Positions 1 to 64,000 of a stretch of DNA of 64,000 nt are shown piece by piece. A program made the translations under genes and the position numbers. This stretch comes from a virus: IMG/VR virus record IMGVR_UViG_3300023296_000874, positions 95,594 to 159,593 of that record. One strand, written 5' to 3'. Within the stretch, counting starts at the first letter, position 1. The number at the start of each line of letters is the position of its first letter. Under the pieces are notes generated by a model, which had not been told where the DNA came from, did no database searches, and saw only the letters and a program-made list of their open reading frames with translations.

Positions 1-51
1 GTGTAGTTCTGTTGGGAAAACGGCTTCGGGGAGGGTGGGGTCTGTACCCAT
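1..51 (-). CDS. possible N-terminus of a gene running off the left edge
   Basis: An open frame begins at an ATG (complement of 49-51) and runs to the window edge, reading MGTDPTLPEAVFPTELH. A purine-rich GGGAAGG lies immediately before the ATG, which is too close for a good ribosome site, so the start is doubtful. It lies just past the hairpin that follows phoH, where a new transcription unit could begin. A TTGACA hexamer sits on the minus strand at 94-89 but no good -10 box follows. Only 17 codons are visible, so no function can be given. Confidence 0.25.
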   Translation of the reverse strand, partial: MGTDPTLPEAVFPTELH

Positions 52-105
52 TCCTTCCCGGTGATGAGATTCGCTGCCTCTTCTACACTGTCAACTGCGC
101 TGAAA

Positions 106-150
106 CTCAAATGGTACTCCGTGTTGTATATCCAACGGAGTACCATTGAG
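106..150 (-). terminator. long inverted repeat after phoH
   Basis: CTCAAATGGTACTCCG (106-121) pairs with CGGAGTACCATTGAG (136-150), giving 15 pairs with a single bulged A and a 14-nt loop. It lies 6 nt beyond the phoH stop codon on the transcribed strand. On that strand it is followed by TTTGAGTTTC, so the U-tract is weak. The most likely role is transcription termination or 3'-end protection of the late mRNA. Confidence 0.55.
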
Positions 151-155
151 AAAAC

Positions 156-1442
156 TCAGAGCAGTTCTGCCGCCAAAGCCGCCAGAGCACTACGTTCACC
201 CTTGGTGAGCGTCACGTGTCCTGCCATGGCATGTCCCTTGAACCGCTCAATGACGTACGTCAATCCGTTGCTCAGGCTGTCAACGTAGGGATTGTCGATC
301 TGTGCCGGGTCACCCGTGAGCACAATCTTGGTCCCTTCGCCAGCGCGCGTGAGGATCGTCTTCACCTCGTGAGGTGTGAGGTTCTGAGCCTCGTCGATGA
401 TCATGAACTGGTTGGGGATCGAGCGGCCTCGGATGTAGGTCAGAGGCTCTACCTCAACCACCCCGGTGTCAAGCAGGTACTGGTAGTTCTTGCCACCGCG
501 CCCATTGGCGTCCTTCTTGGTGGATCCAACCATCAGCTCAAGGTTGTCGAAGATCGGCTTCATCCAGGGATTCAGCTTCTCTTCGATGGTGCCCGGCAGG
601 TAGCCGAGGTCCTTGCCCATGGGGAAGATGGGCCTACTCACCAGCACCTTGCGGTACTTGTGCGCGTCAGCCGTGAGCGCCATTCCTGCGGCCAGAGCAA
701 GTAGCGTCTTGCCTGTACCAGCGATGCCGCTGATGGTCACGAGGTTGATGTCGGGATTCATCAGGAGGTGGAGAGCGAAGAGCTGCTCCTTGTTGCGCGG
801 GTGAATGCCCCACACACCTTCATCGTTCTTGGGCAGGAGGTGTAGCTCATCATCCTGAAGCTGAGCGAGGCCGCTCTGCTTCCCGTTCTTCACCAGCACA
901 AACTGGTTCTCAACCAACCCCTCAAAGTCGTTGGGAAGGAAACAGTCGCGGAACAGACGGTCGACGGTGGCGGTGTCTACATGCACTTCAGCGAAGCCAG
1001 TGTAGAGGCCATCACTCTCGACGCCTACTCCGGCAGTCTGGTAATCCTCCGAGGTCACGCCAATGGCGTCACCCTTGATCCTCATGTTGGTGTCCCGGCT
1101 CACGAGAATGACGTTGTCGTCGTCCTTGCGGAGGTCCTGGGCTACACGGATGATCTGATTGTCGTTGCTGCTCTCAGCCAATGGGTCGTCAGTGAACGCT
1201 ACGCGCAGGGTGCCGCCTCCTGGGAGGTCGACGCCTTCCCTGAGGGATCCCTGCTCGCGAAGTCCATCGAGGAAACGGGATACATACCTTGCGGCGTACC
1301 CAATCTCACTCATGTCCTTCTTGAAGGTATCGATCTCTTCAATCACCGTCATGGGGATTACAAGATCGTTCTCTTCGAAGCGGCTGAGTGCCGTGTGGTC
1401 GTATAGCAGAACGTTGGTGTCGAGGACGTAGGTTCGCTTCAC
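156..1442 (-). CDS. phoH: PhoH-like ATPase with N-terminal PIN domain
   Basis: The 428-aa protein opens with a PIN-type nuclease fold: YVLDTNVLLYD carries the first acidic residue (D8), and VSRDTN near residue 115 carries a later conserved Asp. The C-terminal half is a PhoH P-loop ATPase with Walker A GIAGTGKT at 239-246 and an IIDEAQ Walker B. PIN-PhoH fusions act as RNA-directed ATPase/nucleases in bacteria; phoH is a common gene of large phages, especially marine ones, but its role in infection is not settled. The start is GTG, chosen because AGGAG lies 7 nt upstream. It is the last clear gene of the minus-strand series and is followed by a strong hairpin. Confidence 0.93.
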   Translation of the reverse strand: MKRTYVLDTNVLLYDHTALSRFEENDLVIPMTVIEEIDTFKKDMSEIGYAARYVSRFLDGLREQGSLREGVDLPGGGTLRVAFTDDPLAESSNDNQIIRVAQDLRKDDDNVILVSRDTNMRIKGDAIGVTSEDYQTAGVGVESDGLYTGFAEVHVDTATVDRLFRDCFLPNDFEGLVENQFVLVKNGKQSGLAQLQDDELHLLPKNDEGVWGIHPRNKEQLFALHLLMNPDINLVTISGIAGTGKTLLALAAGMALTADAHKYRKVLVSRPIFPMGKDLGYLPGTIEEKLNPWMKPIFDNLELMVGSTKKDANGRGGKNYQYLLDTGVVEVEPLTYIRGRSIPNQFMIIDEAQNLTPHEVKTILTRAGEGTKIVLTGDPAQIDNPYVDSLSNGLTYVIERFKGHAMAGHVTLTKGERSALAALAAELL

Positions 1443-1542
1443 TCCAAACTCCTGGTTCAGTGGTCTACGCTCTTGTGTCTAATCGCGCGCACCTATGGCG
1501 CACGAGTACCTTACAACTCGTTTGTCTCCTTGAGGGTCTGTA

Positions 1543-2181
1543 TTAGAACGCGAAGTACCAGCCGAGGGACGGTGTGAACACCGGGGGCGTGATCTCTGCC
1601 TCTCCCAACTTGAACGGCCAAGTCCACCTCGCATCGATTTCGATACCGCTGTTACGGAAGACGTCAAAGCCCACACCAGCTCCGAAGCTGCGTGCGCCGA
1701 CGTACGCATTGACATTGAACTTGCGGAAGTAGAGGAAGTCCAGCGATACGCCCAGGTCAAACAGACGCATCGGGTCTTCTACAATGTGAGGACTCTCAAG
1801 AACCAGCCAACTGAGCTGAAGCTTGGGTCGCGCGCGGAAGCCTCCCTGGGGCGGCTCCTTCCTCCGCACATCTACATCAACACCAAGCTCAAGCTCTGCG
1901 CTGAGCGTGCCCCAAGTCAACAGGCCCGGAATGAGCTGCGCGCCCGTGCCGTTGCTGTACACTCGGTAGCGTTCATCCGTAGTGATCACTACGGGCTCGC
2001 TGAATGTGATTGTTGGGGTGCCTTCCTCAATGACGGCAAACTCCTCGAGCTTGTCATGCACGTCGGCGTACTGCTCATCCGTGAGGCACACGTAGCCTTC
2101 GGGGCAATCCACCGGGAGCGGCTCTTGCGCCAAAGCAGGCACAGAGAGGAGGGTCAGTAGAGCAACAAGCAGTAGTCTCAT
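1543..2181 (-). CDS. exported protein with outer-membrane-barrel-like C-terminus
   Basis: A clear Sec signal peptide occupies residues 1-19, ending PALA before QE, without a lipobox cysteine. Two cysteines follow (VDCPEGYVC), then a short helix, then alternating beta-strand sequence such as FDLGVSLDFLYF and AYVGARSFGAGVGF. The chain ends GWYFAF; a terminal Phe in an amphipathic strand is the usual signature of Gram-negative outer-membrane barrels. No family is recognised. Its position near the endolysin and membrane proteins would suit a spanin-like or envelope-modifying role, but that is inference. No convincing ribosome site is visible before the ATG. Confidence 0.8.
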   Translation of the reverse strand: MRLLLVALLTLLSVPALAQEPLPVDCPEGYVCLTDEQYADVHDKLEEFAVIEEGTPTITFSEPVVITTDERYRVYSNGTGAQLIPGLLTWGTLSAELELGVDVDVRRKEPPQGGFRARPKLQLSWLVLESPHIVEDPMRLFDLGVSLDFLYFRKFNVNAYVGARSFGAGVGFDVFRNSGIEIDARWTWPFKLGEAEITPPVFTPSLGWYFAF

Positions 2182-2230
2182 GTGGTACAGCTTACCGTCG
2201 TAGATGGCGATTGGGAAGTTTCTCGAGGGA

Positions 2231-2788
2231 TCAAGCCCTCGGAGTAGGCAGTCCGTTCAGTAGGTCCCGCGCTGAGTGCTTGGACTCACTATTGGTCTTC
2301 ACCACGTACACCTGCGGGCGTACCTCAATCACACTCTCAACATCCGTGTCCTGAATTCCCGTGGGGAGCTGCACTTCGTGGTCCTTCCCCTCAGCGGTGG
2401 TCACTGTGATGGTTCCCTTGTCACGGAAGGGGTTGGTGGGCGTGGTCCACTCGCGTGTTTCCCACTGCGTCCACCCGTTGTCGTCTGCTTCACCGACAGG
2501 GATCTCGCTGCCATCCTCACGAACGCGCTTGTCGGAGACGGTGTTGGCAGCCGCTACCACACTCTCGGAGCCTTTGGGACGTCCGAACAGGTACTTGAGG
2601 ATGCCGCCGATGTTGATGTCGATACCCGACTTGAGCAGCATGAAGCCGCCTACAACCACGAAGATCGCAAGCACCAACGCTACGGGGTAACGAACCAGCC
2701 AGGTCAGAACGGTCTTGAAACCGTTGAGGAGGTTCTGGAAGAAGAGCTTGGTGATGTCACCAAAGGTCGGCTCAGTAGTCTCGGGCAT
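2231..2788 (-). CDS. single-pass membrane protein
   Basis: The protein starts MPETTEP, with AGGGGGC just upstream; a longer frame to 2863 would overlap the previous gene and has no ribosome site. An amphipathic N-terminus (residues 8-25) leads into one strong transmembrane segment (about 28-50, VALVLAIFVVVGGFMLL). The rest is hydrophilic and contains a WTQWETREWTTP patch. The size and single anchor would allow a holin- or antiholin-like role next to the endolysin, but no family match is evident and it could equally be a virion or inner-membrane protein. Confidence 0.75.
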   Translation of the reverse strand: MPETTEPTFGDITKLFFQNLLNGFKTVLTWLVRYPVALVLAIFVVVGGFMLLKSGIDINIGGILKYLFGRPKGSESVVAAANTVSDKRVREDGSEIPVGEADDNGWTQWETREWTTPTNPFRDKGTITVTTAEGKDHEVQLPTGIQDTDVESVIEVRPQVYVVKTNSESKHSARDLLNGLPTPRA

Positions 2789-2796
2789 CTTGCCCC

Positions 2797-4836
2797 CTAT
2801 CGGCGTCGGATGTCTGTTGGCATGTCTCGCTTGTTGCCACGAGTGTAGATGTCGGTCAGCCACTTCTTCTGTCGGTCGCTGAGGTCGTCCCAGTTCTTCA
2901 CACGGCGGCGCTTCACAAGGCTGTTGATGAACCCTGCCTCGCTACCCGCCCGCATCGTCTGCGTGCAGGAGGTGAAGAACTCATCGAGTGTCATGCGTCC
3001 GTTGGTGGGCGTCTTCGTGAAGCTGCCAGGCGCGGCTACGGGAGCGGCGCTCGAAGCAGAGGCGGGAGCAGTCGGTACCACACTACGGGAGCTGATGCCT
3101 CGGAGCCAACGGAGCTGTCCGGGGCTGAGGTCCTTGATCCTCTTGTACCGGCGCTGCATGTCCTCTACGAACTGTACCTCGCGCTGGGCGCTTGGGTCCT
3201 TCAGGCGGTCAGCTTCCGCAACCAGGTCCTTGTACTCCTGAAGGTCGCGGATATCCTGCTGCTCGGCTGCGGCTGCACGCTTGGCTTCCAGCTTGGCAGC
3301 GTCGTCGTCTGCCTTGGTCTGCTGCTGCTGTGCCGCGCGGGCGTCTGCAATGGCGTCACGGAAGGCGTCTGAGCTACCCATGAGGCGGTTCAGAAGGTCA
3401 CCGTTCCGTACCAATGCTTCGGCGGGGACGCTGCATCGCTGGTAGGTGGCGGAGAGGCCGAGGCGCGTGAGGTCGGAGAGCTTGATGTCACCCGCGTCGA
3501 TGGTGCTGAACACAGCGGCCTTCAAATCCACCGAGGAGATCGTGGTCACCTTGCGGATGGGGTGGTCGGGTGGAACTGAGCTGCTCCACGAGCTCGCGGG
3601 GCGGTAATCCCAGCTTGAGCACTTGAGCATGTTGTAGAGCTGAGCGTGTCCGGGGTTTCGGCTGATCCAGTCTCCATAGGTCCACTGCCGGATGAACACG
3701 TTGGCGTCAGTGCTTGGCGCGGTCAGGTTGTGCCTGCGGCCTCCACTGTTGGTGAGCATGGCGTCGATGTTGGTCAGCCGTGCCTCGTAGTCGCTGTACT
3801 GCTCATCTACGATGTGGATCGTTGCTTCCTTCCACTCGTCGATGTACCCCTTGAGGCGGGTACGGTTTCCCACTTCCTTCTTCATGGTGGCGAAGTGGGA
3901 GATCACATCCCCTTCCACGTCGCTTTGCTTGTCCTCAAGGTCATCAATCTGGCCCTGAATGAAGTTGCGGTACTCACGGAGGATGAGGTCGTATGCCTGC
4001 GTAGGCGTGCCGTACTGCAAGAGCAGTCGGAGCTGCGTCTCGTACTCAACGAAGAGCTGAAGCTTCTTCTCGTCGCTCACCTTCACCCGGTCGATCTTCT
4101 GCTTCCTACGAATCTTGTCGGGGATTTCCTTCACCAACGTAGTCCTGTAGGTGTCTTCCATCACGCGGCGCATGACGCTCACGTTCCGTACCCACTTGGC
4201 GAAGGAGTCAGAGAGCTGGAACCCCGCCACGCGGCGGAAGGTAGCGAGCTTCGCCTGGAACTCGCCAATGTCGAATCCGTTGGGGAGGTCAGCCTGAAGG
4301 GTCTTCAGCGAGGCGAAGATGGCGTCCTGTCGGTCCCACACGTCAAGGGTGGTGGCATCAACGGCATCGAAGCGCCTGTCCTGCAACCGGGCACGCAACC
4401 TGTTGAGGTAGATGTTCAGTTCCTGCTTGGTGAACCCGCTGAGGACCACGTAGGTCAGGATGCAAGAGGAGCCCAGAACCATCGTGTGATGGTTGAGCTT
4501 GTTCTCGATCTGGAAGTGGTAGACGATCGGGTTGTGTCCACAGAGCTCGCACTTGCCGTTGCTCTCTGCCCACTGCTTCTTCAGCGCCCACTCCATCTTC
4601 GCATCGTCGTAGGAGTCAGCGTTGGAAACGGCAATCAGGCTGCGCTTCTGCTTCTCTTCAAAGCCTGAGCCTGATGCACCATCGAGGGCAGCGGAGAGGT
4701 CGTCAACGGCGCTCTCAAGTTCTGCGACCGTGTCGAGGTCGCTGTCGTTACGGAAAGACATTCCCTTCTTAGACCCAGGCTGAGCCGGGTCCGTGCGAAA
4801 GAAAAGCATCTCATCACGAGCAAATCGAAGAGCCAT
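2797..4836 (-). CDS. zinc-finger protein with two C-terminal LSxxQxxWL repeats, unknown function
   Basis: This 679-aa protein has a probable zinc site, CELCGH (C96, C99, H101) with a distal Cys in VLGSSCI (C125). Charged, helical sequence follows, including an Ala/Gln/Lys-rich coiled coil around residues 500-560. Two related motifs end the chain: YKRIKDLSPGQLRWLRGI and RVKNWDDLSDRQKKWLTDI. The CxxCG...GSxCI zinc motif and LSxxQxxxLxxI motifs recur in phage proteins thought to bind nucleic acid; that link is from memory of the families. The gene has its own upstream promoter motif at 4879. It is unusual to find such a protein among lysis and tail genes. Confidence 0.85.
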   Translation of the reverse strand: MALRFARDEMLFFRTDPAQPGSKKGMSFRNDSDLDTVAELESAVDDLSAALDGASGSGFEEKQKRSLIAVSNADSYDDAKMEWALKKQWAESNGKCELCGHNPIVYHFQIENKLNHHTMVLGSSCILTYVVLSGFTKQELNIYLNRLRARLQDRRFDAVDATTLDVWDRQDAIFASLKTLQADLPNGFDIGEFQAKLATFRRVAGFQLSDSFAKWVRNVSVMRRVMEDTYRTTLVKEIPDKIRRKQKIDRVKVSDEKKLQLFVEYETQLRLLLQYGTPTQAYDLILREYRNFIQGQIDDLEDKQSDVEGDVISHFATMKKEVGNRTRLKGYIDEWKEATIHIVDEQYSDYEARLTNIDAMLTNSGGRRHNLTAPSTDANVFIRQWTYGDWISRNPGHAQLYNMLKCSSWDYRPASSWSSSVPPDHPIRKVTTISSVDLKAAVFSTIDAGDIKLSDLTRLGLSATYQRCSVPAEALVRNGDLLNRLMGSSDAFRDAIADARAAQQQQTKADDDAAKLEAKRAAAAEQQDIRDLQEYKDLVAEADRLKDPSAQREVQFVEDMQRRYKRIKDLSPGQLRWLRGISSRSVVPTAPASASSAAPVAAPGSFTKTPTNGRMTLDEFFTSCTQTMRAGSEAGFINSLVKRRRVKNWDDLSDRQKKWLTDIYTRGNKRDMPTDIRRR

Positions 4837-4878
4837 AGTGCCAGACCTCTGCGGGGGAAGGTTCTACCCCTCCCCCGC

Positions 4879-4895
4879 CACAAAACGATTATGAA
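4879..4895 (-). promoter_or_regulatory. putative late promoter, copy 1
   Basis: Plus-strand CACAAAACGATTATGAA is a diverged copy of the window's six-copy motif (best form TACAAATGGAATATGAC). Read on the minus strand it gives TTCATAATCGTTTTGTG, 43 nt before the start codon at 4836. It is the weakest match apart from copy 4. Confidence 0.5.
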
Positions 4896-4901
4896 CCGAC
4901 G

Positions 4902-5654
4902 CTACGGAGTATCGCCCCAAGGAGGAGCATCACCAACGGTAGGCTGCGTCTCTCCAATCACCATGCCGGGATCGGTACGCTCGTCTACGGGCTCCATGGC
5001 GTCGTCTGGCAAGTCGAACGGTACGTCCCGCCCCGGTGCCCCACCACCGCCACTAAAGCCGCCTCCGTAGCCACCACCGCCGCCTCCACCACCTGGGAGG
5101 CTAAAGCCCCCAGCGTTCTTGCTGCTCCAGGAATCAATGAACGCCTTCATGGGCTCAGTGAACTTGGTTCCGAGGTTGTAAGCCAGCAGTCCAAGGTTGG
5201 TCAGGAACAGCATGGATAGCACGCCAAGGTACAGCGTAGCAAGCGGGCTGTTCACGTCCTGAGAGGTACGCAGCGAAACCATCGCCATCACACACATCGT
5301 GAGGAACGTCACCATCGTGAGCCAGAAGCTCACACGTCCAAGGCTGACCTTCCACCTGCCGTCCTTGCTCTTCTCATAGAACAGAGGGGCAATGCGGTCA
5401 AACCTCTTTCGAGGACGGTGTTCAGCACCCGCACCGGGTCCGTCGATGTCGTTGTGGTCGTCGAAATGGAGCGGTGACTCTCGACGCGCGGTGATGACCG
5501 GGGCGCGAGAAGTTGTCGCTCGGGGAGCTGACAACTGTTGACGTGTCTTCTTCACCGCGAAGACCACGGCGAGTACTACAAGAAGGATGAGTGCGGAAAC
5601 CAGGCCGGTTCCAAGCCAGGGCACACCGAACAGATCCCAGTGGATAAAGTCCAT
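4902..5654 (-). CDS. three-pass membrane protein with Gly-rich tail
   Basis: Hydrophobic segments at about residues 13-34 (GLVSALILLVVLAVVFAV), 110-128 (FWLTMVTFLTMCVMAM) and 138-160 (TLYLGVLSMLFLTNLGLLAY) are separated by a basic linker. The C-terminal tail contains a glycine run (GGGGGGGGYGGGFSGGGG) and ends acidic and Pro-rich. The gene lies directly downstream of the endolysin, so a holin role is possible. The length (250 aa) and the low-complexity tail are atypical for a holin, so the name is left open. The ribosome site before the ATG is weak (AGGT). Confidence 0.8.
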   Translation of the reverse strand: MDFIHWDLFGVPWLGTGLVSALILLVVLAVVFAVKKTRQQLSAPRATTSRAPVITARRESPLHFDDHNDIDGPGAGAEHRPRKRFDRIAPLFYEKSKDGRWKVSLGRVSFWLTMVTFLTMCVMAMVSLRTSQDVNSPLATLYLGVLSMLFLTNLGLLAYNLGTKFTEPMKAFIDSWSSKNAGGFSLPGGGGGGGGYGGGFSGGGGAPGRDVPFDLPDDAMEPVDERTDPGMVIGETQPTVGDAPPWGDTP

Positions 5655-5691
5655 GAGATTTACCTACAGAATAGGGTTGTCGTGTTGGTGT

Positions 5692-6426
5692 CTATGTGTT
5701 TGGGACGGACGCGCCGTTTGCCTTCAAGAAGGATACAAGCCAACTGTCGATCATCTCCAGTGCATCCGGGTCACGGGTAGCAGATACCCATCCGTTTGCC
5801 TGCTTGATCTGCGTGATGGCTGCCTTGGTGTTCCTACCGACAATGCCGTCGATAGTACCGATGTCAATTCCGTAGGCGAGGATCTGGCCCTGCACCCACG
5901 CGGCCTCATCGTCCTTCACTTCTCGAATGTCAACGCCGATGTCCAGGATGGCTGCACGTACCGCCATCTTGTAGCCTTCAAGGCGTCGGACGTTCTGGAA
6001 CTCCCCACGACACTCGAAGTGCCAGGCCTCGCTCTTGCGGGAGTTGGGCTCAGAGATGATCGGCACCACGTTGTAGCGTGCGGCGATACCCCAGAACACC
6101 TCAAGGAAGTTGTCACCCAAGGGTCGGAGTGCCCCAAGGTCAACGTCCATTGCTCGGCCAGCCTCATGGAAACTTGATCCGGGCGGTGGAGAGTAGCTCC
6201 TCTTTCGGCCCGTCTTGTAGTCCATGTGAGCCTTGAGCTGCATGTCGTAGGATCGGAACAGGTCCGAGAGCCTCAACTTGCCGCCCGCCACCCTCACATC
6301 ATCTTCGATGTTTCGAATGGAGCTGATGAAGTCAGGGGTGCAGAGGGCCATCCGCTTCGGGAGCGCAACGAAGTTGCCCTTCACCTTGTAGATGGATTCA
6401 ATGCTGATCGGAATGAGTTCAGTCAC
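5692..6426 (-). CDS. endolysin: M15-type peptidase with C-terminal peptidoglycan-binding domain
   Basis: The catalytic domain has the M15 (VanY / L-Ala-D-Glu or D,D-peptidase) zinc signature: H87 and D94 in SFHEAGRAMDVD, and H136 in EAWHFEC. Residues about 160-215 (GIDIGTIDGIVGRNTKAAITQIKQ) match a PG_binding_1 fold, here C-terminal. The protein should cleave peptide cross-links or stems of host peptidoglycan at lysis. No signal peptide is present, so a holin-type release step is expected. The start is GTG, preceded by AGGAG at suitable spacing. A second M15-like domain lies in the tail protein at 31429-32817. Confidence 0.9.
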   Translation of the reverse strand: MTELIPISIESIYKVKGNFVALPKRMALCTPDFISSIRNIEDDVRVAGGKLRLSDLFRSYDMQLKAHMDYKTGRKRSYSPPPGSSFHEAGRAMDVDLGALRPLGDNFLEVFWGIAARYNVVPIISEPNSRKSEAWHFECRGEFQNVRRLEGYKMAVRAAILDIGVDIREVKDDEAAWVQGQILAYGIDIGTIDGIVGRNTKAAITQIKQANGWVSATRDPDALEMIDSWLVSFLKANGASVPNT

Positions 6427-6436
6427 TTAGCGTCTC

Positions 6437-9400
6437 CTACACCTTGGTTGCGTAGAGCCTGTCGACGTAACAGCTCACGGCAGTATTGGCTGCCGAGCCC
6501 GTGTTGTCGATAACAAAGCGCCCTACAACATCTCCTGAGGTGATGGTAGTACCGGAAAAGGTGCCAGTGCCCACTGTAGTCAGGTCCCAGCTCACGGAAG
6601 TTGTACCTCCCGCAGATACCAGGATTCCAACGCGGTGCCACTCAGTATCCAGCACCGTCGTGGTGAGGATGGTCACATCACCCGTGCCAGTCAGCTCGTT
6701 GTGGACGGTGATGGTGTAGAAGCTCGTCGCAGGGTTGAACGTTACGCTGATCAGGTCGTTGTAGGTGCTTCCCTGCCTGCTCTGGTACTTGAGGTCAAAG
6801 GTGTTTCCGGTCGGGATTGTGGAGCTGAGCAGCTTGAAGCTGAACTGCAGGTTCACAAGATCCGTACCGAACTCGCCCGCCGAAGAGCTGATCTCTCGGA
6901 ACGCGGTGTCTGTACCAACCCGTCCGGTTCCCGTGAACAACCCGCTGCGATCCCCAATGAAGGATTCTGCGTCAGATACCCTGAAGGCTCGTGGGTGGTT
7001 CGTGCTCCAGCCTTCGGATGCGCTCAGGGCTTGTACGGGGAACTTGCCCACCGGGTATGACATGAAGTTGTCAAGGAAGCTCACTTCAAAGACGCCGGGC
7101 TGCGTGGTGCCTACTGAGAAGGCGTCTTCGAGGATGGATACCTTACCGTCACCTGCTCGGGCCATGAGGTCAAAGGCCCCAAGAGATCCGATGTTGCGGA
7201 ACACCACCTGGGTGTCAGTGTAGTCCACAATCCACTGGTCAAGCTGGATCCAGTCAGCGGTGGCTCCAGCCGCGCGGGATCGGATGAAGTACTCGACGCC
7301 GTTGCCCTTGTCCGCTGCCTTAACGGGAGCGAGGTTGACGCCCGAAACGGTCATGGCGTCCCCTACAGACATGACGCGTGGGTACACCTCGTAGAGGTTG
7401 GGCATCCCAACCCGCGCCGTAGCAGATGGCACCACCACCTGAGTATCGTCTTCCATGAAGGGTACGAGGAGGGGCTGGTGGGTCAGGGGCCGTCCGATGC
7501 AGCGGTACCGGTCGATAGCAGAGGCTCCCTCACCCACACCTGCGGAGCTGATGTGGGCTACCGCGCGCTGTTCCCGGTAGAGGTTCTGTACGTTGAACAC
7601 TGGGTTCACAACTGAGGTGAGAATCACCATCTGGAGCTCGCCTCCACGTCCCTTGAGTACCTTCGGGTTGGTGGTGACGTGCTCAGGCAGTGCAAAGTTC
7701 GAGGGCGCTTCTTCCTTGAAGTTCCTCACCAACATCGCGGTGCAGTAGAGCCCACGGAACCCCACCTTGATGTCCCTGTTGCCAGTTTCCAAAGAGCCTC
7801 CGGAGAAGTCTCCGGCCTGGTTGTACCCGGCACCTCCTCGAGTCACTCGGAACTGAGTCAGAGTGCTGGTGGAGATGTTGCCCTGGCTGAGGGTGATCAT
7901 AGAACCCGCACCCAAAGCGTCGGAGGCGCGGGTGCTGTCCTGAATCTCACTACTGGGGTTGCTGCCTTGCCCACCGATGAAGAAGAAGCTGCCTCCTCCG
8001 GAGCCGGATTCGAGATCCTCACCTACGAAGTCGGCATCGCGGTAGCGTGCGCCAAGGGGGAGTCGGGTGATGAATCCAGCCCGGTCAGGGGATACGTCAC
8101 TCAGGGGGAGGGTCTCATGCCGAGGTGCGTCTGCCGGGATGCTGTTCCCGATGTTCCTCTGGTCATAGTACCGCCCGCCCGCAAGCCCACTGAACCGTGC
8201 GGTGCCCAGGGAGGTGAAGAACTCAGCGGTGGCGAGTACCTCGTAGTGGAAGGGCGTCCCCAGATCGTAGCCGGTCAGTGCGGTGTCCAGGTCCGTGAGA
8301 TCGGTGGGGCTCACGAGGCCGCGATTGTTGAACGGCTCGGGTGTCGTGGAGCCAAAGGGCTCGTACCTGTCGTAGATGCTTCCCTGGTATGGGACGCGGG
8401 TGTAGGTGATCTGAGCAATGGCGCTTGCGGGCAGTGCCTGTGGCACCACAACACTCAACGTCACAGTCTCATCCACTCCAGTCACCTGTTCGTGTGCGGC
8501 AAGGATGCCGTTCGAGGTGATGAACCCTTCTCGGAAGCCAAACAGGTTCGCTACCACCACGTACTCGGTCGCTGCCGCGTATCCAGTGATTGCGCCGGGG
8601 AGGATCGTGAAGGTCACGTCCAGGTTGGTCCCGGTGCGTCCAATCCAGATGTTCGGGTCGATGTTCGAGGTCTCAATGCTGGCATTGAGGAGGTTGGTAC
8701 CCGCGATGCTGTTGGTGTCAAAGTCACTCGCCTCGAAGATGCCAATCACCCGTCCCAGTCCGATGTACTGAGGAAGCTCGATGCCTCCTGTGACGGTGTT
8801 CACCTTGCAGCCAATCTTGTCCGGGGTGCCGGAGTCAAGGGCCTCGTAGGCGATGCTGTCTTCCCTGGCGAGTACGCTGTTCCCTACGAAGGTGTCGTCG
8901 TCGAAGTCGGAGCGCCCAAGTAGGTTGAGCACCACTTCCGAGGAGGCATCTGATTCGTCAATGGCCCAAACGTGCAGGCCCGTGTGGAACACGCCAGTAG
9001 AGGCAGCCACAATGGGGATCGCATGGGAGCCAAGACTCGGGAGGTACGCCTTGGGTACCTCGAGGCAGTACCGTGTGTCAAACAGGCTGTAGAAGGCGTG
9101 TGTCGGGGAGAAGGTAGCGTTCTCTCGGGGTACAAGAGCTACGTTCACCCTCTGGAAGGGCTGTACTACGGCGGTCTTGGAGCTCTCGTCGAAGTATGCC
9201 TCTGCCTCAACCCAGGCAGCGCTGGATGCGGCGGGGTTGGCGAAGTCGGGGCTCTCAGCCAAGCTGCGCACGTCGAGGTAGTTGATACCTGAGGTGCTCG
9301 CCAACCGTGTCAGCACGGAGCTGGTGGGGTTGGTGTAGTTGATCTGATGCACCTTGCGCGGGATCACGGAGAGGCCCTGTCCGGCTGGGTAGTGCATCAA

Positions 9401-11269
9401 GAAGTCAATCCACAGGTCGAGCTGTAGGTTGGCAGTCTGAAGCGTCGAGGAGGAAGAAGAGGTCTCACCGTTGATGCTGGTAAGAGTCACGAGCATCTCT
9501 GTCGTGGTTGCCACAGCCGTACCAACAAACACGGGGGGTCGAATGATGAAGTTCGACGTCGTGTCTGGGTTGGTTCCCCACACCGGGTCGACGCTGATCT
9601 GGTTCGCGCTGTCGATCAGGGTGATGGTGCGCTGCTGCCCCTGTCCCAATCCGCTTGTGATCTCTACGGCCCATCCTGCCCACTGGTCAGAGTCAGCAGA
9701 GAAGGTGGTGAAGGATCCCGTGCTCACCAGCGTACTCGAAGTAGAGGAGGCAACCGCTCCTGCCGCTACGGGCTCATGTCCGAGGTAGGTCAACTCAATC
9801 TCACCCGTCAGCATCTGGGAAGGGTAGTCCTCACCGTTGAGGCTGTCGGGGTGTGTGATCGAGATGATGTCGCCGGGCATCCACTTGCTGGGGTCCACAC
9901 CGAACGAGGGGCTCGTTGCTTCCTTGGAGGCTGCAGCGGTGATGTTCAGGTTCCGGCCCTGGTACATAGGCACGTCAGTGAACAGGCGGCGGGTGCCGTC
10001 GGGCTCGCCAATCAGGATGGTGGAAGCGTTGTCCGTGCCCGTGTTGTTCAGCTCGTCAGTCACGAGGTAGGAGGTGCCGAACTGGCTGCCGCCAACGGTC
10101 GTGAACTTCGGAGTGGTCTGAAGGAAGTTGCTGAACAGGCTCTGAAGGTTCTCCATCAGGATGGAGTCGTAGTCATGCGCGCCGGGCTGAACGTGTGCTC
10201 GGAGGTCAATGACGTCGTCAGAGGTCACGAAGTCCGAGAACATGCCGTCCGGTCGGTCCGAGACGGGAGCAGCGGAAAGCTCACCCGATGTCAGGGGGCA
10301 GCCGTTGACGGGATCTCCTTCAACGTACCCGGTCGGGGGTGATGTGCGAGCTACGCCGCCGTTGATGGTGCTGATGCCCCAACCGCCCCGGTTCCTGCGT
10401 CGCACCATGCACACTGGAATCGCGTAGGTGTAGCCGTCAACGCTCACAAGGCCGTTGGTGGGGTCGCCGTCTCCGGCCCGCCACAAGCCTTCGTCTCCGT
10501 CCACGGGGTAGAATGCCATATCAGCCGCGCCCGCCAACGTCAGGGCGTCTCCGGGCGTCAGGTTGGCACGAGCGGTGACGTTGGCTGTGTCCTCAAACCC
10601 GGTGGGGAATGAAACGGCGTCAATGGAGTCCACCATGCGGAGTCGGTACTGGATCTGAACGCGCTTGGTGGTCTCTGCTCCAATGTCTGCGCGGAGCAGG
10701 TCATCGGTGAGGTTGGTGCCTCCGAACTCGGTGTTGCCGTACTTGTAGATGCCCGTTGCGCTGGGCTTCCCTTCAGTGCTGCTGTTCACCGTGATGAGCT
10801 TCTTCCACACTTCGAGGAACACGAAGTTGGTCTCAAAGCCGCTGGTCGGTCCGTAGGGGAGGAGGATCTTGTTCCGGAAGTCGTCGTCGTTGAGGGTCAG
10901 CTCCTCATTGACGTTGGTTCCCACAACGGGAATCATCCAGCCGTTCACGTTGGCCCAGGTGATGGGCTCAAGTCCTGCCGTCTCGTTGGACGCAGTGTCG
11001 GTCACTACCTCCTTCTGCCGTCCGAAGAACAGGTAGTTCGAGAAGCTGGTGTGGAAGTGCCAATCCTGGTGGGCCAGGTTGGGAGCGCCAATGAAGCCGG
11101 AGGGCATGAGCGCGCGGATGTTCTTGGCGCGCTCCTCATTGTTGATCTGACCGACAAGGTTCAGCTCTGCGTCCGTTGGCGGCATGTTGCGCTGCCAAAC
11201 GAGGAGCTGATACGCTGTGTCCTTGGGATCAAGGACGATGGTTACGTCGGTGCCGAGATTGTCAGCCAT
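6437..11269 (-). CDS. large tail fibre / adhesin with C-terminal LamG-like domain
   Basis: This 1610-aa protein is homologous over its first part to the 858-aa protein at 16717-19293: both share an N-terminal PPTDAELNLVG / PPLDKEFNLAG element, a FVFLEVWKK / LVFIEVWRA strand and RVQIQYRLRMVDSID / RVQIQWRIRIVEDVD. An N-terminal WQR/WR-PP-D-E-NL element is typical of virion-attached fibre heads. Near residue 1290 an IPT/TIG-like domain (YPRVMSVGDAMTVSGVNL) appears, followed by a concanavalin/laminin-G-like domain in the last 200 residues (LDNFMSYPVGKFP, WHRVGILVSAGG), expected to bind glycans. It is probably exposed at the tail tip or fibre. Confidence 0.85.
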   Translation of the reverse strand: MADNLGTDVTIVLDPKDTAYQLLVWQRNMPPTDAELNLVGQINNEERAKNIRALMPSGFIGAPNLAHQDWHFHTSFSNYLFFGRQKEVVTDTASNETAGLEPITWANVNGWMIPVVGTNVNEELTLNDDDFRNKILLPYGPTSGFETNFVFLEVWKKLITVNSSTEGKPSATGIYKYGNTEFGGTNLTDDLLRADIGAETTKRVQIQYRLRMVDSIDAVSFPTGFEDTANVTARANLTPGDALTLAGAADMAFYPVDGDEGLWRAGDGDPTNGLVSVDGYTYAIPVCMVRRRNRGGWGISTINGGVARTSPPTGYVEGDPVNGCPLTSGELSAAPVSDRPDGMFSDFVTSDDVIDLRAHVQPGAHDYDSILMENLQSLFSNFLQTTPKFTTVGGSQFGTSYLVTDELNNTGTDNASTILIGEPDGTRRLFTDVPMYQGRNLNITAAASKEATSPSFGVDPSKWMPGDIISITHPDSLNGEDYPSQMLTGEIELTYLGHEPVAAGAVASSTSSTLVSTGSFTTFSADSDQWAGWAVEITSGLGQGQQRTITLIDSANQISVDPVWGTNPDTTSNFIIRPPVFVGTAVATTTEMLVTLTSINGETSSSSSTLQTANLQLDLWIDFLMHYPAGQGLSVIPRKVHQINYTNPTSSVLTRLASTSGINYLDVRSLAESPDFANPAASSAAWVEAEAYFDESSKTAVVQPFQRVNVALVPRENATFSPTHAFYSLFDTRYCLEVPKAYLPSLGSHAIPIVAASTGVFHTGLHVWAIDESDASSEVVLNLLGRSDFDDDTFVGNSVLAREDSIAYEALDSGTPDKIGCKVNTVTGGIELPQYIGLGRVIGIFEASDFDTNSIAGTNLLNASIETSNIDPNIWIGRTGTNLDVTFTILPGAITGYAAATEYVVVANLFGFREGFITSNGILAAHEQVTGVDETVTLSVVVPQALPASAIAQITYTRVPYQGSIYDRYEPFGSTTPEPFNNRGLVSPTDLTDLDTALTGYDLGTPFHYEVLATAEFFTSLGTARFSGLAGGRYYDQRNIGNSIPADAPRHETLPLSDVSPDRAGFITRLPLGARYRDADFVGEDLESGSGGGSFFFIGGQGSNPSSEIQDSTRASDALGAGSMITLSQGNISTSTLTQFRVTRGGAGYNQAGDFSGGSLETGNRDIKVGFRGLYCTAMLVRNFKEEAPSNFALPEHVTTNPKVLKGRGGELQMVILTSVVNPVFNVQNLYREQRAVAHISSAGVGEGASAIDRYRCIGRPLTHQPLLVPFMEDDTQVVVPSATARVGMPNLYEVYPRVMSVGDAMTVSGVNLAPVKAADKGNGVEYFIRSRAAGATADWIQLDQWIVDYTDTQVVFRNIGSLGAFDLMARAGDGKVSILEDAFSVGTTQPGVFEVSFLDNFMSYPVGKFPVQALSASEGWSTNHPRAFRVSDAESFIGDRSGLFTGTGRVGTDTAFREISSSAGEFGTDLVNLQFSFKLLSSTIPTGNTFDLKYQSRQGSTYNDLISVTFNPATSFYTITVHNELTGTGDVTILTTTVLDTEWHRVGILVSAGGTTSVSWDLTTVGTGTFSGTTITSGDVVGRFVIDNTGSAANTAVSCYVDRLYATKV

Positions 11270-11299
11270 TAGGTGTCCTCATCTGATTTGATTTTGATC

Positions 11300-11917
11300 T
11301 CAGGTCCGCCACAGCACAGCGTAGTACCCGAGGTACAAATCACGAGCTGTCGTGTTGGTGAACCGTAGGCGAAGATTGGTGCTCGGGTTCGAAGAGGTGA
11401 ACGCCGTCTGGTCCGTGATGGTGTCCCAGTTGGAGCCGTTGTCTGTAGAAGCTTCAACCTTGATGGCTGAGGACGCTTCCTCAACGTACTGAGCCTGCGT
11501 GTCGTTGGCTTGTCCCATTGCGTAGGTCAGGCTGTAGACACTGAAGTATGGCACAAGCTGCACGGGCGTCCCGCCCATTGCTACGGCCTTGGTAGTGAGC
11601 TCTCCATCACTGGTGCCCTGAGCCTTCACCATCCACTCGTAGGCACCAACCTCGGCACGGTGCGAACCGACGGTGTCGTCCACCTTCGTCGCGTTGTCGA
11701 GTTCGTTGTACTCGATGTTGGGGAAGTCCGGGTAGAACGCTACCAACTCAGCCTGCTTCGCAGTCTTGAGGTCGGCATAGGTCGCCGGAGTGTCGATGGC
11801 AAACCCGTCAGGCAGGTCCACAAGGAACAGCCCGGTGACAGAGAAGTTCACGTCGCCCACGAAGGGGTGGACGATGCTCTCGTCGAACTTGCTGATCAGA
11901 AAGTGCAGGCTACTCAT
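11300..11917 (-). CDS. small virion protein of the fibre cluster, unknown function
   Basis: The 205-aa protein is mostly beta-type sequence with no signal peptide and no membrane segment. Its C-terminal half (IKVEASTDNGSNWDTITDQ, LRLRFTNTTARDLYLGYYAVLW) looks like a jelly-roll or carbohydrate-binding-type strand pattern. It lies between a giant fibre and a beta-helix spike. An accessory fibre or receptor-binding role is likely from context only. AGGA precedes the ATG. Confidence 0.8.
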   Translation of the reverse strand: MSSLHFLISKFDESIVHPFVGDVNFSVTGLFLVDLPDGFAIDTPATYADLKTAKQAELVAFYPDFPNIEYNELDNATKVDDTVGSHRAEVGAYEWMVKAQGTSDGELTTKAVAMGGTPVQLVPYFSVYSLTYAMGQANDTQAQYVEEASSAIKVEASTDNGSNWDTITDQTAFTSSNPSTNLRLRFTNTTARDLYLGYYAVLWRT

Positions 11918-11932
11918 GTGTGTTCCTCAGTA

Positions 11933-14900
11933 TCAAACAACGGTGAGGTTGTTGGCGGAATTGGTCCAGGTGTTGTCATGGAGATCGGGCCACTGGTCAT
12001 CGCCAGAATCACTGTCGATGTTGCCTACCATGACGCCCTGAGCGGGTGGCCAGTTGGTCCCCCGCTGTCCACCGTCGATGCTGTTGTTCACATCCTCGGT
12101 GGCATTGTCTCGAGCAATGTTCCCATTGATGATCACGCCTCCGGGGATGGTCCCCGCGATGGTGGAAACCAGGGATCCGCCTCCATCCTGCTCTCCCGCA
12201 ACTCCGGTGTAGATCCGGAAGCCGTTGGAGTTCACGTTCAAGGTGTTGTTGCACACGCTCAACTCCATCACGCGGCCACGCATGATGAGGTACATGCCGT
12301 ACTCACCGTTGCCGTAGCAGTTGTTGTCGTTGAACAGGATGCCCGTCATCTGCGCGTTGACGCTGGCCGAGCTCGTTGAGTGTCGCCATCGAATGCCGTC
12401 CTCACCGTTGCTGGTGCATACGTTGGAGCACACGCTCATTCCGCGCACGGAGAATTGAGTGGCGGTGTTCACTCCGTCAATGAAAATGCCGTGGTTGGTG
12501 TTGTCGCTACAGGAGTTTCCAGTGATGCTGAGCCCGCGTAGCTGGCCCGTGGCAGTCGTCGAAGGGGAAATGTAGATGCCGTGATCACCGCAGCTCCAGA
12601 TGTTGTTCCCATTCACGTGGATGCCATCAGGGCTGGCGGTCTCCGAAAGGTCCAGGAGGATGCCCGAGCCGCCACAATCCCAGATGGAATTGTTGCTGAT
12701 GTTGATCTGATCCGGGGAGGTAGTCGTAGTCCCAAACTCAACCAGAATGCCGTCCGCCTCTGTCTCAATCCGGTTCGAGCAGATTGAGATGTTCTGAAAC
12801 TCGGATAGGATGGGGTCTTCAATGTCGAGGTGGATACCGTGGCCGTTGCCACCGGTAAGCATGTTCCCACTGATATCCACATCGGAGATGCCCATGTCAC
12901 CGGTTGAGCTGCCGAGGCGGATCTGCCCAACGGCTGCGCCCGAGGTCCCACAGTTGTCGAAGAAGTTGGAGATGATCTGAATCTGAGTCACCCGAATACC
13001 AGTCGGGTTGATGTAGATAGCGCTGTAGTTGACGCTCGTGTAGGCAACCAGGTGGAACGTGTTGTTCTGAATCCGAATGTCGTCCATGGTACCGCTCGCG
13101 GCGTCGATATCCTCAATGTGGATTCCATACGAGCCAATCAGGTAGAACGTGTTGTCGGTGATGGTCAGCATCCGGAGGTGCGGTGAGGTGCCACCCGCGA
13201 GGTTCAGCTTGATGCCTTCAAGAGTCGCTGTGCTGAATGTGTCCTCGAAGTTGTTGCCCGTGATGGTGGTTCGGTACACCGTATCTGTCTCAAAATGCAC
13301 CATCCGGCCACCGGAGCCTACGAACTGGTTCCCCTTCACGGTGGCTCGAACAACGCCGCCCGTCGTGGATCCGAAGTAGAGGTGGTCCGACAGGGAGTCG
13401 CTCAGCGCCTCAGCGATGTTGTCTGAGATGTTGACGTTCGTGATGTCGTTCTGAGCCTCAATAGAGAAGCTCATGTCATCCGTCTTGTAGATGTTGTTGC
13501 CCAGGGCAATCAACCTGTTCAGGTTGCCAGCTCCGGTGTGTCCGGCGTAGATCTTGAGGAACGTGTTCCACTCAGTGCAGTGGTTGTTGTTCACGGTGAC
13601 GTTGTCGATATCCGCAGTGTGTGAGCTCAAAGAGATCGCAGCGCCGTGCGAGGATCCCTGGAACTGGTTGCCGCTGATCACGAAGTCCTTGAAGTCTCCA
13701 CTGTTGATGCTCTGCGCGGATAGGTTGATGCCGTCATCCGTGCCTGCTGTCGCATCCGTAATGTGGTTGCCGGTGATGGTCACGGAGTAGAAGCTACCGT
13801 ACCCATCAGTGCCTCCCTCAATGGCGTTATCGGTGATGAGGTCAAGCTGGTTGTCGCTGATCACCAAGTTCCGGAGAACACACGGGTCGCCCACAGTCCC
13901 ATCCGCCAGTACGGCAATTCCGTTGCCTCGGACATTGTCAATGGTGTTGTCGGTGACGGTCACCATCTTCAGCACAAAGGTTCCGGCTGAGATGGTTCCG
14001 GGCTCCACCCGCACCACAATACCGGCGTCGTCCGTGTTGGTGATAGAGTTGCCAGTCACCTTGTGGCCCTGCTTGGTGGTCGTACCGGAGCTATCGTTCC
14101 TGTACGCAACCTCGATGCCCACGCCGCGAGCGGTACCCTTGATGAGGCACTGTGCGATGACGTTGCTTGTGATGTTCAACCTATCGCAGTTCTCAGCGTA
14201 GATCCCGTAGGCGTTCACGTGAGTGCCAGACGGCTGGTAGCTCGTGCCCGTGTTGTTCACGAGCTGGCCAATGTCGTAGATGTTGTTGCCTGAAACAAGG
14301 GCTCCTGTCACATACTCGAGGCCGATGGCCTTGGTGCCCGTGTTCTCCCAGGTCTCACCGCTCGTGGTAGAGGCTACGGCAATGTTCGAGATCGTGTTCC
14401 CTGAGATGGTCAAGTGGCTCAGCATCGAGGCATTGGAGCCCTGAGCTTCAATGCCCGTAATCAGCCGGGTGATCTGGTTGTTGTTGATTGAGATGTGACG
14501 ATGTCCGGGAGATCCGCCGCTGTAAGAAGCATGGATACCAACACCGGTCACATCAGTGCTGGATCCAATGAACCCGTCAATGATGTTGTCGCTGATGTTG
14601 GTGTTTCGAACGTACTGGGAGAGTGAGATACCGAAGGTGGCAACCGAGTTGATCTGGTTCCCTACGATACTCATTCCGATGGTGCGGTCACTGGCTGAGT
14701 TCGCACCTTCAAGGTAGATGCCGCCGCCCACGTCGTTGCAGTCCATCACGTTGTCGTTGATGGTACCGCTGGTGATCTCGTCGAGGTACACGTAGAACGC
14801 GCCCGCCTCTGCCACCCCTGAGCGGAAGTGGTTGCCCGTCACCTGTACCTCATTGGCAGTGGTGATGAAGATCGAGTGGTTCTCTGCTGCCTCAAACTGG

Positions 14901-16687
14901 CAACCCGTCACTACAACCTTGTCGATCGCGTTGCTGGTCGAATTGTAGATGTCGTAGTAGTTGCCGATGAACGTACATCCCTGAAGGACGGTGATGTCAG
15001 AGCCACTCTTCAGAGTGATGCCACAGCCCTTGGGAGTGCCGGAGTCGTTGTACCAGTTGCCGAACGTAGTGTTGGTGATGGTGCAGTTCTGAGCCCGAAG
15101 GTCGATGCCGAAGGGGTCTTCGGTAGTCCAGGAGGTCTTGGTGCAAACGAGCTGGCAGTCAACAATCCGGGTACCCGATCCGTCGATTCGAATTCCAACG
15201 ATACCGTCAGCCGCTCGGCCCGTAACCGAGGAGGTGGATACCACCGTGTTCCCGCCCTGCAAGTACATCCCCGTTGCCGTGTCAACCATCTGGCAGTCGG
15301 AGATGATCAAGCCATCAACGCTACCGTCAGTCTCAAGGCCCGTGGTTGCATCTCGGACGGTACACCCGCTGACCGTGTTCCCCAGCGTGGCACCACCAAG
15401 CTCAATTCCTACCGTGCCCCCGAAGAGGTCGATGACGGTGTCAGATAGCGTGTTGCTCTCACTACGGAGAAATACACCCGTATCGAACTTCGAGATGTAG
15501 CAGGCGTCTACCTTGTTGGATCCCTCGCCCGGCGTAGGAGCCTGAGCCGTAGTACCAATCTCGATAGCCGAGCCGGATCCCCCACCGACGCTCTTGATGA
15601 TGCAATCACGGATGATGCACCGATCCGGCCGTCGGATGCTGATGCCCGTGTCAGATACATCCTGAACGTTGCAGTTGAACATCCGGAATCGCTGTGTGGC
15701 CGATCCAAACTCAGCGAGGTTCACTGCATACGTGTAGGGAGTGCCACCGTCCACGAAGACGCAGTGGTCAATAGTCAGCCCATCGGAGTTCCCCGTCGAG
15801 TCACTGATCGCCTCGCAGCCCGTGTGCTTGCTGCTGAAGGCCAGGTCCTTGAAGGTGACGTTGTCCTGTCCGTTGAGCAGGAAGTTCGAGGTGGTGTTCG
15901 CCCCCGTCTCAATGATGGTGCCTGAGCCCTCACCACGGATGGTGATGTTGCCTACGGGGAGCACTACGTCCTGAAGTACATGCCCACCACGGAGGACGAT
16001 CTCGGAGCGGAGTTCGCTTCCGCTCGGCTGGTAGGTCTCGATCCAGGCAAGCGCGGCCTCAACACTCATGAAGTTGCCTTCAGAGCGCTCGTCGTGTGTC
16101 GGGTTGGAGGATCCGGCCCGTACCGTGATGGAGGGCTTGCGGTCAGCTCCGTACACGAACATACGGAGATCGCTGACGTCCGTGACGCCCGATCCGTCAG
16201 TAGTCAGCTTCCACAGTACGACGTTGCCGCTGCTTGCGGAAGGGATGCCCGCACTCTGCTTCATGTCGTTGTCAGCGGGGTCGATGTAGAGGTATCGCGT
16301 AGCTGTGGCGTCTACCGTCACTTGCTGTCCGGATACGTCCGTGGCGGTACCGTTGATGAGTACCTTGGAGTTCGCCACCAAGGTCACGGAGAGTCCTGCG
16401 GTGTTGGTACCGCACTCTCCGAGCACGCCAGGCGAGCTGTGCTCGTCAAGGGTCGCCCCAACCTGCGTCAGTGCAGACTCAACCTCATCCCCGTCGTAGC
16501 GGTCCTGAGTGTCGAGCAGGCTGATTGCCGACGCATCGTGAGCATCGACAGGGTCAAGCAGGTGGGCGGTGAGCCCTGAGGATGTCGTCAGATCAAAATC
16601 AAGGGCTTGCTCAGAAACGGTCTTGTCGAGATCGCGTCCGGGTCGGCCAACCTTGTTGAGATCAATCGGGTCCTTGGATACTGGCAT
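11933..16687 (-). CDS. tailspike with long right-handed beta-helix
   Basis: The 1584-aa protein has a roughly 190-residue N-terminal particle-binding region. A pectate-lyase-like beta-helix follows, starting near residue 200 (SVEAALAWIETY, then LPVGNITIRGEGSG). Dozens of imperfect coils follow the pattern xVxGNxIxxxxxxGIxI, for example ITGNTISNI, VTDNTIDNVRGNGIAV and ISNNSIWDCGGSGILL. Such folds form trimeric spikes that bind or depolymerise surface polysaccharide. No catalytic residues can be assigned by eye. The number of coils makes it one of the larger spikes of its kind. Confidence 0.9.
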   Translation of the reverse strand: MPVSKDPIDLNKVGRPGRDLDKTVSEQALDFDLTTSSGLTAHLLDPVDAHDASAISLLDTQDRYDGDEVESALTQVGATLDEHSSPGVLGECGTNTAGLSVTLVANSKVLINGTATDVSGQQVTVDATATRYLYIDPADNDMKQSAGIPSASSGNVVLWKLTTDGSGVTDVSDLRMFVYGADRKPSITVRAGSSNPTHDERSEGNFMSVEAALAWIETYQPSGSELRSEIVLRGGHVLQDVVLPVGNITIRGEGSGTIIETGANTTSNFLLNGQDNVTFKDLAFSSKHTGCEAISDSTGNSDGLTIDHCVFVDGGTPYTYAVNLAEFGSATQRFRMFNCNVQDVSDTGISIRRPDRCIIRDCIIKSVGGGSGSAIEIGTTAQAPTPGEGSNKVDACYISKFDTGVFLRSESNTLSDTVIDLFGGTVGIELGGATLGNTVSGCTVRDATTGLETDGSVDGLIISDCQMVDTATGMYLQGGNTVVSTSSVTGRAADGIVGIRIDGSGTRIVDCQLVCTKTSWTTEDPFGIDLRAQNCTITNTTFGNWYNDSGTPKGCGITLKSGSDITVLQGCTFIGNYYDIYNSTSNAIDKVVVTGCQFEAAENHSIFITTANEVQVTGNHFRSGVAEAGAFYVYLDEITSGTINDNVMDCNDVGGGIYLEGANSASDRTIGMSIVGNQINSVATFGISLSQYVRNTNISDNIIDGFIGSSTDVTGVGIHASYSGGSPGHRHISINNNQITRLITGIEAQGSNASMLSHLTISGNTISNIAVASTTSGETWENTGTKAIGLEYVTGALVSGNNIYDIGQLVNNTGTSYQPSGTHVNAYGIYAENCDRLNITSNVIAQCLIKGTARGVGIEVAYRNDSSGTTTKQGHKVTGNSITNTDDAGIVVRVEPGTISAGTFVLKMVTVTDNTIDNVRGNGIAVLADGTVGDPCVLRNLVISDNQLDLITDNAIEGGTDGYGSFYSVTITGNHITDATAGTDDGINLSAQSINSGDFKDFVISGNQFQGSSHGAAISLSSHTADIDNVTVNNNHCTEWNTFLKIYAGHTGAGNLNRLIALGNNIYKTDDMSFSIEAQNDITNVNISDNIAEALSDSLSDHLYFGSTTGGVVRATVKGNQFVGSGGRMVHFETDTVYRTTITGNNFEDTFSTATLEGIKLNLAGGTSPHLRMLTITDNTFYLIGSYGIHIEDIDAASGTMDDIRIQNNTFHLVAYTSVNYSAIYINPTGIRVTQIQIISNFFDNCGTSGAAVGQIRLGSSTGDMGISDVDISGNMLTGGNGHGIHLDIEDPILSEFQNISICSNRIETEADGILVEFGTTTTSPDQINISNNSIWDCGGSGILLDLSETASPDGIHVNGNNIWSCGDHGIYISPSTTATGQLRGLSITGNSCSDNTNHGIFIDGVNTATQFSVRGMSVCSNVCTSNGEDGIRWRHSTSSASVNAQMTGILFNDNNCYGNGEYGMYLIMRGRVMELSVCNNTLNVNSNGFRIYTGVAGEQDGGGSLVSTIAGTIPGGVIINGNIARDNATEDVNNSIDGGQRGTNWPPAQGVMVGNIDSDSGDDQWPDLHDNTWTNSANNLTVV

Positions 16688-16716
16688 TGGTGTTCTTTCC
16701 TATGCTTCTGAGTCTA

Positions 16717-19293
16717 TCAGAGGAGGCCGAGGCCGATCTGGTACTTCCGGGGGCTAACGATGGGGTTGCCCTTCAGTCGGTACAGAGCGACACAGCTATC
16801 TCCGCCACCAGCCAGGTCAAAGGCTACGGCGTTTTGTTCGTCATTTGATGTACGGGTGAAAACCATGAGGAGCAAAGTTCCTCGCTTTCCAACCAGTGTG
16901 TCTTCTACGCAAACAGCGATGCATGGGTAGAGCACACGATGTGGCTTGTCGCCTTGAAGGGATTTGGCGTGGACGCTGGGCTGGTAGATAACCGGGCTTC
17001 CAAGCACCACATCGTCGTAGGCGCTGCCTCTCAACTCGCTGTAGTAGCTCCGTCCCTCGCCGTCTGTACCCACACTCGTGAAGGCCAGGAAGGGTACGTG
17101 CGCCAAGGGCACATTCACGGGCAACCTGATGAGGCCCCCGTCCGTACCAAAGTCATCCACGCTCAACGCCTGATCGAAGTTCAGGAGGTGGTCTCCGGCA
17201 TTCATGGAGGCGTTTGAGGAAGGGAACTGGGAGGCTGGCGAAACGTAGGGGTAGCCCGCGTTGTGTCCACCCGATCCAGCGGTAGTGGTGTAGAGCCAAT
17301 CAGGAGCGTAGAGCATGTGGAGGTTCACGTCGGCTACGTTCAAGCCGCCCGCGCCCACGTTGAGGCTCTGCTGTGCGGGGCTCTGGTAGTACAGGGAGCA
17401 CTGCGAAACTGCGGGGAGCGGCTCCTTGCTGATGTAGTCCACGATCATCGCACGGTGAGCAGCGGGTACTGCGGTGTGGAGGATGATGTTGTCCTCCGTG
17501 CCGATGCCCAGATACAGGTTGGTGCTCTTGCCGGGGTCTGCCACGCCGTCGTAGATGCCGGTCACCGTTCGGATCTGGTGAGGCAGGTGTGTCTCTCCTG
17601 TAGTCCGAGAGGTGATGGCGAGGTCCGTGTAGGTGAACTGCACCACCAGGCACGCGGTCCGGCTGGGCTTGTAGAACAGGCTGTCGGGATCCATGGTAGT
17701 CGATACCATGCCGCCTGGAACCACGTTCTCGTACACCAAGCCATCACCCGCAGTCAGCGTAGTGATGTCACCCGAAGTGCCGATGCCTTCCTGGTAGAGG
17801 TGCGGTGTGCGGCTGAGGCCCGCGTCACCGGGGAACATGACGCCCACCTTCACGAATAGCGTGCCGCCTGTGCGGCTACCTACCGGGATGTTGGTGTCAA
17901 AGTCCGGGGAGAGTACGACGGTCAGGGTCTTGGTGTTCAAACCCGTCACGGAGAAGTCAACGGAGGAGTACCCACTGAGGGTCCCCATCACTTCAATGCG
18001 CTCAAACAGCCCGTCAGATGCCACCGGGAGGCCGATGTCGAACGTGTCTCCGGCTCCCCAGATGCCGCCCGTGATGGCTACGGTTCGGTCACCGAGTGTG
18101 ATCTCTTGGAACACCTCGTTGCCGGTCACCGCGTCGCTGAAGTGCTTGCGGAAGGCGTCTGCCTCCCCAATGAGCGTAGCGCCAGGAGTGTCAACGGGTC
18201 CAACCTCGTCGATTGCCCGGATGTACGTGCCGCGCCCACCACCGCCGAGGTTGTGGTCCTCGAAGTCGGTCTTGAGCTTGTTGTCGAGCAGCCAGGCGAA
18301 GTTCCTCTTGAGCATGGCTTCCATGTCCCAATCAGCGCTCACCGTCTTGCGGAGGTCCAGGATGTCCTGCTCAACGACGTCATCGTGAGCAAAGCCGGTG
18401 GGTGAGGTGCCCGAGCCACCGTTCTGGTTGGTGTCCTGAGCCCAGGTGGTCTGGTTCCGACGTGCCACGGCGCAGAGCGGGATCGCGTAGATGTTCCCGT
18501 CTACCGTGTGGGTGGTCGTGTTGTGTCCGCTGGATACCCAAAGGCCGGGGTCACCATCGACGTTGCTGCTGGTAAATGCGATGGCTGACGGGGAGGAGTC
18601 AGGGCCTTGTGCCAGTACGTTGCCGGTGTCGTCCAGCCCGTCGGGGTAGGAGTACATGTCCACGTCTTCAACGATGCGGATGCGCCACTGGATCTGCACA
18701 CGCCTGGATGTCTCCGCACCTACACCGCCGTCCAACACGTCATCGACGAAGTTGTCAGCGGTAGGGGAGTCTACCCAACCGTTGTAGAAGATCTTGCCGT
18801 TGGCGTCACGGTGTCCGTTGGTGGTGTCCGTGGCAGCGGTGCCCGTCAGGGGCGCACGCCATACCTCAATGAACACGAGGTCCCAGCGCTTCGCACCAAC
18901 GCCTGTCGGGGCCGCTGGTAGCGTGATGGTGAGCCACTCTTCGTTCTTCTCCTGCAGGTTCACGAGCATGTCAGCTACGTGAGCTACCTGTCCGGGTCCG
19001 AAGTAGAAGGTATTGGCAGTGGTGCCGCCGCCGAAGGTCTTTTCGTTCCTGAAGTTGCCTGGCTCATCGATGTAGCCAGTGCCGACAGGGAACACGTCGG
19101 GGCTGAAGTAGTCCCGGCTGAACAGAAATCCCGAGCAGATCTGCCCGGATCGGTAGAGGTGCTTGAGGAAAAGTTCGCCCGCGAGGTTGAACTCTTTGTC
19201 CAGCGGTGGTCTGCCCGTGCGCCAGGTTACCTGTTCGAGCGACTTGTTGTCGGGCTCGAGGTATCCGCTCACGGGACCGAAGTCCTTGCTCAT
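16717..19293 (-). CDS. tail fibre protein, short paralogue of the 1610-aa adhesin
   Basis: The 858-aa chain aligns with the 1610-aa protein at 6437-11269 at both ends: PPLDKEFNLAGE near the N-terminus, RVQIQWRIRIVEDVD near residue 200, and a C-terminal GTLLLMVFTRTS...ALYRLKGNPI matching GELQMVILTSV...DRYRCIGRPL. It lacks the IPT-like and LamG-like C-terminal extension. It is probably the structural base of a fibre. The two copies flank the spike and the 205-aa protein, which points to duplication of an attachment module. The start has GGAGC 4 nt upstream. Confidence 0.85.
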   Translation of the reverse strand: MSKDFGPVSGYLEPDNKSLEQVTWRTGRPPLDKEFNLAGELFLKHLYRSGQICSGFLFSRDYFSPDVFPVGTGYIDEPGNFRNEKTFGGGTTANTFYFGPGQVAHVADMLVNLQEKNEEWLTITLPAAPTGVGAKRWDLVFIEVWRAPLTGTAATDTTNGHRDANGKIFYNGWVDSPTADNFVDDVLDGGVGAETSRRVQIQWRIRIVEDVDMYSYPDGLDDTGNVLAQGPDSSPSAIAFTSSNVDGDPGLWVSSGHNTTTHTVDGNIYAIPLCAVARRNQTTWAQDTNQNGGSGTSPTGFAHDDVVEQDILDLRKTVSADWDMEAMLKRNFAWLLDNKLKTDFEDHNLGGGGRGTYIRAIDEVGPVDTPGATLIGEADAFRKHFSDAVTGNEVFQEITLGDRTVAITGGIWGAGDTFDIGLPVASDGLFERIEVMGTLSGYSSVDFSVTGLNTKTLTVVLSPDFDTNIPVGSRTGGTLFVKVGVMFPGDAGLSRTPHLYQEGIGTSGDITTLTAGDGLVYENVVPGGMVSTTMDPDSLFYKPSRTACLVVQFTYTDLAITSRTTGETHLPHQIRTVTGIYDGVADPGKSTNLYLGIGTEDNIILHTAVPAAHRAMIVDYISKEPLPAVSQCSLYYQSPAQQSLNVGAGGLNVADVNLHMLYAPDWLYTTTAGSGGHNAGYPYVSPASQFPSSNASMNAGDHLLNFDQALSVDDFGTDGGLIRLPVNVPLAHVPFLAFTSVGTDGEGRSYYSELRGSAYDDVVLGSPVIYQPSVHAKSLQGDKPHRVLYPCIAVCVEDTLVGKRGTLLLMVFTRTSNDEQNAVAFDLAGGGDSCVALYRLKGNPIVSPRKYQIGLGLL

Positions 19294-19387
19294 GTTGCTC
19301 CTCTAATCTGGATGTGGTGTGTATTTGGGGGTGGAACAGGGCGCTGGGGTCCGGGGTCCCAGCACCCATTCCGATCTTCAGGTTGGA

Positions 19388-19600
19388 TCAACCACCAGCA
19401 CCCGGACCACCGCTCTCCTGGTTCGCGCCGACAGCGGCACTTGCAGAAGCAGTGTTGTTCACGGTGAGGCCTGCACGCAGGCCGGGGTTGAGCTTGGGAG
19501 GACCACCGCCGAGAGACGGGATGTGCGTGTTGACGCTGGTCTTCACCTTGCCATTGAGGCTGATGCTTCGCATCTTGAGCCGGTTGTAGTAAACAGCCAT
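19388..19600 (-). CDS. small Gly/Ala-rich virion-type protein
   Basis: The 70-aa protein (MAVYYNRLKMRSISLNGK...) has a basic N-terminus and an unstructured Ser/Ala/Gly-rich C-terminus ending GGPGAGG. GGAGAG lies 6 nt before the ATG. It sits between fibre and small tail genes in the same orientation. No family is recognised. Confidence 0.65.
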   Translation of the reverse strand: MAVYYNRLKMRSISLNGKVKTSVNTHIPSLGGGPPKLNPGLRAGLTVNNTASASAAVGANQESGGPGAGG

Positions 19601-19681
19601 GAGTTTCTCTCCAGTTTGGTTTTTCGACGTCGAATTGCCTGATGGATGTGTGTATCTGAGGAGTATAGCCTCGTAAGGTCC

Positions 19682-20356
19682 CTACTCCGAATTACTGCTC
19701 TCATGGATTTCGTAGGACAACTCTCCAAGCTTCAAGGCAGTCTTCTGGATCTCGGCCCGAAGGGATTTCAGTTGGCGGTCCTGTCCATCGAGTAGGGGGC
19801 CGTAGCCGGAGAGGAGCTCAAGTTCGTGAGCGATACCTCCGATGCCTCTGTGGAGCCAGTTGACAGAATCCTTGAAGTGGGTTTCGTAGTACCTATCGCC
19901 GCCGCGCGAGTGTTTGGCTGAAGTCACAGCCTTGTCAGCAGCAGTCGTGCCCCCACCGAGCATTCCTGAAATGTCTCCGAGTCCCGAGTCGAGGTCCTCA
20001 ATGGCATCTTGTACCGCCACGATCTCAGAGTGGAAGGCGTCCATGGCACTGGAGCCTCCCATCTCGTCCGGTAGCTTATCAAACTCTTCAGTCACGTCAC
20101 CGAGCGCGTCGGTAAGTCGGCTCATGGCACGCTTGAAGTGCTTGCGGTAGATCGGGTCCGACGAGGCCTGCACCGTCCGCGCAAGGCGGCTGATGTTGTC
20201 AGAAAGGCTCGCCTTGAAGGTGTGGTCAGGCTTCATGTTCTTGTAGATTCCCATGATGTACGCATAGTTGCCGCCCTTGCCCGCTTCAGCAGCGATTTCC
20301 TTGGCACGGTCCCACTTGTGTTCGTCGCGGGGTGTGTCAACTACGCCACCGGGCAT
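19682..20356 (-). CDS. phage protein with N-terminal W-x-RAKEIA...YIMGIYKNM motif
   Basis: Residues 12-42 carry HKWDRAKEIAAEAGKGGNYA and YIMGIYKNMKPDH, a short helical module common at the ends of phage structural and maturation proteins. The rest is predicted helical with regular hydrophobic spacing (LSDNISRLARTVQ, MSRLTDALGDVTEEF, VVAVQDAIEDLD-like segments). AGGAGC precedes the ATG. The exact role is unknown; a virion or assembly role is inferred from its place between fibre and baseplate genes. Confidence 0.8.
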   Translation of the reverse strand: MPGGVVDTPRDEHKWDRAKEIAAEAGKGGNYAYIMGIYKNMKPDHTFKASLSDNISRLARTVQASSDPIYRKHFKRAMSRLTDALGDVTEEFDKLPDEMGGSSAMDAFHSEIVAVQDAIEDLDSGLGDISGMLGGGTTAADKAVTSAKHSRGGDRYYETHFKDSVNWLHRGIGGIAHELELLSGYGPLLDGQDRQLKSLRAEIQKTALKLGELSYEIHESSNSE

Positions 20357-20364
20357 GTCAGCTC

Positions 20365-20601
20365 CTACTTGTTTTCTTGGATGGAAGAGAACCTGTGCAA
20401 CGTCTTCCGCATGTCCTGCAGCCGGTCACGCGCCTTTTCGGGCGAGTAGCTCAGCAGAGCCAGAATCTCATCAACTTCCTTCACAAGAGGCTTCACAACT
20501 ACGGTCGGCTTGCCGGTGTCGCGGACGTCCATGTCCATGTAGCGAGCGCGGTCGGCAATGTAGGAGCGAGCAAGGAGGGAAATCTCAGCGGATGTGGTCA
20601 C
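20365..20601 (-). CDS. small helical protein, unknown function
   Basis: The 78-aa protein starts at GTG with GAGAGG about 8 nt upstream. It is charged and helical (ISLLARSYIADRARYMDMD, VKEVDEILALLSYSPEKARDRLQDMRKTL). It ends 8 nt before the next gene in the same orientation, suggesting co-translation. No family is recognised. Confidence 0.7.
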   Translation of the reverse strand: MTTSAEISLLARSYIADRARYMDMDVRDTGKPTVVVKPLVKEVDEILALLSYSPEKARDRLQDMRKTLHRFSSIQENK

Positions 20602-20617
20602 AATCGGTACCTCTCTA

Positions 20618-21223
20618 TCAGAAGGTCACGCGCCACACAAACGTCAGGGTCATGGAGCCTGGCTTGTTGATGACGTTGAAGTTGCGGACGTTGAGGAACG
20701 AGTCGTAGTTCCTACGGTCCACCGAGGGGTCATTCCAAGAGCCTTGAGCAATCGGAGTAGCCACAAGCGGCGGGGTGATGTCTACAGCGGCACACACGAT
20801 GCCCATCTCAACCAGAGGCCCTACGGCTTCAGACGTGCTGTACGTCACAGTGAAGTCGAGGATGTTGGTCGGGATGGCCGATGTGGAGCCACCAGCGTCG
20901 ATGAAGTCAATGGCACTGAACTGCTTGCGGTCGATCTCAGCGTAGAGGGAGCCCTGTGTGGCTGCCGCTGCTGGGACGCTCTGTAGGTCCCACCCGGCGT
21001 CCCCAGTTCCTACTGCGAGTGCAAACGCACCAGCCGAGGGCTCTGTAGGGTCAGCCACCAAACGGGCCACGAGGATGCTCGCGTCGTTGGTGATGACGTT
21101 CTTGCCGAGGTAGGTGAAGGCCTTCTTCTCACCCGGACGCTCCATCTTGTACCAGATCTGACCCGTGAAAGGGATCGACCGAGATACTTCAATGAGCGGG
21201 GGGTGTGCAAGCTGCTCAATCAT
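20618..21223 (-). CDS. tail-associated structural protein, unknown family
   Basis: The protein is taken from MIEQLAHPPLIEVS, because this ATG overlaps the end of the upstream 53-aa gene by 8 nt and the longer N-terminus to 21286 would be a shadow of that gene. The 201-aa chain is beta-rich with repeated strand pairs (FTYLGKNVITNDASILVARL, LDFTVTYSTSEAVGPLVEMG) and a C-terminal MTLTFVWRVTF. The pattern suits a small virion protein. Function is not recognisable. Confidence 0.75.
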   Translation of the reverse strand: MIEQLAHPPLIEVSRSIPFTGQIWYKMERPGEKKAFTYLGKNVITNDASILVARLVADPTEPSAGAFALAVGTGDAGWDLQSVPAAAATQGSLYAEIDRKQFSAIDFIDAGGSTSAIPTNILDFTVTYSTSEAVGPLVEMGIVCAAVDITPPLVATPIAQGSWNDPSVDRRNYDSFLNVRNFNVINKPGSMTLTFVWRVTF

Positions 21224-21377
21224 TGGTCTTCTTCTCTGGCTTTGGTTTTGTGTCTTCCTTGGCAGTGTAGCCCTGACGCAGGTCAACGTTCACGGCCTTG
21301 CCGTCCGGCTCTTGTAGCCTGACGACCATTACATCCGCACGGATGGGCTTCTGAAATCTGTCCGACGCTCTGGGCAT
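21216..21377 (-). CDS. 53-aa basic protein
   Basis: The start MPRASDRFQKPIR is chosen because GGGAG lies 6 nt upstream and the promoter motif at 21405 lies just beyond. The C-terminus is Lys/Glu-rich (DTKPKPEKKTND). It overlaps the next gene by 8 nt. It is the first gene of a new transcription unit. Function unknown. Confidence 0.65.
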   Translation of the reverse strand: MPRASDRFQKPIRADVMVVRLQEPDGKAVNVDLRQGYTAKEDTKPKPEKKTND

Positions 21378-21404
21378 GGTGTCTCCCAAGTGAACTGCCC
21401 CAGC

Positions 21405-21421
21405 TACAAACGGATTATGAC
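21405..21421 (-). promoter_or_regulatory. putative late promoter, copy 2
   Basis: Plus-strand TACAAACGGATTATGAC; on the minus strand GTCATAATCCGTTTGTA, 28 nt before the ATG at 21377. The minus-strand text TGTCATAAT resembles an extended -10 box, but no TTGACA-like -35 is visible at normal spacing. Confidence 0.6.
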
Positions 21422-21449
21422 AGCGAGGGAATCTGGCCGTCATACGGTC

Positions 21450-21881
21450 ATGCCACATGATGTCGACAAGCGTATCTGGGTTCTGACTGATGACGGCTCT
21501 GAGGAGCCGCCAGCAGACCTATTTCCTGAGGACGCCCCGGAATCGGCTCCTCAGGTAGAAACCATTCCTGACCGTTCGTATGGGGGTCCAATACCCCTGC
21601 AGCAGGGAGTAGCCTTGCCGGATGTGCCTACGACCAGGGTCACCATTCAGGGTCCCTACGCGGATGCTGTAGCGGCAGCTATCTTGATGCACGCGGCACC
21701 GGGGCTCAGGCTACAGTCGCAGGCCACTACGGAGGGGAGAGTGGACCTGCTGTTCGACACGAACTCGGACATGCTGTGGCGGGTGCTCAATGGGGAAGCA
21801 GTCGAGGACGAAGAGGCCGAAGCTGACTCGAACAGTGACGCGGTCAACCCTCCAGAGGATCCCTACGACATGTTCCTCTGA
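21450..21881 (+). CDS. acidic plus-strand protein, unknown function
   Basis: The frame is open from 21390 but its first part overlaps the promoter motif, so the ATG at 21450 (MPHDVDKRIWVLTDDG) is preferred; ATG 21417 is possible. Neither has a clear ribosome site. The 143-aa product is strongly acidic (EAVEDEEAEADSNSD near the end), with a central folded segment (TRVTIQGPYADAVAAAILMH) and ends PYDMFL. It fills the gap between two minus-strand genes and ends 2 nt from the convergent stop, which supports it being real. It looks like an inserted cargo gene. Confidence 0.65.
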   Translation: MPHDVDKRIWVLTDDGSEEPPADLFPEDAPESAPQVETIPDRSYGGPIPLQQGVALPDVPTTRVTIQGPYADAVAAAILMHAAPGLRLQSQATTEGRVDLLFDTNSDMLWRVLNGEAVEDEEAEADSNSDAVNPPEDPYDMFL

Positions 21882-21883
21882 TC

Positions 21884-23956
21884 CTACGGCGGTGAGCCCA
21901 GCACCAAGTCCCGCTCGTTTGAGGGAAGGTGGCTTGTGGTTGCTCCGAGGATCACCGTGATGTCACCCTCGTCATTCCAATGCCCCAGCAGCTCGTTGTT
22001 GAACAGGACGTCCGAGCCGTTGAAGTTGCTCTCGTTCATCACGAACATGCCGGTCAGATCGTAGCTCTCGCCTCGCCCTGTCTCGCCGCCGATGCCCAAG
22101 TTGGAGAGTGGGGAGTCTGTAATGGCTGCGGTGTCAAAGTCGTCGGAGTCAGGTACGGTCACTGAGGCTGTCTGCGTGAGCTGACATCCCTCTACTCCCT
22201 CGAAGTTGTTGAGCAGGTCCGTACCGTTGAGGTCGCTCTGGTTGAAGATGAACAGCCCATCTTCGTCGCAGAAGGGGATGCTCGGGAAGGTGAACGTCTC
22301 TTCCAAGCCGTCATCGATGCTCAGCCCAACGAGTCCATCGTCACAGGCCACATGGATGAGGCCTTCCTCTCCGGTCTCCGTCTTGGACAGGTTCAGAGGA
22401 GCGCTGAAGTGCTCGCCCGGTGTGAGGGTCACCCATGTCAGTGCTGGGTTCTCGGATGCTACTTCTTGAGGTGTGTCGCCGCCCCATGCAGAGGAACCCC
22501 AATCCACATCGCCGAAGGAGCCGTACTCGGAGAGGTCAATGCCGTCCTCAAGCTCGAACACCGGGTTGCCCGCGATCTTCGTCTCGACGATCGGTGTCCC
22601 TTCGTTCAGTGGGTGCTCGAGTCCGCTCGCATCGGTCTGGTCCGGAGATAGAACGTAGTTGGCCCAGTTGAGTACGTGACGGTGTCCGAAGATTCGGCCG
22701 TCCGTATCGCTGATCTGGTGCGGGGGCTCGTTCAGTACGAGGCGCGTGGGGTCGTTGAGGCCTGCGGTGTAGGCGGTCTCAAAGCCCTCGTAGCTCCAGT
22801 ACACCTGCTTCGGGTTGATGGCCTGTACGGAGTTGAGTACCCAACGTACCGGGAACTTCTCGTAGCCACCGCCCCAGATGGTCCGGCCCGGCTGGTTGAG
22901 CAGCAGTCCGAAGGAGGTGTTCTTCCAGTAGTTGTACTCGACAACTACCGTGTCTGAAGGGACCACGGGTGCCGACAGGGTGATGATGCCGGATGCACCA
23001 TCCACGTCCGCTACCGTCACGACGGTGCCGTTGACGGTGACTGTCACGTCGTCAGCGCCGCCGATGTTGGGGCTGGTGTCCGCGTCCGTGATGGGGCCGT
23101 TGGACGTGTAGATGAGTAGCCCCGCCATGCCCGAGAAGTCCTCGGTGACCGGGATGGCCTTGTTGACGCCCAAGCGGTCGCGGCCCTCTACTCCCTCACA
23201 GTACTTGCGTGCATCGTCGTAGTCGTGGTCCCAGATGTTCTCGGTCTTCACCGTGTCGTCGGCGTTCTTCACCAACTCCATCAGGTCAGTGAAGATGAAC
23301 CTGAGCACGTAGAGCGTGTGTGCGGGCTTCACCAGCTTGAGCAGGAAGTCCAGCTTGACGCTGATGTCCTGGAAGTTGCGGCTGATGTTCTCGGTGAGCT
23401 CGAAGTCCACCCGGAAGCCGAACTGATCGCTGATGTCAAAGGCGCTCAGCGGGTTGCGTGCGTCCTTGAAGTTCTCACTGAGCGTAACCACGCCCTCTTC
23501 GCCCACGAAGCGCTCGATGCCCGCCACGATGTTCGCGGGGGTGGATCCTCCGAAGAAGATCGCCACAAGCGACTGAACGAAGTCGCAGAACTCCTGGCTA
23601 CTGAAGATGCTGAGCTGAAGATTCTTGTTCAACGCCAGCATGGAGCCGAGCTTCTGGTAGGCCAGGTCAGCGCGGTTGTCGCAGTATGCCGGTGTGTTGA
23701 AGTAGGTGTCGCCCTCGAGGTCCTCAATCGCCAACCGGATGCGAGCGAACTCGATGGCGTAGGCCCGGAGTGCGATGGCGTAGTTGGGTCCGGTGATCGA
23801 GCTCTGGTAGTTGGAGGGGAGGACGTTGCGGAGATCCTTCTCAATCTCGAGCGACTTGTCCTTCAACCTTGTCCTAAAGACCTTGCCTTCCCGACCGACC
23901 TGGCTGAACGCCCGTCGGTTCCGGATGTCAAGTAGTCTGAAGAAATCAACGGCCAT
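21884..23956 (-). CDS. baseplate-type structural protein with inserted beta-sandwich module
   Basis: The first 250 residues of this 690-aa protein are helical (LRAYAIEFARIRLAIEDLEGD, YCDNRADLAYQKLGSML, LKLVKPAHTLYVLRFIF), reminiscent of tail protein I / wedge components. Residues about 275-350 form a small module (VTVTVNGTVVTVADVDGASG, ITLSAPVVPSDTVVVEYNYW) that also occurs twice in the tail sheath. The C-terminal half is acidic beta-rich sequence with repeated FIFNQSDLNGTDLLNN / MFVMNESNFNGSDVLFNN units. A strong promoter motif lies 40 nt upstream. A baseplate periphery role is inferred. Confidence 0.85.
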   Translation of the reverse strand: MAVDFFRLLDIRNRRAFSQVGREGKVFRTRLKDKSLEIEKDLRNVLPSNYQSSITGPNYAIALRAYAIEFARIRLAIEDLEGDTYFNTPAYCDNRADLAYQKLGSMLALNKNLQLSIFSSQEFCDFVQSLVAIFFGGSTPANIVAGIERFVGEEGVVTLSENFKDARNPLSAFDISDQFGFRVDFELTENISRNFQDISVKLDFLLKLVKPAHTLYVLRFIFTDLMELVKNADDTVKTENIWDHDYDDARKYCEGVEGRDRLGVNKAIPVTEDFSGMAGLLIYTSNGPITDADTSPNIGGADDVTVTVNGTVVTVADVDGASGIITLSAPVVPSDTVVVEYNYWKNTSFGLLLNQPGRTIWGGGYEKFPVRWVLNSVQAINPKQVYWSYEGFETAYTAGLNDPTRLVLNEPPHQISDTDGRIFGHRHVLNWANYVLSPDQTDASGLEHPLNEGTPIVETKIAGNPVFELEDGIDLSEYGSFGDVDWGSSAWGGDTPQEVASENPALTWVTLTPGEHFSAPLNLSKTETGEEGLIHVACDDGLVGLSIDDGLEETFTFPSIPFCDEDGLFIFNQSDLNGTDLLNNFEGVEGCQLTQTASVTVPDSDDFDTAAITDSPLSNLGIGGETGRGESYDLTGMFVMNESNFNGSDVLFNNELLGHWNDEGDITVILGATTSHLPSNERDLVLGSPP

Positions 23957-23995
23957 GTTCGGTCCTCTTATGGATCTGATCTGTCAAGCCTGACC

Positions 23996-24012
23996 TACAA
24001 ATGCAGTATGAC
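23996..24012 (-). promoter_or_regulatory. putative late promoter, copy 3
   Basis: Plus-strand TACAAATGCAGTATGAC; on the minus strand GTCATACTGCATTTGTA, 40 nt before the start at 23956. It sits in the divergent gap between the 690-aa gene and the plus-strand cargo island. Confidence 0.6.
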
Positions 24013-24075
24013 AGCATTTCCATTCTGACTTCCAGCACCACATCACCGTTATATGAGAAATCGGAGGAACGACAC

Positions 24076-24507
24076 ATGCCCAAAACCCTCGCCGTCTATG
24101 CAGGCGCATTCCTGACCTCCCGTGGCAAGACCGCGCTGCGCCTTTGGTGGCAAGCCAACGTCAGTCCGCTGGAGAGTAAGAGCTTCGGCCATCACATGAC
24201 CATCAAGTTCAAGCCCTCAGATGAGGAGCTGTACGAGTTGATGGAGCGCCTCGGTGGCGTAGGTGAGACCGTTCAGTTGCGCATCGTGGGCTACGCCGAG
24301 GACGCGGACCTGGGAGTGCAGGCGGTGGTTGTGGAAGGCGTCTACTCCACCAACGACAACCCCCACGTCACTGTCGCCACGGACGGAGCCAAGCCTTTCC
24401 TGAGCAACAAGCTCCTCAAGCGGGGCTATACCGACGTGCGCGGAGCCGCCCTCGAAGCTCGGCTCGGATACTTCGACGGACGCGCCGACCGCTTCGAGCT
24501 GCCTTAG
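24076..24507 (+). CDS. 2H phosphoesterase family protein
   Basis: The start MPKTLAVYAG has a good ribosome site (GGAGGAACGACAC before ATG). The 143-aa protein shows the two HxT motifs that define 2H phosphoesterases: HMT at H40/T42 (FGHHMTIKF) and HVT at H97/T99 (NPHVTVAT), 57 residues apart. The family includes RNA cyclic phosphodiesterases and ligases, fungal tRNA-ligase-type phosphodiesterases and the phage anti-CBASS enzyme Acb1, which cleaves cyclic nucleotide signals. Size fits any of these. It is the first gene of the plus-strand island. Substrate cannot be decided from sequence alone. Confidence 0.8.
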   Translation: MPKTLAVYAGAFLTSRGKTALRLWWQANVSPLESKSFGHHMTIKFKPSDEELYELMERLGGVGETVQLRIVGYAEDADLGVQAVVVEGVYSTNDNPHVTVATDGAKPFLSNKLLKRGYTDVRGAALEARLGYFDGRADRFELP

Positions 24508-24510
24508 TAT

Positions 24511-24545
24511 TCCACACTATCAACGGCTTTCCGTTGTAGAATGGA
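24511..24545 (+). terminator. stem-loop after the 2H phosphoesterase
   Basis: TCCACACTATCAACGG (24511-24526) pairs imperfectly with TCCGTTGTAGAATGGA (24530-24545) around a short loop, with two mismatches and one bulge. It starts 4 nt after the stop codon. No U-tract follows. It may end or stabilise the transcript, separating this gene from the next. Confidence 0.4.
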
Positions 24546-24677
24546 GTACTGGCATTCTGTCATCACACGAGAAGAGACTATTCCCACTCCCTGCGAAAAA
24601 GACGACCCCTTCCCTGAGAATACGGGCACATGGTCCGTTGAGTCTCTGAACCCCTTTCGGAGACCCAATACCCAACC

Positions 24678-25682
24678 ATGATACTCCTTGTAATCGCTGT
24701 AACCGCAGTTGTACTTGCCTCGGCGCTCTGCTCCGGCTCTGAAGCCGCCTTGATGGCAATGCCCAACGTGCGTGTTCGCCAGCTCGCGGAGGAAGGTGGC
24801 TCAACAGCCGCCATACTGCTCCGGTTGAAAGACAACCTCGACAGGCCCATTGCTGCCATCGTGGTTCTCAACAACATCGCCAACATCGTCGGCTCCATCG
24901 TGGTTGGTGGGATTGCTACTGACGTGCTCGGAAGTGCCTACCTCGGTGCCTTCTCAGCCGTGTTGACCTTCGCCATCATCCTCTTCGCAGAGATCATCCC
25001 CAAGAGCATCGGCACCAACTACCCGGAGCGCATCAGCCTCCTGATTGCACGACCGCTCAGTGCGATCTCGTGGTTGCTGACCCCGGCACTCTGGATGCTC
25101 GAACAGGTGACCAAGCTCATTGGCGGACCCAACGGTGCTACGGCAGCGGACGAGGCTACCTTGCGCTTCATGGTGCGGGAAGCCGGACGTGAGGACCAGA
25201 TTGAGGAGGATGAGCGCGACATGATCCTCCGGGTGTTCAGCCTCAACGACCTGACCGCCAGCGACATCATGACTCCCCGTACCGCGATGACCTACCTCCG
25301 CGCTGACCTGACTGCCAAGGAGCAGGAGGCCCAGATCAAGGCGTCACAGCACTCCCGCATCATCGTTGTGGGTGAGACGCTCGACGACGTGGTGGGCGTG
25401 GTGATGCTGAGGGACTTGCTCCTCTCGCTCATGAATGGCGGACTGCTACCGAAGCCTGTGCCTGCCGCCTTTGTCAGCCCCGACATGCCCGCCGATGAGC
25501 TCATGCGGCACTTCCTACCCGCGCGGAACCACATGGCTCTCGTGCGGGGAGAGTACGGCGCGGTACATGGCTTGGTGACCCTCGAGGACGTCCTTGAGAT
25601 CGTTGTTGGCGAAGAGATTGTTGACGAGACTGACCGTGACGACGACATGCAGGCTGTTGCACGGGACCGCGCTACATCCTGA
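24678..25682 (+). CDS. CNNM/CorB-type membrane protein: DUF21 plus CBS pair
   Basis: The N-terminal half is a DUF21 (CNNM) transmembrane domain: segments at about 2-22, 56-78, 90-110 and 122-142, with SGSEAA near residue 20, NNIANI near 66 and EIIPKSIG near 107, all typical of the family. A Bateman CBS pair follows (DLTASDIMTPRTAMTYL to GAVHGLVTLEDVLEIVVGEE, about 190-320). The protein stops at 334 aa, so the CorC/HlyC C-terminal domain of longer relatives is missing. Bacterial relatives export Mg2+/Co2+; some are labelled hemolysin-like. Its presence inside a phage late region is unusual. The ribosome site is distant (GGAG 16 nt upstream). Confidence 0.92.
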   Translation: MILLVIAVTAVVLASALCSGSEAALMAMPNVRVRQLAEEGGSTAAILLRLKDNLDRPIAAIVVLNNIANIVGSIVVGGIATDVLGSAYLGAFSAVLTFAIILFAEIIPKSIGTNYPERISLLIARPLSAISWLLTPALWMLEQVTKLIGGPNGATAADEATLRFMVREAGREDQIEEDERDMILRVFSLNDLTASDIMTPRTAMTYLRADLTAKEQEAQIKASQHSRIIVVGETLDDVVGVVMLRDLLLSLMNGGLLPKPVPAAFVSPDMPADELMRHFLPARNHMALVRGEYGAVHGLVTLEDVLEIVVGEEIVDETDRDDDMQAVARDRATS

Positions 25683-25738
25683 ATAGCCTCTGAGTGATCA
25701 GGCGCTCCGTCCGTTACCTGTGCAGCACGGAGCACAAC

Positions 25739-25960
25739 ATGGCCCTCGCCCAGCGACAAGACAGCACCACCGACCAGATCGAAACCGTCATCGAAGAGGC
25801 GCGCAAGCAGGACTTCCCCGTGGCATGGCTCGAGGACTGGGAAGACTGGACGCGCTCAGAGAGCGCGGACCTCGTGGGGTGCTACTGCATCATCGCTGAT
25901 GAGGCCGGGTGCTACGACGCCAAGGACGCCATCATGCGCAAGTGGGAAGCTGCCTCATGA
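25739..25960 (+). CDS. small acidic protein, unknown function
   Basis: The start MALAQRQDSTTDQIE is preferred over an upstream ATC-region start because GGAG lies 8 nt before it. The 73-aa product has a Trp-rich acidic segment (VAWLEDWEDWTRSESADLVG) and CYCIIADEAGCY. It overlaps the next gene by 4 nt (ATGA), so the two are translationally coupled. No family is recognised. Confidence 0.7.
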   Translation: MALAQRQDSTTDQIETVIEEARKQDFPVAWLEDWEDWTRSESADLVGCYCIIADEAGCYDAKDAIMRKWEAAS

Positions 25961-26244
25961 TCGGACGCACCATCACCTGCTACCCGATGGACGGGACCAA
26001 GCCCCAGTTCGAACTCGAAATCACGAACAGTGGGCGCGGGCTCATTGATCTTCGTGTCAAAGGGACAGGCGACGGTGTGAACTGGACCGGATTCCAGTTC
26101 GACGGCTACAACCGACCGCATCAGTTCAAACCCGAGTGGCTGCATACAGTCCGCTTCCACGGCTACCTCATCAAGGGCAGCGGCAAAAACCGCGACGTGA
26201 TGGAGGTGGACTTCTGGCTGAAGGAGATAGACAGTGCCGACTGA
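25957..26244 (+). CDS. small beta-rich protein, unknown function
   Basis: The 95-aa product starts MIGRTITCYPMDGTK at the ATGA overlap with its upstream neighbour and overlaps the radical SAM gene by 11 nt. It is predicted beta-rich (FELEITNSGRGLIDLRVKG, WTGFQFDGYNRPHQF) with a basic C-terminal part. Tight coupling on both sides suggests that it works with the radical SAM protein, perhaps as a partner or substrate; this is inference from layout only. Confidence 0.7.
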   Translation: MIGRTITCYPMDGTKPQFELEITNSGRGLIDLRVKGTGDGVNWTGFQFDGYNRPHQFKPEWLHTVRFHGYLIKGSGKNRDVMEVDFWLKEIDSAD

Positions 26245-27148
26245 GACCATCGCAAACCCCAACTTCAGCATCGTCCTACCCGGAGCCTGTCAGGCTCGTT
26301 GTGGGTTCTGCTATTGGAAACGCTCGGACAATGAGCTACGCCTCAAGGCGTGGGCATCTGAGCTGAACCGCGTGCTGGGAGCCCTGCCCCCACAGTTCAA
26401 GACCCTCTCCCTCACCGGAGGAGAGACTGTACTCAGCCCCTACCTCAAGCGTGCGCTGAGTGTGATCGAGCTCCACAAGGAGCGCTTCGACCGAGTGGTG
26501 CTGACCACCAACGGGGGGTCTCCCAAGAACTTCGACAAGCTGAGGGACCTGTTCGACGGGGTGGTGGACCACATCAACCTCTCACGTCACGCCCTCAACG
26601 AGCTTGAGAACCGTGCGGCCTTCGGAGACTGCAAGACCATCAACTGGGAAGAGACCGAGACCTTCTGCACCAAGATGGCTGAGGTTGGAATCGACGTGAC
26701 CATCAGCGCCGTGCTCGGCATCTGGTGGGGAGAGATGATCCTCGGAGAGTGGGTAGGAGCCGACAAGGCATACACCCGCGCATTCCTCGCCAAGTGCAAG
26801 AGCGTTGGAGCCGGAGCGGTATTCCTCCGCAAGCTTCACGGCACGCTCGACACTCACCCGTTGCAGGACAACTTCAGCGAAGAGGCCACGGTGGAGCATG
26901 GCTGCCCGACGTGCAAGGACTTCGTCATGACCATCGACGGGGTGCGCGTGCATTGGAAGTACAGCACGCTCGAGCCAAGCGATGATCTCGGCCTTGTGTA
27001 CGAGGTGATTCTGCAGCCCGACGGTAGGATGACTACCGGATGGACCACCGACGAGCCCTACGAGCTCCCAGTGCCCGAGCCAGTGCGGGCCTCGGTGGCA
27101 AGCTCTACATCAGGGTGCGGAGGTACTACTCGGAGCTGCGGTAGCTGA
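26234..27148 (+). CDS. radical SAM protein, probably frameshifted near its C-terminus
   Basis: The 304-aa frame starts at GTG with GGAGA 6 nt upstream. It shows the 4Fe-4S/AdoMet signature CQARCGFC (C19, C23, C26), the GGE motif (LTGGETVLSP) and LTTNG. A second Cys pair (CPTC) lies near residue 224. Substrate is unknown; it is not clearly QueE or viperin. The last 22 codons have atypical third positions, whereas another frame reads GLGGKLYIRVRRYYSELR and stops at 27144, with high GC at third positions. One extra G in the GGG run at 27087-27089 would join the two, so a real indel, a sequencing error or programmed slippage is likely. Confidence 0.88.
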   Translation: MPTETIANPNFSIVLPGACQARCGFCYWKRSDNELRLKAWASELNRVLGALPPQFKTLSLTGGETVLSPYLKRALSVIELHKERFDRVVLTTNGGSPKNFDKLRDLFDGVVDHINLSRHALNELENRAAFGDCKTINWEETETFCTKMAEVGIDVTISAVLGIWWGEMILGEWVGADKAYTRAFLAKCKSVGAGAVFLRKLHGTLDTHPLQDNFSEEATVEHGCPTCKDFVMTIDGVRVHWKYSTLEPSDDLGLVYEVILQPDGRMTTGWTTDEPYELPVPEPVRASVASSTSGCGGTTRSCGS

Positions 27149-30100
27149 TCAGAAATCGTTGCCGTACTCATCGCCCGTGCCGGTGTAGGTCATCTGCACC
27201 TGGCCGAGTGTGAGGTACTCCATCACGAAAGCCTCAATGTCACCCGTGCCGCTCTCGCCATCAACGATGTAGGAAGCCGCCCAGGTGTGGTCCTCAGGCG
27301 TTTCTCCCTTCGGCAAACTCACCAACACGCGGTTCGCTGTCACAATGCCAGCATCCAACAGCAAACCGCCCAGGCCGCAGTCACATACGTCGAAGCCCAA
27401 ACGTCCAACGATCAGAGCGGAGCCGGGGTTGCTCTCCAGCTCGCAGAAGTCGCTCTCAAGCTCAAACAGCGTCATCGGCTGGTCGTCCATGAAGACGCCA
27501 CGGTGAAGTGTGTTGGGTCCTCCACCCGTTGAGGTGTTGAAGGTGAGCTGCTGGTTGATGAGCCACACGTCCGCTTCCTGTCCCTCAACTACCTTTGTGG
27601 AGTCGGAGTCCAGAGCGTCACGGAGGATCAGGGAGCCGTCGCTCTTGTGCATCAGGGTGAGTGGGAGCACCACGTAGCTCACCTCATTCACTTCCTCGAT
27701 GGCGTGGATCACATCCGATTGGTGCAGATCCTCTCCAATCTGGAGACGGTTCACGAGGTGGGAGAGGTTGGTGCGGATGTCAATGTCCACGTCCGCCTGA
27801 TCTGCATTGTCCTTGAGCACTACGGTCGCCGAGATCTCCACCTCGTTCTCAATGCTCTGCTTCACCAGCACATCCGCCGTCACATGCCGCATCACGTCCA
27901 CCTTGGCGGCTACGAGCTGGAGCACGTTGTTCACGGAGTAGGATACGGTGAAGTTCTCCTCAGCCGTGTAGGCCACAATCACCTTCTCACCGTTGAGAAT
28001 GGTGCCTGACTCGTTGCGGGCGATCTTCGGAGCCGTGGTTAGGTCTCCTCCGGTGAGGAACACGTCGGGTGTTGCAGAATCCCCCTGGTCGGTGGTGTAG
28101 GTGACGGTGCCCGCCGTGTTGGTGATCACGATGGTCGTCTCGTCGACGCCTACAGATCCGAGCTTGACGGAGGTGCTGCCTACGAGCACTACACCCTCGT
28201 CCGTCACCGTGGTCGGGTCGCCTGTGGGAACCCCGTTCGCCTGTACCACGTTGATCTGGTCGCTGGCCTCAACGGAGTAGCCGAACAGGAGTGGGTCTTC
28301 GGTCTTGCTGAGCGAGTAGTTCTCCGTGGTCAACGTGCTTGCAGAGCTTGTGATGCCGGAGATATCTCGGATGGGTTGCACTACGGGCTCGAACGGATCG
28401 CTGTCCCGGTACTTGTAGTCGCCGATGAGGATGTCATCTTCATCCACATCAGGCTGAGGAATGTTCACGTCAAGCTGGATGGTGCGGTAGTCCGTGATCG
28501 TCACGCCGCTCAGGTCAAAGTCCTGTCCCGTAGAAGTGTTCCTCAGCCCGTAGCCCAAGGAAGCATCGTTCAGCATGGCGAAGATCGGAGTGGCCTCGGT
28601 CACTGCGGCAGAAGTCGTCCGGAAGGTCAGGAGCGAGGCCTCGCCCACTGCTTCAAAACGCACGTTGAGGTCTTGGAGGTACTGGAAGGCAAAGGTCTCC
28701 TGCACCTCGATGATTGCCGTGCCCTGGATCCAGAGGTCCACCTTGCCGCCGATGTGCTTCTCACGTACATCGTCCCAGTCCCGCATCATCAGGCTCTCAC
28801 CCGCTTCCTCAACACGGGCGCGGTGTACGCCGGAGGTGTCAAGTGCCGTGCGGAGGTAGCCTCCTGAGGTGCCACGGTCCACACTGACGTAGGAGAGCAT
28901 GGCTCGCTCAGCGAGACTGAGGTTGCTCTCCTGATCCTGTCCAAAGGTGGTGGCCTCGTTGTTGACGACACTGCTGAACCCGGAGGCTGAGGTAGATGTG
29001 ATGGCTCCCGCCGCCACGTTTCCCGTCGCCCCTGCGGTCACGGCAGAGATGGAGACGGTCAGCTCGTAGAAGCCCGTGTTCGCGTTGAAATACGAGCTAC
29101 CATTGGCCGCTGACATGGTCTTGCTCGCAGAGGTCACGAAACTCTGCGAGCTGGTGCCCGCAGCGCTATCTCCTCGGCTTGTCAGTGTGGTGCCCGCATC
29201 CACAACCAAGTCCTTACTCGGGGCCGACGTCCGGCGCATGACGGCCTGTCCGATGGCCTTGGTTGCTCCCATACGCTCAGTGAGCGAGTTCATGGCGAGC
29301 TTGGTGAACGTCTCGTCGATGAGCGTCTGCACCTCAGCTTCGGTCAGAGCTACCGCAAGGGCGAGTGCCTGCTTGTAGTTCGATTCCTTGTAGGCGATGC
29401 TGGTGCCCGTCTGCTGAGGGTCATCGATCTGAATGAGCGTCAGGAAGCTCTGGGCTCGGCTCATGAAGTCGATGAGCAGCCAGATGCGGTTCATCTCCCA
29501 CGCGGGCGGGTCTACGTGGATGTCACGGGTCACTGAGCCGGGGCGCACATCGATGTTCGACTGAACCCTGAGGATCTCGGTGATGAGTCCCTGCTGGATG
29601 GTGTTCAGGTTGCGGGGCGTGAGGTCCTTGACCCGCGTGCTCAGCACCAACGGCAGTCCTACAAGCTCACTCGAGAAGGTGCTCTCGTACTCAATGGCCA
29701 GGCTTGGGTCGTAGGCCAATGCCGTAGCGACGTAGTAGATCTCCTGGGTCAGTGCGATAGGGCTGAACAGAGCCTGCGCCGCATCCTGCTGCGGGTAGTC
29801 CGTCGCTGTGGAGTCGTTGGCGCGGACGTGGTTGAAGGCGTACACGTAGAACTTGTTCAGGGTCTGAACGTTGATGCTCGTGTCGATGATGACGTTGCTG
29901 TCGTCTGGGTCCACTTCTCGGTCGGTGGTTTCCACCGTGGACACTACCTTCTCCACCACCTCTTTGTAGTCATCTACGAGGCGGGTGTTGAGCAGTGTGT
30001 AGCCCGCAAGTCCGCCACCCGGCTCGGAAGCTGAGTAGAAGTTGAATCCTACGGTCATCGTGTCGCGCTCTACATCAGCGAGCAGCACGTCCTCAATGTG

Positions 30101-30613
30101 GGTAGCCAGGAACTCCACGCGGTTCGCGTACCGGTCAATCTTGATGCCGGTTGGTGCGTCAATGAGGAACCCAAGGGAGCCGTCAGAGACGTAATGAATG
30201 GTGAGCGTAGCTGCCGTGCTGAGGGAGCCGTCGTACCCTTCCGCCTGGATGAGGAAGACGTTCTGCCCCTCCACAAGCTGCGGGTTCGAGGGAAGTGTCA
30301 AGCTCCACTCGCCATCTGAGAGTACAATGCCGCCTGTTGACCCTGTCGAACCGGTGGATCCGGTAGAGCCCGTGGTGCCCGTAGTCCCGGTACCTCCGGT
30401 TGTACCAGTGGTGCCAGAGCTTCCATCATCGAGCGGGAAGGCGTTGAAGTCCATCCCAGCGTCACTGCCGTTGGCGAGGACTCGCTTGGTCAGTTCATCC
30501 GCTGTGCCCGTGATGGTCTGGCTGAATGCGTTGGTCGAGTACAGGACCGTCGTATCCGAACCAGTGCCGTGGGGCTTGTGGATCTGAGGGATTGTTGGAG
30601 TTTCGTTTGCCAT
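27149..30613 (-). CDS. baseplate wedge protein, Baseplate_J / gp6-like
   Basis: The 1154-aa protein has a J-like core around residues 440-700: an assembly region (VDAGTTLTS, VTAGATGNVAAGAI, NLSLAERAMLSYVSVDRGTSGGYLRTAL) typical of P2 gpJ/T4 gp6-type wedge proteins. A Gly-x-Thr/Ser run occupies residues 64-95. The C-terminal part is beta-rich. In contractile tails this protein forms the ring that holds the baseplate together and triggers sheath contraction. The 3' end abuts the convergent radical SAM gene with no gap. It starts 3 nt after the gp25-like gene. Confidence 0.85.
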   Translation of the reverse strand: MANETPTIPQIHKPHGTGSDTTVLYSTNAFSQTITGTADELTKRVLANGSDAGMDFNAFPLDDGSSGTTGTTGGTGTTGTTGSTGSTGSTGSTGGIVLSDGEWSLTLPSNPQLVEGQNVFLIQAEGYDGSLSTAATLTIHYVSDGSLGFLIDAPTGIKIDRYANRVEFLATHIEDVLLADVERDTMTVGFNFYSASEPGGGLAGYTLLNTRLVDDYKEVVEKVVSTVETTDREVDPDDSNVIIDTSINVQTLNKFYVYAFNHVRANDSTATDYPQQDAAQALFSPIALTQEIYYVATALAYDPSLAIEYESTFSSELVGLPLVLSTRVKDLTPRNLNTIQQGLITEILRVQSNIDVRPGSVTRDIHVDPPAWEMNRIWLLIDFMSRAQSFLTLIQIDDPQQTGTSIAYKESNYKQALALAVALTEAEVQTLIDETFTKLAMNSLTERMGATKAIGQAVMRRTSAPSKDLVVDAGTTLTSRGDSAAGTSSQSFVTSASKTMSAANGSSYFNANTGFYELTVSISAVTAGATGNVAAGAITSTSASGFSSVVNNEATTFGQDQESNLSLAERAMLSYVSVDRGTSGGYLRTALDTSGVHRARVEEAGESLMMRDWDDVREKHIGGKVDLWIQGTAIIEVQETFAFQYLQDLNVRFEAVGEASLLTFRTTSAAVTEATPIFAMLNDASLGYGLRNTSTGQDFDLSGVTITDYRTIQLDVNIPQPDVDEDDILIGDYKYRDSDPFEPVVQPIRDISGITSSASTLTTENYSLSKTEDPLLFGYSVEASDQINVVQANGVPTGDPTTVTDEGVVLVGSTSVKLGSVGVDETTIVITNTAGTVTYTTDQGDSATPDVFLTGGDLTTAPKIARNESGTILNGEKVIVAYTAEENFTVSYSVNNVLQLVAAKVDVMRHVTADVLVKQSIENEVEISATVVLKDNADQADVDIDIRTNLSHLVNRLQIGEDLHQSDVIHAIEEVNEVSYVVLPLTLMHKSDGSLILRDALDSDSTKVVEGQEADVWLINQQLTFNTSTGGGPNTLHRGVFMDDQPMTLFELESDFCELESNPGSALIVGRLGFDVCDCGLGGLLLDAGIVTANRVLVSLPKGETPEDHTWAASYIVDGESGTGDIEAFVMEYLTLGQVQMTYTGTGDEYGNDF
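30329..30424 (-). repeat. collagen-like Gly-x-Thr/Ser repeat in the J-like protein
   Basis: The coding sequence for residues 64-95 encodes tandem GTT/GST triplets (GTTGTTGGTGTTG..., GSTGSTGSTGSTGG). A shorter run of the same kind (GSTGTTGSTG) is present in the tail sheath. Such runs may form a flexible linker or trimeric collagen-like stem. Confidence 0.75.
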
Positions 30614-30616
30614 GTA

Positions 30617-31432
30617 TCACCCGCTACGCTGGAACCTCGTATCCAAAGCACCCTGCTGAGGGGTGTTGTATACGAGGGACACTGGATCCGGAAGTGCGAC
30701 CGTGGTGTCTACGGTCACGATCTCGGCGGATCGATTTGTGAATGCAATCTGGATATTGAAGGCGGTCGGTTCCAAGGTGTCTTGCTGCACCTGGAGCTTG
30801 AGAAGCGTGCCGAACCGCTCCCTGGGATCAACGGATGCCCCGCTGATGCTCAGGAGTGCTCTCATCTGCTTTGTCTGAGTGTCGGTGTACCGGCGAATAG
30901 CCACACGGATATCGGATTCCATCTTGGAGCGAATGATCGCTGCGTTCGTCACCTTTGATCCAATGAGGGACGGAATGCTTGTGCCGTACCAACGGTGGAA
31001 GGGGTTGGAACTGATGGCCGTCAGTACGATCTTCTTCATGTCCTGTACGAGCTTCTTCTCGTTGCGGACGGTGAGGAGGGTCCCGTTGATGTTGTACCGG
31101 TAATCGTGCTCCATCCGCAGCCCGTGACAACGGCGGCACTCAGAGGATCTGGTGTAGTAGGTGAGCTCGTAGAACTCATCCGTGGCGCGGCGTAGGCTGC
31201 GGAACTGAACAAGCCGGGCGGTGGGGTCAAGTGAGGAGGCGTCACGTACCAACCGGAAGCCGTAAGTGGTGTTGCCCACGTCCGTTACCAGGAACCCGTT
31301 GATCTTGAGTTCCACCTGACTGTTCGCAAGGGGTCGGAGCGTCTTGACCGTGCGCAAGTCATTCTCAATGGTGGACACTTCGTCCACCACCAGATGCGTG
31401 CAAACCTGCTCGATTTTGAGTTCCTGGGTCAC
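30617..31432 (-). CDS. baseplate wedge protein, gp25/GPW-like
   Basis: Residues about 125-160 read KKLVQDMKKIVLTAISSN followed by PFHRWYGTSIPSLIG, matching the T4 gp25/lambdoid gpW-type lysozyme-like wedge core. A CRRCHG knuckle (near residue 98) precedes it, as in related proteins of large myoviruses. The 271-aa length is about twice T4 gp25 because of N- and C-terminal extensions. GTG start; it overlaps its upstream neighbour by 4 nt (GTGA). The gp25-J neighbour order supports the assignment. Confidence 0.65.
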   Translation of the reverse strand: MTQELKIEQVCTHLVVDEVSTIENDLRTVKTLRPLANSQVELKINGFLVTDVGNTTYGFRLVRDASSLDPTARLVQFRSLRRATDEFYELTYYTRSSECRRCHGLRMEHDYRYNINGTLLTVRNEKKLVQDMKKIVLTAISSNPFHRWYGTSIPSLIGSKVTNAAIIRSKMESDIRVAIRRYTDTQTKQMRALLSISGASVDPRERFGTLLKLQVQQDTLEPTAFNIQIAFTNRSAEIVTVDTTVALPDPVSLVYNTPQQGALDTRFQRSG

Positions 31433-32817
31433 CGCAGTCTCCAGAGAGCGCCGTCGTTGAAATACTGGACGTTCATGTCCAAGTGTAGGTGGTCGCCAGT
31501 CTTGTGGGTGGATTCGTGAGCGTACTCGTTGTAGAACGAGCGGATGTACCCCCGCCTCACTCCGAGTGCGCCAATGGCGGCTGCGAGCTCAGGCAGCGTG
31601 AGGTTCGTCCGGTCCTCGTCCTCTCCGATCAGGTCAAACACCAGGTCGATAGCGTTGCCAGTGAAGTGGGCAACGCCGCCGTGGTTTGCCGTCGGGGGCC
31701 AGGCCTCGGTGACACGGAATGCGATGCTGTAGGTGGAGTATACTTCAGAGGCGAAGTTGGCGAGATCAGCGGCTACGTTGGGAGGTGCATAGAACAGGCC
31801 CGATTCATCTCCACCCGATCCGGTAGGGTTCCTGAACAGTGCAACGCTCGTAGGGATCTCAACCATCACTCCGGTCTTGAATCCGTACTCATACACGTTG
31901 GCAACGAGCTGACGTTTGCGCCGTGGGATGTTGGCGAAGGACACATCAGGGAACTCACCATCGAGCTCTGAAAGGTCGCCGGGGTCAGAGGAGTCCGTGA
32001 CGTCCGATAGGATCTGCAAGCCTACATCAGAAGGCACGAGCTGTCCGCGTACCTGATCCTGCTCGTCGTCGTCGGACTCAGCCACGGGAGCCAAGAGCAG
32101 GTCGTAGATGCGCTCAATGTCGTCGGGGGAGGTGACGTCCGTCTTGAGATCCACTCCGGCGCTTGGGTAGTCAGATTCGGTGCGTACCACCCCGTCGGCC
32201 CCGGTCACTTCCACCTCATTCGTCAGGAACGCGGTGACGGCAGCCATTTCTTCGGTGTACCGAAGAAGCATGGTCTTCTTGCGGTCGATCTCGTCATTGA
32301 GTGCCAGGTATCGATACCTGAGCTTCGCAACTCGGTCCTCAAGCTGGTCTGCGCGCTTGCCTACGCCCCGGAACTCCTGCACGATCTCAAGGGAGCGCTG
32401 AGCGGGAACTGCGTCATCATCGGGGATGCCGTCCATTTTATCAGACTGGAGGTCGCCAACCTGTAGGAGTCGAGGCTCGGAGCGCCATGCGGTGTCGCCG
32501 TGAGATAGGTTCCCGGTGAGGCTGTCGTAGCGCATGGGGAACTGGCTATCGGTTGCGCCGTCATGTAGCGCGGAGATCTCGGTGCCCGGCACAAAGGAGG
32601 GCACCGTCACAGTGTGTAGGCTGTAGGTGCGTCCACACACTTCAGCGGTGATCTCAAAACTCTCTGCCGCGTCCTTTAGCACCTCAGACCCGAGCCGGTC
32701 CCTCTTCGCCTCAAGAGTCGCAATCACCCCTGGAAGCGAGTGAACCTGTGCGTTCAGGAACGCATTGCGTTCGAGGAGCTGGTTCCGAGTGAATGTTCCG
32801 AGGTAATCGTAAGGCAT
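31429..32817 (-). CDS. tail protein with C-terminal M15-like peptidase domain
   Basis: The first 200 residues contain coiled coil (LEDRVAKLRYRYLALNDEID) and an acidic linker. The C-terminal 130 residues resemble a D-Ala-D-Ala carboxypeptidase/M15 fold with H384 and D391 in AHFTGNAIDL and H443/H445 in GDHLHLDM. These would be the zinc ligands and catalytic residues. Sited at the start of the wedge operon, it is probably a virion-associated lysin that opens peptidoglycan during entry. AGGGGGAG precedes the ATG, and promoter copy 4 lies 14 nt upstream. Confidence 0.8.
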   Translation of the reverse strand: MPYDYLGTFTRNQLLERNAFLNAQVHSLPGVIATLEAKRDRLGSEVLKDAAESFEITAEVCGRTYSLHTVTVPSFVPGTEISALHDGATDSQFPMRYDSLTGNLSHGDTAWRSEPRLLQVGDLQSDKMDGIPDDDAVPAQRSLEIVQEFRGVGKRADQLEDRVAKLRYRYLALNDEIDRKKTMLLRYTEEMAAVTAFLTNEVEVTGADGVVRTESDYPSAGVDLKTDVTSPDDIERIYDLLLAPVAESDDDEQDQVRGQLVPSDVGLQILSDVTDSSDPGDLSELDGEFPDVSFANIPRRKRQLVANVYEYGFKTGVMVEIPTSVALFRNPTGSGGDESGLFYAPPNVAADLANFASEVYSTYSIAFRVTEAWPPTANHGGVAHFTGNAIDLVFDLIGEDEDRTNLTLPELAAAIGALGVRRGYIRSFYNEYAHESTHKTGDHLHLDMNVQYFNDGALWRLR

Positions 32818-32830
32818 TGCTCCCCCTCGC

Positions 32831-32847
32831 TACAAAAGGACTATGTT
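32831..32847 (-). promoter_or_regulatory. putative late promoter, copy 4
   Basis: Plus-strand TACAAAAGGACTATGTT; on the minus strand AACATAGTCCTTTTGTA, only 14 nt before the ATG at 32817, so the leader would be very short. It lies in the divergent gap before a plus-strand cargo gene. Confidence 0.5.
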
Positions 32848-32904
32848 CGAGGACGCTGCACATCCATACCAGATGCCGCGTTCATTGGTGTATGGAGACC
32901 TACC

Positions 32905-33480
32905 ATGGAAGTCATCGAGCCTGAAACGGCCTACTGGAGCTTGATCTCCATCGTGTTCATCATCCTCTACTCCTTCGGGGTGTTCAAGGAGTGGAGGGCG
33001 AAGCGTGCGGAGAGTGATCGCGAGATCTTCTGGATGAAGTTCGTGCTCGCCTGCGTCGTGGGCATCTTCTTCTCCGAGCTGATGGACGGCAGCTACATCC
33101 TTGCCGTGGTGTGGTTTGTGATTGCCATGATGAACATCCTCTCCATTGGGATGCGCACACGCTTGGTGACGATGCGGGCTGAGCGTCGAGCCACAACGGC
33201 CCAGTATGAAGCTCGGGCTGAGGAGCAGATGCTCGAAATCAACACACACATCGAGCAGATGTCGGCAGATGGCCAGGCATCCATGGCCGAGGCCATCCGC
33301 GCGATGGTAGGCATCCCTGATGAGCGTCGCCAAGATCTCCTCCGCAGGTGTGGCGTTTCAACTGAGGCCGAAGAGCAGCTTGACAGCGTTGAGAGCGCCG
33401 CCGACTCCGGCAGTGCCACCGAGCAGGGTGACAGAGGCGACGTACTCTTTGGACCCAGCGGAAGGCACCCCCTCGATTGA
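32905..33480 (+). CDS. plus-strand membrane protein with coiled-coil tail
   Basis: The start MEVIEPETAYW has GGAG 8 nt upstream. Three hydrophobic segments follow (SLISIVFIILYSFGVF; WMKFVLACVVGIFFSEL; YILAVVWFVIAMMNIL), then a basic turn and a helical cytoplasmic tail (RRATTAQYEARAEEQMLEI). Topology suggests an inner-membrane protein made by the phage. The last 123 nt overlap, antisense, the end of the next minus-strand gene. Function unknown; inserted cargo gene by orientation. Confidence 0.8.
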   Translation: MEVIEPETAYWSLISIVFIILYSFGVFKEWRAKRAESDREIFWMKFVLACVVGIFFSELMDGSYILAVVWFVIAMMNILSIGMRTRLVTMRAERRATTAQYEARAEEQMLEINTHIEQMSADGQASMAEAIRAMVGIPDERRQDLLRRCGVSTEAEEQLDSVESAADSGSATEQGDRGDVLFGPSGRHPLD

Positions 33481-35094
33481 GTCATCGTTGAGGGCCTGTA
33501 GGATGCCGCCGTTGCCGTTGTCGGTAGTGGTGAACAGGCATCCGAAGCTGATCAGCTCAAACACCTGCAACAGCGCGATGATCGCCTGGATCACCTCAAT
33601 GAAGGTGTTCAGCGTGTTGATCTTCGTCTGCAAGAGCTCAATGAATGCGATGATCTGATCCACTACTCCCGCAATGGACGCAAGCATCATCTCAACGAAG
33701 TTGCGTAGCTCTTCAACGGCCAGGATCACGGGCTCGAACAGGTCGCCAATGCCAACCTTGGTCCACCCCTCGCCCGTGAAGTCTGCCGAGCTCATCCACC
33801 ACTTGCCGTCGGATGCGGTGGCCTCTGCAAAGGCGATAGAGCGCGCCGTAGTGGACTCGCCCTCACCTGGGATGTAGACGCCCTTCACCTCTGAAGGTGT
33901 GCCCGTGCCGCTGGTGGCCTTCAAGATGCTCTGAATGAGGGCCACGATCTTCTTCACCACGTCACTTGCGCCGGGGTTCACATCCGGAATGGTCAACGGG
34001 TTCAAAGGTCCGTACCTTGGAGTCACCTGGTACCAGTAGGCTTTTCCGGCCTCTACGGTCTCATCCAAGTAGGCGAACTGCTCGTGGGATGCGCCTACCA
34101 TCGACTGACCGAAGCCGAAGTTGACGTCCACCGTGTCGAGCTCATCAAAGGTGCGGACGGGCTCTCCTTCCTCGTCTCTTACCATCTCCCCGGCAGATTC
34201 CACTTCCCCAGCCGAGTCGAGCACGTCGTAGGTCTCGATCTCCCCGCCTTGGGTCTCGGAGCGTGAAATGGTGAAGGTGTTGGGGATGAGCTTCTGGTCA
34301 AGCTTCCAGGTGAGTAGCGCGGAGTCCGGTGTGCCACCTGTGGTCAGGATGGCACCAGAGTTCTTCTCTACGATCAGCTCTTCCCCAGTGAACCAATCAA
34401 ACCTGAGCACGAGCTCCATGTTCTCGGGGTCGACTGCTACGCCCGCAGTCTCGAACTGAGATGCAAGAGTCGCGGTTGTGGCCAGGAGTGTGTCCTGGCG
34501 TGCGTTGATGAGCTTGCCATCAATCCTGCCGTACCCGTCGTCGTAGTACTCGTTGTAGAACTCCCCGTTGATGGCACGCACGCTGAAGTTCTTGGGTGGG
34601 TTCAGGTTGGGTGCAGCCTTCTGCTTGAACAGCGCCATCAGGAAGCCAAAGGACGCCATCAACTCGCCAATATCACCTGAGGTGACTACGAGGTGGAAGC
34701 TGATCACGGAGGCCGAAGAGCTGAAGTTCGGTCGGTTGGACGCGTCAGGGCTGAGAAGGGCGTAGGCCATGCGACCGCGCCAACCCGACATACCGCCCAA
34801 CACGTTAGCCCCAAAGCCCTTGTCGGTAGGCTTAGGGGCGTCGACGTACATATACAGGCCCGTTTGGGAAAGGTCTGCAAGGAGCCCCTCCACAATAGCC
34901 AAGAGAGCCTTCAGAACGACTGCCAGGATGTTGGTGATGTCGAGCAGGAACACCTTGATGATCTCGAGGATCGTGGACACGATCTCAAGAATGGTGGACA
35001 CCGCCTCAAGGACATCGCCAATAGCCTCAAGCGCGTCGAGTAGCTCTTCAGGGAGTCCGACGGATACGGAGACCCACTTACCGCTTGTTGCCAT
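33358..35094 (-). CDS. baseplate-region structural protein with hydrophobic helical ends
   Basis: The 578-aa protein has strikingly regular Ile/Leu/Val heptads at its N-terminus (LLDALEAIGDVLEAVSTILE, then EIVSTILEIIKVFLL) and again near residue 460 (FVEMMLASIAGVVDQIIAF). Between them lie beta-type domains, including a fibronectin-like stretch (GKAYWYQVTPRYGPLNPL). Family unknown. It overlaps its upstream neighbour by 17 nt and a plus-strand gene by 123 nt. Confidence 0.8.
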   Translation of the reverse strand: MATSGKWVSVSVGLPEELLDALEAIGDVLEAVSTILEIVSTILEIIKVFLLDITNILAVVLKALLAIVEGLLADLSQTGLYMYVDAPKPTDKGFGANVLGGMSGWRGRMAYALLSPDASNRPNFSSSASVISFHLVVTSGDIGELMASFGFLMALFKQKAAPNLNPPKNFSVRAINGEFYNEYYDDGYGRIDGKLINARQDTLLATTATLASQFETAGVAVDPENMELVLRFDWFTGEELIVEKNSGAILTTGGTPDSALLTWKLDQKLIPNTFTISRSETQGGEIETYDVLDSAGEVESAGEMVRDEEGEPVRTFDELDTVDVNFGFGQSMVGASHEQFAYLDETVEAGKAYWYQVTPRYGPLNPLTIPDVNPGASDVVKKIVALIQSILKATSGTGTPSEVKGVYIPGEGESTTARSIAFAEATASDGKWWMSSADFTGEGWTKVGIGDLFEPVILAVEELRNFVEMMLASIAGVVDQIIAFIELLQTKINTLNTFIEVIQAIIALLQVFELISFGCLFTTTDNGNGGILQALNDDSIEGVPSAGSKEYVASVTLLGGTAGVGGALNAVKLLFGLS

Positions 35095-35374
35095 TCTTCT
35101 TGACCCTCACTGTGTGCCCCTTGGCGTTGTTGGCGCGGGAGCGCATCATCACTTCCAGCTTCTTGAGCTGGCGGACGTGCTCCTTCTCGTACTCTTCCTT
35201 GGTCATCTCCATCAACCGTTTCACGATCTGAAGCTGAATGCGCAGCGGAGATTTGCCGCTGGAGAAGGTCCACCCCTCTTTCGGGGGGTTTTGCATCTCC
35301 TCTGCGAGCTTCTTCAACTCGGCTACCTCAAGCTCATCGATGTTGATGTCGTCAAAGTTGACCCTGAATTCCAT
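35078..35374 (-). CDS. small charged protein of the baseplate operon
   Basis: The 98-aa product has an acidic N-terminus (NFDDINIDELEVAELKKLAEEM) and a basic C-terminus (RSRANNAKGHTVRVKKNGNKR). It sits 1 nt after the 1535-aa gene and overlaps the next gene by 17 nt. It could be an assembly factor or a minor virion protein. No family is recognised. Confidence 0.75.
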   Translation of the reverse strand: MEFRVNFDDINIDELEVAELKKLAEEMQNPPKEGWTFSSGKSPLRIQLQIVKRLMEMTKEEYEKEHVRQLKKLEVMMRSRANNAKGHTVRVKKNGNKR

Positions 35375-35375
35375 A

Positions 35376-38300
35376 TCAGCCTCCCAGTAGCGATAGGATG
35401 CTCAGCAACGAGCTGGATTCTTGTACGTCCCGCACGTACTGAGCGTGCCCGGCGAGTGCCTTGAACAGTGTGCCTGATTCTCTGTTCACTCGTAGGTCGA
35501 GGAACGTGAACCTCTGGGTGTAGAGGTCCTCAGATGTGCTGTCTGCGCTGAAATCAGGCTGGTCCGTGTTGTCGTACCCGAGGGCGGTGTTGATCTCTCC
35601 CAAGCGGGCGACGATCGCTACCATCCGGGCCTCCACCTGGCTAATTCTGCTGTCCAGAGTCACGGGAGTGACGGGCAGCACGGTAGGTGGCGAAACGGCG
35701 CTCACATCCACTCCGGTGAGGAACGTCCACCGGGTCCGGATCTGGGCATCGCTTGAGGTGCCTGAGCCGGTGACGATCACGTCATCGTACCACGTCTGAA
35801 GGTTGTCCAGAGCGGCCTGCACGTCCACAATAGCTTCGCCCACCAGAACCAGAGTGGCTACCGCGTCGTCGTAGGTGGTCACTTCGGGGTCACCGCTTGG
35901 AACCGGGGTGATCTGCCCCGTCAAGCTGGTGAGGAAGGTCTGCTGTCGGGTCAGGGACTCCTTCTGGAGGTTGAGTACCAGGAGCTGCTGCTTCGCGTTG
36001 TCGGTGATGGCCGTGAGGTCAGCGGGGCGTCCGCCCGATTGCCACTCAGCCTCGAGTAGTACAAGCTCAGCAGCCGATCCGTTCTTGAGCAGGTCGTACT
36101 CGTTCATGTCCCGGTAGATCCACCCCAAGAAGTCCGAGTAGGTGGTGGGATCCGCCTCAATGTTCCGGTGGGGCGTGCCCTTCAGAGTGTCAGCCTCAAT
36201 GGCATCGTCAATGGTCTGAAGGGCTCCAATAGCCATGCCCTCGTAAGAGGACGGAACGTAGCTCATGGAGCGTGGGGCTGCGGATTCGTAGGTGGTCAAG
36301 GGAGGGGAGGATACGTCGAAGCCCGCCCAATCAGCGCGGTCAAGTTCCTTCTCAGCCGGTGGGAAGATGGGAACAGCGTCGCTCGGATCTCCTGTATCCT
36401 GTACTGGAGCCTGGGCTTCGATGTCAACGTCGGCTGGTGAGATCGCGTAGTTGGTGTAGTCGTCGGCGGTGATGGGATGAACGTAGGTCGGGTCCAAGGA
36501 GAATGGGTACCAGTTCTCGATGAAGGTCGTAGGCGCTGATGCTGAGAAGCCGATGCTGAAGATGCCGAGGATGCCGAACGCTGTCGGCTCCTGGTTCGCG
36601 CCCTTGTAATGCTTGCCCTGCGGGGGCCATGGCGGGAAGGTCACTACAGGAATGGTCGGGTAGTCGTCATCCATCACGAGCCGCCCTCCGTCGTCCTCAA
36701 GGGACTGTCCGAACAGCACCGGAAGGCGGTAGGGGCGCGCGGGCAGTGCAATGTCCTGTCCCTTCTTGAAGATCCTGAGGATGATGCTTGCCGTGATGGG
36801 GAACAGGCGTCCGGTCCCCCGAGCACTCTCCTCAAGGTCATCGTTCGTGAGCTGTCCTCCGTAGCCCCCTGTCACCTCACCGCTGAGCTCCTGCTTCTCC
36901 GATTCCAAGTATCCAACGCGGGTGGTCATGAAGTCGTAGATGCGTTGTGCAATCAGGTCATTGTCGTAGAGGTCTCCCACCTTGGTCACTGGCGTCTCGA
37001 GTCCGCTCTGGTGGTTCCCGCCGCTTGCTGCAACCGCAGGTGAGGAGCCTGCTGATACCTGCCCAGCCTTCTGCCGTACTGCACTCTCAACCACCGCCTG
37101 GTAGATGGCTGCTTGGGTGGAGTTGTTGACCACCCTGAAGTAGAAGGTGTCAGGCACCACGTAGTCCATCGATCCGCGCAAGCCCACACCGGAGGGTGAG
37201 ACGCTGTAGTACGAGTAGGCGATGGTGAGCTCGTCACGTAGCGCGGAGAGGCGGAATGGCACGTACCGGATGACGATGGTGTCGTCAGATGCGTCCACAG
37301 GATCACGGAAGGTGATTGTGCCGTCCAAGGCTACGGTGTAGTCGATTCCGAAGTCCAGGTCTACGGCATTCCGGATCACCCGGATGCTGCGCCCACCCAA
37401 ACCGGGAAATCTATCTTCCAGAGTCAGGAGATCTATGTTCCCGTTATAGCGGTCAGGGATTTCGTGGATGGGCGTGTAGAAGGTCTTGAGGTCCTCATCT
37501 CCTACTGTCGGGATCGGTACAGTCGTGATCTCAATGACGTTGGCTGCCTTGACGGGCTGTGTGAGCTGCTTTGTGAGCGATACGATCAGGTCAGTGCCAT
37601 CGGTCACCGCGCCCTTGATGGCGTAGACGTCCAGGTCGTTCACCCGGAGCAGGATGCCCTCGTAGTAGGCGGCTTCGTTGACGGCCTCGTTGAGCAGCGT
37701 GAAAGTACTCACCCCTTCCGAGATGTCATCGTGAGTTCCGACCGCATCCATCCAGGTCACGGTGCTCTTGCTACGGAAGGTGCTCGGGTTGATGTACTTG
37801 GTGCGCGTGCCCGCTCCGAGGGTCAGTGTGGTCTTCAGTGTGGTGCCGTCGTAGGCTGAGGAAACGATGTGGTAGTGGTCGTCCTCGAGCTTCAACACCA
37901 CACCGGCAACGTACTCAGCGGTACGGTCGCCGTCAACGGCGATTGTCAGCACGTCAGGCTCCAACTCCACACGGTTGAGCTGGATTGGCGGCCTCTGCAC
38001 GGAGAAGCTGAACTCACCGCCCGCAGCGGGGTCCGCTCCAGTGATGAGGATGCCCACACGTCCAATGCCTGGCACCTCCACGGAAGGGCTCTTGACGTCC
38101 GCTCCCGTGATTACGGTCCCCTCGGACCCCTCCTCGTCGGTGGTGTAGTCAACGGTGGGATGGTCACCTTCGAACAGGGGGCGGTCGATGTTGATCCAGC
38201 CCGCTTGCGGCACGATGTTGTACTCGTCGATCTCCACACCGTTGACGTAGAAGGAGAAGTTGATGTCTACGAACGCGGTGTCCTCAATGAACACGTTGCC

Positions 38301-39983
38301 GAGCAGAGTCTCCTCCGTGTACCCGTGGGTGAGAAGCACCTGCCCAACCCCGAGGTCCACAATGTAGTCGGTGTCCTCGGTGAGAGTAACGGGAGTGCCT
38401 GTGGTGTCCTTCAGGACGATCGTGTTCGGCACCGCGTCGATGTTGGCGAGCTGAAGCATCTCATACTGTCGACGGCTACTGTCAGCGTCACCCGCAGCGC
38501 CGGGAGCACTGTCGAAGTTGGTGAGTACCAACTCGCCTGGAATGGTGGCAGTGAACAGGATCGCGGGGAGGTCCTCGTCGATGGTGAAGTCCACGTTCTC
38601 AACGAGTGGGTCAGTGTACCCATCTGGCACGGGGTCATAGCGAAGGCTGATGGTGCCCGCCGTCGGTACGAAGCTCATCCGGACGTTGTTGACGCCGCTC
38701 AACTCAGAGGCAAGCACTTCGTCCTCGAGGGAGAAGTTCAGGCTGAGGTCCTTCTGCGAGAGTACGGGGTTCTCCTTGAAGGTGATGTCGATGCTGCGCT
38801 CAAGGGTGGCAACGCCTGTGCCTGCGCTGTAGGCCACGGTGGAAGTTCCGTCCTCCACCTCAGCGTAGTCCACCGTCTTCCCGGTGTAGGTGTCCAGGTC
38901 GTCCGTGTTGAAGTTGAACGTGCCCTCTGCAATGGCGAACTCCACGTTGCCGGATGCTGGAGTGCCAAAAGCCAGCTCATCGGCTACGGCTGCAACCGTG
39001 AGGGAGATGCCCGACACCTTGATGGTGAAGTCGGCTGGCCTGTTGGAGAAGTCGTTGAGGTAGTCAGTGCTTACCTCAAGGCGTGGGCTGTTCGAGATCT
39101 TGCCCAGCTCGTAGTCAACGAGGGTCCACCGGTTGAGGCTCTGAGTGAACTCGAACTTGGTCTGCCAGTTGCTGTTCCGTGCCCAATCGACGGTCACGTC
39201 CCCAGCGAGGATCTTGCCTTCAAGGATCTCGGTGCCCTTGAAGTCATCGAACTCAATGCCCGCGTAAACGGTTGCAGACACAAGGGTCTTGAGCTTGAAT
39301 CTCACGTACCTCACGGAGGTTGAGGCGAACCCTACATCGTCTGTCTCGTTGGGAGCGTCTGCATCGAAGGTGAGGGTGTTCCAGCCTACGCTCAAGGAGC
39401 CGGAATCCACGCTCCACATGCGCTTGTTCCCAAGGGTGTCTTCCAGGGTGAATCGGATGTCGTCCAACCCAACCAAGGTCCCGAGGTACACGTCCACGAA
39501 GAAGTCAAGGTCGTCGTAGGCTGAGTAGTCAGCTACGGTGAGGTCCTTCTCAATACCTGCGTTGGTGCCCGCCGTTCCGGTCTTGTTGAAGACGATGCTC
39601 TTGGAGCCCTGCTGCGGGTCCCGGCTCGTCAAAGCTACGCCGGAGGCCTGGTTGATTGCCACCCACCCGTCGATGGTCTCGAACGTCTGCTCTGAGCTGA
39701 CGTTGATGCCCGATCCCTCGTCGCTGACGTAGACCATGTACTCGACGGCAAAGTCGGGCGGCGGTTTGGTGCCTTCTCGCTCATCTCCGACAGGAGTCTC
39801 GTCTCCGGGCGTGTACGGATAGGCACCCACTTCCTCAATGTTGTTGGGAAGGGGCCAGACGGGGGACTCCGCAAGAGGACGAGTCTTCGCAGGCAGCGTG
39901 CTTTGCGCGTTGGTCAGAGCCACGCGCGGCTGCTTCACGATAAACTCGTCTGTACGGACGAATGTGGATAGTTCAAGTGCCAT
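35376..39983 (-). CDS. giant virion protein (1535 aa), baseplate region
   Basis: Most of the chain is tandem beta domains. Residues about 100-250 look like a jelly-roll carbohydrate-binding domain (FETIDGWVAINQASGVALTS, DLDFFVDVYLGT). Several units of the type DFTIDEDLPAILFTATIPGE and DYTVALDGTITFRDPVDASDD follow. The C-terminal 300 residues are helical with coiled coil (LLVLNLQKESLTRQQTFL, ISQVEARMVAIVARLGEINT). It lies among hub, spike and wedge genes, so a large baseplate or tail-fibre network protein is likely. No single family is recognised. Confidence 0.85.
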   Translation of the reverse strand: MALELSTFVRTDEFIVKQPRVALTNAQSTLPAKTRPLAESPVWPLPNNIEEVGAYPYTPGDETPVGDEREGTKPPPDFAVEYMVYVSDEGSGINVSSEQTFETIDGWVAINQASGVALTSRDPQQGSKSIVFNKTGTAGTNAGIEKDLTVADYSAYDDLDFFVDVYLGTLVGLDDIRFTLEDTLGNKRMWSVDSGSLSVGWNTLTFDADAPNETDDVGFASTSVRYVRFKLKTLVSATVYAGIEFDDFKGTEILEGKILAGDVTVDWARNSNWQTKFEFTQSLNRWTLVDYELGKISNSPRLEVSTDYLNDFSNRPADFTIKVSGISLTVAAVADELAFGTPASGNVEFAIAEGTFNFNTDDLDTYTGKTVDYAEVEDGTSTVAYSAGTGVATLERSIDITFKENPVLSQKDLSLNFSLEDEVLASELSGVNNVRMSFVPTAGTISLRYDPVPDGYTDPLVENVDFTIDEDLPAILFTATIPGELVLTNFDSAPGAAGDADSSRRQYEMLQLANIDAVPNTIVLKDTTGTPVTLTEDTDYIVDLGVGQVLLTHGYTEETLLGNVFIEDTAFVDINFSFYVNGVEIDEYNIVPQAGWINIDRPLFEGDHPTVDYTTDEEGSEGTVITGADVKSPSVEVPGIGRVGILITGADPAAGGEFSFSVQRPPIQLNRVELEPDVLTIAVDGDRTAEYVAGVVLKLEDDHYHIVSSAYDGTTLKTTLTLGAGTRTKYINPSTFRSKSTVTWMDAVGTHDDISEGVSTFTLLNEAVNEAAYYEGILLRVNDLDVYAIKGAVTDGTDLIVSLTKQLTQPVKAANVIEITTVPIPTVGDEDLKTFYTPIHEIPDRYNGNIDLLTLEDRFPGLGGRSIRVIRNAVDLDFGIDYTVALDGTITFRDPVDASDDTIVIRYVPFRLSALRDELTIAYSYYSVSPSGVGLRGSMDYVVPDTFYFRVVNNSTQAAIYQAVVESAVRQKAGQVSAGSSPAVAASGGNHQSGLETPVTKVGDLYDNDLIAQRIYDFMTTRVGYLESEKQELSGEVTGGYGGQLTNDDLEESARGTGRLFPITASIILRIFKKGQDIALPARPYRLPVLFGQSLEDDGGRLVMDDDYPTIPVVTFPPWPPQGKHYKGANQEPTAFGILGIFSIGFSASAPTTFIENWYPFSLDPTYVHPITADDYTNYAISPADVDIEAQAPVQDTGDPSDAVPIFPPAEKELDRADWAGFDVSSPPLTTYESAAPRSMSYVPSSYEGMAIGALQTIDDAIEADTLKGTPHRNIEADPTTYSDFLGWIYRDMNEYDLLKNGSAAELVLLEAEWQSGGRPADLTAITDNAKQQLLVLNLQKESLTRQQTFLTSLTGQITPVPSGDPEVTTYDDAVATLVLVGEAIVDVQAALDNLQTWYDDVIVTGSGTSSDAQIRTRWTFLTGVDVSAVSPPTVLPVTPVTLDSRISQVEARMVAIVARLGEINTALGYDNTDQPDFSADSTSEDLYTQRFTFLDLRVNRESGTLFKALAGHAQYVRDVQESSSLLSILSLLGG

Positions 39984-40008
39984 GTGATTTGATCTCTATT
40001 TGGCTGGT

Positions 40009-40593
40009 CTACAGAAGTCTGCCGCTTCCAGTTCCTGATGAAACACCGGGACCAGCAGGCCCAGCGATTACGACGGTGTATTTTACGTTGGTCATCATGA
40101 AAGTGACCAACCCCGAGCTGATGGCCAGTACCATCTGGGGCCAGTTCACCCCTGTGAATCCCGCCGCTGCTGTGATAGCCCCAGCCATCCCCGCTGGCTC
40201 AATGCCGATGATACTTCCGATACCTACGCCTGCTCCTACACCAGCGTGTGCGGTGACGGTCTGCGCACTCGCGAGGTACGTGCAAGTAGCTGACGCAAGG
40301 CCGAGTGCAAACTGACTCATCTGAGGTCCGAGCAGTCCAGCACCTTTGAGGTTGGCCTCGAGGATACCGTAGAGGATCGGCGGTGTGCAGGTAGGAGCCA
40401 ACAGAACCCCATTCCCTACTCCCGCTCCGGGTGCGCCCACGTCTCCAACGGTCGTGATGATGTTGGCTGGGTGGGCAGTCAGATACGTTGTGAAGCCGAC
40501 AGCGATCCCGTTCGCCAGTTGAGCAGCCTGCGGTCCGACGAACGCGGTGTTCGTCATGATGAGCCCGGTGTATATGGAGGGTACCATCGCCAT
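40009..40593 (-). CDS. hydrophobic three-repeat protein following the central spike
   Basis: The 194-aa protein contains three related units built around VGPQAAQLANGIAVGFTTYL, LGPQMSQFALGLASATCTYL and NWPQMVLAISSGLVTFMM. Each is preceded or followed by Gly/Ala-rich sequence (GVGAGVGIGSIIGI). The start overlaps the spike stop as TGATG. Spike tips in many myoviruses carry a separate cap such as a PAAR protein; this is not a PAAR motif, but a role at the spike or hub tip is a reasonable guess. Confidence 0.8.
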   Translation of the reverse strand: MAMVPSIYTGLIMTNTAFVGPQAAQLANGIAVGFTTYLTAHPANIITTVGDVGAPGAGVGNGVLLAPTCTPPILYGILEANLKGAGLLGPQMSQFALGLASATCTYLASAQTVTAHAGVGAGVGIGSIIGIEPAGMAGAITAAAGFTGVNWPQMVLAISSGLVTFMMTNVKYTVVIAGPAGPGVSSGTGSGRLL

Positions 40594-42644
40594 CAGAGTG
40601 ACGCCTTTACGGTGAGCGAGCCAATGTGCGGAGCTCCGGTCACAAGGCAGGGGTGAGCAGAGGTCACCACGCCGCCAATCGGAGCAGCTCCGAGGTTCAC
40701 CGCGCCGCCAGTCACATTGATCACCCCGCCCGTGATCTGAATGATTCCCGAGGCCGCTATTGACATGGCTCCCGCCGCCGTCGAGACGCTGATTGCCCCC
40801 GTTGCCGTCACAATCGAAATGGCTCCCGTACCTACCGACACGGAGTAGCTTCCGGTACCAATCGACGTCAGCTTGTTGCCTGAGCCGATTGTGTCGGTCA
40901 TGTTGCCCGCCGCAATCGTGGTCAGGTCGTTCCCGAGTGTGATGGTTGCCGAACGGCCACCAACCATGAGCAGGAGGATGTCAGCGTTGGTGCCTGTTCC
41001 GGGCGTCGATACCGTAACGTCACGGGGTCCACCAACCAGCTCGTTCTGCTCACCCGTGACGGTGTTCTTGTGGTCGCCACCGATGGTCTGGTGGAAGTCG
41101 CCCGTGACGCTCGTGCTCTTCTTACCGAGGATCTTCTCGTTGGATGCACCGTGAATGGTCAGGTTGTAGCTGCCTTTGGTCGTGACGTGATAGTCGCGTC
41201 CAACAGTCCTGTACTCCTTGCCAGTCATCGATGTCCGGAGGCTGGTCTCCTCAGAGTCCGTGCCGTTGATGGACATGTTGACGCCGCCAGCAGCCGTCAC
41301 GTCGATGGAGCGTCCCTTCTCCCCTTGATCGTTGGTCAACCCTCGGCCAATGACAGCCTTGACAGCGCCTTCGGCTCTTATATAGGCCGACGTGCCCGTT
41401 GCGTTTTCCTTCCCAAGCGTCAGCTTGAGAGCGCCCGCGAGAGCGGCATGGACGGAGTGCCCATCGCCCAACGACCCGCTCTGGGAGGATCGTGGCACAC
41501 TGATGTAGACGTTTCCGGTCTTGGTGATGGCCCGTCGGTAGTTGCCTACACGGAGGTAATCAGCCACGGCTTCGGAGTGGATCTCGTTGTCCCTGAACAC
41601 ACCGCGCGAGCTCTGAGCCTCATTGAGTGCCCAAACGCCGGTCGCCTGGGTCATCGAAGTGAAGAGCTGAGCCTTGAGCACGCGTCCGTAGATGTCAGGG
41701 TCGGTGATGTCGTTCCCTACGAGGGTTCCCTGCACATGCTCAATCAGGGGGATGCGGGCGTCGCTGTCCCCCGCGAAGTGCTCCGTATCCTCCGTGAACC
41801 TCATCGACAGAGGCGAAAGCTCGTGAAGCTCCAACCGGCGTTCGGTCAGCGGCACACCTCGCTCAAGGGGTGAGATTGGGAGGGCACAGACGTAGTTGAC
41901 CTTCTTCCCGTTGGGAAGGGTCATGGGATTGATCAGCCGGGCCGATACCGCACCTTCGTAGGTGCTGGTATCCATGAGGGGGATGCCCTCTTCCATGTCG
42001 TAGGTGTCACTTCCCGGCTGCAGGATGTGGTCGTCTACGGCAAGAAGGTTCCGAGTGATGGGTCCGGTCTTAACGTAGCCACCAGAAACGTTCTCTACGC
42101 GCGCAATGGAGTTCCCTACGAGGGTGCCGTCATCACTCCTGAGGAGGAGCTCGTTGCCGTCGGAGTTGCTGAGAAGTACGTCATCGGTCAGTACAAGGTC
42201 AGAGCCCTGCGTGGATTGGAGCAGAACCTGGCCGGGGAAGAGCTTGCGCAGTCGGCCTCGGATGGTCTTGCTGATCCGCTCGCGAACGTCATCCTCTTCG
42301 GTGGCGGGAAGTCCAATCAACTGGGACTCACCGCGCCGGGCTGCCTGCACGCCGAGAGGGAGGTACGTGAGGATCACGGGCTCCCAAGTGTCTGCGCCCT
42401 TGTGGTAGAACCCAATGACGCAGAGAGCTCCCACCTCCGGCATCACGCCCATGAAGGCAGCACTGCTCCAGTATGCGGACGTGAGGTGGACGGCGCTTCG
42501 ACCTCCAGTCTCCTGGAGGTACCGGAAGTCGATCTTGTACTTCGCCGTGTCAACGCGGGTGATCTCTGCCACGCGGAGGCGAAGGTACTGAAGATTCTTG
42601 AGCTCTGAATAGCCCGTGGAGTTCTCATCAAGAAATTCAGGCAT
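40593..42644 (-). CDS. central spike protein, gp5/VgrG-like
   Basis: The 683-aa protein has an N-terminal OB-type region (LRVAEITRVDTAKYKIDFRY; GVMPEVGALCVIGFY). A long C-terminal half of short polar-hydrophobic repeats follows (YNLTIHGASNEKILGKKSTS; TGAISIVTATGAISVSTAAG), typical of the gp5C-type triple-stranded beta-helix needle. The last residues contain H664, C666 and H673 (HPCLVTGAPHIG), which may bind metal at the needle apex. It would pierce the outer membrane on contraction. No lysozyme domain is seen; the M15-like protein at 31429 may supply that activity. Confidence 0.85.
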   Translation of the reverse strand: MPEFLDENSTGYSELKNLQYLRLRVAEITRVDTAKYKIDFRYLQETGGRSAVHLTSAYWSSAAFMGVMPEVGALCVIGFYHKGADTWEPVILTYLPLGVQAARRGESQLIGLPATEEDDVRERISKTIRGRLRKLFPGQVLLQSTQGSDLVLTDDVLLSNSDGNELLLRSDDGTLVGNSIARVENVSGGYVKTGPITRNLLAVDDHILQPGSDTYDMEEGIPLMDTSTYEGAVSARLINPMTLPNGKKVNYVCALPISPLERGVPLTERRLELHELSPLSMRFTEDTEHFAGDSDARIPLIEHVQGTLVGNDITDPDIYGRVLKAQLFTSMTQATGVWALNEAQSSRGVFRDNEIHSEAVADYLRVGNYRRAITKTGNVYISVPRSSQSGSLGDGHSVHAALAGALKLTLGKENATGTSAYIRAEGAVKAVIGRGLTNDQGEKGRSIDVTAAGGVNMSINGTDSEETSLRTSMTGKEYRTVGRDYHVTTKGSYNLTIHGASNEKILGKKSTSVTGDFHQTIGGDHKNTVTGEQNELVGGPRDVTVSTPGTGTNADILLLMVGGRSATITLGNDLTTIAAGNMTDTIGSGNKLTSIGTGSYSVSVGTGAISIVTATGAISVSTAAGAMSIAASGIIQITGGVINVTGGAVNLGAAPIGGVVTSAHPCLVTGAPHIGSLTVKASL

Positions 42645-42652
42645 CTAATACC

Positions 42653-45298
42653 TCAAGAGTCCTCACCCAGGATGTCCCGAATGATGGCGGATGTGGGGTT
42701 GGCCGGAACCTGAACGGTGGTTGTGGGGCTCCCATTCCCTGTAGAACGCTCGGCAGCGGGCACAGATGGCGAAATGGGTCCCGCTTGGCGGCTAAGAAGA
42801 TTGCCAAGCGTGTGAGAGGCGAACTGCCCAAAGGGTGTCGATGAGCCTCCATCCCCTTCCTGAGCACGGCTCTTCTCGGCTTCGTAGTCCCAGATCTCGG
42901 AGTCGGATACCTGGTAGGAATCGTCAAGCAACGAGTCAATGTCAGACACTCGCTCGAACACATCGTTGAGGGTTGAGCCGAGGTTCTGTAGGGTGAGCAC
43001 GTTGTCGATAGTGTAGTTGTCCTGGCATCCGCAGACGTTTGAGCTCTCGTCGTCCGGGGACATGGATGCGAATAGTTGACCGACGTCCGTCTGGTCAATC
43101 TTCATCACACCCGCGCCGGTCATGACGCCGCCACCCGCCGTAGATCGGGTCTGGGTTCCCTCCGTCACCTCGGTCTGGTCATCGGGAGTCATCTGCCTCA
43201 GAAGAACAGCGGCATTGGCACGCGCGGCTGCGGCTGCGTCCGTACTTCCATCTGCCTGCCCATCCTCGTCCGTGTTACCGGATGCTGCGGCGATGTCGCC
43301 TACCTCGTCAATGATCAGGCCGCGCCCGTAGGGGAAAGCACCCACAAGCTCGTAGCCGCTGGAGTCTGATACTGGGATGAGCGCATTGCTCACATCCTGT
43401 CGGAGGTCAGGGCTGACGGTGTCCTCCGGACACCAATGGACGTGCATGGCGGTCTGATCATCGTCGAAATCGTACACCCACAAGCCACCGCTGATGTCCC
43501 ATGTGATGCCGCGCCGCATCTGGTCCCAGCCCTTCTGAAGCTGAAGCTTGTTGTCGGAAACGTCCACGTACCCACCCACACGAGCAACCTTGTGAGGGAC
43601 GCCTTCCGCGTCAGGTACGCCAATGGAGAAGGGGTCGTCAAGTGAGGACTTTGCGTTGAACTCCTCCACCGAAGCTGGGCGCATGATCACGTTGGGCAAC
43701 CCTACGTTCCTACCGTCGGTGTCGCGGTTGACGCCGTTGTTGTCCACCCGAACCATCTCACCGTTCGGAGCCTGCGTACCGTTCTTGAAGAGCAGGTCGG
43801 TGGAGCTGAACCGTGTACGCCTTGCGCGTAGGCCCAGGGTGGTCGTGAAGGAGCTTCCGAATGCGAAGGAGTGGCTGATGGAGTGAACGTAGTAGAAACA
43901 GTCACGGCTCTCAACGTACACAGGAAGACCGAGCCGGAGCTCAGGACGTCCTGGGATGGTGATTGAGCCGGTGAAACGGTTGGCTGCGTACTGAGCCACC
44001 TTGTCGACGGCGTAAAAACCACAGGCTTCGCCGGTCTTCAGCCAGTGTGCTTGGATATTCTCCTGCCTCACCCCGTACTGACGGCAGAGGTGGAAGTCTT
44101 GGAAGCATCCGTTGGGCTGTACCTCAGCGGACATGCCGCTGTCGAACATCGAGTTGAGCTGTCCCACAACGTCTACGCGCGTGGCCTCCGGCTCTGACTC
44201 CTCGAAGTTCCAGTTGAGGACGTCGATGTCCCTGATCCAACTCACCGGGAAGTTCTGGCGCGCATCGATGTTGAAGAACGGTGGCTTGAATACGATCTCG
44301 CCAGTGGTGTCCATAAAGAACTCCCACCCGATGTGGTCCTTCACCTGCACCATGATGTCCAGACGGCCTCGGTGCTCGCTCTGGAAGTTGTCGATGTTCC
44401 CAATGGTCAGGAACGGGCTGAAGTGGGATTCGTTCACCGCAAGGTCAACGCCGAAGAGGCGCTGCGATGAGACGTTGTTGAGCTCTGCCGCGATCTGAGC
44501 CTGGGTGTCTCGATCGCCTGCATAGAAGGCAGCGGAGTTGAAGATGCTGTCTCCGGCCACTCCGTACACACGGATTGCGCGGGCAATCTTGTTCATCCGA
44601 GCGCCCCAGTACTTGATGAGCTGGTCTGCGCTCTCCCTCCACACTTCTCGAGCGTCCTCAGATACCAGATTGGCGTTCTGGAAGCTCTGTACCTCGATCA
44701 GGTCCACGCGCGATACGGTAGAGAGGGCCGCGAGGATCTGGAACGGATTGCTCCGCTGGAATCGTGTGGCCCATGCCTGTTGGTTGTTGCGCCCACTGAT
44801 GCGGTCACTCAGGAGTGAGGGATGCAGGTTGAACTTGATGATGTTCCAGAAGCTCAGCATGTCAGAGCAGTTGATGCTGAGCGTGTGGTTGCCGTCCGAG
44901 TAGTTCTCGCTGATGTTGTTGATGTAGCCCCAGAACGCGCGGTAGTAACGGGGGAATCCGTGTACCGTGTACGCCCCCTTGAACCAGATCTCCACTTCCA
45001 TCATGTTGGTCAGAACGGACTGTCCATCACGGATGAAGGAGACGTTGGCCGAGCGTGGTACCACCATCTCGAGCGAGGCGTTGCCACCGCCAGCTCCGTC
45101 CGTGTCCAGAGACGTCGAGATTGAGGTGACGTACTGCTTGACTGGAACCTTGGAGTCACACTCAAGGCAGAACGGGATCGCGTACTCCTCGTTGACGTAG
45201 ATCATCGCGTCGGGAGCCTGCACCACAGTGGGCTTCGTGTTGTACGTCCCCAGGTAAGGATTTCCCCGGATGTCCGCTGAGAAGTCGCTTGAACTCAT
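42653..45298 (-). CDS. baseplate hub protein, gp27/gpD-like
   Basis: The first 530 residues resemble a tail hub: SLEMVVPRSANVSFIRDG, HTLSINCSDMLSFWNIIKF, and late-domain motifs RFTGSITIPGRPELRLGLPV and YYVHSISHSFAFGSSFTTTL (typical of gp27/gpD/phage late control D). A C-terminal extension of about 350 acidic, partly disordered residues follows, including CGCQDN. It is directly upstream of the spike gene, as usual for hub-spike pairs. CLEC near residue 44 could bind metal. Start overlaps the previous gene by 4 nt. Confidence 0.82.
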   Translation of the reverse strand: MSSSDFSADIRGNPYLGTYNTKPTVVQAPDAMIYVNEEYAIPFCLECDSKVPVKQYVTSISTSLDTDGAGGGNASLEMVVPRSANVSFIRDGQSVLTNMMEVEIWFKGAYTVHGFPRYYRAFWGYINNISENYSDGNHTLSINCSDMLSFWNIIKFNLHPSLLSDRISGRNNQQAWATRFQRSNPFQILAALSTVSRVDLIEVQSFQNANLVSEDAREVWRESADQLIKYWGARMNKIARAIRVYGVAGDSIFNSAAFYAGDRDTQAQIAAELNNVSSQRLFGVDLAVNESHFSPFLTIGNIDNFQSEHRGRLDIMVQVKDHIGWEFFMDTTGEIVFKPPFFNIDARQNFPVSWIRDIDVLNWNFEESEPEATRVDVVGQLNSMFDSGMSAEVQPNGCFQDFHLCRQYGVRQENIQAHWLKTGEACGFYAVDKVAQYAANRFTGSITIPGRPELRLGLPVYVESRDCFYYVHSISHSFAFGSSFTTTLGLRARRTRFSSTDLLFKNGTQAPNGEMVRVDNNGVNRDTDGRNVGLPNVIMRPASVEEFNAKSSLDDPFSIGVPDAEGVPHKVARVGGYVDVSDNKLQLQKGWDQMRRGITWDISGGLWVYDFDDDQTAMHVHWCPEDTVSPDLRQDVSNALIPVSDSSGYELVGAFPYGRGLIIDEVGDIAAASGNTDEDGQADGSTDAAAAARANAAVLLRQMTPDDQTEVTEGTQTRSTAGGGVMTGAGVMKIDQTDVGQLFASMSPDDESSNVCGCQDNYTIDNVLTLQNLGSTLNDVFERVSDIDSLLDDSYQVSDSEIWDYEAEKSRAQEGDGGSSTPFGQFASHTLGNLLSRQAGPISPSVPAAERSTGNGSPTTTVQVPANPTSAIIRDILGEDS

Positions 45299-45528
45299 GT
45301 GTCTTCTCCCGGTGTGTTCTGATTTACCTGCGCCCAGATCCGGGCGAGGAGGTCGTTTGGTGTCAGGTGGAGCACCTTCGCCACCGCTTCAACCCGGTCC
45401 TCTTGTGAGGTGGTTGCGGTGAGGAGGTACAGGATTTGATGCGCCGTTCGTGAGTCGCCGCGCGCTACATGGATGAGGGCTTCCTCCAAGCCGTAACGAA
45501 TTACGTCGGGGTGTACTGCCTTGCCCAT
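45295..45528 (-). CDS. small helical protein upstream of the hub
   Basis: The 77-aa product (MGKAVHPDVIRYGLEEALIH...) is helical and slightly acidic. Its stop overlaps the hub start by 4 nt, so the hub is probably translated by coupling. It may be a hub assembly chaperone, by position only. Confidence 0.7.
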   Translation of the reverse strand: MGKAVHPDVIRYGLEEALIHVARGDSRTAHQILYLLTATTSQEDRVEAVAKVLHLTPNDLLARIWAQVNQNTPGEDT

Positions 45529-45536
45529 GGATGCTC

Positions 45537-45788
45537 CTATTCGGAAGCCTCGGAGAGGAGCCGGGCCACCCTCTCACGTCCTTCCTGTGTGGCGAGTAGC
45601 CGGTTGATTGCAACGATCTCAAGGTCCTTGACAGGCTCTTCAGAGGGGTTCCACTTCGCGATGGTCCAGTCGTGGAACCTATCTGCCGTTTCCCCAAAGA
45701 AGGGGAGCAGCGGGTGCGAGATGCAGTTGTGGACGATGTCCCAGAACTTGTCTCGGAAGTAGTAGGCTGCCAAACGGAAATCAATCAT
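45537..45788 (-). CDS. small protein with NCISHPLLPF...DRFHDWT motif
   Basis: The 83-aa product contains VHNCISHPLLPFFGETADRF followed by HDWT, a pattern met in small proteins of many phages. No function is known to me. It overlaps its upstream neighbour by 8 nt and lies 8 nt before the next gene. Confidence 0.7.
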   Translation of the reverse strand: MIDFRLAAYYFRDKFWDIVHNCISHPLLPFFGETADRFHDWTIAKWNPSEEPVKDLEIVAINRLLATQEGRERVARLLSEASE

Positions 45789-46152
45789 TGAGTAGTTCCT
45801 GTCTTGTCACGGTTGGGAGTAGGTTGATGGCGTCCATCTGCGCTCCACTCACGCCAGCCACGGCGGGACATGTACCCAGAATGTTGTCGTTGTCTGCGTC
45901 AACCCACCCATCAGATTCCAGCTCTGCGAGTCGAACCTTGGCCTCGGCGGGGGTCATCAACTCCTGCCCTTGAAGGCTGTCCCCTACGGACTCCGGACGC
46001 CATTCCCAGGTGTCAGAGTTGTCTTCAGAGCCACGCACCAGCACCACCCGCACACGGCGGTTCTTAGTGATCTGGAACACCATACGCTGACCGGGCTGGT
46101 CAGGGTGTCGCATAGAGAGGAACATGCTGAAGTCGCCGAAGGTCGTACTCAT
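45781..46152 (-). CDS. small baseplate-operon protein, unknown function
   Basis: The 123-aa product has an N-terminal beta-rich part (RMVFQITKNRRVRVVLVRGS) and a C-terminal helical part (MTPAEAKVRLAELESDGW). It overlaps both neighbours (4 nt upstream, 8 nt downstream). A tail assembly or minor virion role is inferred from its operon. Confidence 0.72.
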   Translation of the reverse strand: MSTTFGDFSMFLSMRHPDQPGQRMVFQITKNRRVRVVLVRGSEDNSDTWEWRPESVGDSLQGQELMTPAEAKVRLAELESDGWVDADNDNILGTCPAVAGVSGAQMDAINLLPTVTRQELLND

Positions 46153-46919
46153 GAGGTACTCAGGCTGGTATCGTTGAAGTATTCACGCACGGTGAACTCG
46201 AATGAGTACTCCATGGTGTAGGGGTTGTCAGCATTCTCTGACATACTGAAAGTGTCGAAGTGGCCGATCCAAGTTTCTGTGTCGTAGGTGATCTGTACGG
46301 CACCTACGAGTGAGATGCGGTTCGTGTCCGTCACCTCAAAGAGGTAGCCATTGTTCCGGTAGATCGTGAACAGGTGCATCAACTGCTGATACGAAGCGCT
46401 GTTACGCCTGAAGTACCGCGTCAGGCCGGTCTTGTTGGTGTAGGTGGCACCGATCTTCCCGTTGCAGGAGAGCTTGTCCTGCTCCTCACCCCAGTGCTCC
46501 TCAATGTGGCCGTGTCCAGCCATCTGCTCCTGAACTCTTCGTCCAAAGGTGCGGGTGAGGTCCGTGGGGTTGATGTAGAGCATGAGCGGCTCTATGAAGT
46601 CCAACGTCTGAAGTGTGAACTGAATGTCCTCAGCCATCTCAAAGAAGCCGTCCGAGCTCACAAGGTTGTCGCCTACGAACCCGACGTCTGATTGGGAGCG
46701 CTCAAGCTCGGCGTTCTGGTTGAATGCACCGTTGATATCGAGTTCAATCTTGGGTGGGAGCAGCTCGATGGTCATCGGGAGGTACGACTTGGAACTCGGG
46801 CGCACGGGCTCGACGTTCCCCGTGCGGGAAACATCCCCCGCGTAGGACACCTCCATCACGCCCGGCACCTGGATGAGGTCGACGAACCGCTGGGTCAGGC
46901 TCTTCTCAGTCTTTGCCAT
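46149..46919 (-). CDS. tail/baseplate protein, paralogue A
   Basis: The 256-aa protein shares with the next gene upstream the pattern YINPTDL, EEHWGEEQDKLSCNGKIGA and LFTIYRNNGYLFE. The shared WGEE-D-x-[IL]SCNG core and strand order suggest a tail-tube-like or hub-adaptor fold. In contractile tails, proteins joining tube to hub are often tube paralogues; this fits the position just after the tape measure. Starts at a TGATG-type overlap with its paralogue. Confidence 0.78.
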   Translation of the reverse strand: MAKTEKSLTQRFVDLIQVPGVMEVSYAGDVSRTGNVEPVRPSSKSYLPMTIELLPPKIELDINGAFNQNAELERSQSDVGFVGDNLVSSDGFFEMAEDIQFTLQTLDFIEPLMLYINPTDLTRTFGRRVQEQMAGHGHIEEHWGEEQDKLSCNGKIGATYTNKTGLTRYFRRNSASYQQLMHLFTIYRNNGYLFEVTDTNRISLVGAVQITYDTETWIGHFDTFSMSENADNPYTMEYSFEFTVREYFNDTSLSTS

Positions 46920-47566
46920 CAGCGCCCCACAGTACGGAACTGATGGTGAACCTTGAAAGTGAAACTCACATCAAACACGAAGGGGCTTGCGGAGCTCTCA
47001 GCGATCACAAGATTCTCGAAGTAGCCGTTGAAGATGTTGGAGTCGAAGTGGAGGTTGATTGAGCCGCTGAAGATCACGTTGCCGCGCTGGTCGTAGACGA
47101 GTCCATTGTTCCGGTACAGGGCTACGAGCTCAAGGTACTTCCTGTAGGCAATGCTGGCCTTGCGGTTCAGTGCCGAGATGCCAGAAGTGGTCGTGATGAA
47201 CGCCCCGGTGGAGCCGTTGCATGAGATGGAGTCGAGCTCCTCGCCCCAGTGCTGCTCAAGGTAGCCGCCGCGTGTGATCTGCCGGGTGATGAGCTTGGTG
47301 TATTGCTCTTCGAAGGTCGAGGGGTTGACGTGCATCACCATGTAAGGGAAAGTCGCACCACTCTGAACCACGCTGCTCTCGCCGTGCCTCACGTCGACAA
47401 GCTCAAACACCACGAACTGACGCAGCTTGTCGATGTAGCCACCGGCTGGGTTCGTGCCTTGAGCACTACCAACCGCATCCGTGATGGTACCCACGGCTCC
47501 GGCAACAACACTCCCGCCCGTGGGAGCCCCCGTGTTGTTGATTACTGGTGAGGGAATCTTAGGCAT
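46919..47566 (-). CDS. tail/baseplate protein, paralogue B
   Basis: The 215-aa protein aligns with the downstream gene: VNPSTFEEQYTKLITRQ, LEQHWGEELDSISCNGSTGA and LVALYRNNGLVYDQ. It has an extra Gly-rich N-terminus (TGGSVVAGAVGTITDAVGSA). Stop and start codons overlap on both sides. It is probably a tube-initiator or hub-adaptor component, by position and duplication. Confidence 0.78.
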   Translation of the reverse strand: MPKIPSPVINNTGAPTGGSVVAGAVGTITDAVGSAQGTNPAGGYIDKLRQFVVFELVDVRHGESSVVQSGATFPYMVMHVNPSTFEEQYTKLITRQITRGGYLEQHWGEELDSISCNGSTGAFITTTSGISALNRKASIAYRKYLELVALYRNNGLVYDQRGNVIFSGSINLHFDSNIFNGYFENLVIAESSASPFVFDVSFTFKVHHQFRTVGR

Positions 47567-50304
47567 CAGACCCTCTGGCTACGTGAGTATTCTTGGAAGG
47601 CTCGGCCCATCATCCGCTTGATGTCATCAATGCCGTAGACGTTGCCGTGAACGTGGAAATGGAATCCGCCCGGTGCATTGCCGCCGCTGAGAGGCACAAC
47701 AGCCTCAGGTCCCGCCTCACCAATGAGCGCCATCGTGGGGCGGTTGACAATGCCTCCCTCTGCCATGGGGTTAGCCAAAGCTGCCCAGTACGAATTGATT
47801 GCTGCTTGAGCAGCGTGCGCCTCGGGGGTGTCGTTGATGAGCCCCCTGTCGCCTGCGTACATGAAGGCCATCGAAGGGGTGTTCGCCTTCATCGCAAGAG
47901 GGTGCTGGTCTCTCCAAGACGCGAACATGGGGTCATCTGTCGTGACGTCGTCGAGCGTCCAGCCGCTTGCAGAAAGAGCAGCAAGAGCGGAGTCCCGAGC
48001 CGTGGTGCTCAGGTCGCCCATGTTGTGCGCGGCCTGCACTCTCTCTTCAGCCGCCGCCCGCGCCTCGGGTCCTCTGGTCGGGTTGATTGATCCGCCTACG
48101 CTCAGGGGTGCTCGAAGTGCGCCGGATTCGTGAGTGAGGGATCCACCAGGAGCTCCACCAGCAAGATTGTCTCGGCCCGTACCAAGCCTGGAGTCAACCG
48201 CTGTATCAACGCTACCGCTCGAGAAGCTCGATCCACCGCCGTATGCGTCAACGAAATTCTGGAAGTCAGTGTCGCCGTAACCCCTTACAGCCTCTTGCTC
48301 CTGCGCAACATCTTGTCGCATCTGGAGCAGCCGTTCTTGACGCTGAGGGCTTGCGTCCTGGATCTCGTTGTCAATCTGACGCAGAACCTTGTCGTAGGCG
48401 TGTACGGCCTTCTGCTGGTCACTGCCGAAGGCGGATACCAGGATGTCGTACATGCCAACGAGTACGTCGTAGAGCTTGCTCTTGAGCCACTCGGTGATGT
48501 TCTTCAGTAGGATGTCGATCGAGGTGGTCTCGCGGAGCATTTCCTGCGCAAGTCGGATGTCCTCAGCTACCTCATTAGCCATGGGAGCCATCGATTTGTT
48601 GTGCATGTCCTCAATGGCTTCAGCAGCGCCGCCGTTCTCCTCAATGATGGCTGCCATGGCTGCGAGGTTGGTGTTCACCTCGTCCGTGGAGCTGCCCATA
48701 ACGCCCAAGCTCTTGAGGAGCTCGGTGTTCTCAGCGTTCACATTGATCAGATCTGAGTAGTTCAGGTCGTCCACGCTCTTGCCGAGCACCTTCGCTACCG
48801 CAGCCATGCGGGTCTCAAGGTTGGCTGCCTCACCGAGGAGTCCGCCTTCGAAGAGGTGCATCTGCTCCAACAGGCCACCGTTCAGAGCTTCTTCAATCTG
48901 CTTCCGTTCCATCTCAAGGCGACGTCGGAGGGTGGGGTCAAGTCCGCCGTCTGCCAGGCGTCCTTCTACACGCTCCAACTCGTTGCGTGCGATCCGAATG
49001 GCCTCTGCCTCACCAACCCAGGCAAGCACTGTCCGGGCGTTCTGCTCGTCGAGCTTGCCCATGATGCTTGCCGCTGCCGTAGCCGCCTGCTCAAGCCCGA
49101 GCGGGCCGGAGCGTACAATGTCAGCGAGGATGTCGGACTGAGCAGCGAGGGATCCGTTCATCAGGCCGAGCTGAGTGTTGAGGCTCTGTACCTTGCCGAA
49201 GAACACTCCGGCACTGATCCCGGCTCGCTGGGCTCCTTGATCAATGGCTGCGAGTGAGTCGCGCGCCTGTCCGAAGGAGTAGCCCAAGTTGAGCATGATG
49301 TCGCCCATGAAGGAGCCAATGTCCCCCACGCTGGTCTTGAACTGCGTCGAGTAGGTGCGGGTCGTGTCAACGATGTCCCGTGCGGTGTTGCCCACGCCCT
49401 GTACGTCACGCCCAAGCTGACGGTTCACCTTGCCCAAGGTGACGCCAGATGCGGTGAGTGCGTTCATAGCCTCGTAGGCTTCCTCAGTCGACATGCGCCA
49501 CTTGAAGTTCGTCTGGATGTTCTCCATGAACTCCTTCCGAAGAACCTTCACTCCCTCCCCCACGTCGAGGAAGCCCGCACCCATCAGGTCGGTAGCTGAG
49601 ATGGACTGCGTCATCTGAGTGTTCAGCGCCTTCATCTCACGCTGAATCTCCAGCGCCTTCTTGGCAAGCACTCCCAGCGCGGCCACGGCTCCCATGACAA
49701 CGCCAGCCATACCTGCGAACTTGCCGAGCTTTCCAATGGCTCCACCGGCCTTGCCCATCAGCTCACCGGCCTTGCCTCCTACCTTGGTGCTGCCCTTTGA
49801 AAGAGCGCCGCCCAACTGCTCAGCCCGGTCCTTGAATTGCCCGCCACGCTTGCCACCACCGCCACCACCGCCACCACTGTCGCGAGATGCACGCTTCTCG
49901 AGCTTGATGCGCTCCTTGAGGCCGTCAAGTTCCTGGTCGATGATCTGCTGAGTGGCTTTGGCGCGGTCCTCGAAGTTGTCTGACTGGATCTTGGCGATGC
50001 GGTCAACCGCCTTCTTCATCGCCTTGATGTAGCCCTTGGAACCCTTCTGAGCAGCGTCCTGAATGTCGTCACCGAAGTTGCCCGCTGCACGCTTGAACAT
50101 GCCATCGAACTCACGTGAGAGGTGCTCGGCTGTGGCATCACCAACCTTGTTGACCTCCTTCATGTGCTTCTTGAGTTCCTTGCTCGCCTCACGATAGCTC
50201 TGACGCCAGAACGCTCCACCGAACACTTCCTCCTGCGCCTTTTGGACGCGGCGGTAAGCGGCTGAGTTCAGCGCAAGTTCGATTTCGTGGCGTGTCTTAG
50301 GCAT
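47566..50304 (-). CDS. tail tape measure protein
   Basis: The 912-aa protein begins with a long coiled coil (LKKHMKEVNKVGDATAEHLS), then a Gly/Lys-rich stretch and a hydrophobic segment (KFAGMAGVVMGAVAALGVLA, about residues 193-214). More helices follow, and it ends with the tape-measure hallmark ALIGEAGPEAVVPLSG. By the usual rule of about 1.5 angstroms per residue the tail tube would be near 135-140 nm long. Two probable chaperone genes lie directly upstream, as is standard. Confidence 0.92.
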   Translation of the reverse strand: MPKTRHEIELALNSAAYRRVQKAQEEVFGGAFWRQSYREASKELKKHMKEVNKVGDATAEHLSREFDGMFKRAAGNFGDDIQDAAQKGSKGYIKAMKKAVDRIAKIQSDNFEDRAKATQQIIDQELDGLKERIKLEKRASRDSGGGGGGGGKRGGQFKDRAEQLGGALSKGSTKVGGKAGELMGKAGGAIGKLGKFAGMAGVVMGAVAALGVLAKKALEIQREMKALNTQMTQSISATDLMGAGFLDVGEGVKVLRKEFMENIQTNFKWRMSTEEAYEAMNALTASGVTLGKVNRQLGRDVQGVGNTARDIVDTTRTYSTQFKTSVGDIGSFMGDIMLNLGYSFGQARDSLAAIDQGAQRAGISAGVFFGKVQSLNTQLGLMNGSLAAQSDILADIVRSGPLGLEQAATAAASIMGKLDEQNARTVLAWVGEAEAIRIARNELERVEGRLADGGLDPTLRRRLEMERKQIEEALNGGLLEQMHLFEGGLLGEAANLETRMAAVAKVLGKSVDDLNYSDLINVNAENTELLKSLGVMGSSTDEVNTNLAAMAAIIEENGGAAEAIEDMHNKSMAPMANEVAEDIRLAQEMLRETTSIDILLKNITEWLKSKLYDVLVGMYDILVSAFGSDQQKAVHAYDKVLRQIDNEIQDASPQRQERLLQMRQDVAQEQEAVRGYGDTDFQNFVDAYGGGSSFSSGSVDTAVDSRLGTGRDNLAGGAPGGSLTHESGALRAPLSVGGSINPTRGPEARAAAEERVQAAHNMGDLSTTARDSALAALSASGWTLDDVTTDDPMFASWRDQHPLAMKANTPSMAFMYAGDRGLINDTPEAHAAQAAINSYWAALANPMAEGGIVNRPTMALIGEAGPEAVVPLSGGNAPGGFHFHVHGNVYGIDDIKRMMGRAFQEYSRSQRV

Positions 50305-50309
50305 CTATC

Positions 50310-51890
50310 TCACTTCTTCGCTTTCTTGTTGGTGAATGAGGTCTCGCTACCGGCGAAGAAGTCATCCTCCCCCGGTACTTCAGTGTAGGTGGTTCCTGTC
50401 TTCCTCACGCTTACTCGTTTGCCCTGAACGCGTCTTCCTTGCTCTCGTTGCTGCTCAGGTCCGTAGTTGTGGCGTGTCAACCGCTTGCTCGGTCCACCGT
50501 GCGAGATGTCTCCACCTTTCTGAGACACTCCACCCGCATTCGCATACACAGGCACTCGATCCCCGTTGGGGAGCTCCTTCCAACCCGTTTGCTTGCCCCG
50601 TCCGCGCTGAGTCGGGGCCGTGTCAGGCCCCCTGGCGGCTTGCGGCGGTGTGGGCGGTTGGTTGCCCGGAGTAGGAATGCGCGTGTTCCTGGCGGGCCTA
50701 CGGCTTACCTCTGGTGCAGGCTGACGTCCAGTGGGTCCCTGTGGTCCGGTTGCCAGGTCGAGACGGTCAGGCGGTCGTCCATCTTCACGAGCAGCCATAC
50801 GCTCCTCAAGGGCGGCGAGCTCTTGGAGCTCACCCGCAATCTCATCCCGGTCTTGCTTGTACGCCTTCGCGCGCTCGTACCGGCCTTCGCGGGCGCGGCG
50901 GGAGAAGTCCAGGGATTCCTGAGCCTGACGCTTGCGCATATCGTCTACTTGGTCCTTGGTGAATACCTTCACGAATCCATCTCCGTTTGCGATCTGCGCT
51001 GCGAGCTCCTCGTCAGTGAGGTCCTCGCGTTCGGTGCGAGCGGCGTCAATACTTTCCATTCTAATAGCAGCCATCTGCGCTTCGCGTTGTTCACGGCGCT
51101 TGCGCAAGGAAGTCTCGTACTGCGAGATGATCTTGTCGTGAAGGTCCTGCTTGCCCGTGATGTCGGACTCAAGCTGAGCACGGAGATCAACGACGGTCCT
51201 ACGCTCAATGCGCTGAGGCCCTTCGTACTCCTGTCCCAGTCTGACGCGCTCACGCTCTTCCATCAACCGCTTGAGGCGTGCCGCGTCTCGGGTCTCAATC
51301 TTCTTGACACCCTTGGAGTTGGCTGCCGAGGCAACGAACTTGGCGAACCCCCAGAGCATCTCAGCTTCGGTCCGGTTGTCTTCTTCCCCGTTGAGGTAGG
51401 CCCAAGCAATCTGATGTGAGTTGAGGCCCAGACTCTGCGTCCCCGCAATGCCTGTGAGCATGGGGTCGTTGATGCTTCTGCCCTTGTAGCTCCCCCACAT
51501 GGATCGGGAGCTGGCCTCATAGCTGAAGGCTTCCAGACGCATCAAGGCGAAGTCCTGGGCCTTCTGAAGAACCAGTACTTCGCCCATGAGTTCGGCGCGC
51601 AGGTTTTGAGGTACTTCCCGCATTTCGGCTACAAGCTCGGACAGGTTGCCGGGGCGTCCGGCAATGACGTTCTCACCCTCAAGTAGGTACAGAGCGTAGG
51701 CCAGGATCAACGCCTCGAAGATCTCCTCGTACTCTGGACTGCTCTTGAGTGGTGTGCGCTCACGAATAGCGTCCAACTCCCTGGGATTCAGGGACTTGAC
51801 GACGAGATACACGTCACCGAGCTGTACCTTTGTGGAGAGGAACCCACGGAAAATCAGCTCTTCGACGTCCTTGTGACGCCGTTCGCTCAC
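50310..51890 (-). CDS. probable tail assembly chaperone 2 (long form)
   Basis: The 526-aa protein has a helical N-terminal half (YEEIFEALILAYALYLLEGE; SHQIAWAYLNGEEDNRTEAE) followed by a very long charged coiled coil (about 215-360) and a basic, Pro-rich, disordered tail. It lies between the short chaperone and the tape measure, where gpT/GT-type products are found. The start is GTG, overlapping the upstream stop as GTGA, so translational coupling replaces the usual programmed frameshift. A minor virion role is an alternative. Confidence 0.7.
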   Translation of the reverse strand: MSERRHKDVEELIFRGFLSTKVQLGDVYLVVKSLNPRELDAIRERTPLKSSPEYEEIFEALILAYALYLLEGENVIAGRPGNLSELVAEMREVPQNLRAELMGEVLVLQKAQDFALMRLEAFSYEASSRSMWGSYKGRSINDPMLTGIAGTQSLGLNSHQIAWAYLNGEEDNRTEAEMLWGFAKFVASAANSKGVKKIETRDAARLKRLMEERERVRLGQEYEGPQRIERRTVVDLRAQLESDITGKQDLHDKIISQYETSLRKRREQREAQMAAIRMESIDAARTEREDLTDEELAAQIANGDGFVKVFTKDQVDDMRKRQAQESLDFSRRAREGRYERAKAYKQDRDEIAGELQELAALEERMAAREDGRPPDRLDLATGPQGPTGRQPAPEVSRRPARNTRIPTPGNQPPTPPQAARGPDTAPTQRGRGKQTGWKELPNGDRVPVYANAGGVSQKGGDISHGGPSKRLTRHNYGPEQQREQGRRVQGKRVSVRKTGTTYTEVPGEDDFFAGSETSFTNKKAKK

Positions 51891-52651
51891 TTCCGAATGC
51901 TCTGCGGTGCCTCGTCAACAACCTCCGGCTCGGGAGCCAAGGGGACGGGGTATACCTCAGGATTCTCCTCACGCTCACGGGCAAGCTGCTCGTCAACGGG
52001 ATGTACTTCTTCGGCGGGCTCAGGAGCAGGAGCAAGGGCTTCCTCACGCAACCGGATGGCGCGGAGAAGAGCGTCGCTGCTTGGGTTGTCCAGCGTACCA
52101 CCGCCGAACACTCGTACAAGCTCATCGTCGAGCTTGACGTCACGTTGCTGCGCCTGCTGCACAAGGTCGCGGAGCTCGTCAGATAGCGCCTGCACCTTCA
52201 TCTGAAGGGAGGTGTCGCCAAGCTCAACCTTGATGGTCTTGGAGAGGCTCTTGTCGATGTCGTCCATCAACTGCGCGTAGCGGGCGAACAGGGTGTCGAT
52301 CACTACGTCGGGCCACGAGTCTACAATCTCACGCATGAAGATCGCACGGGGCAGCTTGATGGGCTTGCCGTTGCCGAGTACCTCCCCCGTTTCAATGTGG
52401 GTGAGGTTGCGTAGGTCGATGGGCTCACCTTCCGCTGGCTGGATCCACTTGATCGCATACGCGAGGGATTCGAGCTTGGTGTAGTGGCCGAGGCTCTTGC
52501 CGAGGTGTTCCCGTAGGTAGTCGGCAATCGCTTTGTCATCCGCCCCAGTCAGGGAGGAGATCACAACCAACATTCCATCGGGGAGCTGAAGAGGCTCGGT
52601 TTCCCGGTAGTTGGCGTTCTTGAGCTTTCTCAGCTTCGTCGCGATAGACAT
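51887..52651 (-). CDS. probable tail assembly chaperone 1
   Basis: The 254-aa protein has a beta-hairpin N-terminus (PLQLPDGMLVVISSLTGADD), a helical middle (REHLGKSLGHYTKLESLAYA; VVIDTLFARYAQLMDDIDKS) and a Pro/Glu-rich tail. This layout, between tail tube and tape measure, matches T4 gp26-type / gpG-like chaperones that coat the tape measure before tube polymerisation. AGGAG lies 6 nt before the ATG. Confidence 0.7.
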   Translation of the reverse strand: MSIATKLRKLKNANYRETEPLQLPDGMLVVISSLTGADDKAIADYLREHLGKSLGHYTKLESLAYAIKWIQPAEGEPIDLRNLTHIETGEVLGNGKPIKLPRAIFMREIVDSWPDVVIDTLFARYAQLMDDIDKSLSKTIKVELGDTSLQMKVQALSDELRDLVQQAQQRDVKLDDELVRVFGGGTLDNPSSDALLRAIRLREEALAPAPEPAEEVHPVDEQLAREREENPEVYPVPLAPEPEVVDEAPQSIRK

Positions 52652-52879
52652 GGTCTACTCCTATGCCGCGACGAGGACGAGTAGATCAGGGGTTCCGGCA
52701 ATGCCGGGATGTGGGTCTGATACTCATCTTCGTTCGTGTTTGGATTTGATTTACTCTGGTCAAACCAGAGGACGCACTACGTGAGATGGTTTAGTTCTGA
52801 TCTGATCTGCGATTCTTTGTATCTGATTTGACGAACCGTGCGGCATCCTACTTCCTAAGAAGTAGGATGCCGCTCAGGA
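52652..52879 (-). other. 228-nt intergenic leader between tail tube and chaperone genes
   Basis: No gene is seen. On the transcribed strand it carries a long hairpin (52841-52872), a perfect 7-bp stem CTCTGGT/ACCAGAG with loop CAA (52754-52770), a CCGGC/GCCGG stem near 52695, and repeated ATCAGATC / TCAAATCAGAT words. It would be both the 3' end of the tube mRNA and the 5' leader of the chaperone mRNA. Such a gap could let the abundant tube protein be made in excess over the chaperones. Confidence 0.6.
52841..52872 (-). terminator. perfect 14-bp hairpin after the tail tube gene
   Basis: CGGCATCCTACTTC (52841-52854) and GAAGTAGGATGCCG (52859-52872) are exact reverse complements around a CTAA loop. 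It lies 7 nt after the tube stop codon. No U-tract follows on the transcribed strand, so it may attenuate transcription or protect the mRNA 3' end rather than act as a simple terminator. Confidence 0.6.
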
Positions 52880-53551
52880 TCATGCGAGGGGGAAGCGGTC
52901 GGAGCCGAGCTGGTCAGCGAACGGGTTGTTGCCGCTGTCGAGGAACTCGCCGTACTCACCGTCGAAGTTGGGATCGAGGATGTCGCTCACCATGATGCTC
53001 ACGCTCTCCGCTACTGCGGTTCCCTCGGAAGGGAAGTCAGCCGAGTAGTCGTTCATCCAGCAAGCCTCGTAGAGGGTCACCAGAGCAAACAGCCCGGAGT
53101 CAGCATGTGAGGTAGCAGCAGAGAACTGAAGCTCGGCGGGTCCGAGGTGGTTCGTGGTCGGGAACTCTTGGTTCACGAGCTCACTGAACACGATCTCCTG
53201 CTTGATGTCGAAGGGCCAGCGGTGGTGCTTCAAGGAGCGCACCATTCCGTCAATGCCACCTGCGTAACCGAACACCTGGAAGATGTTGGCCAGGTAGAGC
53301 ATCGTGCGCTCCACCGAGAGGGTGACGGGGTCGGTGGCGCTCGGGATGAGCTCCGCAACCTGGTCTCCGTAGCCAACGCCCCGGATTGGGTCAACGGCTC
53401 GGGATTCCGACATGGAGAAGTTGGTCATCACGCCGATCTGAACCATCTGGTTCTGAGCCACAGCGGGTGCCCAAATCTTGTTCTTGGAGCTTACGACGGC
53501 CCGTGTGTTGGGCGTCGCGCCTTCGCGGTATACATAGGAGGTGGTCTGCAT
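52880..53551 (-). CDS. probable tail tube protein
   Basis: The 223-aa protein lies between sheath and chaperone/tape measure genes, where tube genes are found, and is flanked on both sides by long non-coding leaders, as for a highly expressed protein. The sequence is beta-rich with strands such as MVQIGVMTNFSMSESRAV and VTLSVERTMLYLANIFQV, and a central FGYAGGIDGMVRSLKHHRWP. GAGG lies 8 nt before the ATG. The assignment rests on position, size and leader structure rather than on a recognised motif. Confidence 0.6.
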   Translation of the reverse strand: MQTTSYVYREGATPNTRAVVSSKNKIWAPAVAQNQMVQIGVMTNFSMSESRAVDPIRGVGYGDQVAELIPSATDPVTLSVERTMLYLANIFQVFGYAGGIDGMVRSLKHHRWPFDIKQEIVFSELVNQEFPTTNHLGPAELQFSAATSHADSGLFALVTLYEACWMNDYSADFPSEGTAVAESVSIMVSDILDPNFDGEYGEFLDSGNNPFADQLGSDRFPLA

Positions 53552-53631
53552 GAGCTACGCCTCACGGGTCTTTGAGGTTGATGTGATCTGATGTGAGCGT
53601 GCTTGTATGTATCAGTCCCAGTATAGGACGG

Positions 53632-53666
53632 GAGAGATCAGACCCATAGGGGTCTGATCATCTCTC
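53632..53666 (-). terminator. hairpin upstream of the tube gene
   Basis: GAGAGATCAGACCC (53632-53645) pairs with GGGTCTGATCATCTCTC (ending 53666) with a 3-nt bulge and a short loop. It lies about 70 nt after the 221-aa gene and about 80 nt before the tube start. It probably ends or processes the upstream transcript. A TATACT sequence follows on the minus strand near 53620 and could be part of a tube promoter. Confidence 0.45.
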
Positions 53667-53735
53667 AAGGAAACGCAGCTCTTCAGGGTCAACGTCTTCC
53701 ATGCCGTCCTCCTCGGTACCCGAGGAGTTGCCGCC

Positions 53736-54401
53736 TCAGGCAGCTACAGCAGAAGCGTTCACAGCCTTGACGGATGCGTGCATCTCCATCACCTTGGAGC
53801 CAACAGCCGAAAGCGCGTCGCCGGTCGTCTCGTCGGAGAAGTCAGCGGTCGCAACCACGGAGGCAAGAGCCTTCATGTGCGCGGCAATGGCAGTACGGGC
53901 ACCGCTTGAGCGGGACGCCTTCTTGGCCTGCTTGGCAGCAACCTCGTAGCCTTCAATGGCCGAAACCACCTCAGATACGCGGTCAAGGATGTAGGAAACG
54001 TGCTGCTGGTTGTGGTCAGCGTAGACGTTGGTGTGGTCATCCAGAGCGCCCATGGGCACCTCTGCATCACCGGCAACGAGTCCGTCGTCCATGTAGAGGC
54101 CCATTGCCTCTTCCACGCCGCCGAAGTCTTCTACGCCCATACCAACGGGCTCCTCAAGGGCGTCTTCGACGGTCTCCTCGAGCATTCCCACTTCGGGCTG
54201 AAGCGGCTGTGCGGGCTGATGGTCTTCGTCCATACCCCAAAGGCCGTCATCCATGAACGACTCGTAGTCATCCATGGCAACGTCGATGTCGGTGAACAGC
54301 TCAGCCTGACGGGGGGTGGATGCGGTCTTCAGCTCGGAACGCATGGCAGTGATCGCCTGACGAATCTCTGCCGCCTTCTGGTGTCGGATCTGACGGTTCA
54401 T
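53736..54401 (-). CDS. acidic protein between sheath and tube genes, unknown function
   Basis: The 221-aa protein has a basic helical N-terminus (RQIRHQKAAEIRQAITAMRS), a very acidic middle (FMDDGLWGMDEDHQ; LEETVEDALEEPVGMGVEDF) and an Ala-rich helical C-terminus (EGYEVAAKQAKKASRSSG). GGAGA precedes the ATG. It could be a chaperone, scaffold-like or minor virion protein. It has its own promoter motif 72 nt upstream. Confidence 0.78.
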   Translation of the reverse strand: MNRQIRHQKAAEIRQAITAMRSELKTASTPRQAELFTDIDVAMDDYESFMDDGLWGMDEDHQPAQPLQPEVGMLEETVEDALEEPVGMGVEDFGGVEEAMGLYMDDGLVAGDAEVPMGALDDHTNVYADHNQQHVSYILDRVSEVVSAIEGYEVAAKQAKKASRSSGARTAIAAHMKALASVVATADFSDETTGDALSAVGSKVMEMHASVKAVNASAVAA

Positions 54402-54472
54402 TACGTGTCTCCAGGGTTGGGGATAGATCCAGTCAGGCGCATTGAAGCGCCTTTGACTCGATCCCCTGGAGA

Positions 54473-54489
54473 TACAAATGGAATATGAC
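54473..54489 (-). promoter_or_regulatory. putative late promoter, copy 5
   Basis: Plus-strand TACAAATGGAATATGAC; identical to copy 6 over all 17 nt and one of the two best matches. Minus-strand reading GTCATATTCCATTTGTA, 72 nt before the ATG at 54401. Here both flanking genes are on the minus strand, which fixes the direction of the motif. Confidence 0.65.
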
Positions 54490-54508
54490 GGCGTCTGCCG
54501 CAGGAAAC

Positions 54509-55414
54509 TCAGGCCCTCAGGAAGCTCAGCCCCTCGCGGTACTCGAGGCTCCGGAGCCGGTTGGCTACCTCTTGGTACTCAGGCAGTGTGAAGGTTCGCG
54601 GCTCCTGAAACTCTTGCCAGTTGTCATCCATGCGGTCGATGGGGAGGCACACGGGAGCGGTGTGAGGCCCCCACTCGGAGTCGAGCTCACGGCGGTGGTC
54701 GGTGGCGAAGTACTCGTCGGTTTCCTCGTTGCGCGGGCGGCGCTTGTTGTACTTCGCCCACTGCTCAGGGTCCCCTTGGAAGAGCATCATCTGCCAGCCG
54801 CAGTTGTAGAACTGGATGATGTAGACGTCCTTCTGCTCTCCCCAATCAAAGGGGAAGAAGAAGGCTGCGGCCTCACGGTCCCGCCCGTTGATGATGTAGA
54901 TGTTGGAGCACTCCCCAATCTTGAGGCGGCGATTGATCACTTCCCAGGCCATCTGCGCCGGGTGAACCATCATGCTCTCGTGCTTGTAGCGATGCGGTCC
55001 GGATTGGGTGGCGGGAACCCAGGGCTGCTTGTCCTCGAAGAGCATTCCGGTGCTGTAGCCGCGTCCCACTCGGGTGTACATCGGCTTGTCGTCATCATCG
55101 GTCTCAGGCCAGCGGAACAAGCCCTTCTCCCGCTCTTCAGCGGTGCCTACCTCGAGGATGCCGTAGCACGGGTGTTGGATGTGAAGCTCACCGCTGTAGA
55201 TCTTTTCGCCTTCAGGTCCGTACTCGAACCCCCTGTCGTCATCACGCTTCGCCTGGAAGCGGAGGTCGTGGCAGCCACGGTTGCAGAACCACTTCACAGC
55301 CTCGAGGAACGCCTCGGCCTTGGTGAACGCCTTGGCGATGTCCGCAGCCCACAGAGCTCCGGCAGCGGCGTCATCAGGATAGTCGATATCGATTCGCGGT
55401 GTCTCTTTGGGCAT
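54509..55414 (-). CDS. unknown protein, 301 aa
   Basis: The soluble protein is rich in Trp, Tyr and Cys-Gly pairs (WFCNRGCHDLRFQAK; FYNCGWQMMLFQGDPEQW) with a charged, beta-type C-terminus (VCLPIDRMDDNWQEFQEPRT). Histidines cluster in GPHRYKHESMMVHPAQM. It is not obviously a structural tail protein and no family is recognised. AAGGA lies upstream of the ATG. It lies between a plus-strand cargo gene and the acidic 221-aa gene. Confidence 0.75.
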   Translation of the reverse strand: MPKETPRIDIDYPDDAAAGALWAADIAKAFTKAEAFLEAVKWFCNRGCHDLRFQAKRDDDRGFEYGPEGEKIYSGELHIQHPCYGILEVGTAEEREKGLFRWPETDDDDKPMYTRVGRGYSTGMLFEDKQPWVPATQSGPHRYKHESMMVHPAQMAWEVINRRLKIGECSNIYIINGRDREAAAFFFPFDWGEQKDVYIIQFYNCGWQMMLFQGDPEQWAKYNKRRPRNEETDEYFATDHRRELDSEWGPHTAPVCLPIDRMDDNWQEFQEPRTFTLPEYQEVANRLRSLEYREGLSFLRA

Positions 55415-55467
55415 GACTGTTCCATCCTTCGGCGGTAGACTGCTCTTATACTGGAGGAACGATCCCT

Positions 55468-55986
55468 ATGCCTGACAACTCAGAGCCCATCTCAAAGCTC
55501 GACCTGCTCTTCGATGATGGTGACATCGACAACGCCACCCTGCTACAGAGGTTCAAGTGGAACGTTCTGGAAGACGGTCAATGGGACTTCAGTAACGGTG
55601 TCCATACCGCGAAGGGTCACTTCATCACGGTCACCTACTCTGGAGCCCACAAGGGTAGCCCAGCCGACCACAGCCTCAGGCTCGGTGACGTGCTCGGCAT
55701 ACGCAAGGGGAGATGTTGGCGTGTCAAGGCCAGCCGTATGCCAGGCAAGTTTGACAGCTACGGCATTGCCCTTGGGTGGTACGACGACAGTGACGCCGCA
55801 CTGGTGCTTGTGTCGGGCCGCATCAACAACATCGGGTCCAACTGGGAAGCTGGGGACCGTCTGTACCTACCCTTCTACGGCTTCGGCGGGCCGGACCAGA
55901 CCAACGGGAACCGTAGTGACACGTTCCCCATCGGCATTGCTGTTGGGCCGAAGGACATGCTGTTCGTGCCGCGTTTGGACGTTTAA
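55468..55986 (+). CDS. plus-strand beta-rich protein, unknown function
   Basis: The 172-aa product starts MPDNSEPISKLDLLFDDG with GGAGG about 10 nt upstream. It has regular strand-turn sequence (HFITVTYSGAHKGSPADHSL; YGIALGWYDDSDAALVLVSG; PIGIAVGPKDMLFVPRL). No signal peptide or membrane segment is present. A TTATACT upstream may be a -10 box. Function unknown; plus-strand insert by orientation. Confidence 0.75.
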   Translation: MPDNSEPISKLDLLFDDGDIDNATLLQRFKWNVLEDGQWDFSNGVHTAKGHFITVTYSGAHKGSPADHSLRLGDVLGIRKGRCWRVKASRMPGKFDSYGIALGWYDDSDAALVLVSGRINNIGSNWEAGDRLYLPFYGFGGPDQTNGNRSDTFPIGIAVGPKDMLFVPRLDV

Positions 55987-56217
55987 GCGGTATGACAGTA
56001 ACTTACTAAGGCTAAGTGTACGGCATTGGCAAGGCACACAGGTACGGGAAACTGGAGGGGTTTGGGCCTCTCTGCCGCTTGCTAAGAGAAGTCCGGGTGG
56101 AGGCGCCTCCAACACCCTCAGCCCACCCCTCTTGAGTAACTCGTGGGGAGCGCCTGAGTCCAACCTTACCTAATGTACCTTAATACATTGGGTACGGTTA
56201 CTGACAGCAAGACCAAG
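55987..56217. ncRNA. structured intergenic region, possible small RNA or complex 3' UTR
   Basis: No convincing gene is seen in this part of the 294-nt gap between 55986 and 56281. It contains a 14-nt perfect palindrome TGGAGGCGCCTCCA (56098-56111), a GAGTAACTC element at 56134-56142 that recurs inside the next terminator, and a 16-bp hairpin AACCTTACCTAATGTA/TACATTGGGTACGGTT with two imperfect pairs (56162-56199). No tRNA T-loop (GGTTCRANTCC) is present. A phage small RNA or a processed 3' UTR is possible on either strand. Confidence 0.35.
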
Positions 56218-56248
56218 CGAGCCCTCCTGAGTAACTCAGGAGGGCTCG
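56218..56248. terminator. perfect 14-bp bidirectional hairpin
   Basis: CGAGCCCTCCTGAG (56218-56231) and CTCAGGAGGGCTCG (56235-56248) pair exactly around a TAA loop. It lies 33 nt beyond the stop of the 74-aa acidic gene on the minus strand and so closes the sheath operon. It can also serve the plus-strand gene ending at 55986. Confidence 0.65.
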
Positions 56249-56280
56249 TTCAGTCTTAACTCTTAGCACAAACAGGCTGG

Positions 56281-56505
56281 CTACCAGTACCACCGGTCTT
56301 GGTGTTCGGGTGGGCAGTCGTCCAACCACCCATCATCCTCATCCCACTCGGGTGCGTCAAAGGGTGGGTAGTCGAATATGGAGTCTCCTATGTACTCCCA
56401 GTACTCATCCCACTCAAAAGGCAGCCAGGTGCTCAAGCCGTCATCAACCATGCTCACACTCCGTGTCTCAACAACGGAGTAAACAAGCGTGGTCTCAGAG
56501 TACAT
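56281..56505 (-). CDS. very acidic, aromatic-rich 74-aa protein
   Basis: The frame is open upstream to 56700 but overlaps the 64-aa gene there; the start at 56505 (MYSETTLVYSVVE) has GGAGG 7 nt upstream. The product has about 20 Asp/Glu against 2 Arg, and seven or more Trp (WLPFEWDEYWEY; EWDEDDGWLDD; ending DRWYW). The charge pattern recalls phage DNA-mimic proteins such as Ocr, although the sequence is not recognised. It ends just before a strong terminator and is the last gene of the sheath operon. Confidence 0.65.
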   Translation of the reverse strand: MYSETTLVYSVVETRSVSMVDDGLSTWLPFEWDEYWEYIGDSIFDYPPFDAPEWDEDDGWLDDCPPEHQDRWYW

Positions 56506-56548
56506 CAGCCACCCTCCAACACTTTCCCAGTTGGCGGTGCCATTTGTA

Positions 56549-56743
56549 TCAGTACCTTCGCTGCCGCTTTCGCTGAAGTCTTTCGGTATGCTGACGCATC
56601 TGATCATAGAACGCGCGGTGGAGACGGTCGAGCTTGTCCTCGATAGAGTCCACCCGGTCCTCAACCGACCGCGCTGCACTCTTGTCCAGCGAGGCTGCAA
56701 TCCGATCAGCGAGATCGGATATGCGGTTTTGGATACCGTCCAT
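56549..56743 (-). CDS. small coiled-coil protein coupled to the sheath
   Basis: The 64-aa product (MDGIQNRISDLADRIAASLD...) is one continuous heptad helix with a basic end (RLQRKRQRRY). Its ATG overlaps the sheath stop as TGATG, so it is translated by coupling. A sheath assembly factor or minor tail protein is plausible. No family is recognised. Confidence 0.7.
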   Translation of the reverse strand: MDGIQNRISDLADRIAASLDKSAARSVEDRVDSIEDKLDRLHRAFYDQMRQHTERLQRKRQRRY

Positions 56744-59700
56744 CAGCGGCTACGGAGGTTGAAGGTCACCACGATGTAGTTCAGGGGGAACACAGGCACG
56801 TAGGCCAGTTCAACCTGCACGGCGGTCGGGTCCGCTGCATCGGGGGTTGCCTTCACGGCGGTGTAGCTCGTGATGATCTCAGCGGCAATGAGGCTCTTCA
56901 TTGTGGTCTTAACCGCGCGCTCGATGTCACCGAGTACGCCGCCAAGGAACTTGATACCAATGAACTGAGAGAGGGTAGAGCGCATCACAAGCTGAACGTG
57001 GTCAGAGATCGTGATAACGGTCGGCTCCCTCTTCAGGGTGGAGCTCATGTTCGTCGTGAATGCCTGGCGGATGCGGATGTTCGGATCCAGGTCCTCGAGC
57101 ACGGTGATACCGGCTACGGCGGTCTGGTTCTTCTCTACCTCATCCATCTCACGCACGAGGCGCTTGAAGCCAACAATCTGTCGGAAGGTCATGGGCGATG
57201 CTACGTCGTATGCCGTGCTCACGTTGGAGCCCGCAACTGCGGCAGCCAGGAAGGAGCCATCAACGATGTGCTCCGTCTCTACGCCCTGCTCATCCGTCAG
57301 CGATACAATCGCAGAGTCAGGGTACACAGCCCACAGGCGCTCGTTGGCGTAACCCTGTGCTGCACTCTGAGCGGCGGTAGGAGTGGTACCATCAGCAAAT
57401 CCGAAGATCGTGATGCGCTCCTGACGCCATCGAGGGCTGCTCTGTACGATGCAGTGCGTCTTGCAGAAGGCAATCACCTGCGGCTCGGTCGTCACGGGCA
57501 TGATGAGTGCGGGGCGGAACCTGCGCTCAATCGGCTTGCGGAGGCTGTCAATGGCATCGATGTACGATGTCACGGTACCGTCCGTGCCGCCCGTCTCCTT
57601 CACAACCTGCTTTCCGGCAACCAGGAGGGCACCGTTGGCAATCGCAAGGAACATGGCCAGCGTCAGCCGGTTGGTCGGATCCAACGCGCCGTACTCAGCG
57701 GTGATGTCACCGAACTTGGTGAACACCTTGGCGTCGTAGTTCGTCTTCTCGTAGCAGTAGGAGATGTAGTACGTGTCACCGTTGGCGGGCTCGTTTCCGG
57801 CCTTGTCGAAGGTGTCAATGCAAGCGGTGTCGCCCACTCCGATGTCGGCGGTGTTCGCTACCTTCACCTCAGCACCGTGCATCGCGTACACAGGGTTGCT
57901 GCTATCCGTCACGAAGGTCTTGAGCACGCTGAAGCGGATCACGCCTCCGTCGTCGTAGGAGGATGCCTCGGTGGGGAGCAAGAAGCTAATCCGCAGTCCC
58001 GTCACTTCGTCGATGTAGGTCTGTCCCACAACGCCTTCGAAAACGGTGCCGCTACCTGTTCCCGTCGGGTGGCTGATGCTGAAGGCATCGTCCATGAAGG
58101 ATTCAACGGCGAACTGAGCGTATGCGTCTTCCCCGCCATCCGTCTGTCCGGCTTCGAAGCCGAGCAGTGTGTAGGCATCGTTCGCAACCGCGTTCAGGGT
58201 CAGAGTCTCACTCAAGCCCGTTGCGTCAGTAGTGAGGCGCACGCAGTCGCCTTCAACGGTAGCAGTCACATCGCCCAGTGCGAGGTTGATGTCTGCTGCC
58301 ACGGTGGTCGCACTCACGGAGCTACCGGTCGTGGTATCGGCATCGAAGCCAAGCTCAGTGTTCGCGGTACCGGAGGCAATCAGGATCAGAGCCGAATCGC
58401 CTACGTTCACGCTGGTCAGTACAACCACGCCACTGTCGTCCGTGGCAACCACTCCAGTGTCGGTCCCAGGTACAACGCCGGTAGAACCGGTGGTGCCCGT
58501 AGAGCCGCTGGAGGTGATGCCCGTTCGAAGTGCGCCGTTGATCTGGTCTGCAACCTCTTCAGCGGTGAGCCCGTTGCCGAGGAAGATCACCTCGGTCAGT
58601 GTGCTGCTCTCATCGCTACGGAGGTAGAAGGTCAGGCCGTCAAGGTCGAAGGTCTGAGTACCAGTACCGGTCACAACTGCGGGTCGCGCCGCCGTCAGGG
58701 TGATGGTAGTTCCATTCACGCTGATGGTGTCGCTCACGCCGTTTTCGAAGGCCCAAGGTCCATCTTCGCCGCAGAACAAGGTCGCGCCGCGAGCAATCTG
58801 CTCTTCCACTTCAATCTCAACGTACTCTTCAACAGGTACGCCTGAGCCATCGTGGAACATGCCCAGCAGAGTCTGGCTGCCTGTACCCCAGTTCAGGGTC
58901 TGGCTAATCGCGCTCTTGCTGATGTACTTGGCGTCGTAGATGAAGTCGTTGAGCAGCTCGCTCTCAACCGTGTAGGTACCGGTGCCGGAGGCTCCCGCAA
59001 CTACGTTGGTCAGGGTGTAGCAGTCATCAACCAGGAAGTTGGTGAAGTAGGTAGCGAACACACTCTCGTTGGGCTGTACGTCCTCAGCGAGCGTGATGAG
59101 CCGGTTGGCTCCGTCTACCTTGATCACCGTCACCGGGTTGCGGCTCATGGCGTCTACAACATCCTCACCCACGTAGGCGGTGATGAGCTCGGGACGGTCA
59201 GTCACAAGGTCAAGACGCCCATTGGAGATGGCGTTGAAGGTGTCGCTTCCGAGTGTGGTGTCACGCCCGTTGCCCAAGGTGGGCACGTAGGTGAGGCGGA
59301 ACACGTCGCTGCTCACTGCCGAGGTAGCGGGGTCCGTGTAGGAAGCGGCGGCATCCAGATACACCTTGGTGTCCACAAGGGTCACGGTGATCTGGGTTTC
59401 GTCGAAGTACTCGGTACCGTCGATGTGAATCACGGAGTTGATTGCGTAGCTGCTTCCCCAGTAGATCAGGGCCGGGCCTGCGCTCTGGTTCTTCACTACG
59501 AAGTCAGTCTCCTCGATGTAGGAGGCATCGCCGGGGGCGAGTCCTACACGGGATACTTCGGTCACATCAGCATCGGGCAGGTAATCGAACGTGTCCTGCC
59601 AGGTGTTGTGGTAGTAGGTCACCAACACAACAGCGCCGGATGCGGGAGCTGCGGCGAGTACGATCTCGCCAGTGCTCCCACTCACGCTGCTCACGGTCAC

Positions 59701-60324
59701 CGCAACGCCGTCTACTTCCACAACCACATCAGATGCAGTAGTGGAGGTTACGCCGCCGTTGGTTCCGTCAACAACCGGCACATTGAACACCTTGATGGTG
59801 GTCGCGGTGCCGTCACACTGATCGCTCACGTCGTCCGTGAAGGAAGTGTCGGTACGGTTGAAGTAGTAGGTGCAACGCACGTCGGCAGAAGCACTCGGGA
59901 AGCTCTTCAGCGTCACGAGTCCCAAGGTACCGCTCACTGCGGTAACCTGCACTTCTTCGCCGTCTACGGTGACGGTCACATCTGCTGCGCTGGTCGAGGT
60001 CGTACCCTGCCCATCGCCCTTGACGATTGGGTAGTTCGTTACCTGGAACTGCCGCAGTGCTCCATCTTGTGCTCCAAGGACGGGGCTCTGAGGGTTCGCG
60101 AGCGAGGTTACCCACCGCGCACTCAGATCTTCCTTGGTGATGAGGTTGTCAGAAATCGCCGAGCTGCCGCGAATCATCTCGTAGTCGTCGCGGCACAGCA
60201 CTTCCTGCCCTACGCCAATGAAGACGGGAAGGCGAATGGTGTCAATCAGCGTATTGACGGCTGGCTCAAACAGAGTTCGAGTGTACACGCCCGGTGGAAC
60301 GTAGCTGGTGAATGGACCCGGCAT
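56743..60324 (-). CDS. tail sheath protein, unusually large
   Basis: The start is ATG 60324 (MPGPFTSYVPPGVYTRT), with GGAGG 6 nt upstream; a TTG just before it is not needed. PPGVY near the N-terminus and the C-terminal block RIRQAFTTNMSSTLKREPTV followed by GVLGDIERAVKTTMKSL and PVFPLNYIVVTFNL are typical of contractile sheath proteins. Typical sheaths are about 400-700 aa; this one has about 1193, because of inserted beta modules (two copies at about 94-248) and a Gly-Thr/Ser run (GSTGTTGSTG). Inserted domains would decorate the outer surface of the tail. Confidence 0.9.
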   Translation of the reverse strand: MPGPFTSYVPPGVYTRTLFEPAVNTLIDTIRLPVFIGVGQEVLCRDDYEMIRGSSAISDNLITKEDLSARWVTSLANPQSPVLGAQDGALRQFQVTNYPIVKGDGQGTTSTSAADVTVTVDGEEVQVTAVSGTLGLVTLKSFPSASADVRCTYYFNRTDTSFTDDVSDQCDGTATTIKVFNVPVVDGTNGGVTSTTASDVVVEVDGVAVTVSSVSGSTGEIVLAAAPASGAVVLVTYYHNTWQDTFDYLPDADVTEVSRVGLAPGDASYIEETDFVVKNQSAGPALIYWGSSYAINSVIHIDGTEYFDETQITVTLVDTKVYLDAAASYTDPATSAVSSDVFRLTYVPTLGNGRDTTLGSDTFNAISNGRLDLVTDRPELITAYVGEDVVDAMSRNPVTVIKVDGANRLITLAEDVQPNESVFATYFTNFLVDDCYTLTNVVAGASGTGTYTVESELLNDFIYDAKYISKSAISQTLNWGTGSQTLLGMFHDGSGVPVEEYVEIEVEEQIARGATLFCGEDGPWAFENGVSDTISVNGTTITLTAARPAVVTGTGTQTFDLDGLTFYLRSDESSTLTEVIFLGNGLTAEEVADQINGALRTGITSSGSTGTTGSTGVVPGTDTGVVATDDSGVVVLTSVNVGDSALILIASGTANTELGFDADTTTGSSVSATTVAADINLALGDVTATVEGDCVRLTTDATGLSETLTLNAVANDAYTLLGFEAGQTDGGEDAYAQFAVESFMDDAFSISHPTGTGSGTVFEGVVGQTYIDEVTGLRISFLLPTEASSYDDGGVIRFSVLKTFVTDSSNPVYAMHGAEVKVANTADIGVGDTACIDTFDKAGNEPANGDTYYISYCYEKTNYDAKVFTKFGDITAEYGALDPTNRLTLAMFLAIANGALLVAGKQVVKETGGTDGTVTSYIDAIDSLRKPIERRFRPALIMPVTTEPQVIAFCKTHCIVQSSPRWRQERITIFGFADGTTPTAAQSAAQGYANERLWAVYPDSAIVSLTDEQGVETEHIVDGSFLAAAVAGSNVSTAYDVASPMTFRQIVGFKRLVREMDEVEKNQTAVAGITVLEDLDPNIRIRQAFTTNMSSTLKREPTVITISDHVQLVMRSTLSQFIGIKFLGGVLGDIERAVKTTMKSLIAAEIITSYTAVKATPDAADPTAVQVELAYVPVFPLNYIVVTFNLRSR

Positions 60325-60394
60325 CAACTGCCTCCGGAGTGGAAAGCTGTGAGACCGCCAATATAGGAGGTCATGATCATCAGCTCCCTCTGAT

Positions 60395-60411
60395 TACAAA
60401 TGGAATATGAC
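60395..60411 (-). promoter_or_regulatory. putative late promoter, copy 6
   Basis: Plus-strand TACAAATGGAATATGAC, identical to copy 5. Minus-strand GTCATATTCCATTTGTA lies about 70 nt before the sheath ATG. Sheath is normally among the most strongly expressed late genes, which supports a strong late-promoter role. Confidence 0.65.
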
Positions 60412-60535
60412 GGTCTCTGAGAGAGCCGCCGCGACCTACGTCGGTAGGACACTGCACTTGTGCTTGTTGAGCCGTCCAATGTGCTGGGGGCGTAGCTGAC
60501 TGTGAGTATATGCTCAGTTGTATGGAGGACCGAAG

Positions 60536-60946
60536 GTGATACTCAGGACGCTAAAGAGAGTTCCCTCCCTACTCGGTAGAACCCTCGCCTACATCGAGGT
60601 GAACGCTCTTGCGTTCCTTGCCCTGGTAGCTGGAGCCAACATCCTCGACGCCCTCATGACGTGGGGGTGGATCACTTTCGGCATGGCAACGGAAGATAAT
60701 CCCGCCCTTGCTTGGGTGATGGACTTCAACGGCGGCATGGCCAGTTTCCTGGTTCTCAAAATAGTCACGGTCACCGCGCTCATCGGTATTCTCTACCTCG
60801 GAACACGACGGACCAAGTACCAAAGAGCAGCCACCCTTGCTGTAGGGTTCGTGTTCTCGGTGTACTCGGCCCTCATGACGTGGCACGCCATCGGCGTACT
60901 GCTCGCCGGGAAGGACATGCTGGTTTCGTACAACATCCTGGGGTAG
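60536..60946 (+). CDS. plus-strand membrane protein, DUF5658-like
   Basis: The start GTG at 60536 is preferred because GGAGG lies 7 nt upstream. The 136-aa protein has four hydrophobic segments and the motif ANILDALMTWGWITFGMA followed by EDNPALAW, matching the N-x-x-D-x-x-x-T...E-x-NP pattern of small DUF5658-type membrane proteins. Function of that family is not known. It is another plus-strand insert, placed between sheath and phosphoesterase genes. Confidence 0.8.
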   Translation: MILRTLKRVPSLLGRTLAYIEVNALAFLALVAGANILDALMTWGWITFGMATEDNPALAWVMDFNGGMASFLVLKIVTVTALIGILYLGTRRTKYQRAATLAVGFVFSVYSALMTWHAIGVLLAGKDMLVSYNILG

Positions 60947-60962
60947 GTCGCCCCACCCCAGG
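60937..60962. terminator. convergent-gene hairpin
   Basis: CCTGGGGT (60937-60944) and ACCCCAGG (60955-60962) pair exactly around a 10-nt loop. It spans the stop of the plus-strand membrane gene and the gap before the end of the minus-strand phosphoesterase, so it may terminate both. No U-tract is present. Confidence 0.4.
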
Positions 60963-60967
60963 GCTGC

Positions 60968-62431
60968 TTACTTCGCTTGCGCCGTGATCACAGTGCTCAC
61001 ACCACCAGCCTCGTCAATGACGTACGCCTGAAGCGCGGGCTTCGCGGTGACGTAGCCGTTGCGCGAGTGCCAGCGGTCGTGTCCCGCAAGGCTCGGCATG
61101 AGGTAGTGAACCAACCCGCCGTGCTCCTCAACCTTCTGGTGGTGGAGGTGGCCTCCGAACGCCAGGTGGTGCTCGGTGCGGCCCCACATGCGGCGAGCCT
61201 CTGTCGCAACGATGTGAGCAAGGTCACGGGGCTTCGTGCGGCTACCGTCACCGTGGCTGAAGGCCAGGAGGTTGTCGCCGTACTCCACGTACACGCGGGG
61301 AGCGTAGTCCATCACCACCGTCACGTCGTCCGTGTCACGGTACCAGGCGTTGAGGTAGAGCAGAAGAGCCAGGCCGTTGTGCCGGTCGTGGTTGCCCGCC
61401 ATCATCACACACCGAACAGGGGCTACCTGTCGGAGCAAGTCGATGTAGAGGCGGGTCATCTCACAGCCAGTGATCAGGATCTCGCTGGGAGTGCCGTCAC
61501 TGTCCTGCGGTGTGCCCTTGGTAGTGGATGCCGAGTCTCCGTCCACGTCAAAGAAGTCACTGCCGATGGGCAGGATGATCTCGTCAGGGGCGGATGGGAG
61601 GCGGCGCAAGATCTCCTGCGTGGTCTCCCTCAGTCGGCGCTCAGCCTTGGGTCGCGAGTAGCCGTCGCCGGTCTCAGGTCCCCAGGCGTAGGCTCCCCAG
61701 TGGAAGTCGGTCAATCCCATCACGAGCACAAATGGGTGCTCGGAATCGATCAGCTCAAGGGTTGGTACGGAGTAGCCGCCCGCTCCTTCGCCAATACCCT
61801 CAATGAGGGAGCCGAGCACTTCCTGCTCGAACCTGTTCCACTTGTTCGCGTCCTTCTGGATGGCCTTCCACTTGGCGATCTCGTACTGCTGGAAAAGAAC
61901 CATCTTCCGGATCTGGAGGGCGTCAGCTACCAGTTCGTCAGTGTCCTTCTCGAGCATCTCCTCATTGCTGAAGGGCTCGCTGTCGTGTGTCCAGCCGTGC
62001 TTCGCCTTGTACTCAACGAACCAGGGGCGCGGAATCTCAAAGCTCCGGCAAATCTGGTTGATGGTGCCGGGCTGTCCGTCCCAGTTGGAGTACGCACGCT
62101 TCATCGAGCGGTGCATGTGCCCCGGCAAGACGATGGGCTTCGGTGAGCTCTTGATGTAGGTGACGTAGGTGTCCGTCTCCTCGTTGTAGTAGTACTCCGT
62201 AGCGTGGAGGTACTTGCTGACCTCTACCTCGTCGGCAGAGTCTTCGTCTTGTGTTGTCTCCTCGTTTTGGTCAGGGCTCGAACCGTTGGCCTTGACATGC
62301 TTGATCAGGGTTCCTGCTTTGTACTTCGAGAGGCCAGTGGTAGCAGAAAGACGGCGGATGCTGATGCCAGTGTTGGCGAGAGCACCCCACCGCAATACGG
62401 CTGCTTCCAGCCAGTCGGGGGTCTGAGACAT
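60968..62431 (-). CDS. calcineurin-like metallophosphoesterase with HTH-like N-terminus
   Basis: The C-terminal 250 residues carry all metallophosphoesterase ligand motifs: D242-x-H244 (LTDFHWG), GSDFFD near 290-295, GNHD at 346-349, H393 in FSHGDG, and GHLHH at 427-431. The N-terminus has an HTH-like segment (ISIRRLSATTGLSKYKAGTL, 23-42) and a second at about 122-153 (GTINQICRSFEIPRPWFVEY). Proteins with this layout may be DNA- or nucleotide-processing enzymes bound to nucleic acid; the substrate is unknown. A perfect short hairpin encloses the ribosome-binding site. Confidence 0.88.
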   Translation of the reverse strand: MSQTPDWLEAAVLRWGALANTGISIRRLSATTGLSKYKAGTLIKHVKANGSSPDQNEETTQDEDSADEVEVSKYLHATEYYYNEETDTYVTYIKSSPKPIVLPGHMHRSMKRAYSNWDGQPGTINQICRSFEIPRPWFVEYKAKHGWTHDSEPFSNEEMLEKDTDELVADALQIRKMVLFQQYEIAKWKAIQKDANKWNRFEQEVLGSLIEGIGEGAGGYSVPTLELIDSEHPFVLVMGLTDFHWGAYAWGPETGDGYSRPKAERRLRETTQEILRRLPSAPDEIILPIGSDFFDVDGDSASTTKGTPQDSDGTPSEILITGCEMTRLYIDLLRQVAPVRCVMMAGNHDRHNGLALLLYLNAWYRDTDDVTVVMDYAPRVYVEYGDNLLAFSHGDGSRTKPRDLAHIVATEARRMWGRTEHHLAFGGHLHHQKVEEHGGLVHYLMPSLAGHDRWHSRNGYVTAKPALQAYVIDEAGGVSTVITAQAK

Positions 62432-62652
62432 TATTTGCCTCCGGCAAAGGTGGACGCACTTCCGCTCGGGCTACGGGATGTCTGTTTGCTTTTGCAACAG
62501 ACGAGGTATAAACAAGTTAGTGACTGGCACATAATCTCTTTATGTGCCGGGGAGAATCGAGTCGGACTCTCCCTATCCTCTACTGAGAGGTCGGAGAGTT
62601 CGTAGGTTGGCTCCGGCCATAAGGCACCGTGGATTTGGCGTTCGTAGCCCAT
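62431..62652 (-). CDS. possible small ORF upstream of the phosphoesterase
   Basis: A 73-codon frame (MGYERQIHGALWPEPTYELS...) ends with TAA overlapping the phosphoesterase ATG as TAATG. Translation to its stop would open the hairpin on the next ribosome site, which would fit coupling. Against it, there is no ribosome site before its ATG, its third positions are mixed, and it crosses two hairpins. It may instead be an untranslated leader. Confidence 0.3.
   Translation of the reverse strand: MGYERQIHGALWPEPTYELSDLSVEDRESPTRFSPAHKEIMCQSLTCLYLVCCKSKQTSRSPSGSASTFAGGK
62434..62448 (-). promoter_or_regulatory. hairpin masking the phosphoesterase ribosome-binding site
   Basis: On the transcribed strand TTTGCC-GGA-GGCAAA forms a perfect 6-bp stem with a 3-nt loop, and the ribosome-binding sequence GGAGG is split between loop and stem, 2 nt before TAATG... 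the start codon. Folding would block initiation, so translation may depend on upstream ribosomes or on a binding factor. Confidence 0.5.
62480..62548 (-). repeat. pair of hairpins in the leader before the phosphoesterase
   Basis: GTCTGTTTGC/GCAACAGAC (62480-62502, TTTT loop on the plus strand, one bulge) and GGCACATAA/TTATGTGCC (62526-62548, perfect 9 bp, 5-nt loop) lie in tandem. A GGGAGA/TCTCCC stem follows at 62550-62573. They lie between the charged 310-aa gene and the phosphoesterase gene. They could be a terminator for the upstream unit or a folded 5' leader. Confidence 0.5.
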
Positions 62653-62695
62653 GGGCAAATCGCATCGACACGGTCTTCCTGTCACCCGCTCTCCC

Positions 62696-63628
62696 TTATT
62701 TCTTGGAGGGCTTCGATCCGTCATCCTTGGGTTCACCCTTCGGTACGGTCTCTGCCTTATCCTCGCCCGGCGTGGGGCTCTTGCCCTTTTCACGCTTGGC
62801 GGCGGCTTCATCTTTCTTAGAGTCGGCCTCGCTTTCCTTTTCCTCACGCTTGCTGTCGGCCTCGGCCTTCAGCTTCGCCGCCATGGCTTCCCAGTCCTTG
62901 CGGGTGATGTGGCCCTTGTCAGCACCGTCCATCTCTTTGACGTAGTCATTGTAGGAGATGTTGGGTTTCTCACCCAAAACCTTCTCAGCGGTCTCCTCAT
63001 TCTCTTCCTGAACCTTGCGCAGGTGTTGGGCAAGCTCCTTGGCTTTCGCGGGTAGACCAGTGATGTACTCGTCTACTTCCACCACGTCAGTGAGAGTCTC
63101 GGCTGCGTCCTCGAGACGCTCCCCAATGTCCTTCTCGTCGTCGTCCTTGTCGCCCAAAATCTCGGAAAGTGCGTCGCGTAGGTCATCCTCGTCGATGTCA
63201 ACATCGATGTCGGCCTCTTCCTTGATGTCCTCTTCCTCAGTCTCGGTGCCCTCGTCATCATCGACGTCAGGGGTCTTGCCTTCAGGGCTATTGGCCTTGT
63301 CAGCAATGTCCTTCTTGCGTTGGTGCTTTTCGTCGATCTTGTCGATCTTGTCGTCGGTGTTCTTCTTCTTGGCTGCCGAGTCATCTTCATTCCGCGTGGT
63401 GGCGCGGTTGTACTTGTCCCAGAGGCCCTTGATGTAATCGCCCTCGCTCTTCTTGGAGTCTGGGTGCTCCTTCTTGTACTTCTGGTACTGCTTCTTGAAC
63501 TTGCCGTCCAGACGCTTCTTCTGAGCATCGGACAGCGCCACGATCAGGCGCGCAATACGGGAGGCGGTACGCGAACGAGGACGTAGCGCAAGGAATCCCA
63601 GGCGTAGTCGGAGCTGAAGCGGTTCCAT
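62696..63628 (-). CDS. highly charged 310-aa protein
   Basis: The N-terminus is basic (about 1-75, RTASRIARLIVALSDAQKKR). A very acidic centre follows (VDDDEGTETEEEDIKEEADI; DEDDLRDALSEILGDKDDDE), then an alternating Lys/Glu coiled tail (KAEADSKREEKESEADSKKD). It looks largely helical and disordered, like an internal head, scaffold-type or DNA-packing protein; none can be named. Its ATG overlaps the preceding gene's stop as TGATG. Confidence 0.75.
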   Translation of the reverse strand: MEPLQLRLRLGFLALRPRSRTASRIARLIVALSDAQKKRLDGKFKKQYQKYKKEHPDSKKSEGDYIKGLWDKYNRATTRNEDDSAAKKKNTDDKIDKIDEKHQRKKDIADKANSPEGKTPDVDDDEGTETEEEDIKEEADIDVDIDEDDLRDALSEILGDKDDDEKDIGERLEDAAETLTDVVEVDEYITGLPAKAKELAQHLRKVQEENEETAEKVLGEKPNISYNDYVKEMDGADKGHITRKDWEAMAAKLKAEADSKREEKESEADSKKDEAAAKREKGKSPTPGEDKAETVPKGEPKDDGSKPSKK

Positions 63629-64000
63629 CAGTGTATCACCTTCTTCCCTGTTCGCTTGGCGAACTCGAACTTGTCAAAGCCGCCCTGTCGCGCGTCCAGT
63701 TGGGCTTTGCTCATGGGGGCATACGTGCCATCGACTCTACGTCCAACGGCGCGCTGGCCCGTTGCTCGGCGTACGTCGTTGCGCTTTTCGCGCTCGGTGT
63801 CGTAGCTGTCGTGACGCTTCTCTGCATCTGCCCCAATCATGCGGTCCATGTCCCGCTTTCCAGACCCTCGGAGGTTTCCATCCAGGGGTGTCTGTACTAT
63901 GGGAGCCGAGGCCGTGCGCTTGGTGTCCAGGTCGCCGCAGTCGGGACACTTGAACGGAGCGTCACGGTCTCGGATGCCTCGTAGGGCCTCGGAGCGTACT
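63628..64000 (-). CDS. zinc-ribbon protein, 5' end outside the window
   Basis: The frame is open from 63628 to the right edge with no stop. It contains a zinc ribbon half (APFKCPDCGDLDTKR) followed by a basic C-terminal part (DAEKRHDSYDTEREKRNDVR; QRAVGRRVDGTYAPMSKAQ). An internal ATG at 63849 would lose the zinc motif, so the true start is beyond 64000. It resembles small FmdB-type or phage zinc-ribbon regulators. It is coupled to the charged protein downstream. Confidence 0.7.
   Translation of the reverse strand, partial: VRSEALRGIRDRDAPFKCPDCGDLDTKRTASAPIVQTPLDGNLRGSGKRDMDRMIGADAEKRHDSYDTEREKRNDVRRATGQRAVGRRVDGTYAPMSKAQLDARQGGFDKFEFAKRTGKKVIH

What the first reader, a model, noticed from the sequence alone, without database searches (positions are those of the whole stretch)
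24076..27148. Plus-strand cargo island: 2H phosphoesterase, CNNM membrane protein, two small ORFs, radical SAM enzyme
A compact cassette lies between two baseplate operons in the opposite orientation. It combines a 2H phosphoesterase, a CNNM/CorB-like membrane protein, two small unknown proteins and a radical SAM enzyme; the last three genes overlap by 4-11 nt. None is structural. A signal-cleaving phosphoesterase beside an ion-transport protein and a radical SAM enzyme could act against host defence or on host metabolism. This is the best candidate for an undescribed system in the window.
Basis: partly seen in the sequence, partly recalled or inferred. Interest (0 to 1): 0.75.

Follow-up and report, generated by a model that had tools for sequence, protein, structure and literature searches.

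The report
Five-gene cargo insert in jumbo phage
A large bacterial virus carries five extra, non-structural genes slipped between two tail-building genes that normally touch; one probably helps mend cut RNA, one looks like an intact magnesium transporter, and one belongs to a little-studied family of radical enzymes, but nothing shows that the five form a conserved system.

Summary
Window 24076-27148 carries five plus-strand genes: 2H phosphoesterase (A), CNNM/CorB (B), two orphans (C, D) and a radical SAM enzyme (E). In all seven related loci with both flanks readable, the baseplate-J gene abuts the next gene, or only a GIY-YIG endonuclease-like ORF intervenes. So this is an insertion inside one operon. 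A-E together were seen only in this 257.5-kb phage record (B-E also in one identical contig), so a conserved anti-defence system is not supported. A is best read as an RNA-end-healing cyclic phosphodiesterase: its model matches CNPase (Z 11.4) and fungal tRNA ligase (10.4) better than Acb1 (6.4); a PolyA_pol nucleotidyltransferase lies beside or fused to its relatives in 5 of 11 records; and this phage encodes kinase-phosphatase, RNA ligase and PolyA_pol elsewhere. B keeps the CorB magnesium-site side chains. E is a MoaA/viperin/SPASM-like radical SAM enzyme of unknown substrate; its relatives in Erwinia-type jumbo phages end in repeated Cys-x-aromatic motifs (56 of 64 tail cysteines), which the window protein lacks. 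That is the most curious lead.

The parts
23957..27148 (+). whole inserted island (3,192 bp) between two genes that abut in relatives
   Evidence: bpJ and gpX homologues overlap or lie a few nt apart in L004/L009, L005 and L011, and by the match position also in L008 (cut contig); L006/L007 carry a GIY-YIG/NUMOD3 ORF there
23957..24075 (.). 119-bp divergent spacer, presumed site of the island's promoter (no sigma-70-type site found)
24076..24507 (+). gene A, 143-aa 2H phosphoesterase with two HxT motifs (H40-M-T42, H97-V-T99), CNPase/Trl1-CPD-like predicted fold
   Evidence: relatives
24508..24677 (+). 170-nt A-B spacer with two strong predicted hairpins, one after the A stop, one just before the B start
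   Evidence: z -3.57, 0 of 200 shuffles as stable; 2 of 60 random windows of this genome score as low; no Rfam match there
24678..25682 (+). gene B, 334-aa CNNM/CorB membrane protein (CNNM domain plus CBS pair; no CorC C-terminal domain reported)
25739..25960 (+). gene C, 73-aa orphan
   Evidence: no Pfam match; PHROGs best E 0.09; no match in the phage collection; only the identical contig in viral contigs
25957..26244 (+). gene D, 95-aa orphan, overlaps C by 4 nt
   Evidence: no match; only the identical contig in viral contigs
26234..27148 (+). gene E, 304-aa radical SAM enzyme (C19xxxC23xxC26, GGE 62-64, C224/C227 and tail C295/C302), overlaps D by 11 nt; its stop abuts the bpJ stop
21884..23956 (-). 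left flank gpX, baseplate-type gene (weak Mu Gp48 match, below cut-off)
27149..30613 (-). right flank bpJ, baseplate-J / baseplate wedge subunit

Best explanation
The island is a composite cargo ('moron'-type) insertion in the junction between the baseplate-J gene and gpX, read from its own plus-strand signals. The five genes serve separate host-takeover purposes rather than one pathway. Gene A is a 2',3'-cyclic phosphodiesterase that works like the CNPase/Trl1 branch: it opens the cyclic phosphate left when host RNases cut tRNA or other RNA, so that the phage's own kinase-phosphatase, RNA ligase and poly(A)/CCA-type nucleotidyltransferase, encoded elsewhere in the genome, can trim, refill and seal the break. 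Gene B is an intact CorB-type magnesium transporter that adjusts Mg2+ in the infected cell. C-D-E is a translationally coupled unit around a MoaA/viperin/SPASM-like radical SAM enzyme whose substrate, nucleotide/RNA or small protein, is unknown. Shown: gene structure, insertion relative to relatives, families, conserved catalytic or ion-site residues, presence of the other repair genes. Inferred: catalytic activities, cooperation in trans, Mg2+ direction, promoter, timing.
For: Insertion. A: both H-x-(T/S) motifs kept in a 10-row alignment; VIA-align Z 11.4 to CNPase (rmsd 2.9, 130 aligned) and 10.4 to the fungal RNA kinase/CPD 6u05 (rmsd 3.3, 128 aligned), against 6.4 for Acb1 and 5.5 for LigT. 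Relatives pass the tRNA_lig_CPD cut-off in 3 of 6 scanned (L080, L084, L086). L079 is one 1550-aa protein with a region 47% identical to A, then PolyA_pol and HAD_SAK_1 ('Swiss Army Knife RNA repair') domains. PolyA_pol is present in 5 of 11 A-family records, and in all five it is fused to or next to the 2H gene (for L081 judged from the position; L080 and L081 give equal match values and are probably one phage). This phage encodes AAA_33+PNK3P, RNA_ligase PF09414 and PolyA_pol, all over cut-off. B: MtCorB Ser21, Ser25, Ser71 (Asn in bacteria), Glu111 and Pro114 correspond to S15, S19, N65, E105 and P108, mapped by hand with PMC8242095 passages. E. The RNA-repair role of 2H enzymes in jumbo phages is proposed in PMC7824862, section 21, and PMC9503650, passages.
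Against: A itself stays below the Pfam cut-off (19.9 bits against 23); the AF2 model is moderate (pLDDT 74.7) and Foldseek alone gave no match at E 0.001 or better (best 0.004, CNPase). In L086 (and L085) the 2H-type domain sits in a 1592-aa topoisomerase-IB protein, and in L082 beside a portal-like gene, so some relatives may be packaged proteins acting on something else. 6 of 11 A-family records show no PolyA_pol, though all six are contigs of 15-61 kb. No KptA/Tpt1 in this phage and no tRNA genes, so the 2'-phosphate that a Trl1-type CPDase leaves has no known phage enzyme to remove it. No promoter was identified. A and B are 170 nt apart, so one transcript is unproven.
Confidence: 0.55

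Rival explanations
1. One integrated anti-defence cassette: A degrades a host cyclic-nucleotide alarm (Acb1-like), B counters membrane or ion effectors, and C-D-E neutralise another defence.
For: Co-orientation and overlaps; Acb1 is in the fold list at Z 6.4; 2H domains are discussed as possible counter-signalling factors in PMC9503650 passages.
Against: The set was not found together elsewhere; CNPase/Trl1-type structures outrank Acb1 by about 4-5 Z units; no defence-library match for A-D at E 1.
Confidence: 0.12
2. C-D-E is a peptide-modification (RiPP-like) unit: E, a SPASM/twitch-like radical SAM enzyme, modifies C or D, or its own Cys-bearing tail.
For: C-D-E overlap; the E model matches SuiB (15.2), SkfB (14.9) and PqqE (14.3) nearly as well as MoaA (16.7); C holds a close group of three cysteines; the E relatives of other phages end in Cys-x-aromatic repeats, 56 of 64 tail Cys, 4.2 expected.
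Against: No named maturase family reached its cut-off; full SPASM cysteine set not seen; window E has no Cys-x-aromatic in its tail (0 of 2) and the tail is modelled with low confidence; 73- and 95-aa partners are long for precursors (recalled); no C- or D-like ORF at E 1 in 20 loci of E relatives.
Confidence: 0.15
3. E acts on nucleotides or tRNA and belongs to the same RNA-repair theme as A.
For: In Erwinia/Yersinia-type jumbo-phage loci a Tpt1/KptA gene ends about 0.06-0.9 kb upstream of the E relative in 16 of 18 loci; whole-record PF01885 search finds it in 5 of 7 records searched. Tpt1 is better kept than most neighbours, and the most diverged locus L032 keeps it while losing many others. 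Tpt1 acts after a 2H CPDase (PMC9503650 passage). MoaA and viperin act on nucleotides (folds; substrates partly recalled).
Against: Control on 16 loci: Tpt1 in 14, but 2 of 22 other L014 genes and 4 of 22 other L013 genes are kept in at least 14 too, so shared descent may explain it; L028 and L029 lack Tpt1 in their records, one a 72-kb fragment; no Tpt1 in this phage; A and E are not adjacent here.
Confidence: 0.15

Closest known systems
CNPase / Trl1-type cyclic phosphodiesterase (2H superfamily)
   Same: two HxT motifs, best structural match of the A model, RNA-repair neighbours or fusions in some relatives
   Different: free-standing 143-aa phage protein, below the Pfam cut-off, not beside its presumed partners in this genome
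Acb1 anti-CBASS 2H nuclease
   Same: 2H-type fold, small phage protein
   Different: lower fold similarity (Z 6.4 against 11.4); no sequence match reported
CNNM/CorB magnesium transporters (e.g. MtCorB 7m1t)
   Same: transmembrane domain with Mg-site residues, CBS pair
   Different: phage-borne; no CorC/HlyC C-terminal domain reported; CNNM-type genes also occur in Lak megaphages without A, C, D or E nearby
Radical SAM family of Erwinia/Yersinia/Dickeya jumbo phages (annotated 'hypothetical protein' or 'putative radical SAM superfamily protein')
   Same: CxxxCxxC, H-x-N-x-S core, Cys pair C224/C227, H-x-DG-type C-terminal motif with W270, tail cysteines; 21-25% identity
   Different: those relatives have an aromatic after most tail cysteines, a Tpt1 neighbour in most loci, and often an N-terminal extension
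Viperin / MoaA / SPASM-twitch radical SAM enzymes
   Same: overall predicted fold (Z about 14-17)
   Different: far below curated cut-offs of every named family reported

Membership tests
2H phosphoesterase superfamily | two H-x-(T/S) motifs on a 2H fold | tested here: met
   H40, T42, H97 invariant and T99 in at least 90% of 10 rows (Ser in one); model matches CNPase Z 11.4
CNPase/Trl1-type CPDase | sequence match over the tRNA_lig_CPD cut-off | tested here: not met
   19.9 bits against 23 for A; of six relatives scanned, L080 25.0, L084 28.5 and L086 26.1 pass, L079, L082 and L089 do not. A is described as working like this family, not filed in it
CNPase/Trl1-type CPDase | hydrolysis of RNA 2',3'-cyclic phosphate to 2'-phosphate | not testable with these tools
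   needs assay
Acb1 | cleavage of cyclic (oligo)nucleotide immune signals | not testable with these tools
   fold listed at Z 6.4 only
CNNM/CorB | CNNM transmembrane domain plus CBS pair | tested here: met
   CNNM 146.3 bits (cut-off 28.4), CBS 39.8 (cut-off 24), two stretches
CNNM/CorB | Mg-coordinating side chains and pi-helix E-x-x-P-K | tested here: met
   mapped by hand: S15, S19, N65, E105, P108, K109
Radical SAM superfamily | CxxxCxxC and GGE in an AdoMet-radical core over cut-off | tested here: met
Viperin (NF038283) | curated whole-protein cut-off 180 bits | tested here: not met
   30.8 bits
MoaA (TIGR02666) | curated whole-protein cut-off 284 bits | tested here: not met
   28.1 bits
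RiPP radical SAM maturase (SPASM) | full SPASM cysteine set and adjacent recognised precursor | tested here: inconclusive
   two extra conserved Cys pairs; C and D unclassified
A conserved multi-gene phage system | gene set recurs together in other genomes | tested here: not met
   no two of the five found together except in the identical contig (B-E); reach limited, as single-protein scans find close relatives only and several records are fragments

The most novel reading that the evidence does not exclude
E belongs to a phage radical SAM family, shared by unrelated jumbo phages, that uses a tethered cysteine tail as a built-in substrate or as extra cluster ligands. In the Erwinia-type branch, 56 of 64 tail cysteines are Cys-x-Phe/Tyr, echoing the C-x-F step inside the enzyme's own CxxxCxxC motif. 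In this phage the enzyme is coupled to two small partner proteins, and it may be tied to phage tRNA rescue, sharing an island with a 2H cyclic phosphodiesterase here and lying near Tpt1 in most of the other phages.
Probability: 0.1. Interest if true: 0.7.

Novelty: new member of a known kind. Interest (0 to 1): 0.33.

Why it matters
It shows that a junction inside a baseplate operon of a jumbo-phage group can take up cargo: five genes here, a homing-endonuclease-like gene in a relative. It supports a four-part RNA-repair kit spread over one phage genome in which no tRNA gene was found. It also points to an uncharacterised phage radical SAM family with an unusual repeated cysteine tail. If the tail is a substrate or a cluster site, that would be a new mode for radical SAM enzymes; otherwise the finding is an ordinary but well-documented case of phage auxiliary genes.

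Tried and rejected
Rejected: (1) one conserved system (see membership test). (2) Acb1 as first choice for A: lower fold score, no sequence match reported; this does not exclude it. (3) E as viperin: the best PADLOC match is pVip, 5e-10, but NCBIfam gives 30.8 bits against a cut-off of 180. (4) A-B spacer as a known riboswitch: no Rfam match there in window 20000-31500 (the one hit at E below 5 was a snoRNA model at 27147-27200, minus strand, E 0.41, below its gathering score). Its stability is unusual but not unique (2 of 60 random windows as low). (5) Shared upstream motif with other genes: only 10- to 11-mers shared with one or two other genes, taken as chance. (6) Tpt1-E linkage as functional proof: the neighbour control leaves shared descent open. 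(7) C- or D-like ORFs near E relatives: none at E 1 in 20 loci. (8) E on plasmids: none at 1e-5. (9) DNA-level relatives of the island in the phage collection: one 30-bp match.

Limits: the search for related loci with a single protein reaches close relatives only, so searches do not exclude remote relatives of B, C or D. No metagenome scan was available. The host is unknown. In one search no record matched A; the only record of this phage in it, the identical contig, ends before A, so that zero has no positive control. tRNA genes lying across the cut points of the record's stretches could be missed. In the neighbour control I gave 24 genes from each of L013 and L014 and left out several short or cut annotated genes. 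Searches used a wrong frame for C (25740); it was repeated correctly, but not for NCBIfam.
Full report
What is there. The window is bases 95594-159593 of a 257,533-bp virus record. ORFs, sequence and codon usage confirm five plus-strand genes at 24076-27148: A 24076-24507, B 24678-25682, C 25739-25960, D 25957-26244, E 26234-27148. C and D overlap by 4 nt, D and E by 11 nt, and the stop of E abuts the stop of the minus-strand baseplate-J gene. A and B are 170 nt apart, B and C 56 nt. The other four plus-strand runs called inside the minus-strand block at about 89-170 kb of the record are single genes. The five score like the rest of the phage in codon usage (0.20-0.33 per residue for the called ORFs against quartiles 0.21-0.37).

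An insertion, not a gap between operons. Searching viral contigs with the baseplate-J protein gave eight loci, one of them an identical contig (L003); the phage collection gave five records, of which I opened two, a megaphage record (L011) and Tunturi_5 (L012). In L004 and L009 (same match values, probably one phage), L005 and L011 the J gene and the gpX homologue overlap or lie a few nt apart; in L008, cut by its contig end, the match position fits the same. In L006 and L007 (same match values) one ORF with NUMOD3 and GIY-YIG matches over cut-off lies between them. L010 is truncated and in L012 no gpX homologue was detected, so neither counts. The flanks are therefore neighbours, and the window's phage has 3,192 extra bases there.

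The gene set is not seen elsewhere. Of ten records behind these loci, only the identical contig carries B or E; A was found in none, that contig ending before A. Two of the ten are under 20 kb. Scans of viral contigs with B, C and D returned only the identical contig; with A, eleven other loci; with an E alignment, the identical contig and 16 others, several with the same lengths as phages. tblastn across all loci then held showed none with two of A-E except this phage and the identical contig. Two Lak-phage CNNM loci (11 kb each) hold no A, C, D or E.

Gene A. Ten aligned sequences keep H40, T42 and H97, with T99 in at least 90%. The AF2 model (pLDDT 74.7) matches mouse CNPase at Z 11.4 (rmsd 2.9, 130 aligned) and the fungal RNA kinase/CPD 6u05 at 10.4, then drops to Acb1 6.4 and LigT 5.5; plain Foldseek gave CNPase first, at E 0.004, with nothing at 0.001 or better. 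A itself is below the tRNA_lig_CPD cut-off; of six relatives scanned, L080, L084 and L086 pass it and L079, L082 and L089 do not. L079 encodes one protein with a region 47% identical to A, a PolyA_pol and a HAD_SAK_1 domain. In L080, L084 and L089 the 2H gene directly follows a PolyA_pol gene. PolyA_pol was found in 5 of 11 A-family records, counting L081, which gave the same match values as L080. The other six records are contigs of 15-61 kb. Against a pure RNA-repair view, L086 joins the domain to a topoisomerase-IB core and L082 has it next to a portal-like gene (portal assignment is my reading).

The rest of an RNA-repair kit is in the same genome: AAA_33+PNK3P (L094:9352-10323), RNA_ligase PF09414 (L098:9892-10914) and PolyA_pol (L099:608-1822), all over cut-off. 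No tRNA genes were found and no Tpt1/KptA. Whether the PolyA_pol protein adds CCA or poly(A) was not tested. The role of 2H enzymes, kinase-phosphatases, RNA ligases and CCA enzymes against host tRNA cleavage in jumbo phages is described in PMC7824862 (section 21 read whole; passages) and PMC9503650 (passages). So A is a new member of a known theme.

Gene B has CNNM and CBS domains well over cut-offs, and phmmer aligns it to MtCorB 7m1t over residues 3-311 (E 3e-37). The Mg2+-coordinating side chains named in PMC8242095 (passages) are kept: S15, S19, N65 (Asn is the bacterial form) and E105, followed by P108-K109. It could well be a working transporter; direction and purpose are inference. The same phage carries what looks like an ABC importer, so membrane cargo is in character.

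Gene E is the only PF04055 match in the record. Its relatives in Erwinia, Yersinia and Dickeya phages (48 records, one of them 'Dulem') share 21-25% identity with it. Invariant positions in 18 rows include C19, C23, C26, G62, E64, N115, S117, E257, D263, G264 and W270. The AF2 model (pLDDT 74.3, low confidence in the tail) is nearest to MoaA (16.7), a tetraether-lipid synthase (16.4), SuiB and viperin-like enzymes (about 15) and SkfB (14.9). That class includes nucleotide and peptide enzymes, so the fold does not choose. All named-family cut-offs are missed.

Two leads on E. First, in 16 of 18 Erwinia/Yersinia-type loci (several closely related) a Tpt1/KptA gene lies about 0.06-0.9 kb upstream of E's relative. 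In a neighbour control on 16 of these loci Tpt1 was present in 14, while 2 of 22 other L014 genes and 4 of 22 other L013 genes were present in at least 14. So Tpt1 is better kept than most neighbours, but shared descent may be enough; the most diverged locus L032 keeps Tpt1 while losing many others. Second, the tails: after the conserved W, all 18 relatives have a linker of variable length and 2-4 cysteines. 56 of 64 of these are Cys-x-Phe/Tyr, against 4.2 expected from shuffling each tail. The sequences are related, so this is not 18 independent cases. The window protein has two tail cysteines and no such motif (0 of 2), and L034 and L035 have no tail cysteine. Searches of the paper library for 'radical SAM' with viperin/jumbo phage, KptA or Erwinia were seen as listings, plus one passage naming a 'Radical SAM superfamily protein' in PMC6143709; I saw no description of this tail in those outputs, which is not proof of absence.

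Verdict. A real, well-formed cargo insertion with three recognisable enzymes or transporters and two orphans; an ordinary kind of thing for jumbo phages, with one curious enzyme family. The anti-defence 'system' reading is not supported by co-occurrence.

Noticed in passing
L013, L014, L018-L033, C-termini of the E relatives (e.g. L013:5992-7131): Jumbo-phage radical SAM proteins end in a variable linker plus repeated Cys-x-Phe/Tyr motifs (56 of 64 tail Cys in 18 proteins).
   Followed up: partly
L079:89-4741: A 1550-aa phage protein combines an A-like 2H region, a PolyA_pol nucleotidyltransferase and a HAD_SAK_1 RNA-repair domain.
   Followed up: partly
L086:6699-11477 (also L085): A 1592-aa protein next to a portal-like gene fuses a type IB topoisomerase core with a 2H-type domain.
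   Followed up: no
window 24508-24677: The A-B spacer folds into two strong hairpins, one just before the CNNM start codon; possible attenuator or processing site.
   Followed up: partly
L097:12384-15795 (record bases about 171.4-174.8 kb): The same phage encodes what looks like a whole ABC importer: an NMT1-like binding protein fused to OmpA, a permease and an ATPase.
   Followed up: no
L094:56-937: DUF1848 protein, E 4.8e-32; I recall this family as radical-SAM-like, but the PF04055 search of the record did not report it.
   Followed up: no
L006:13240-13953 and 15337-16185: Two GIY-YIG/NUMOD3 endonuclease-like genes in the corresponding baseplate region of a relative, one at the junction used by the island.
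   Followed up: partly
L098:12579-14189: The phage carries a full Glu/Gln-type tRNA synthetase though no tRNA gene was found in the record.
   Followed up: no
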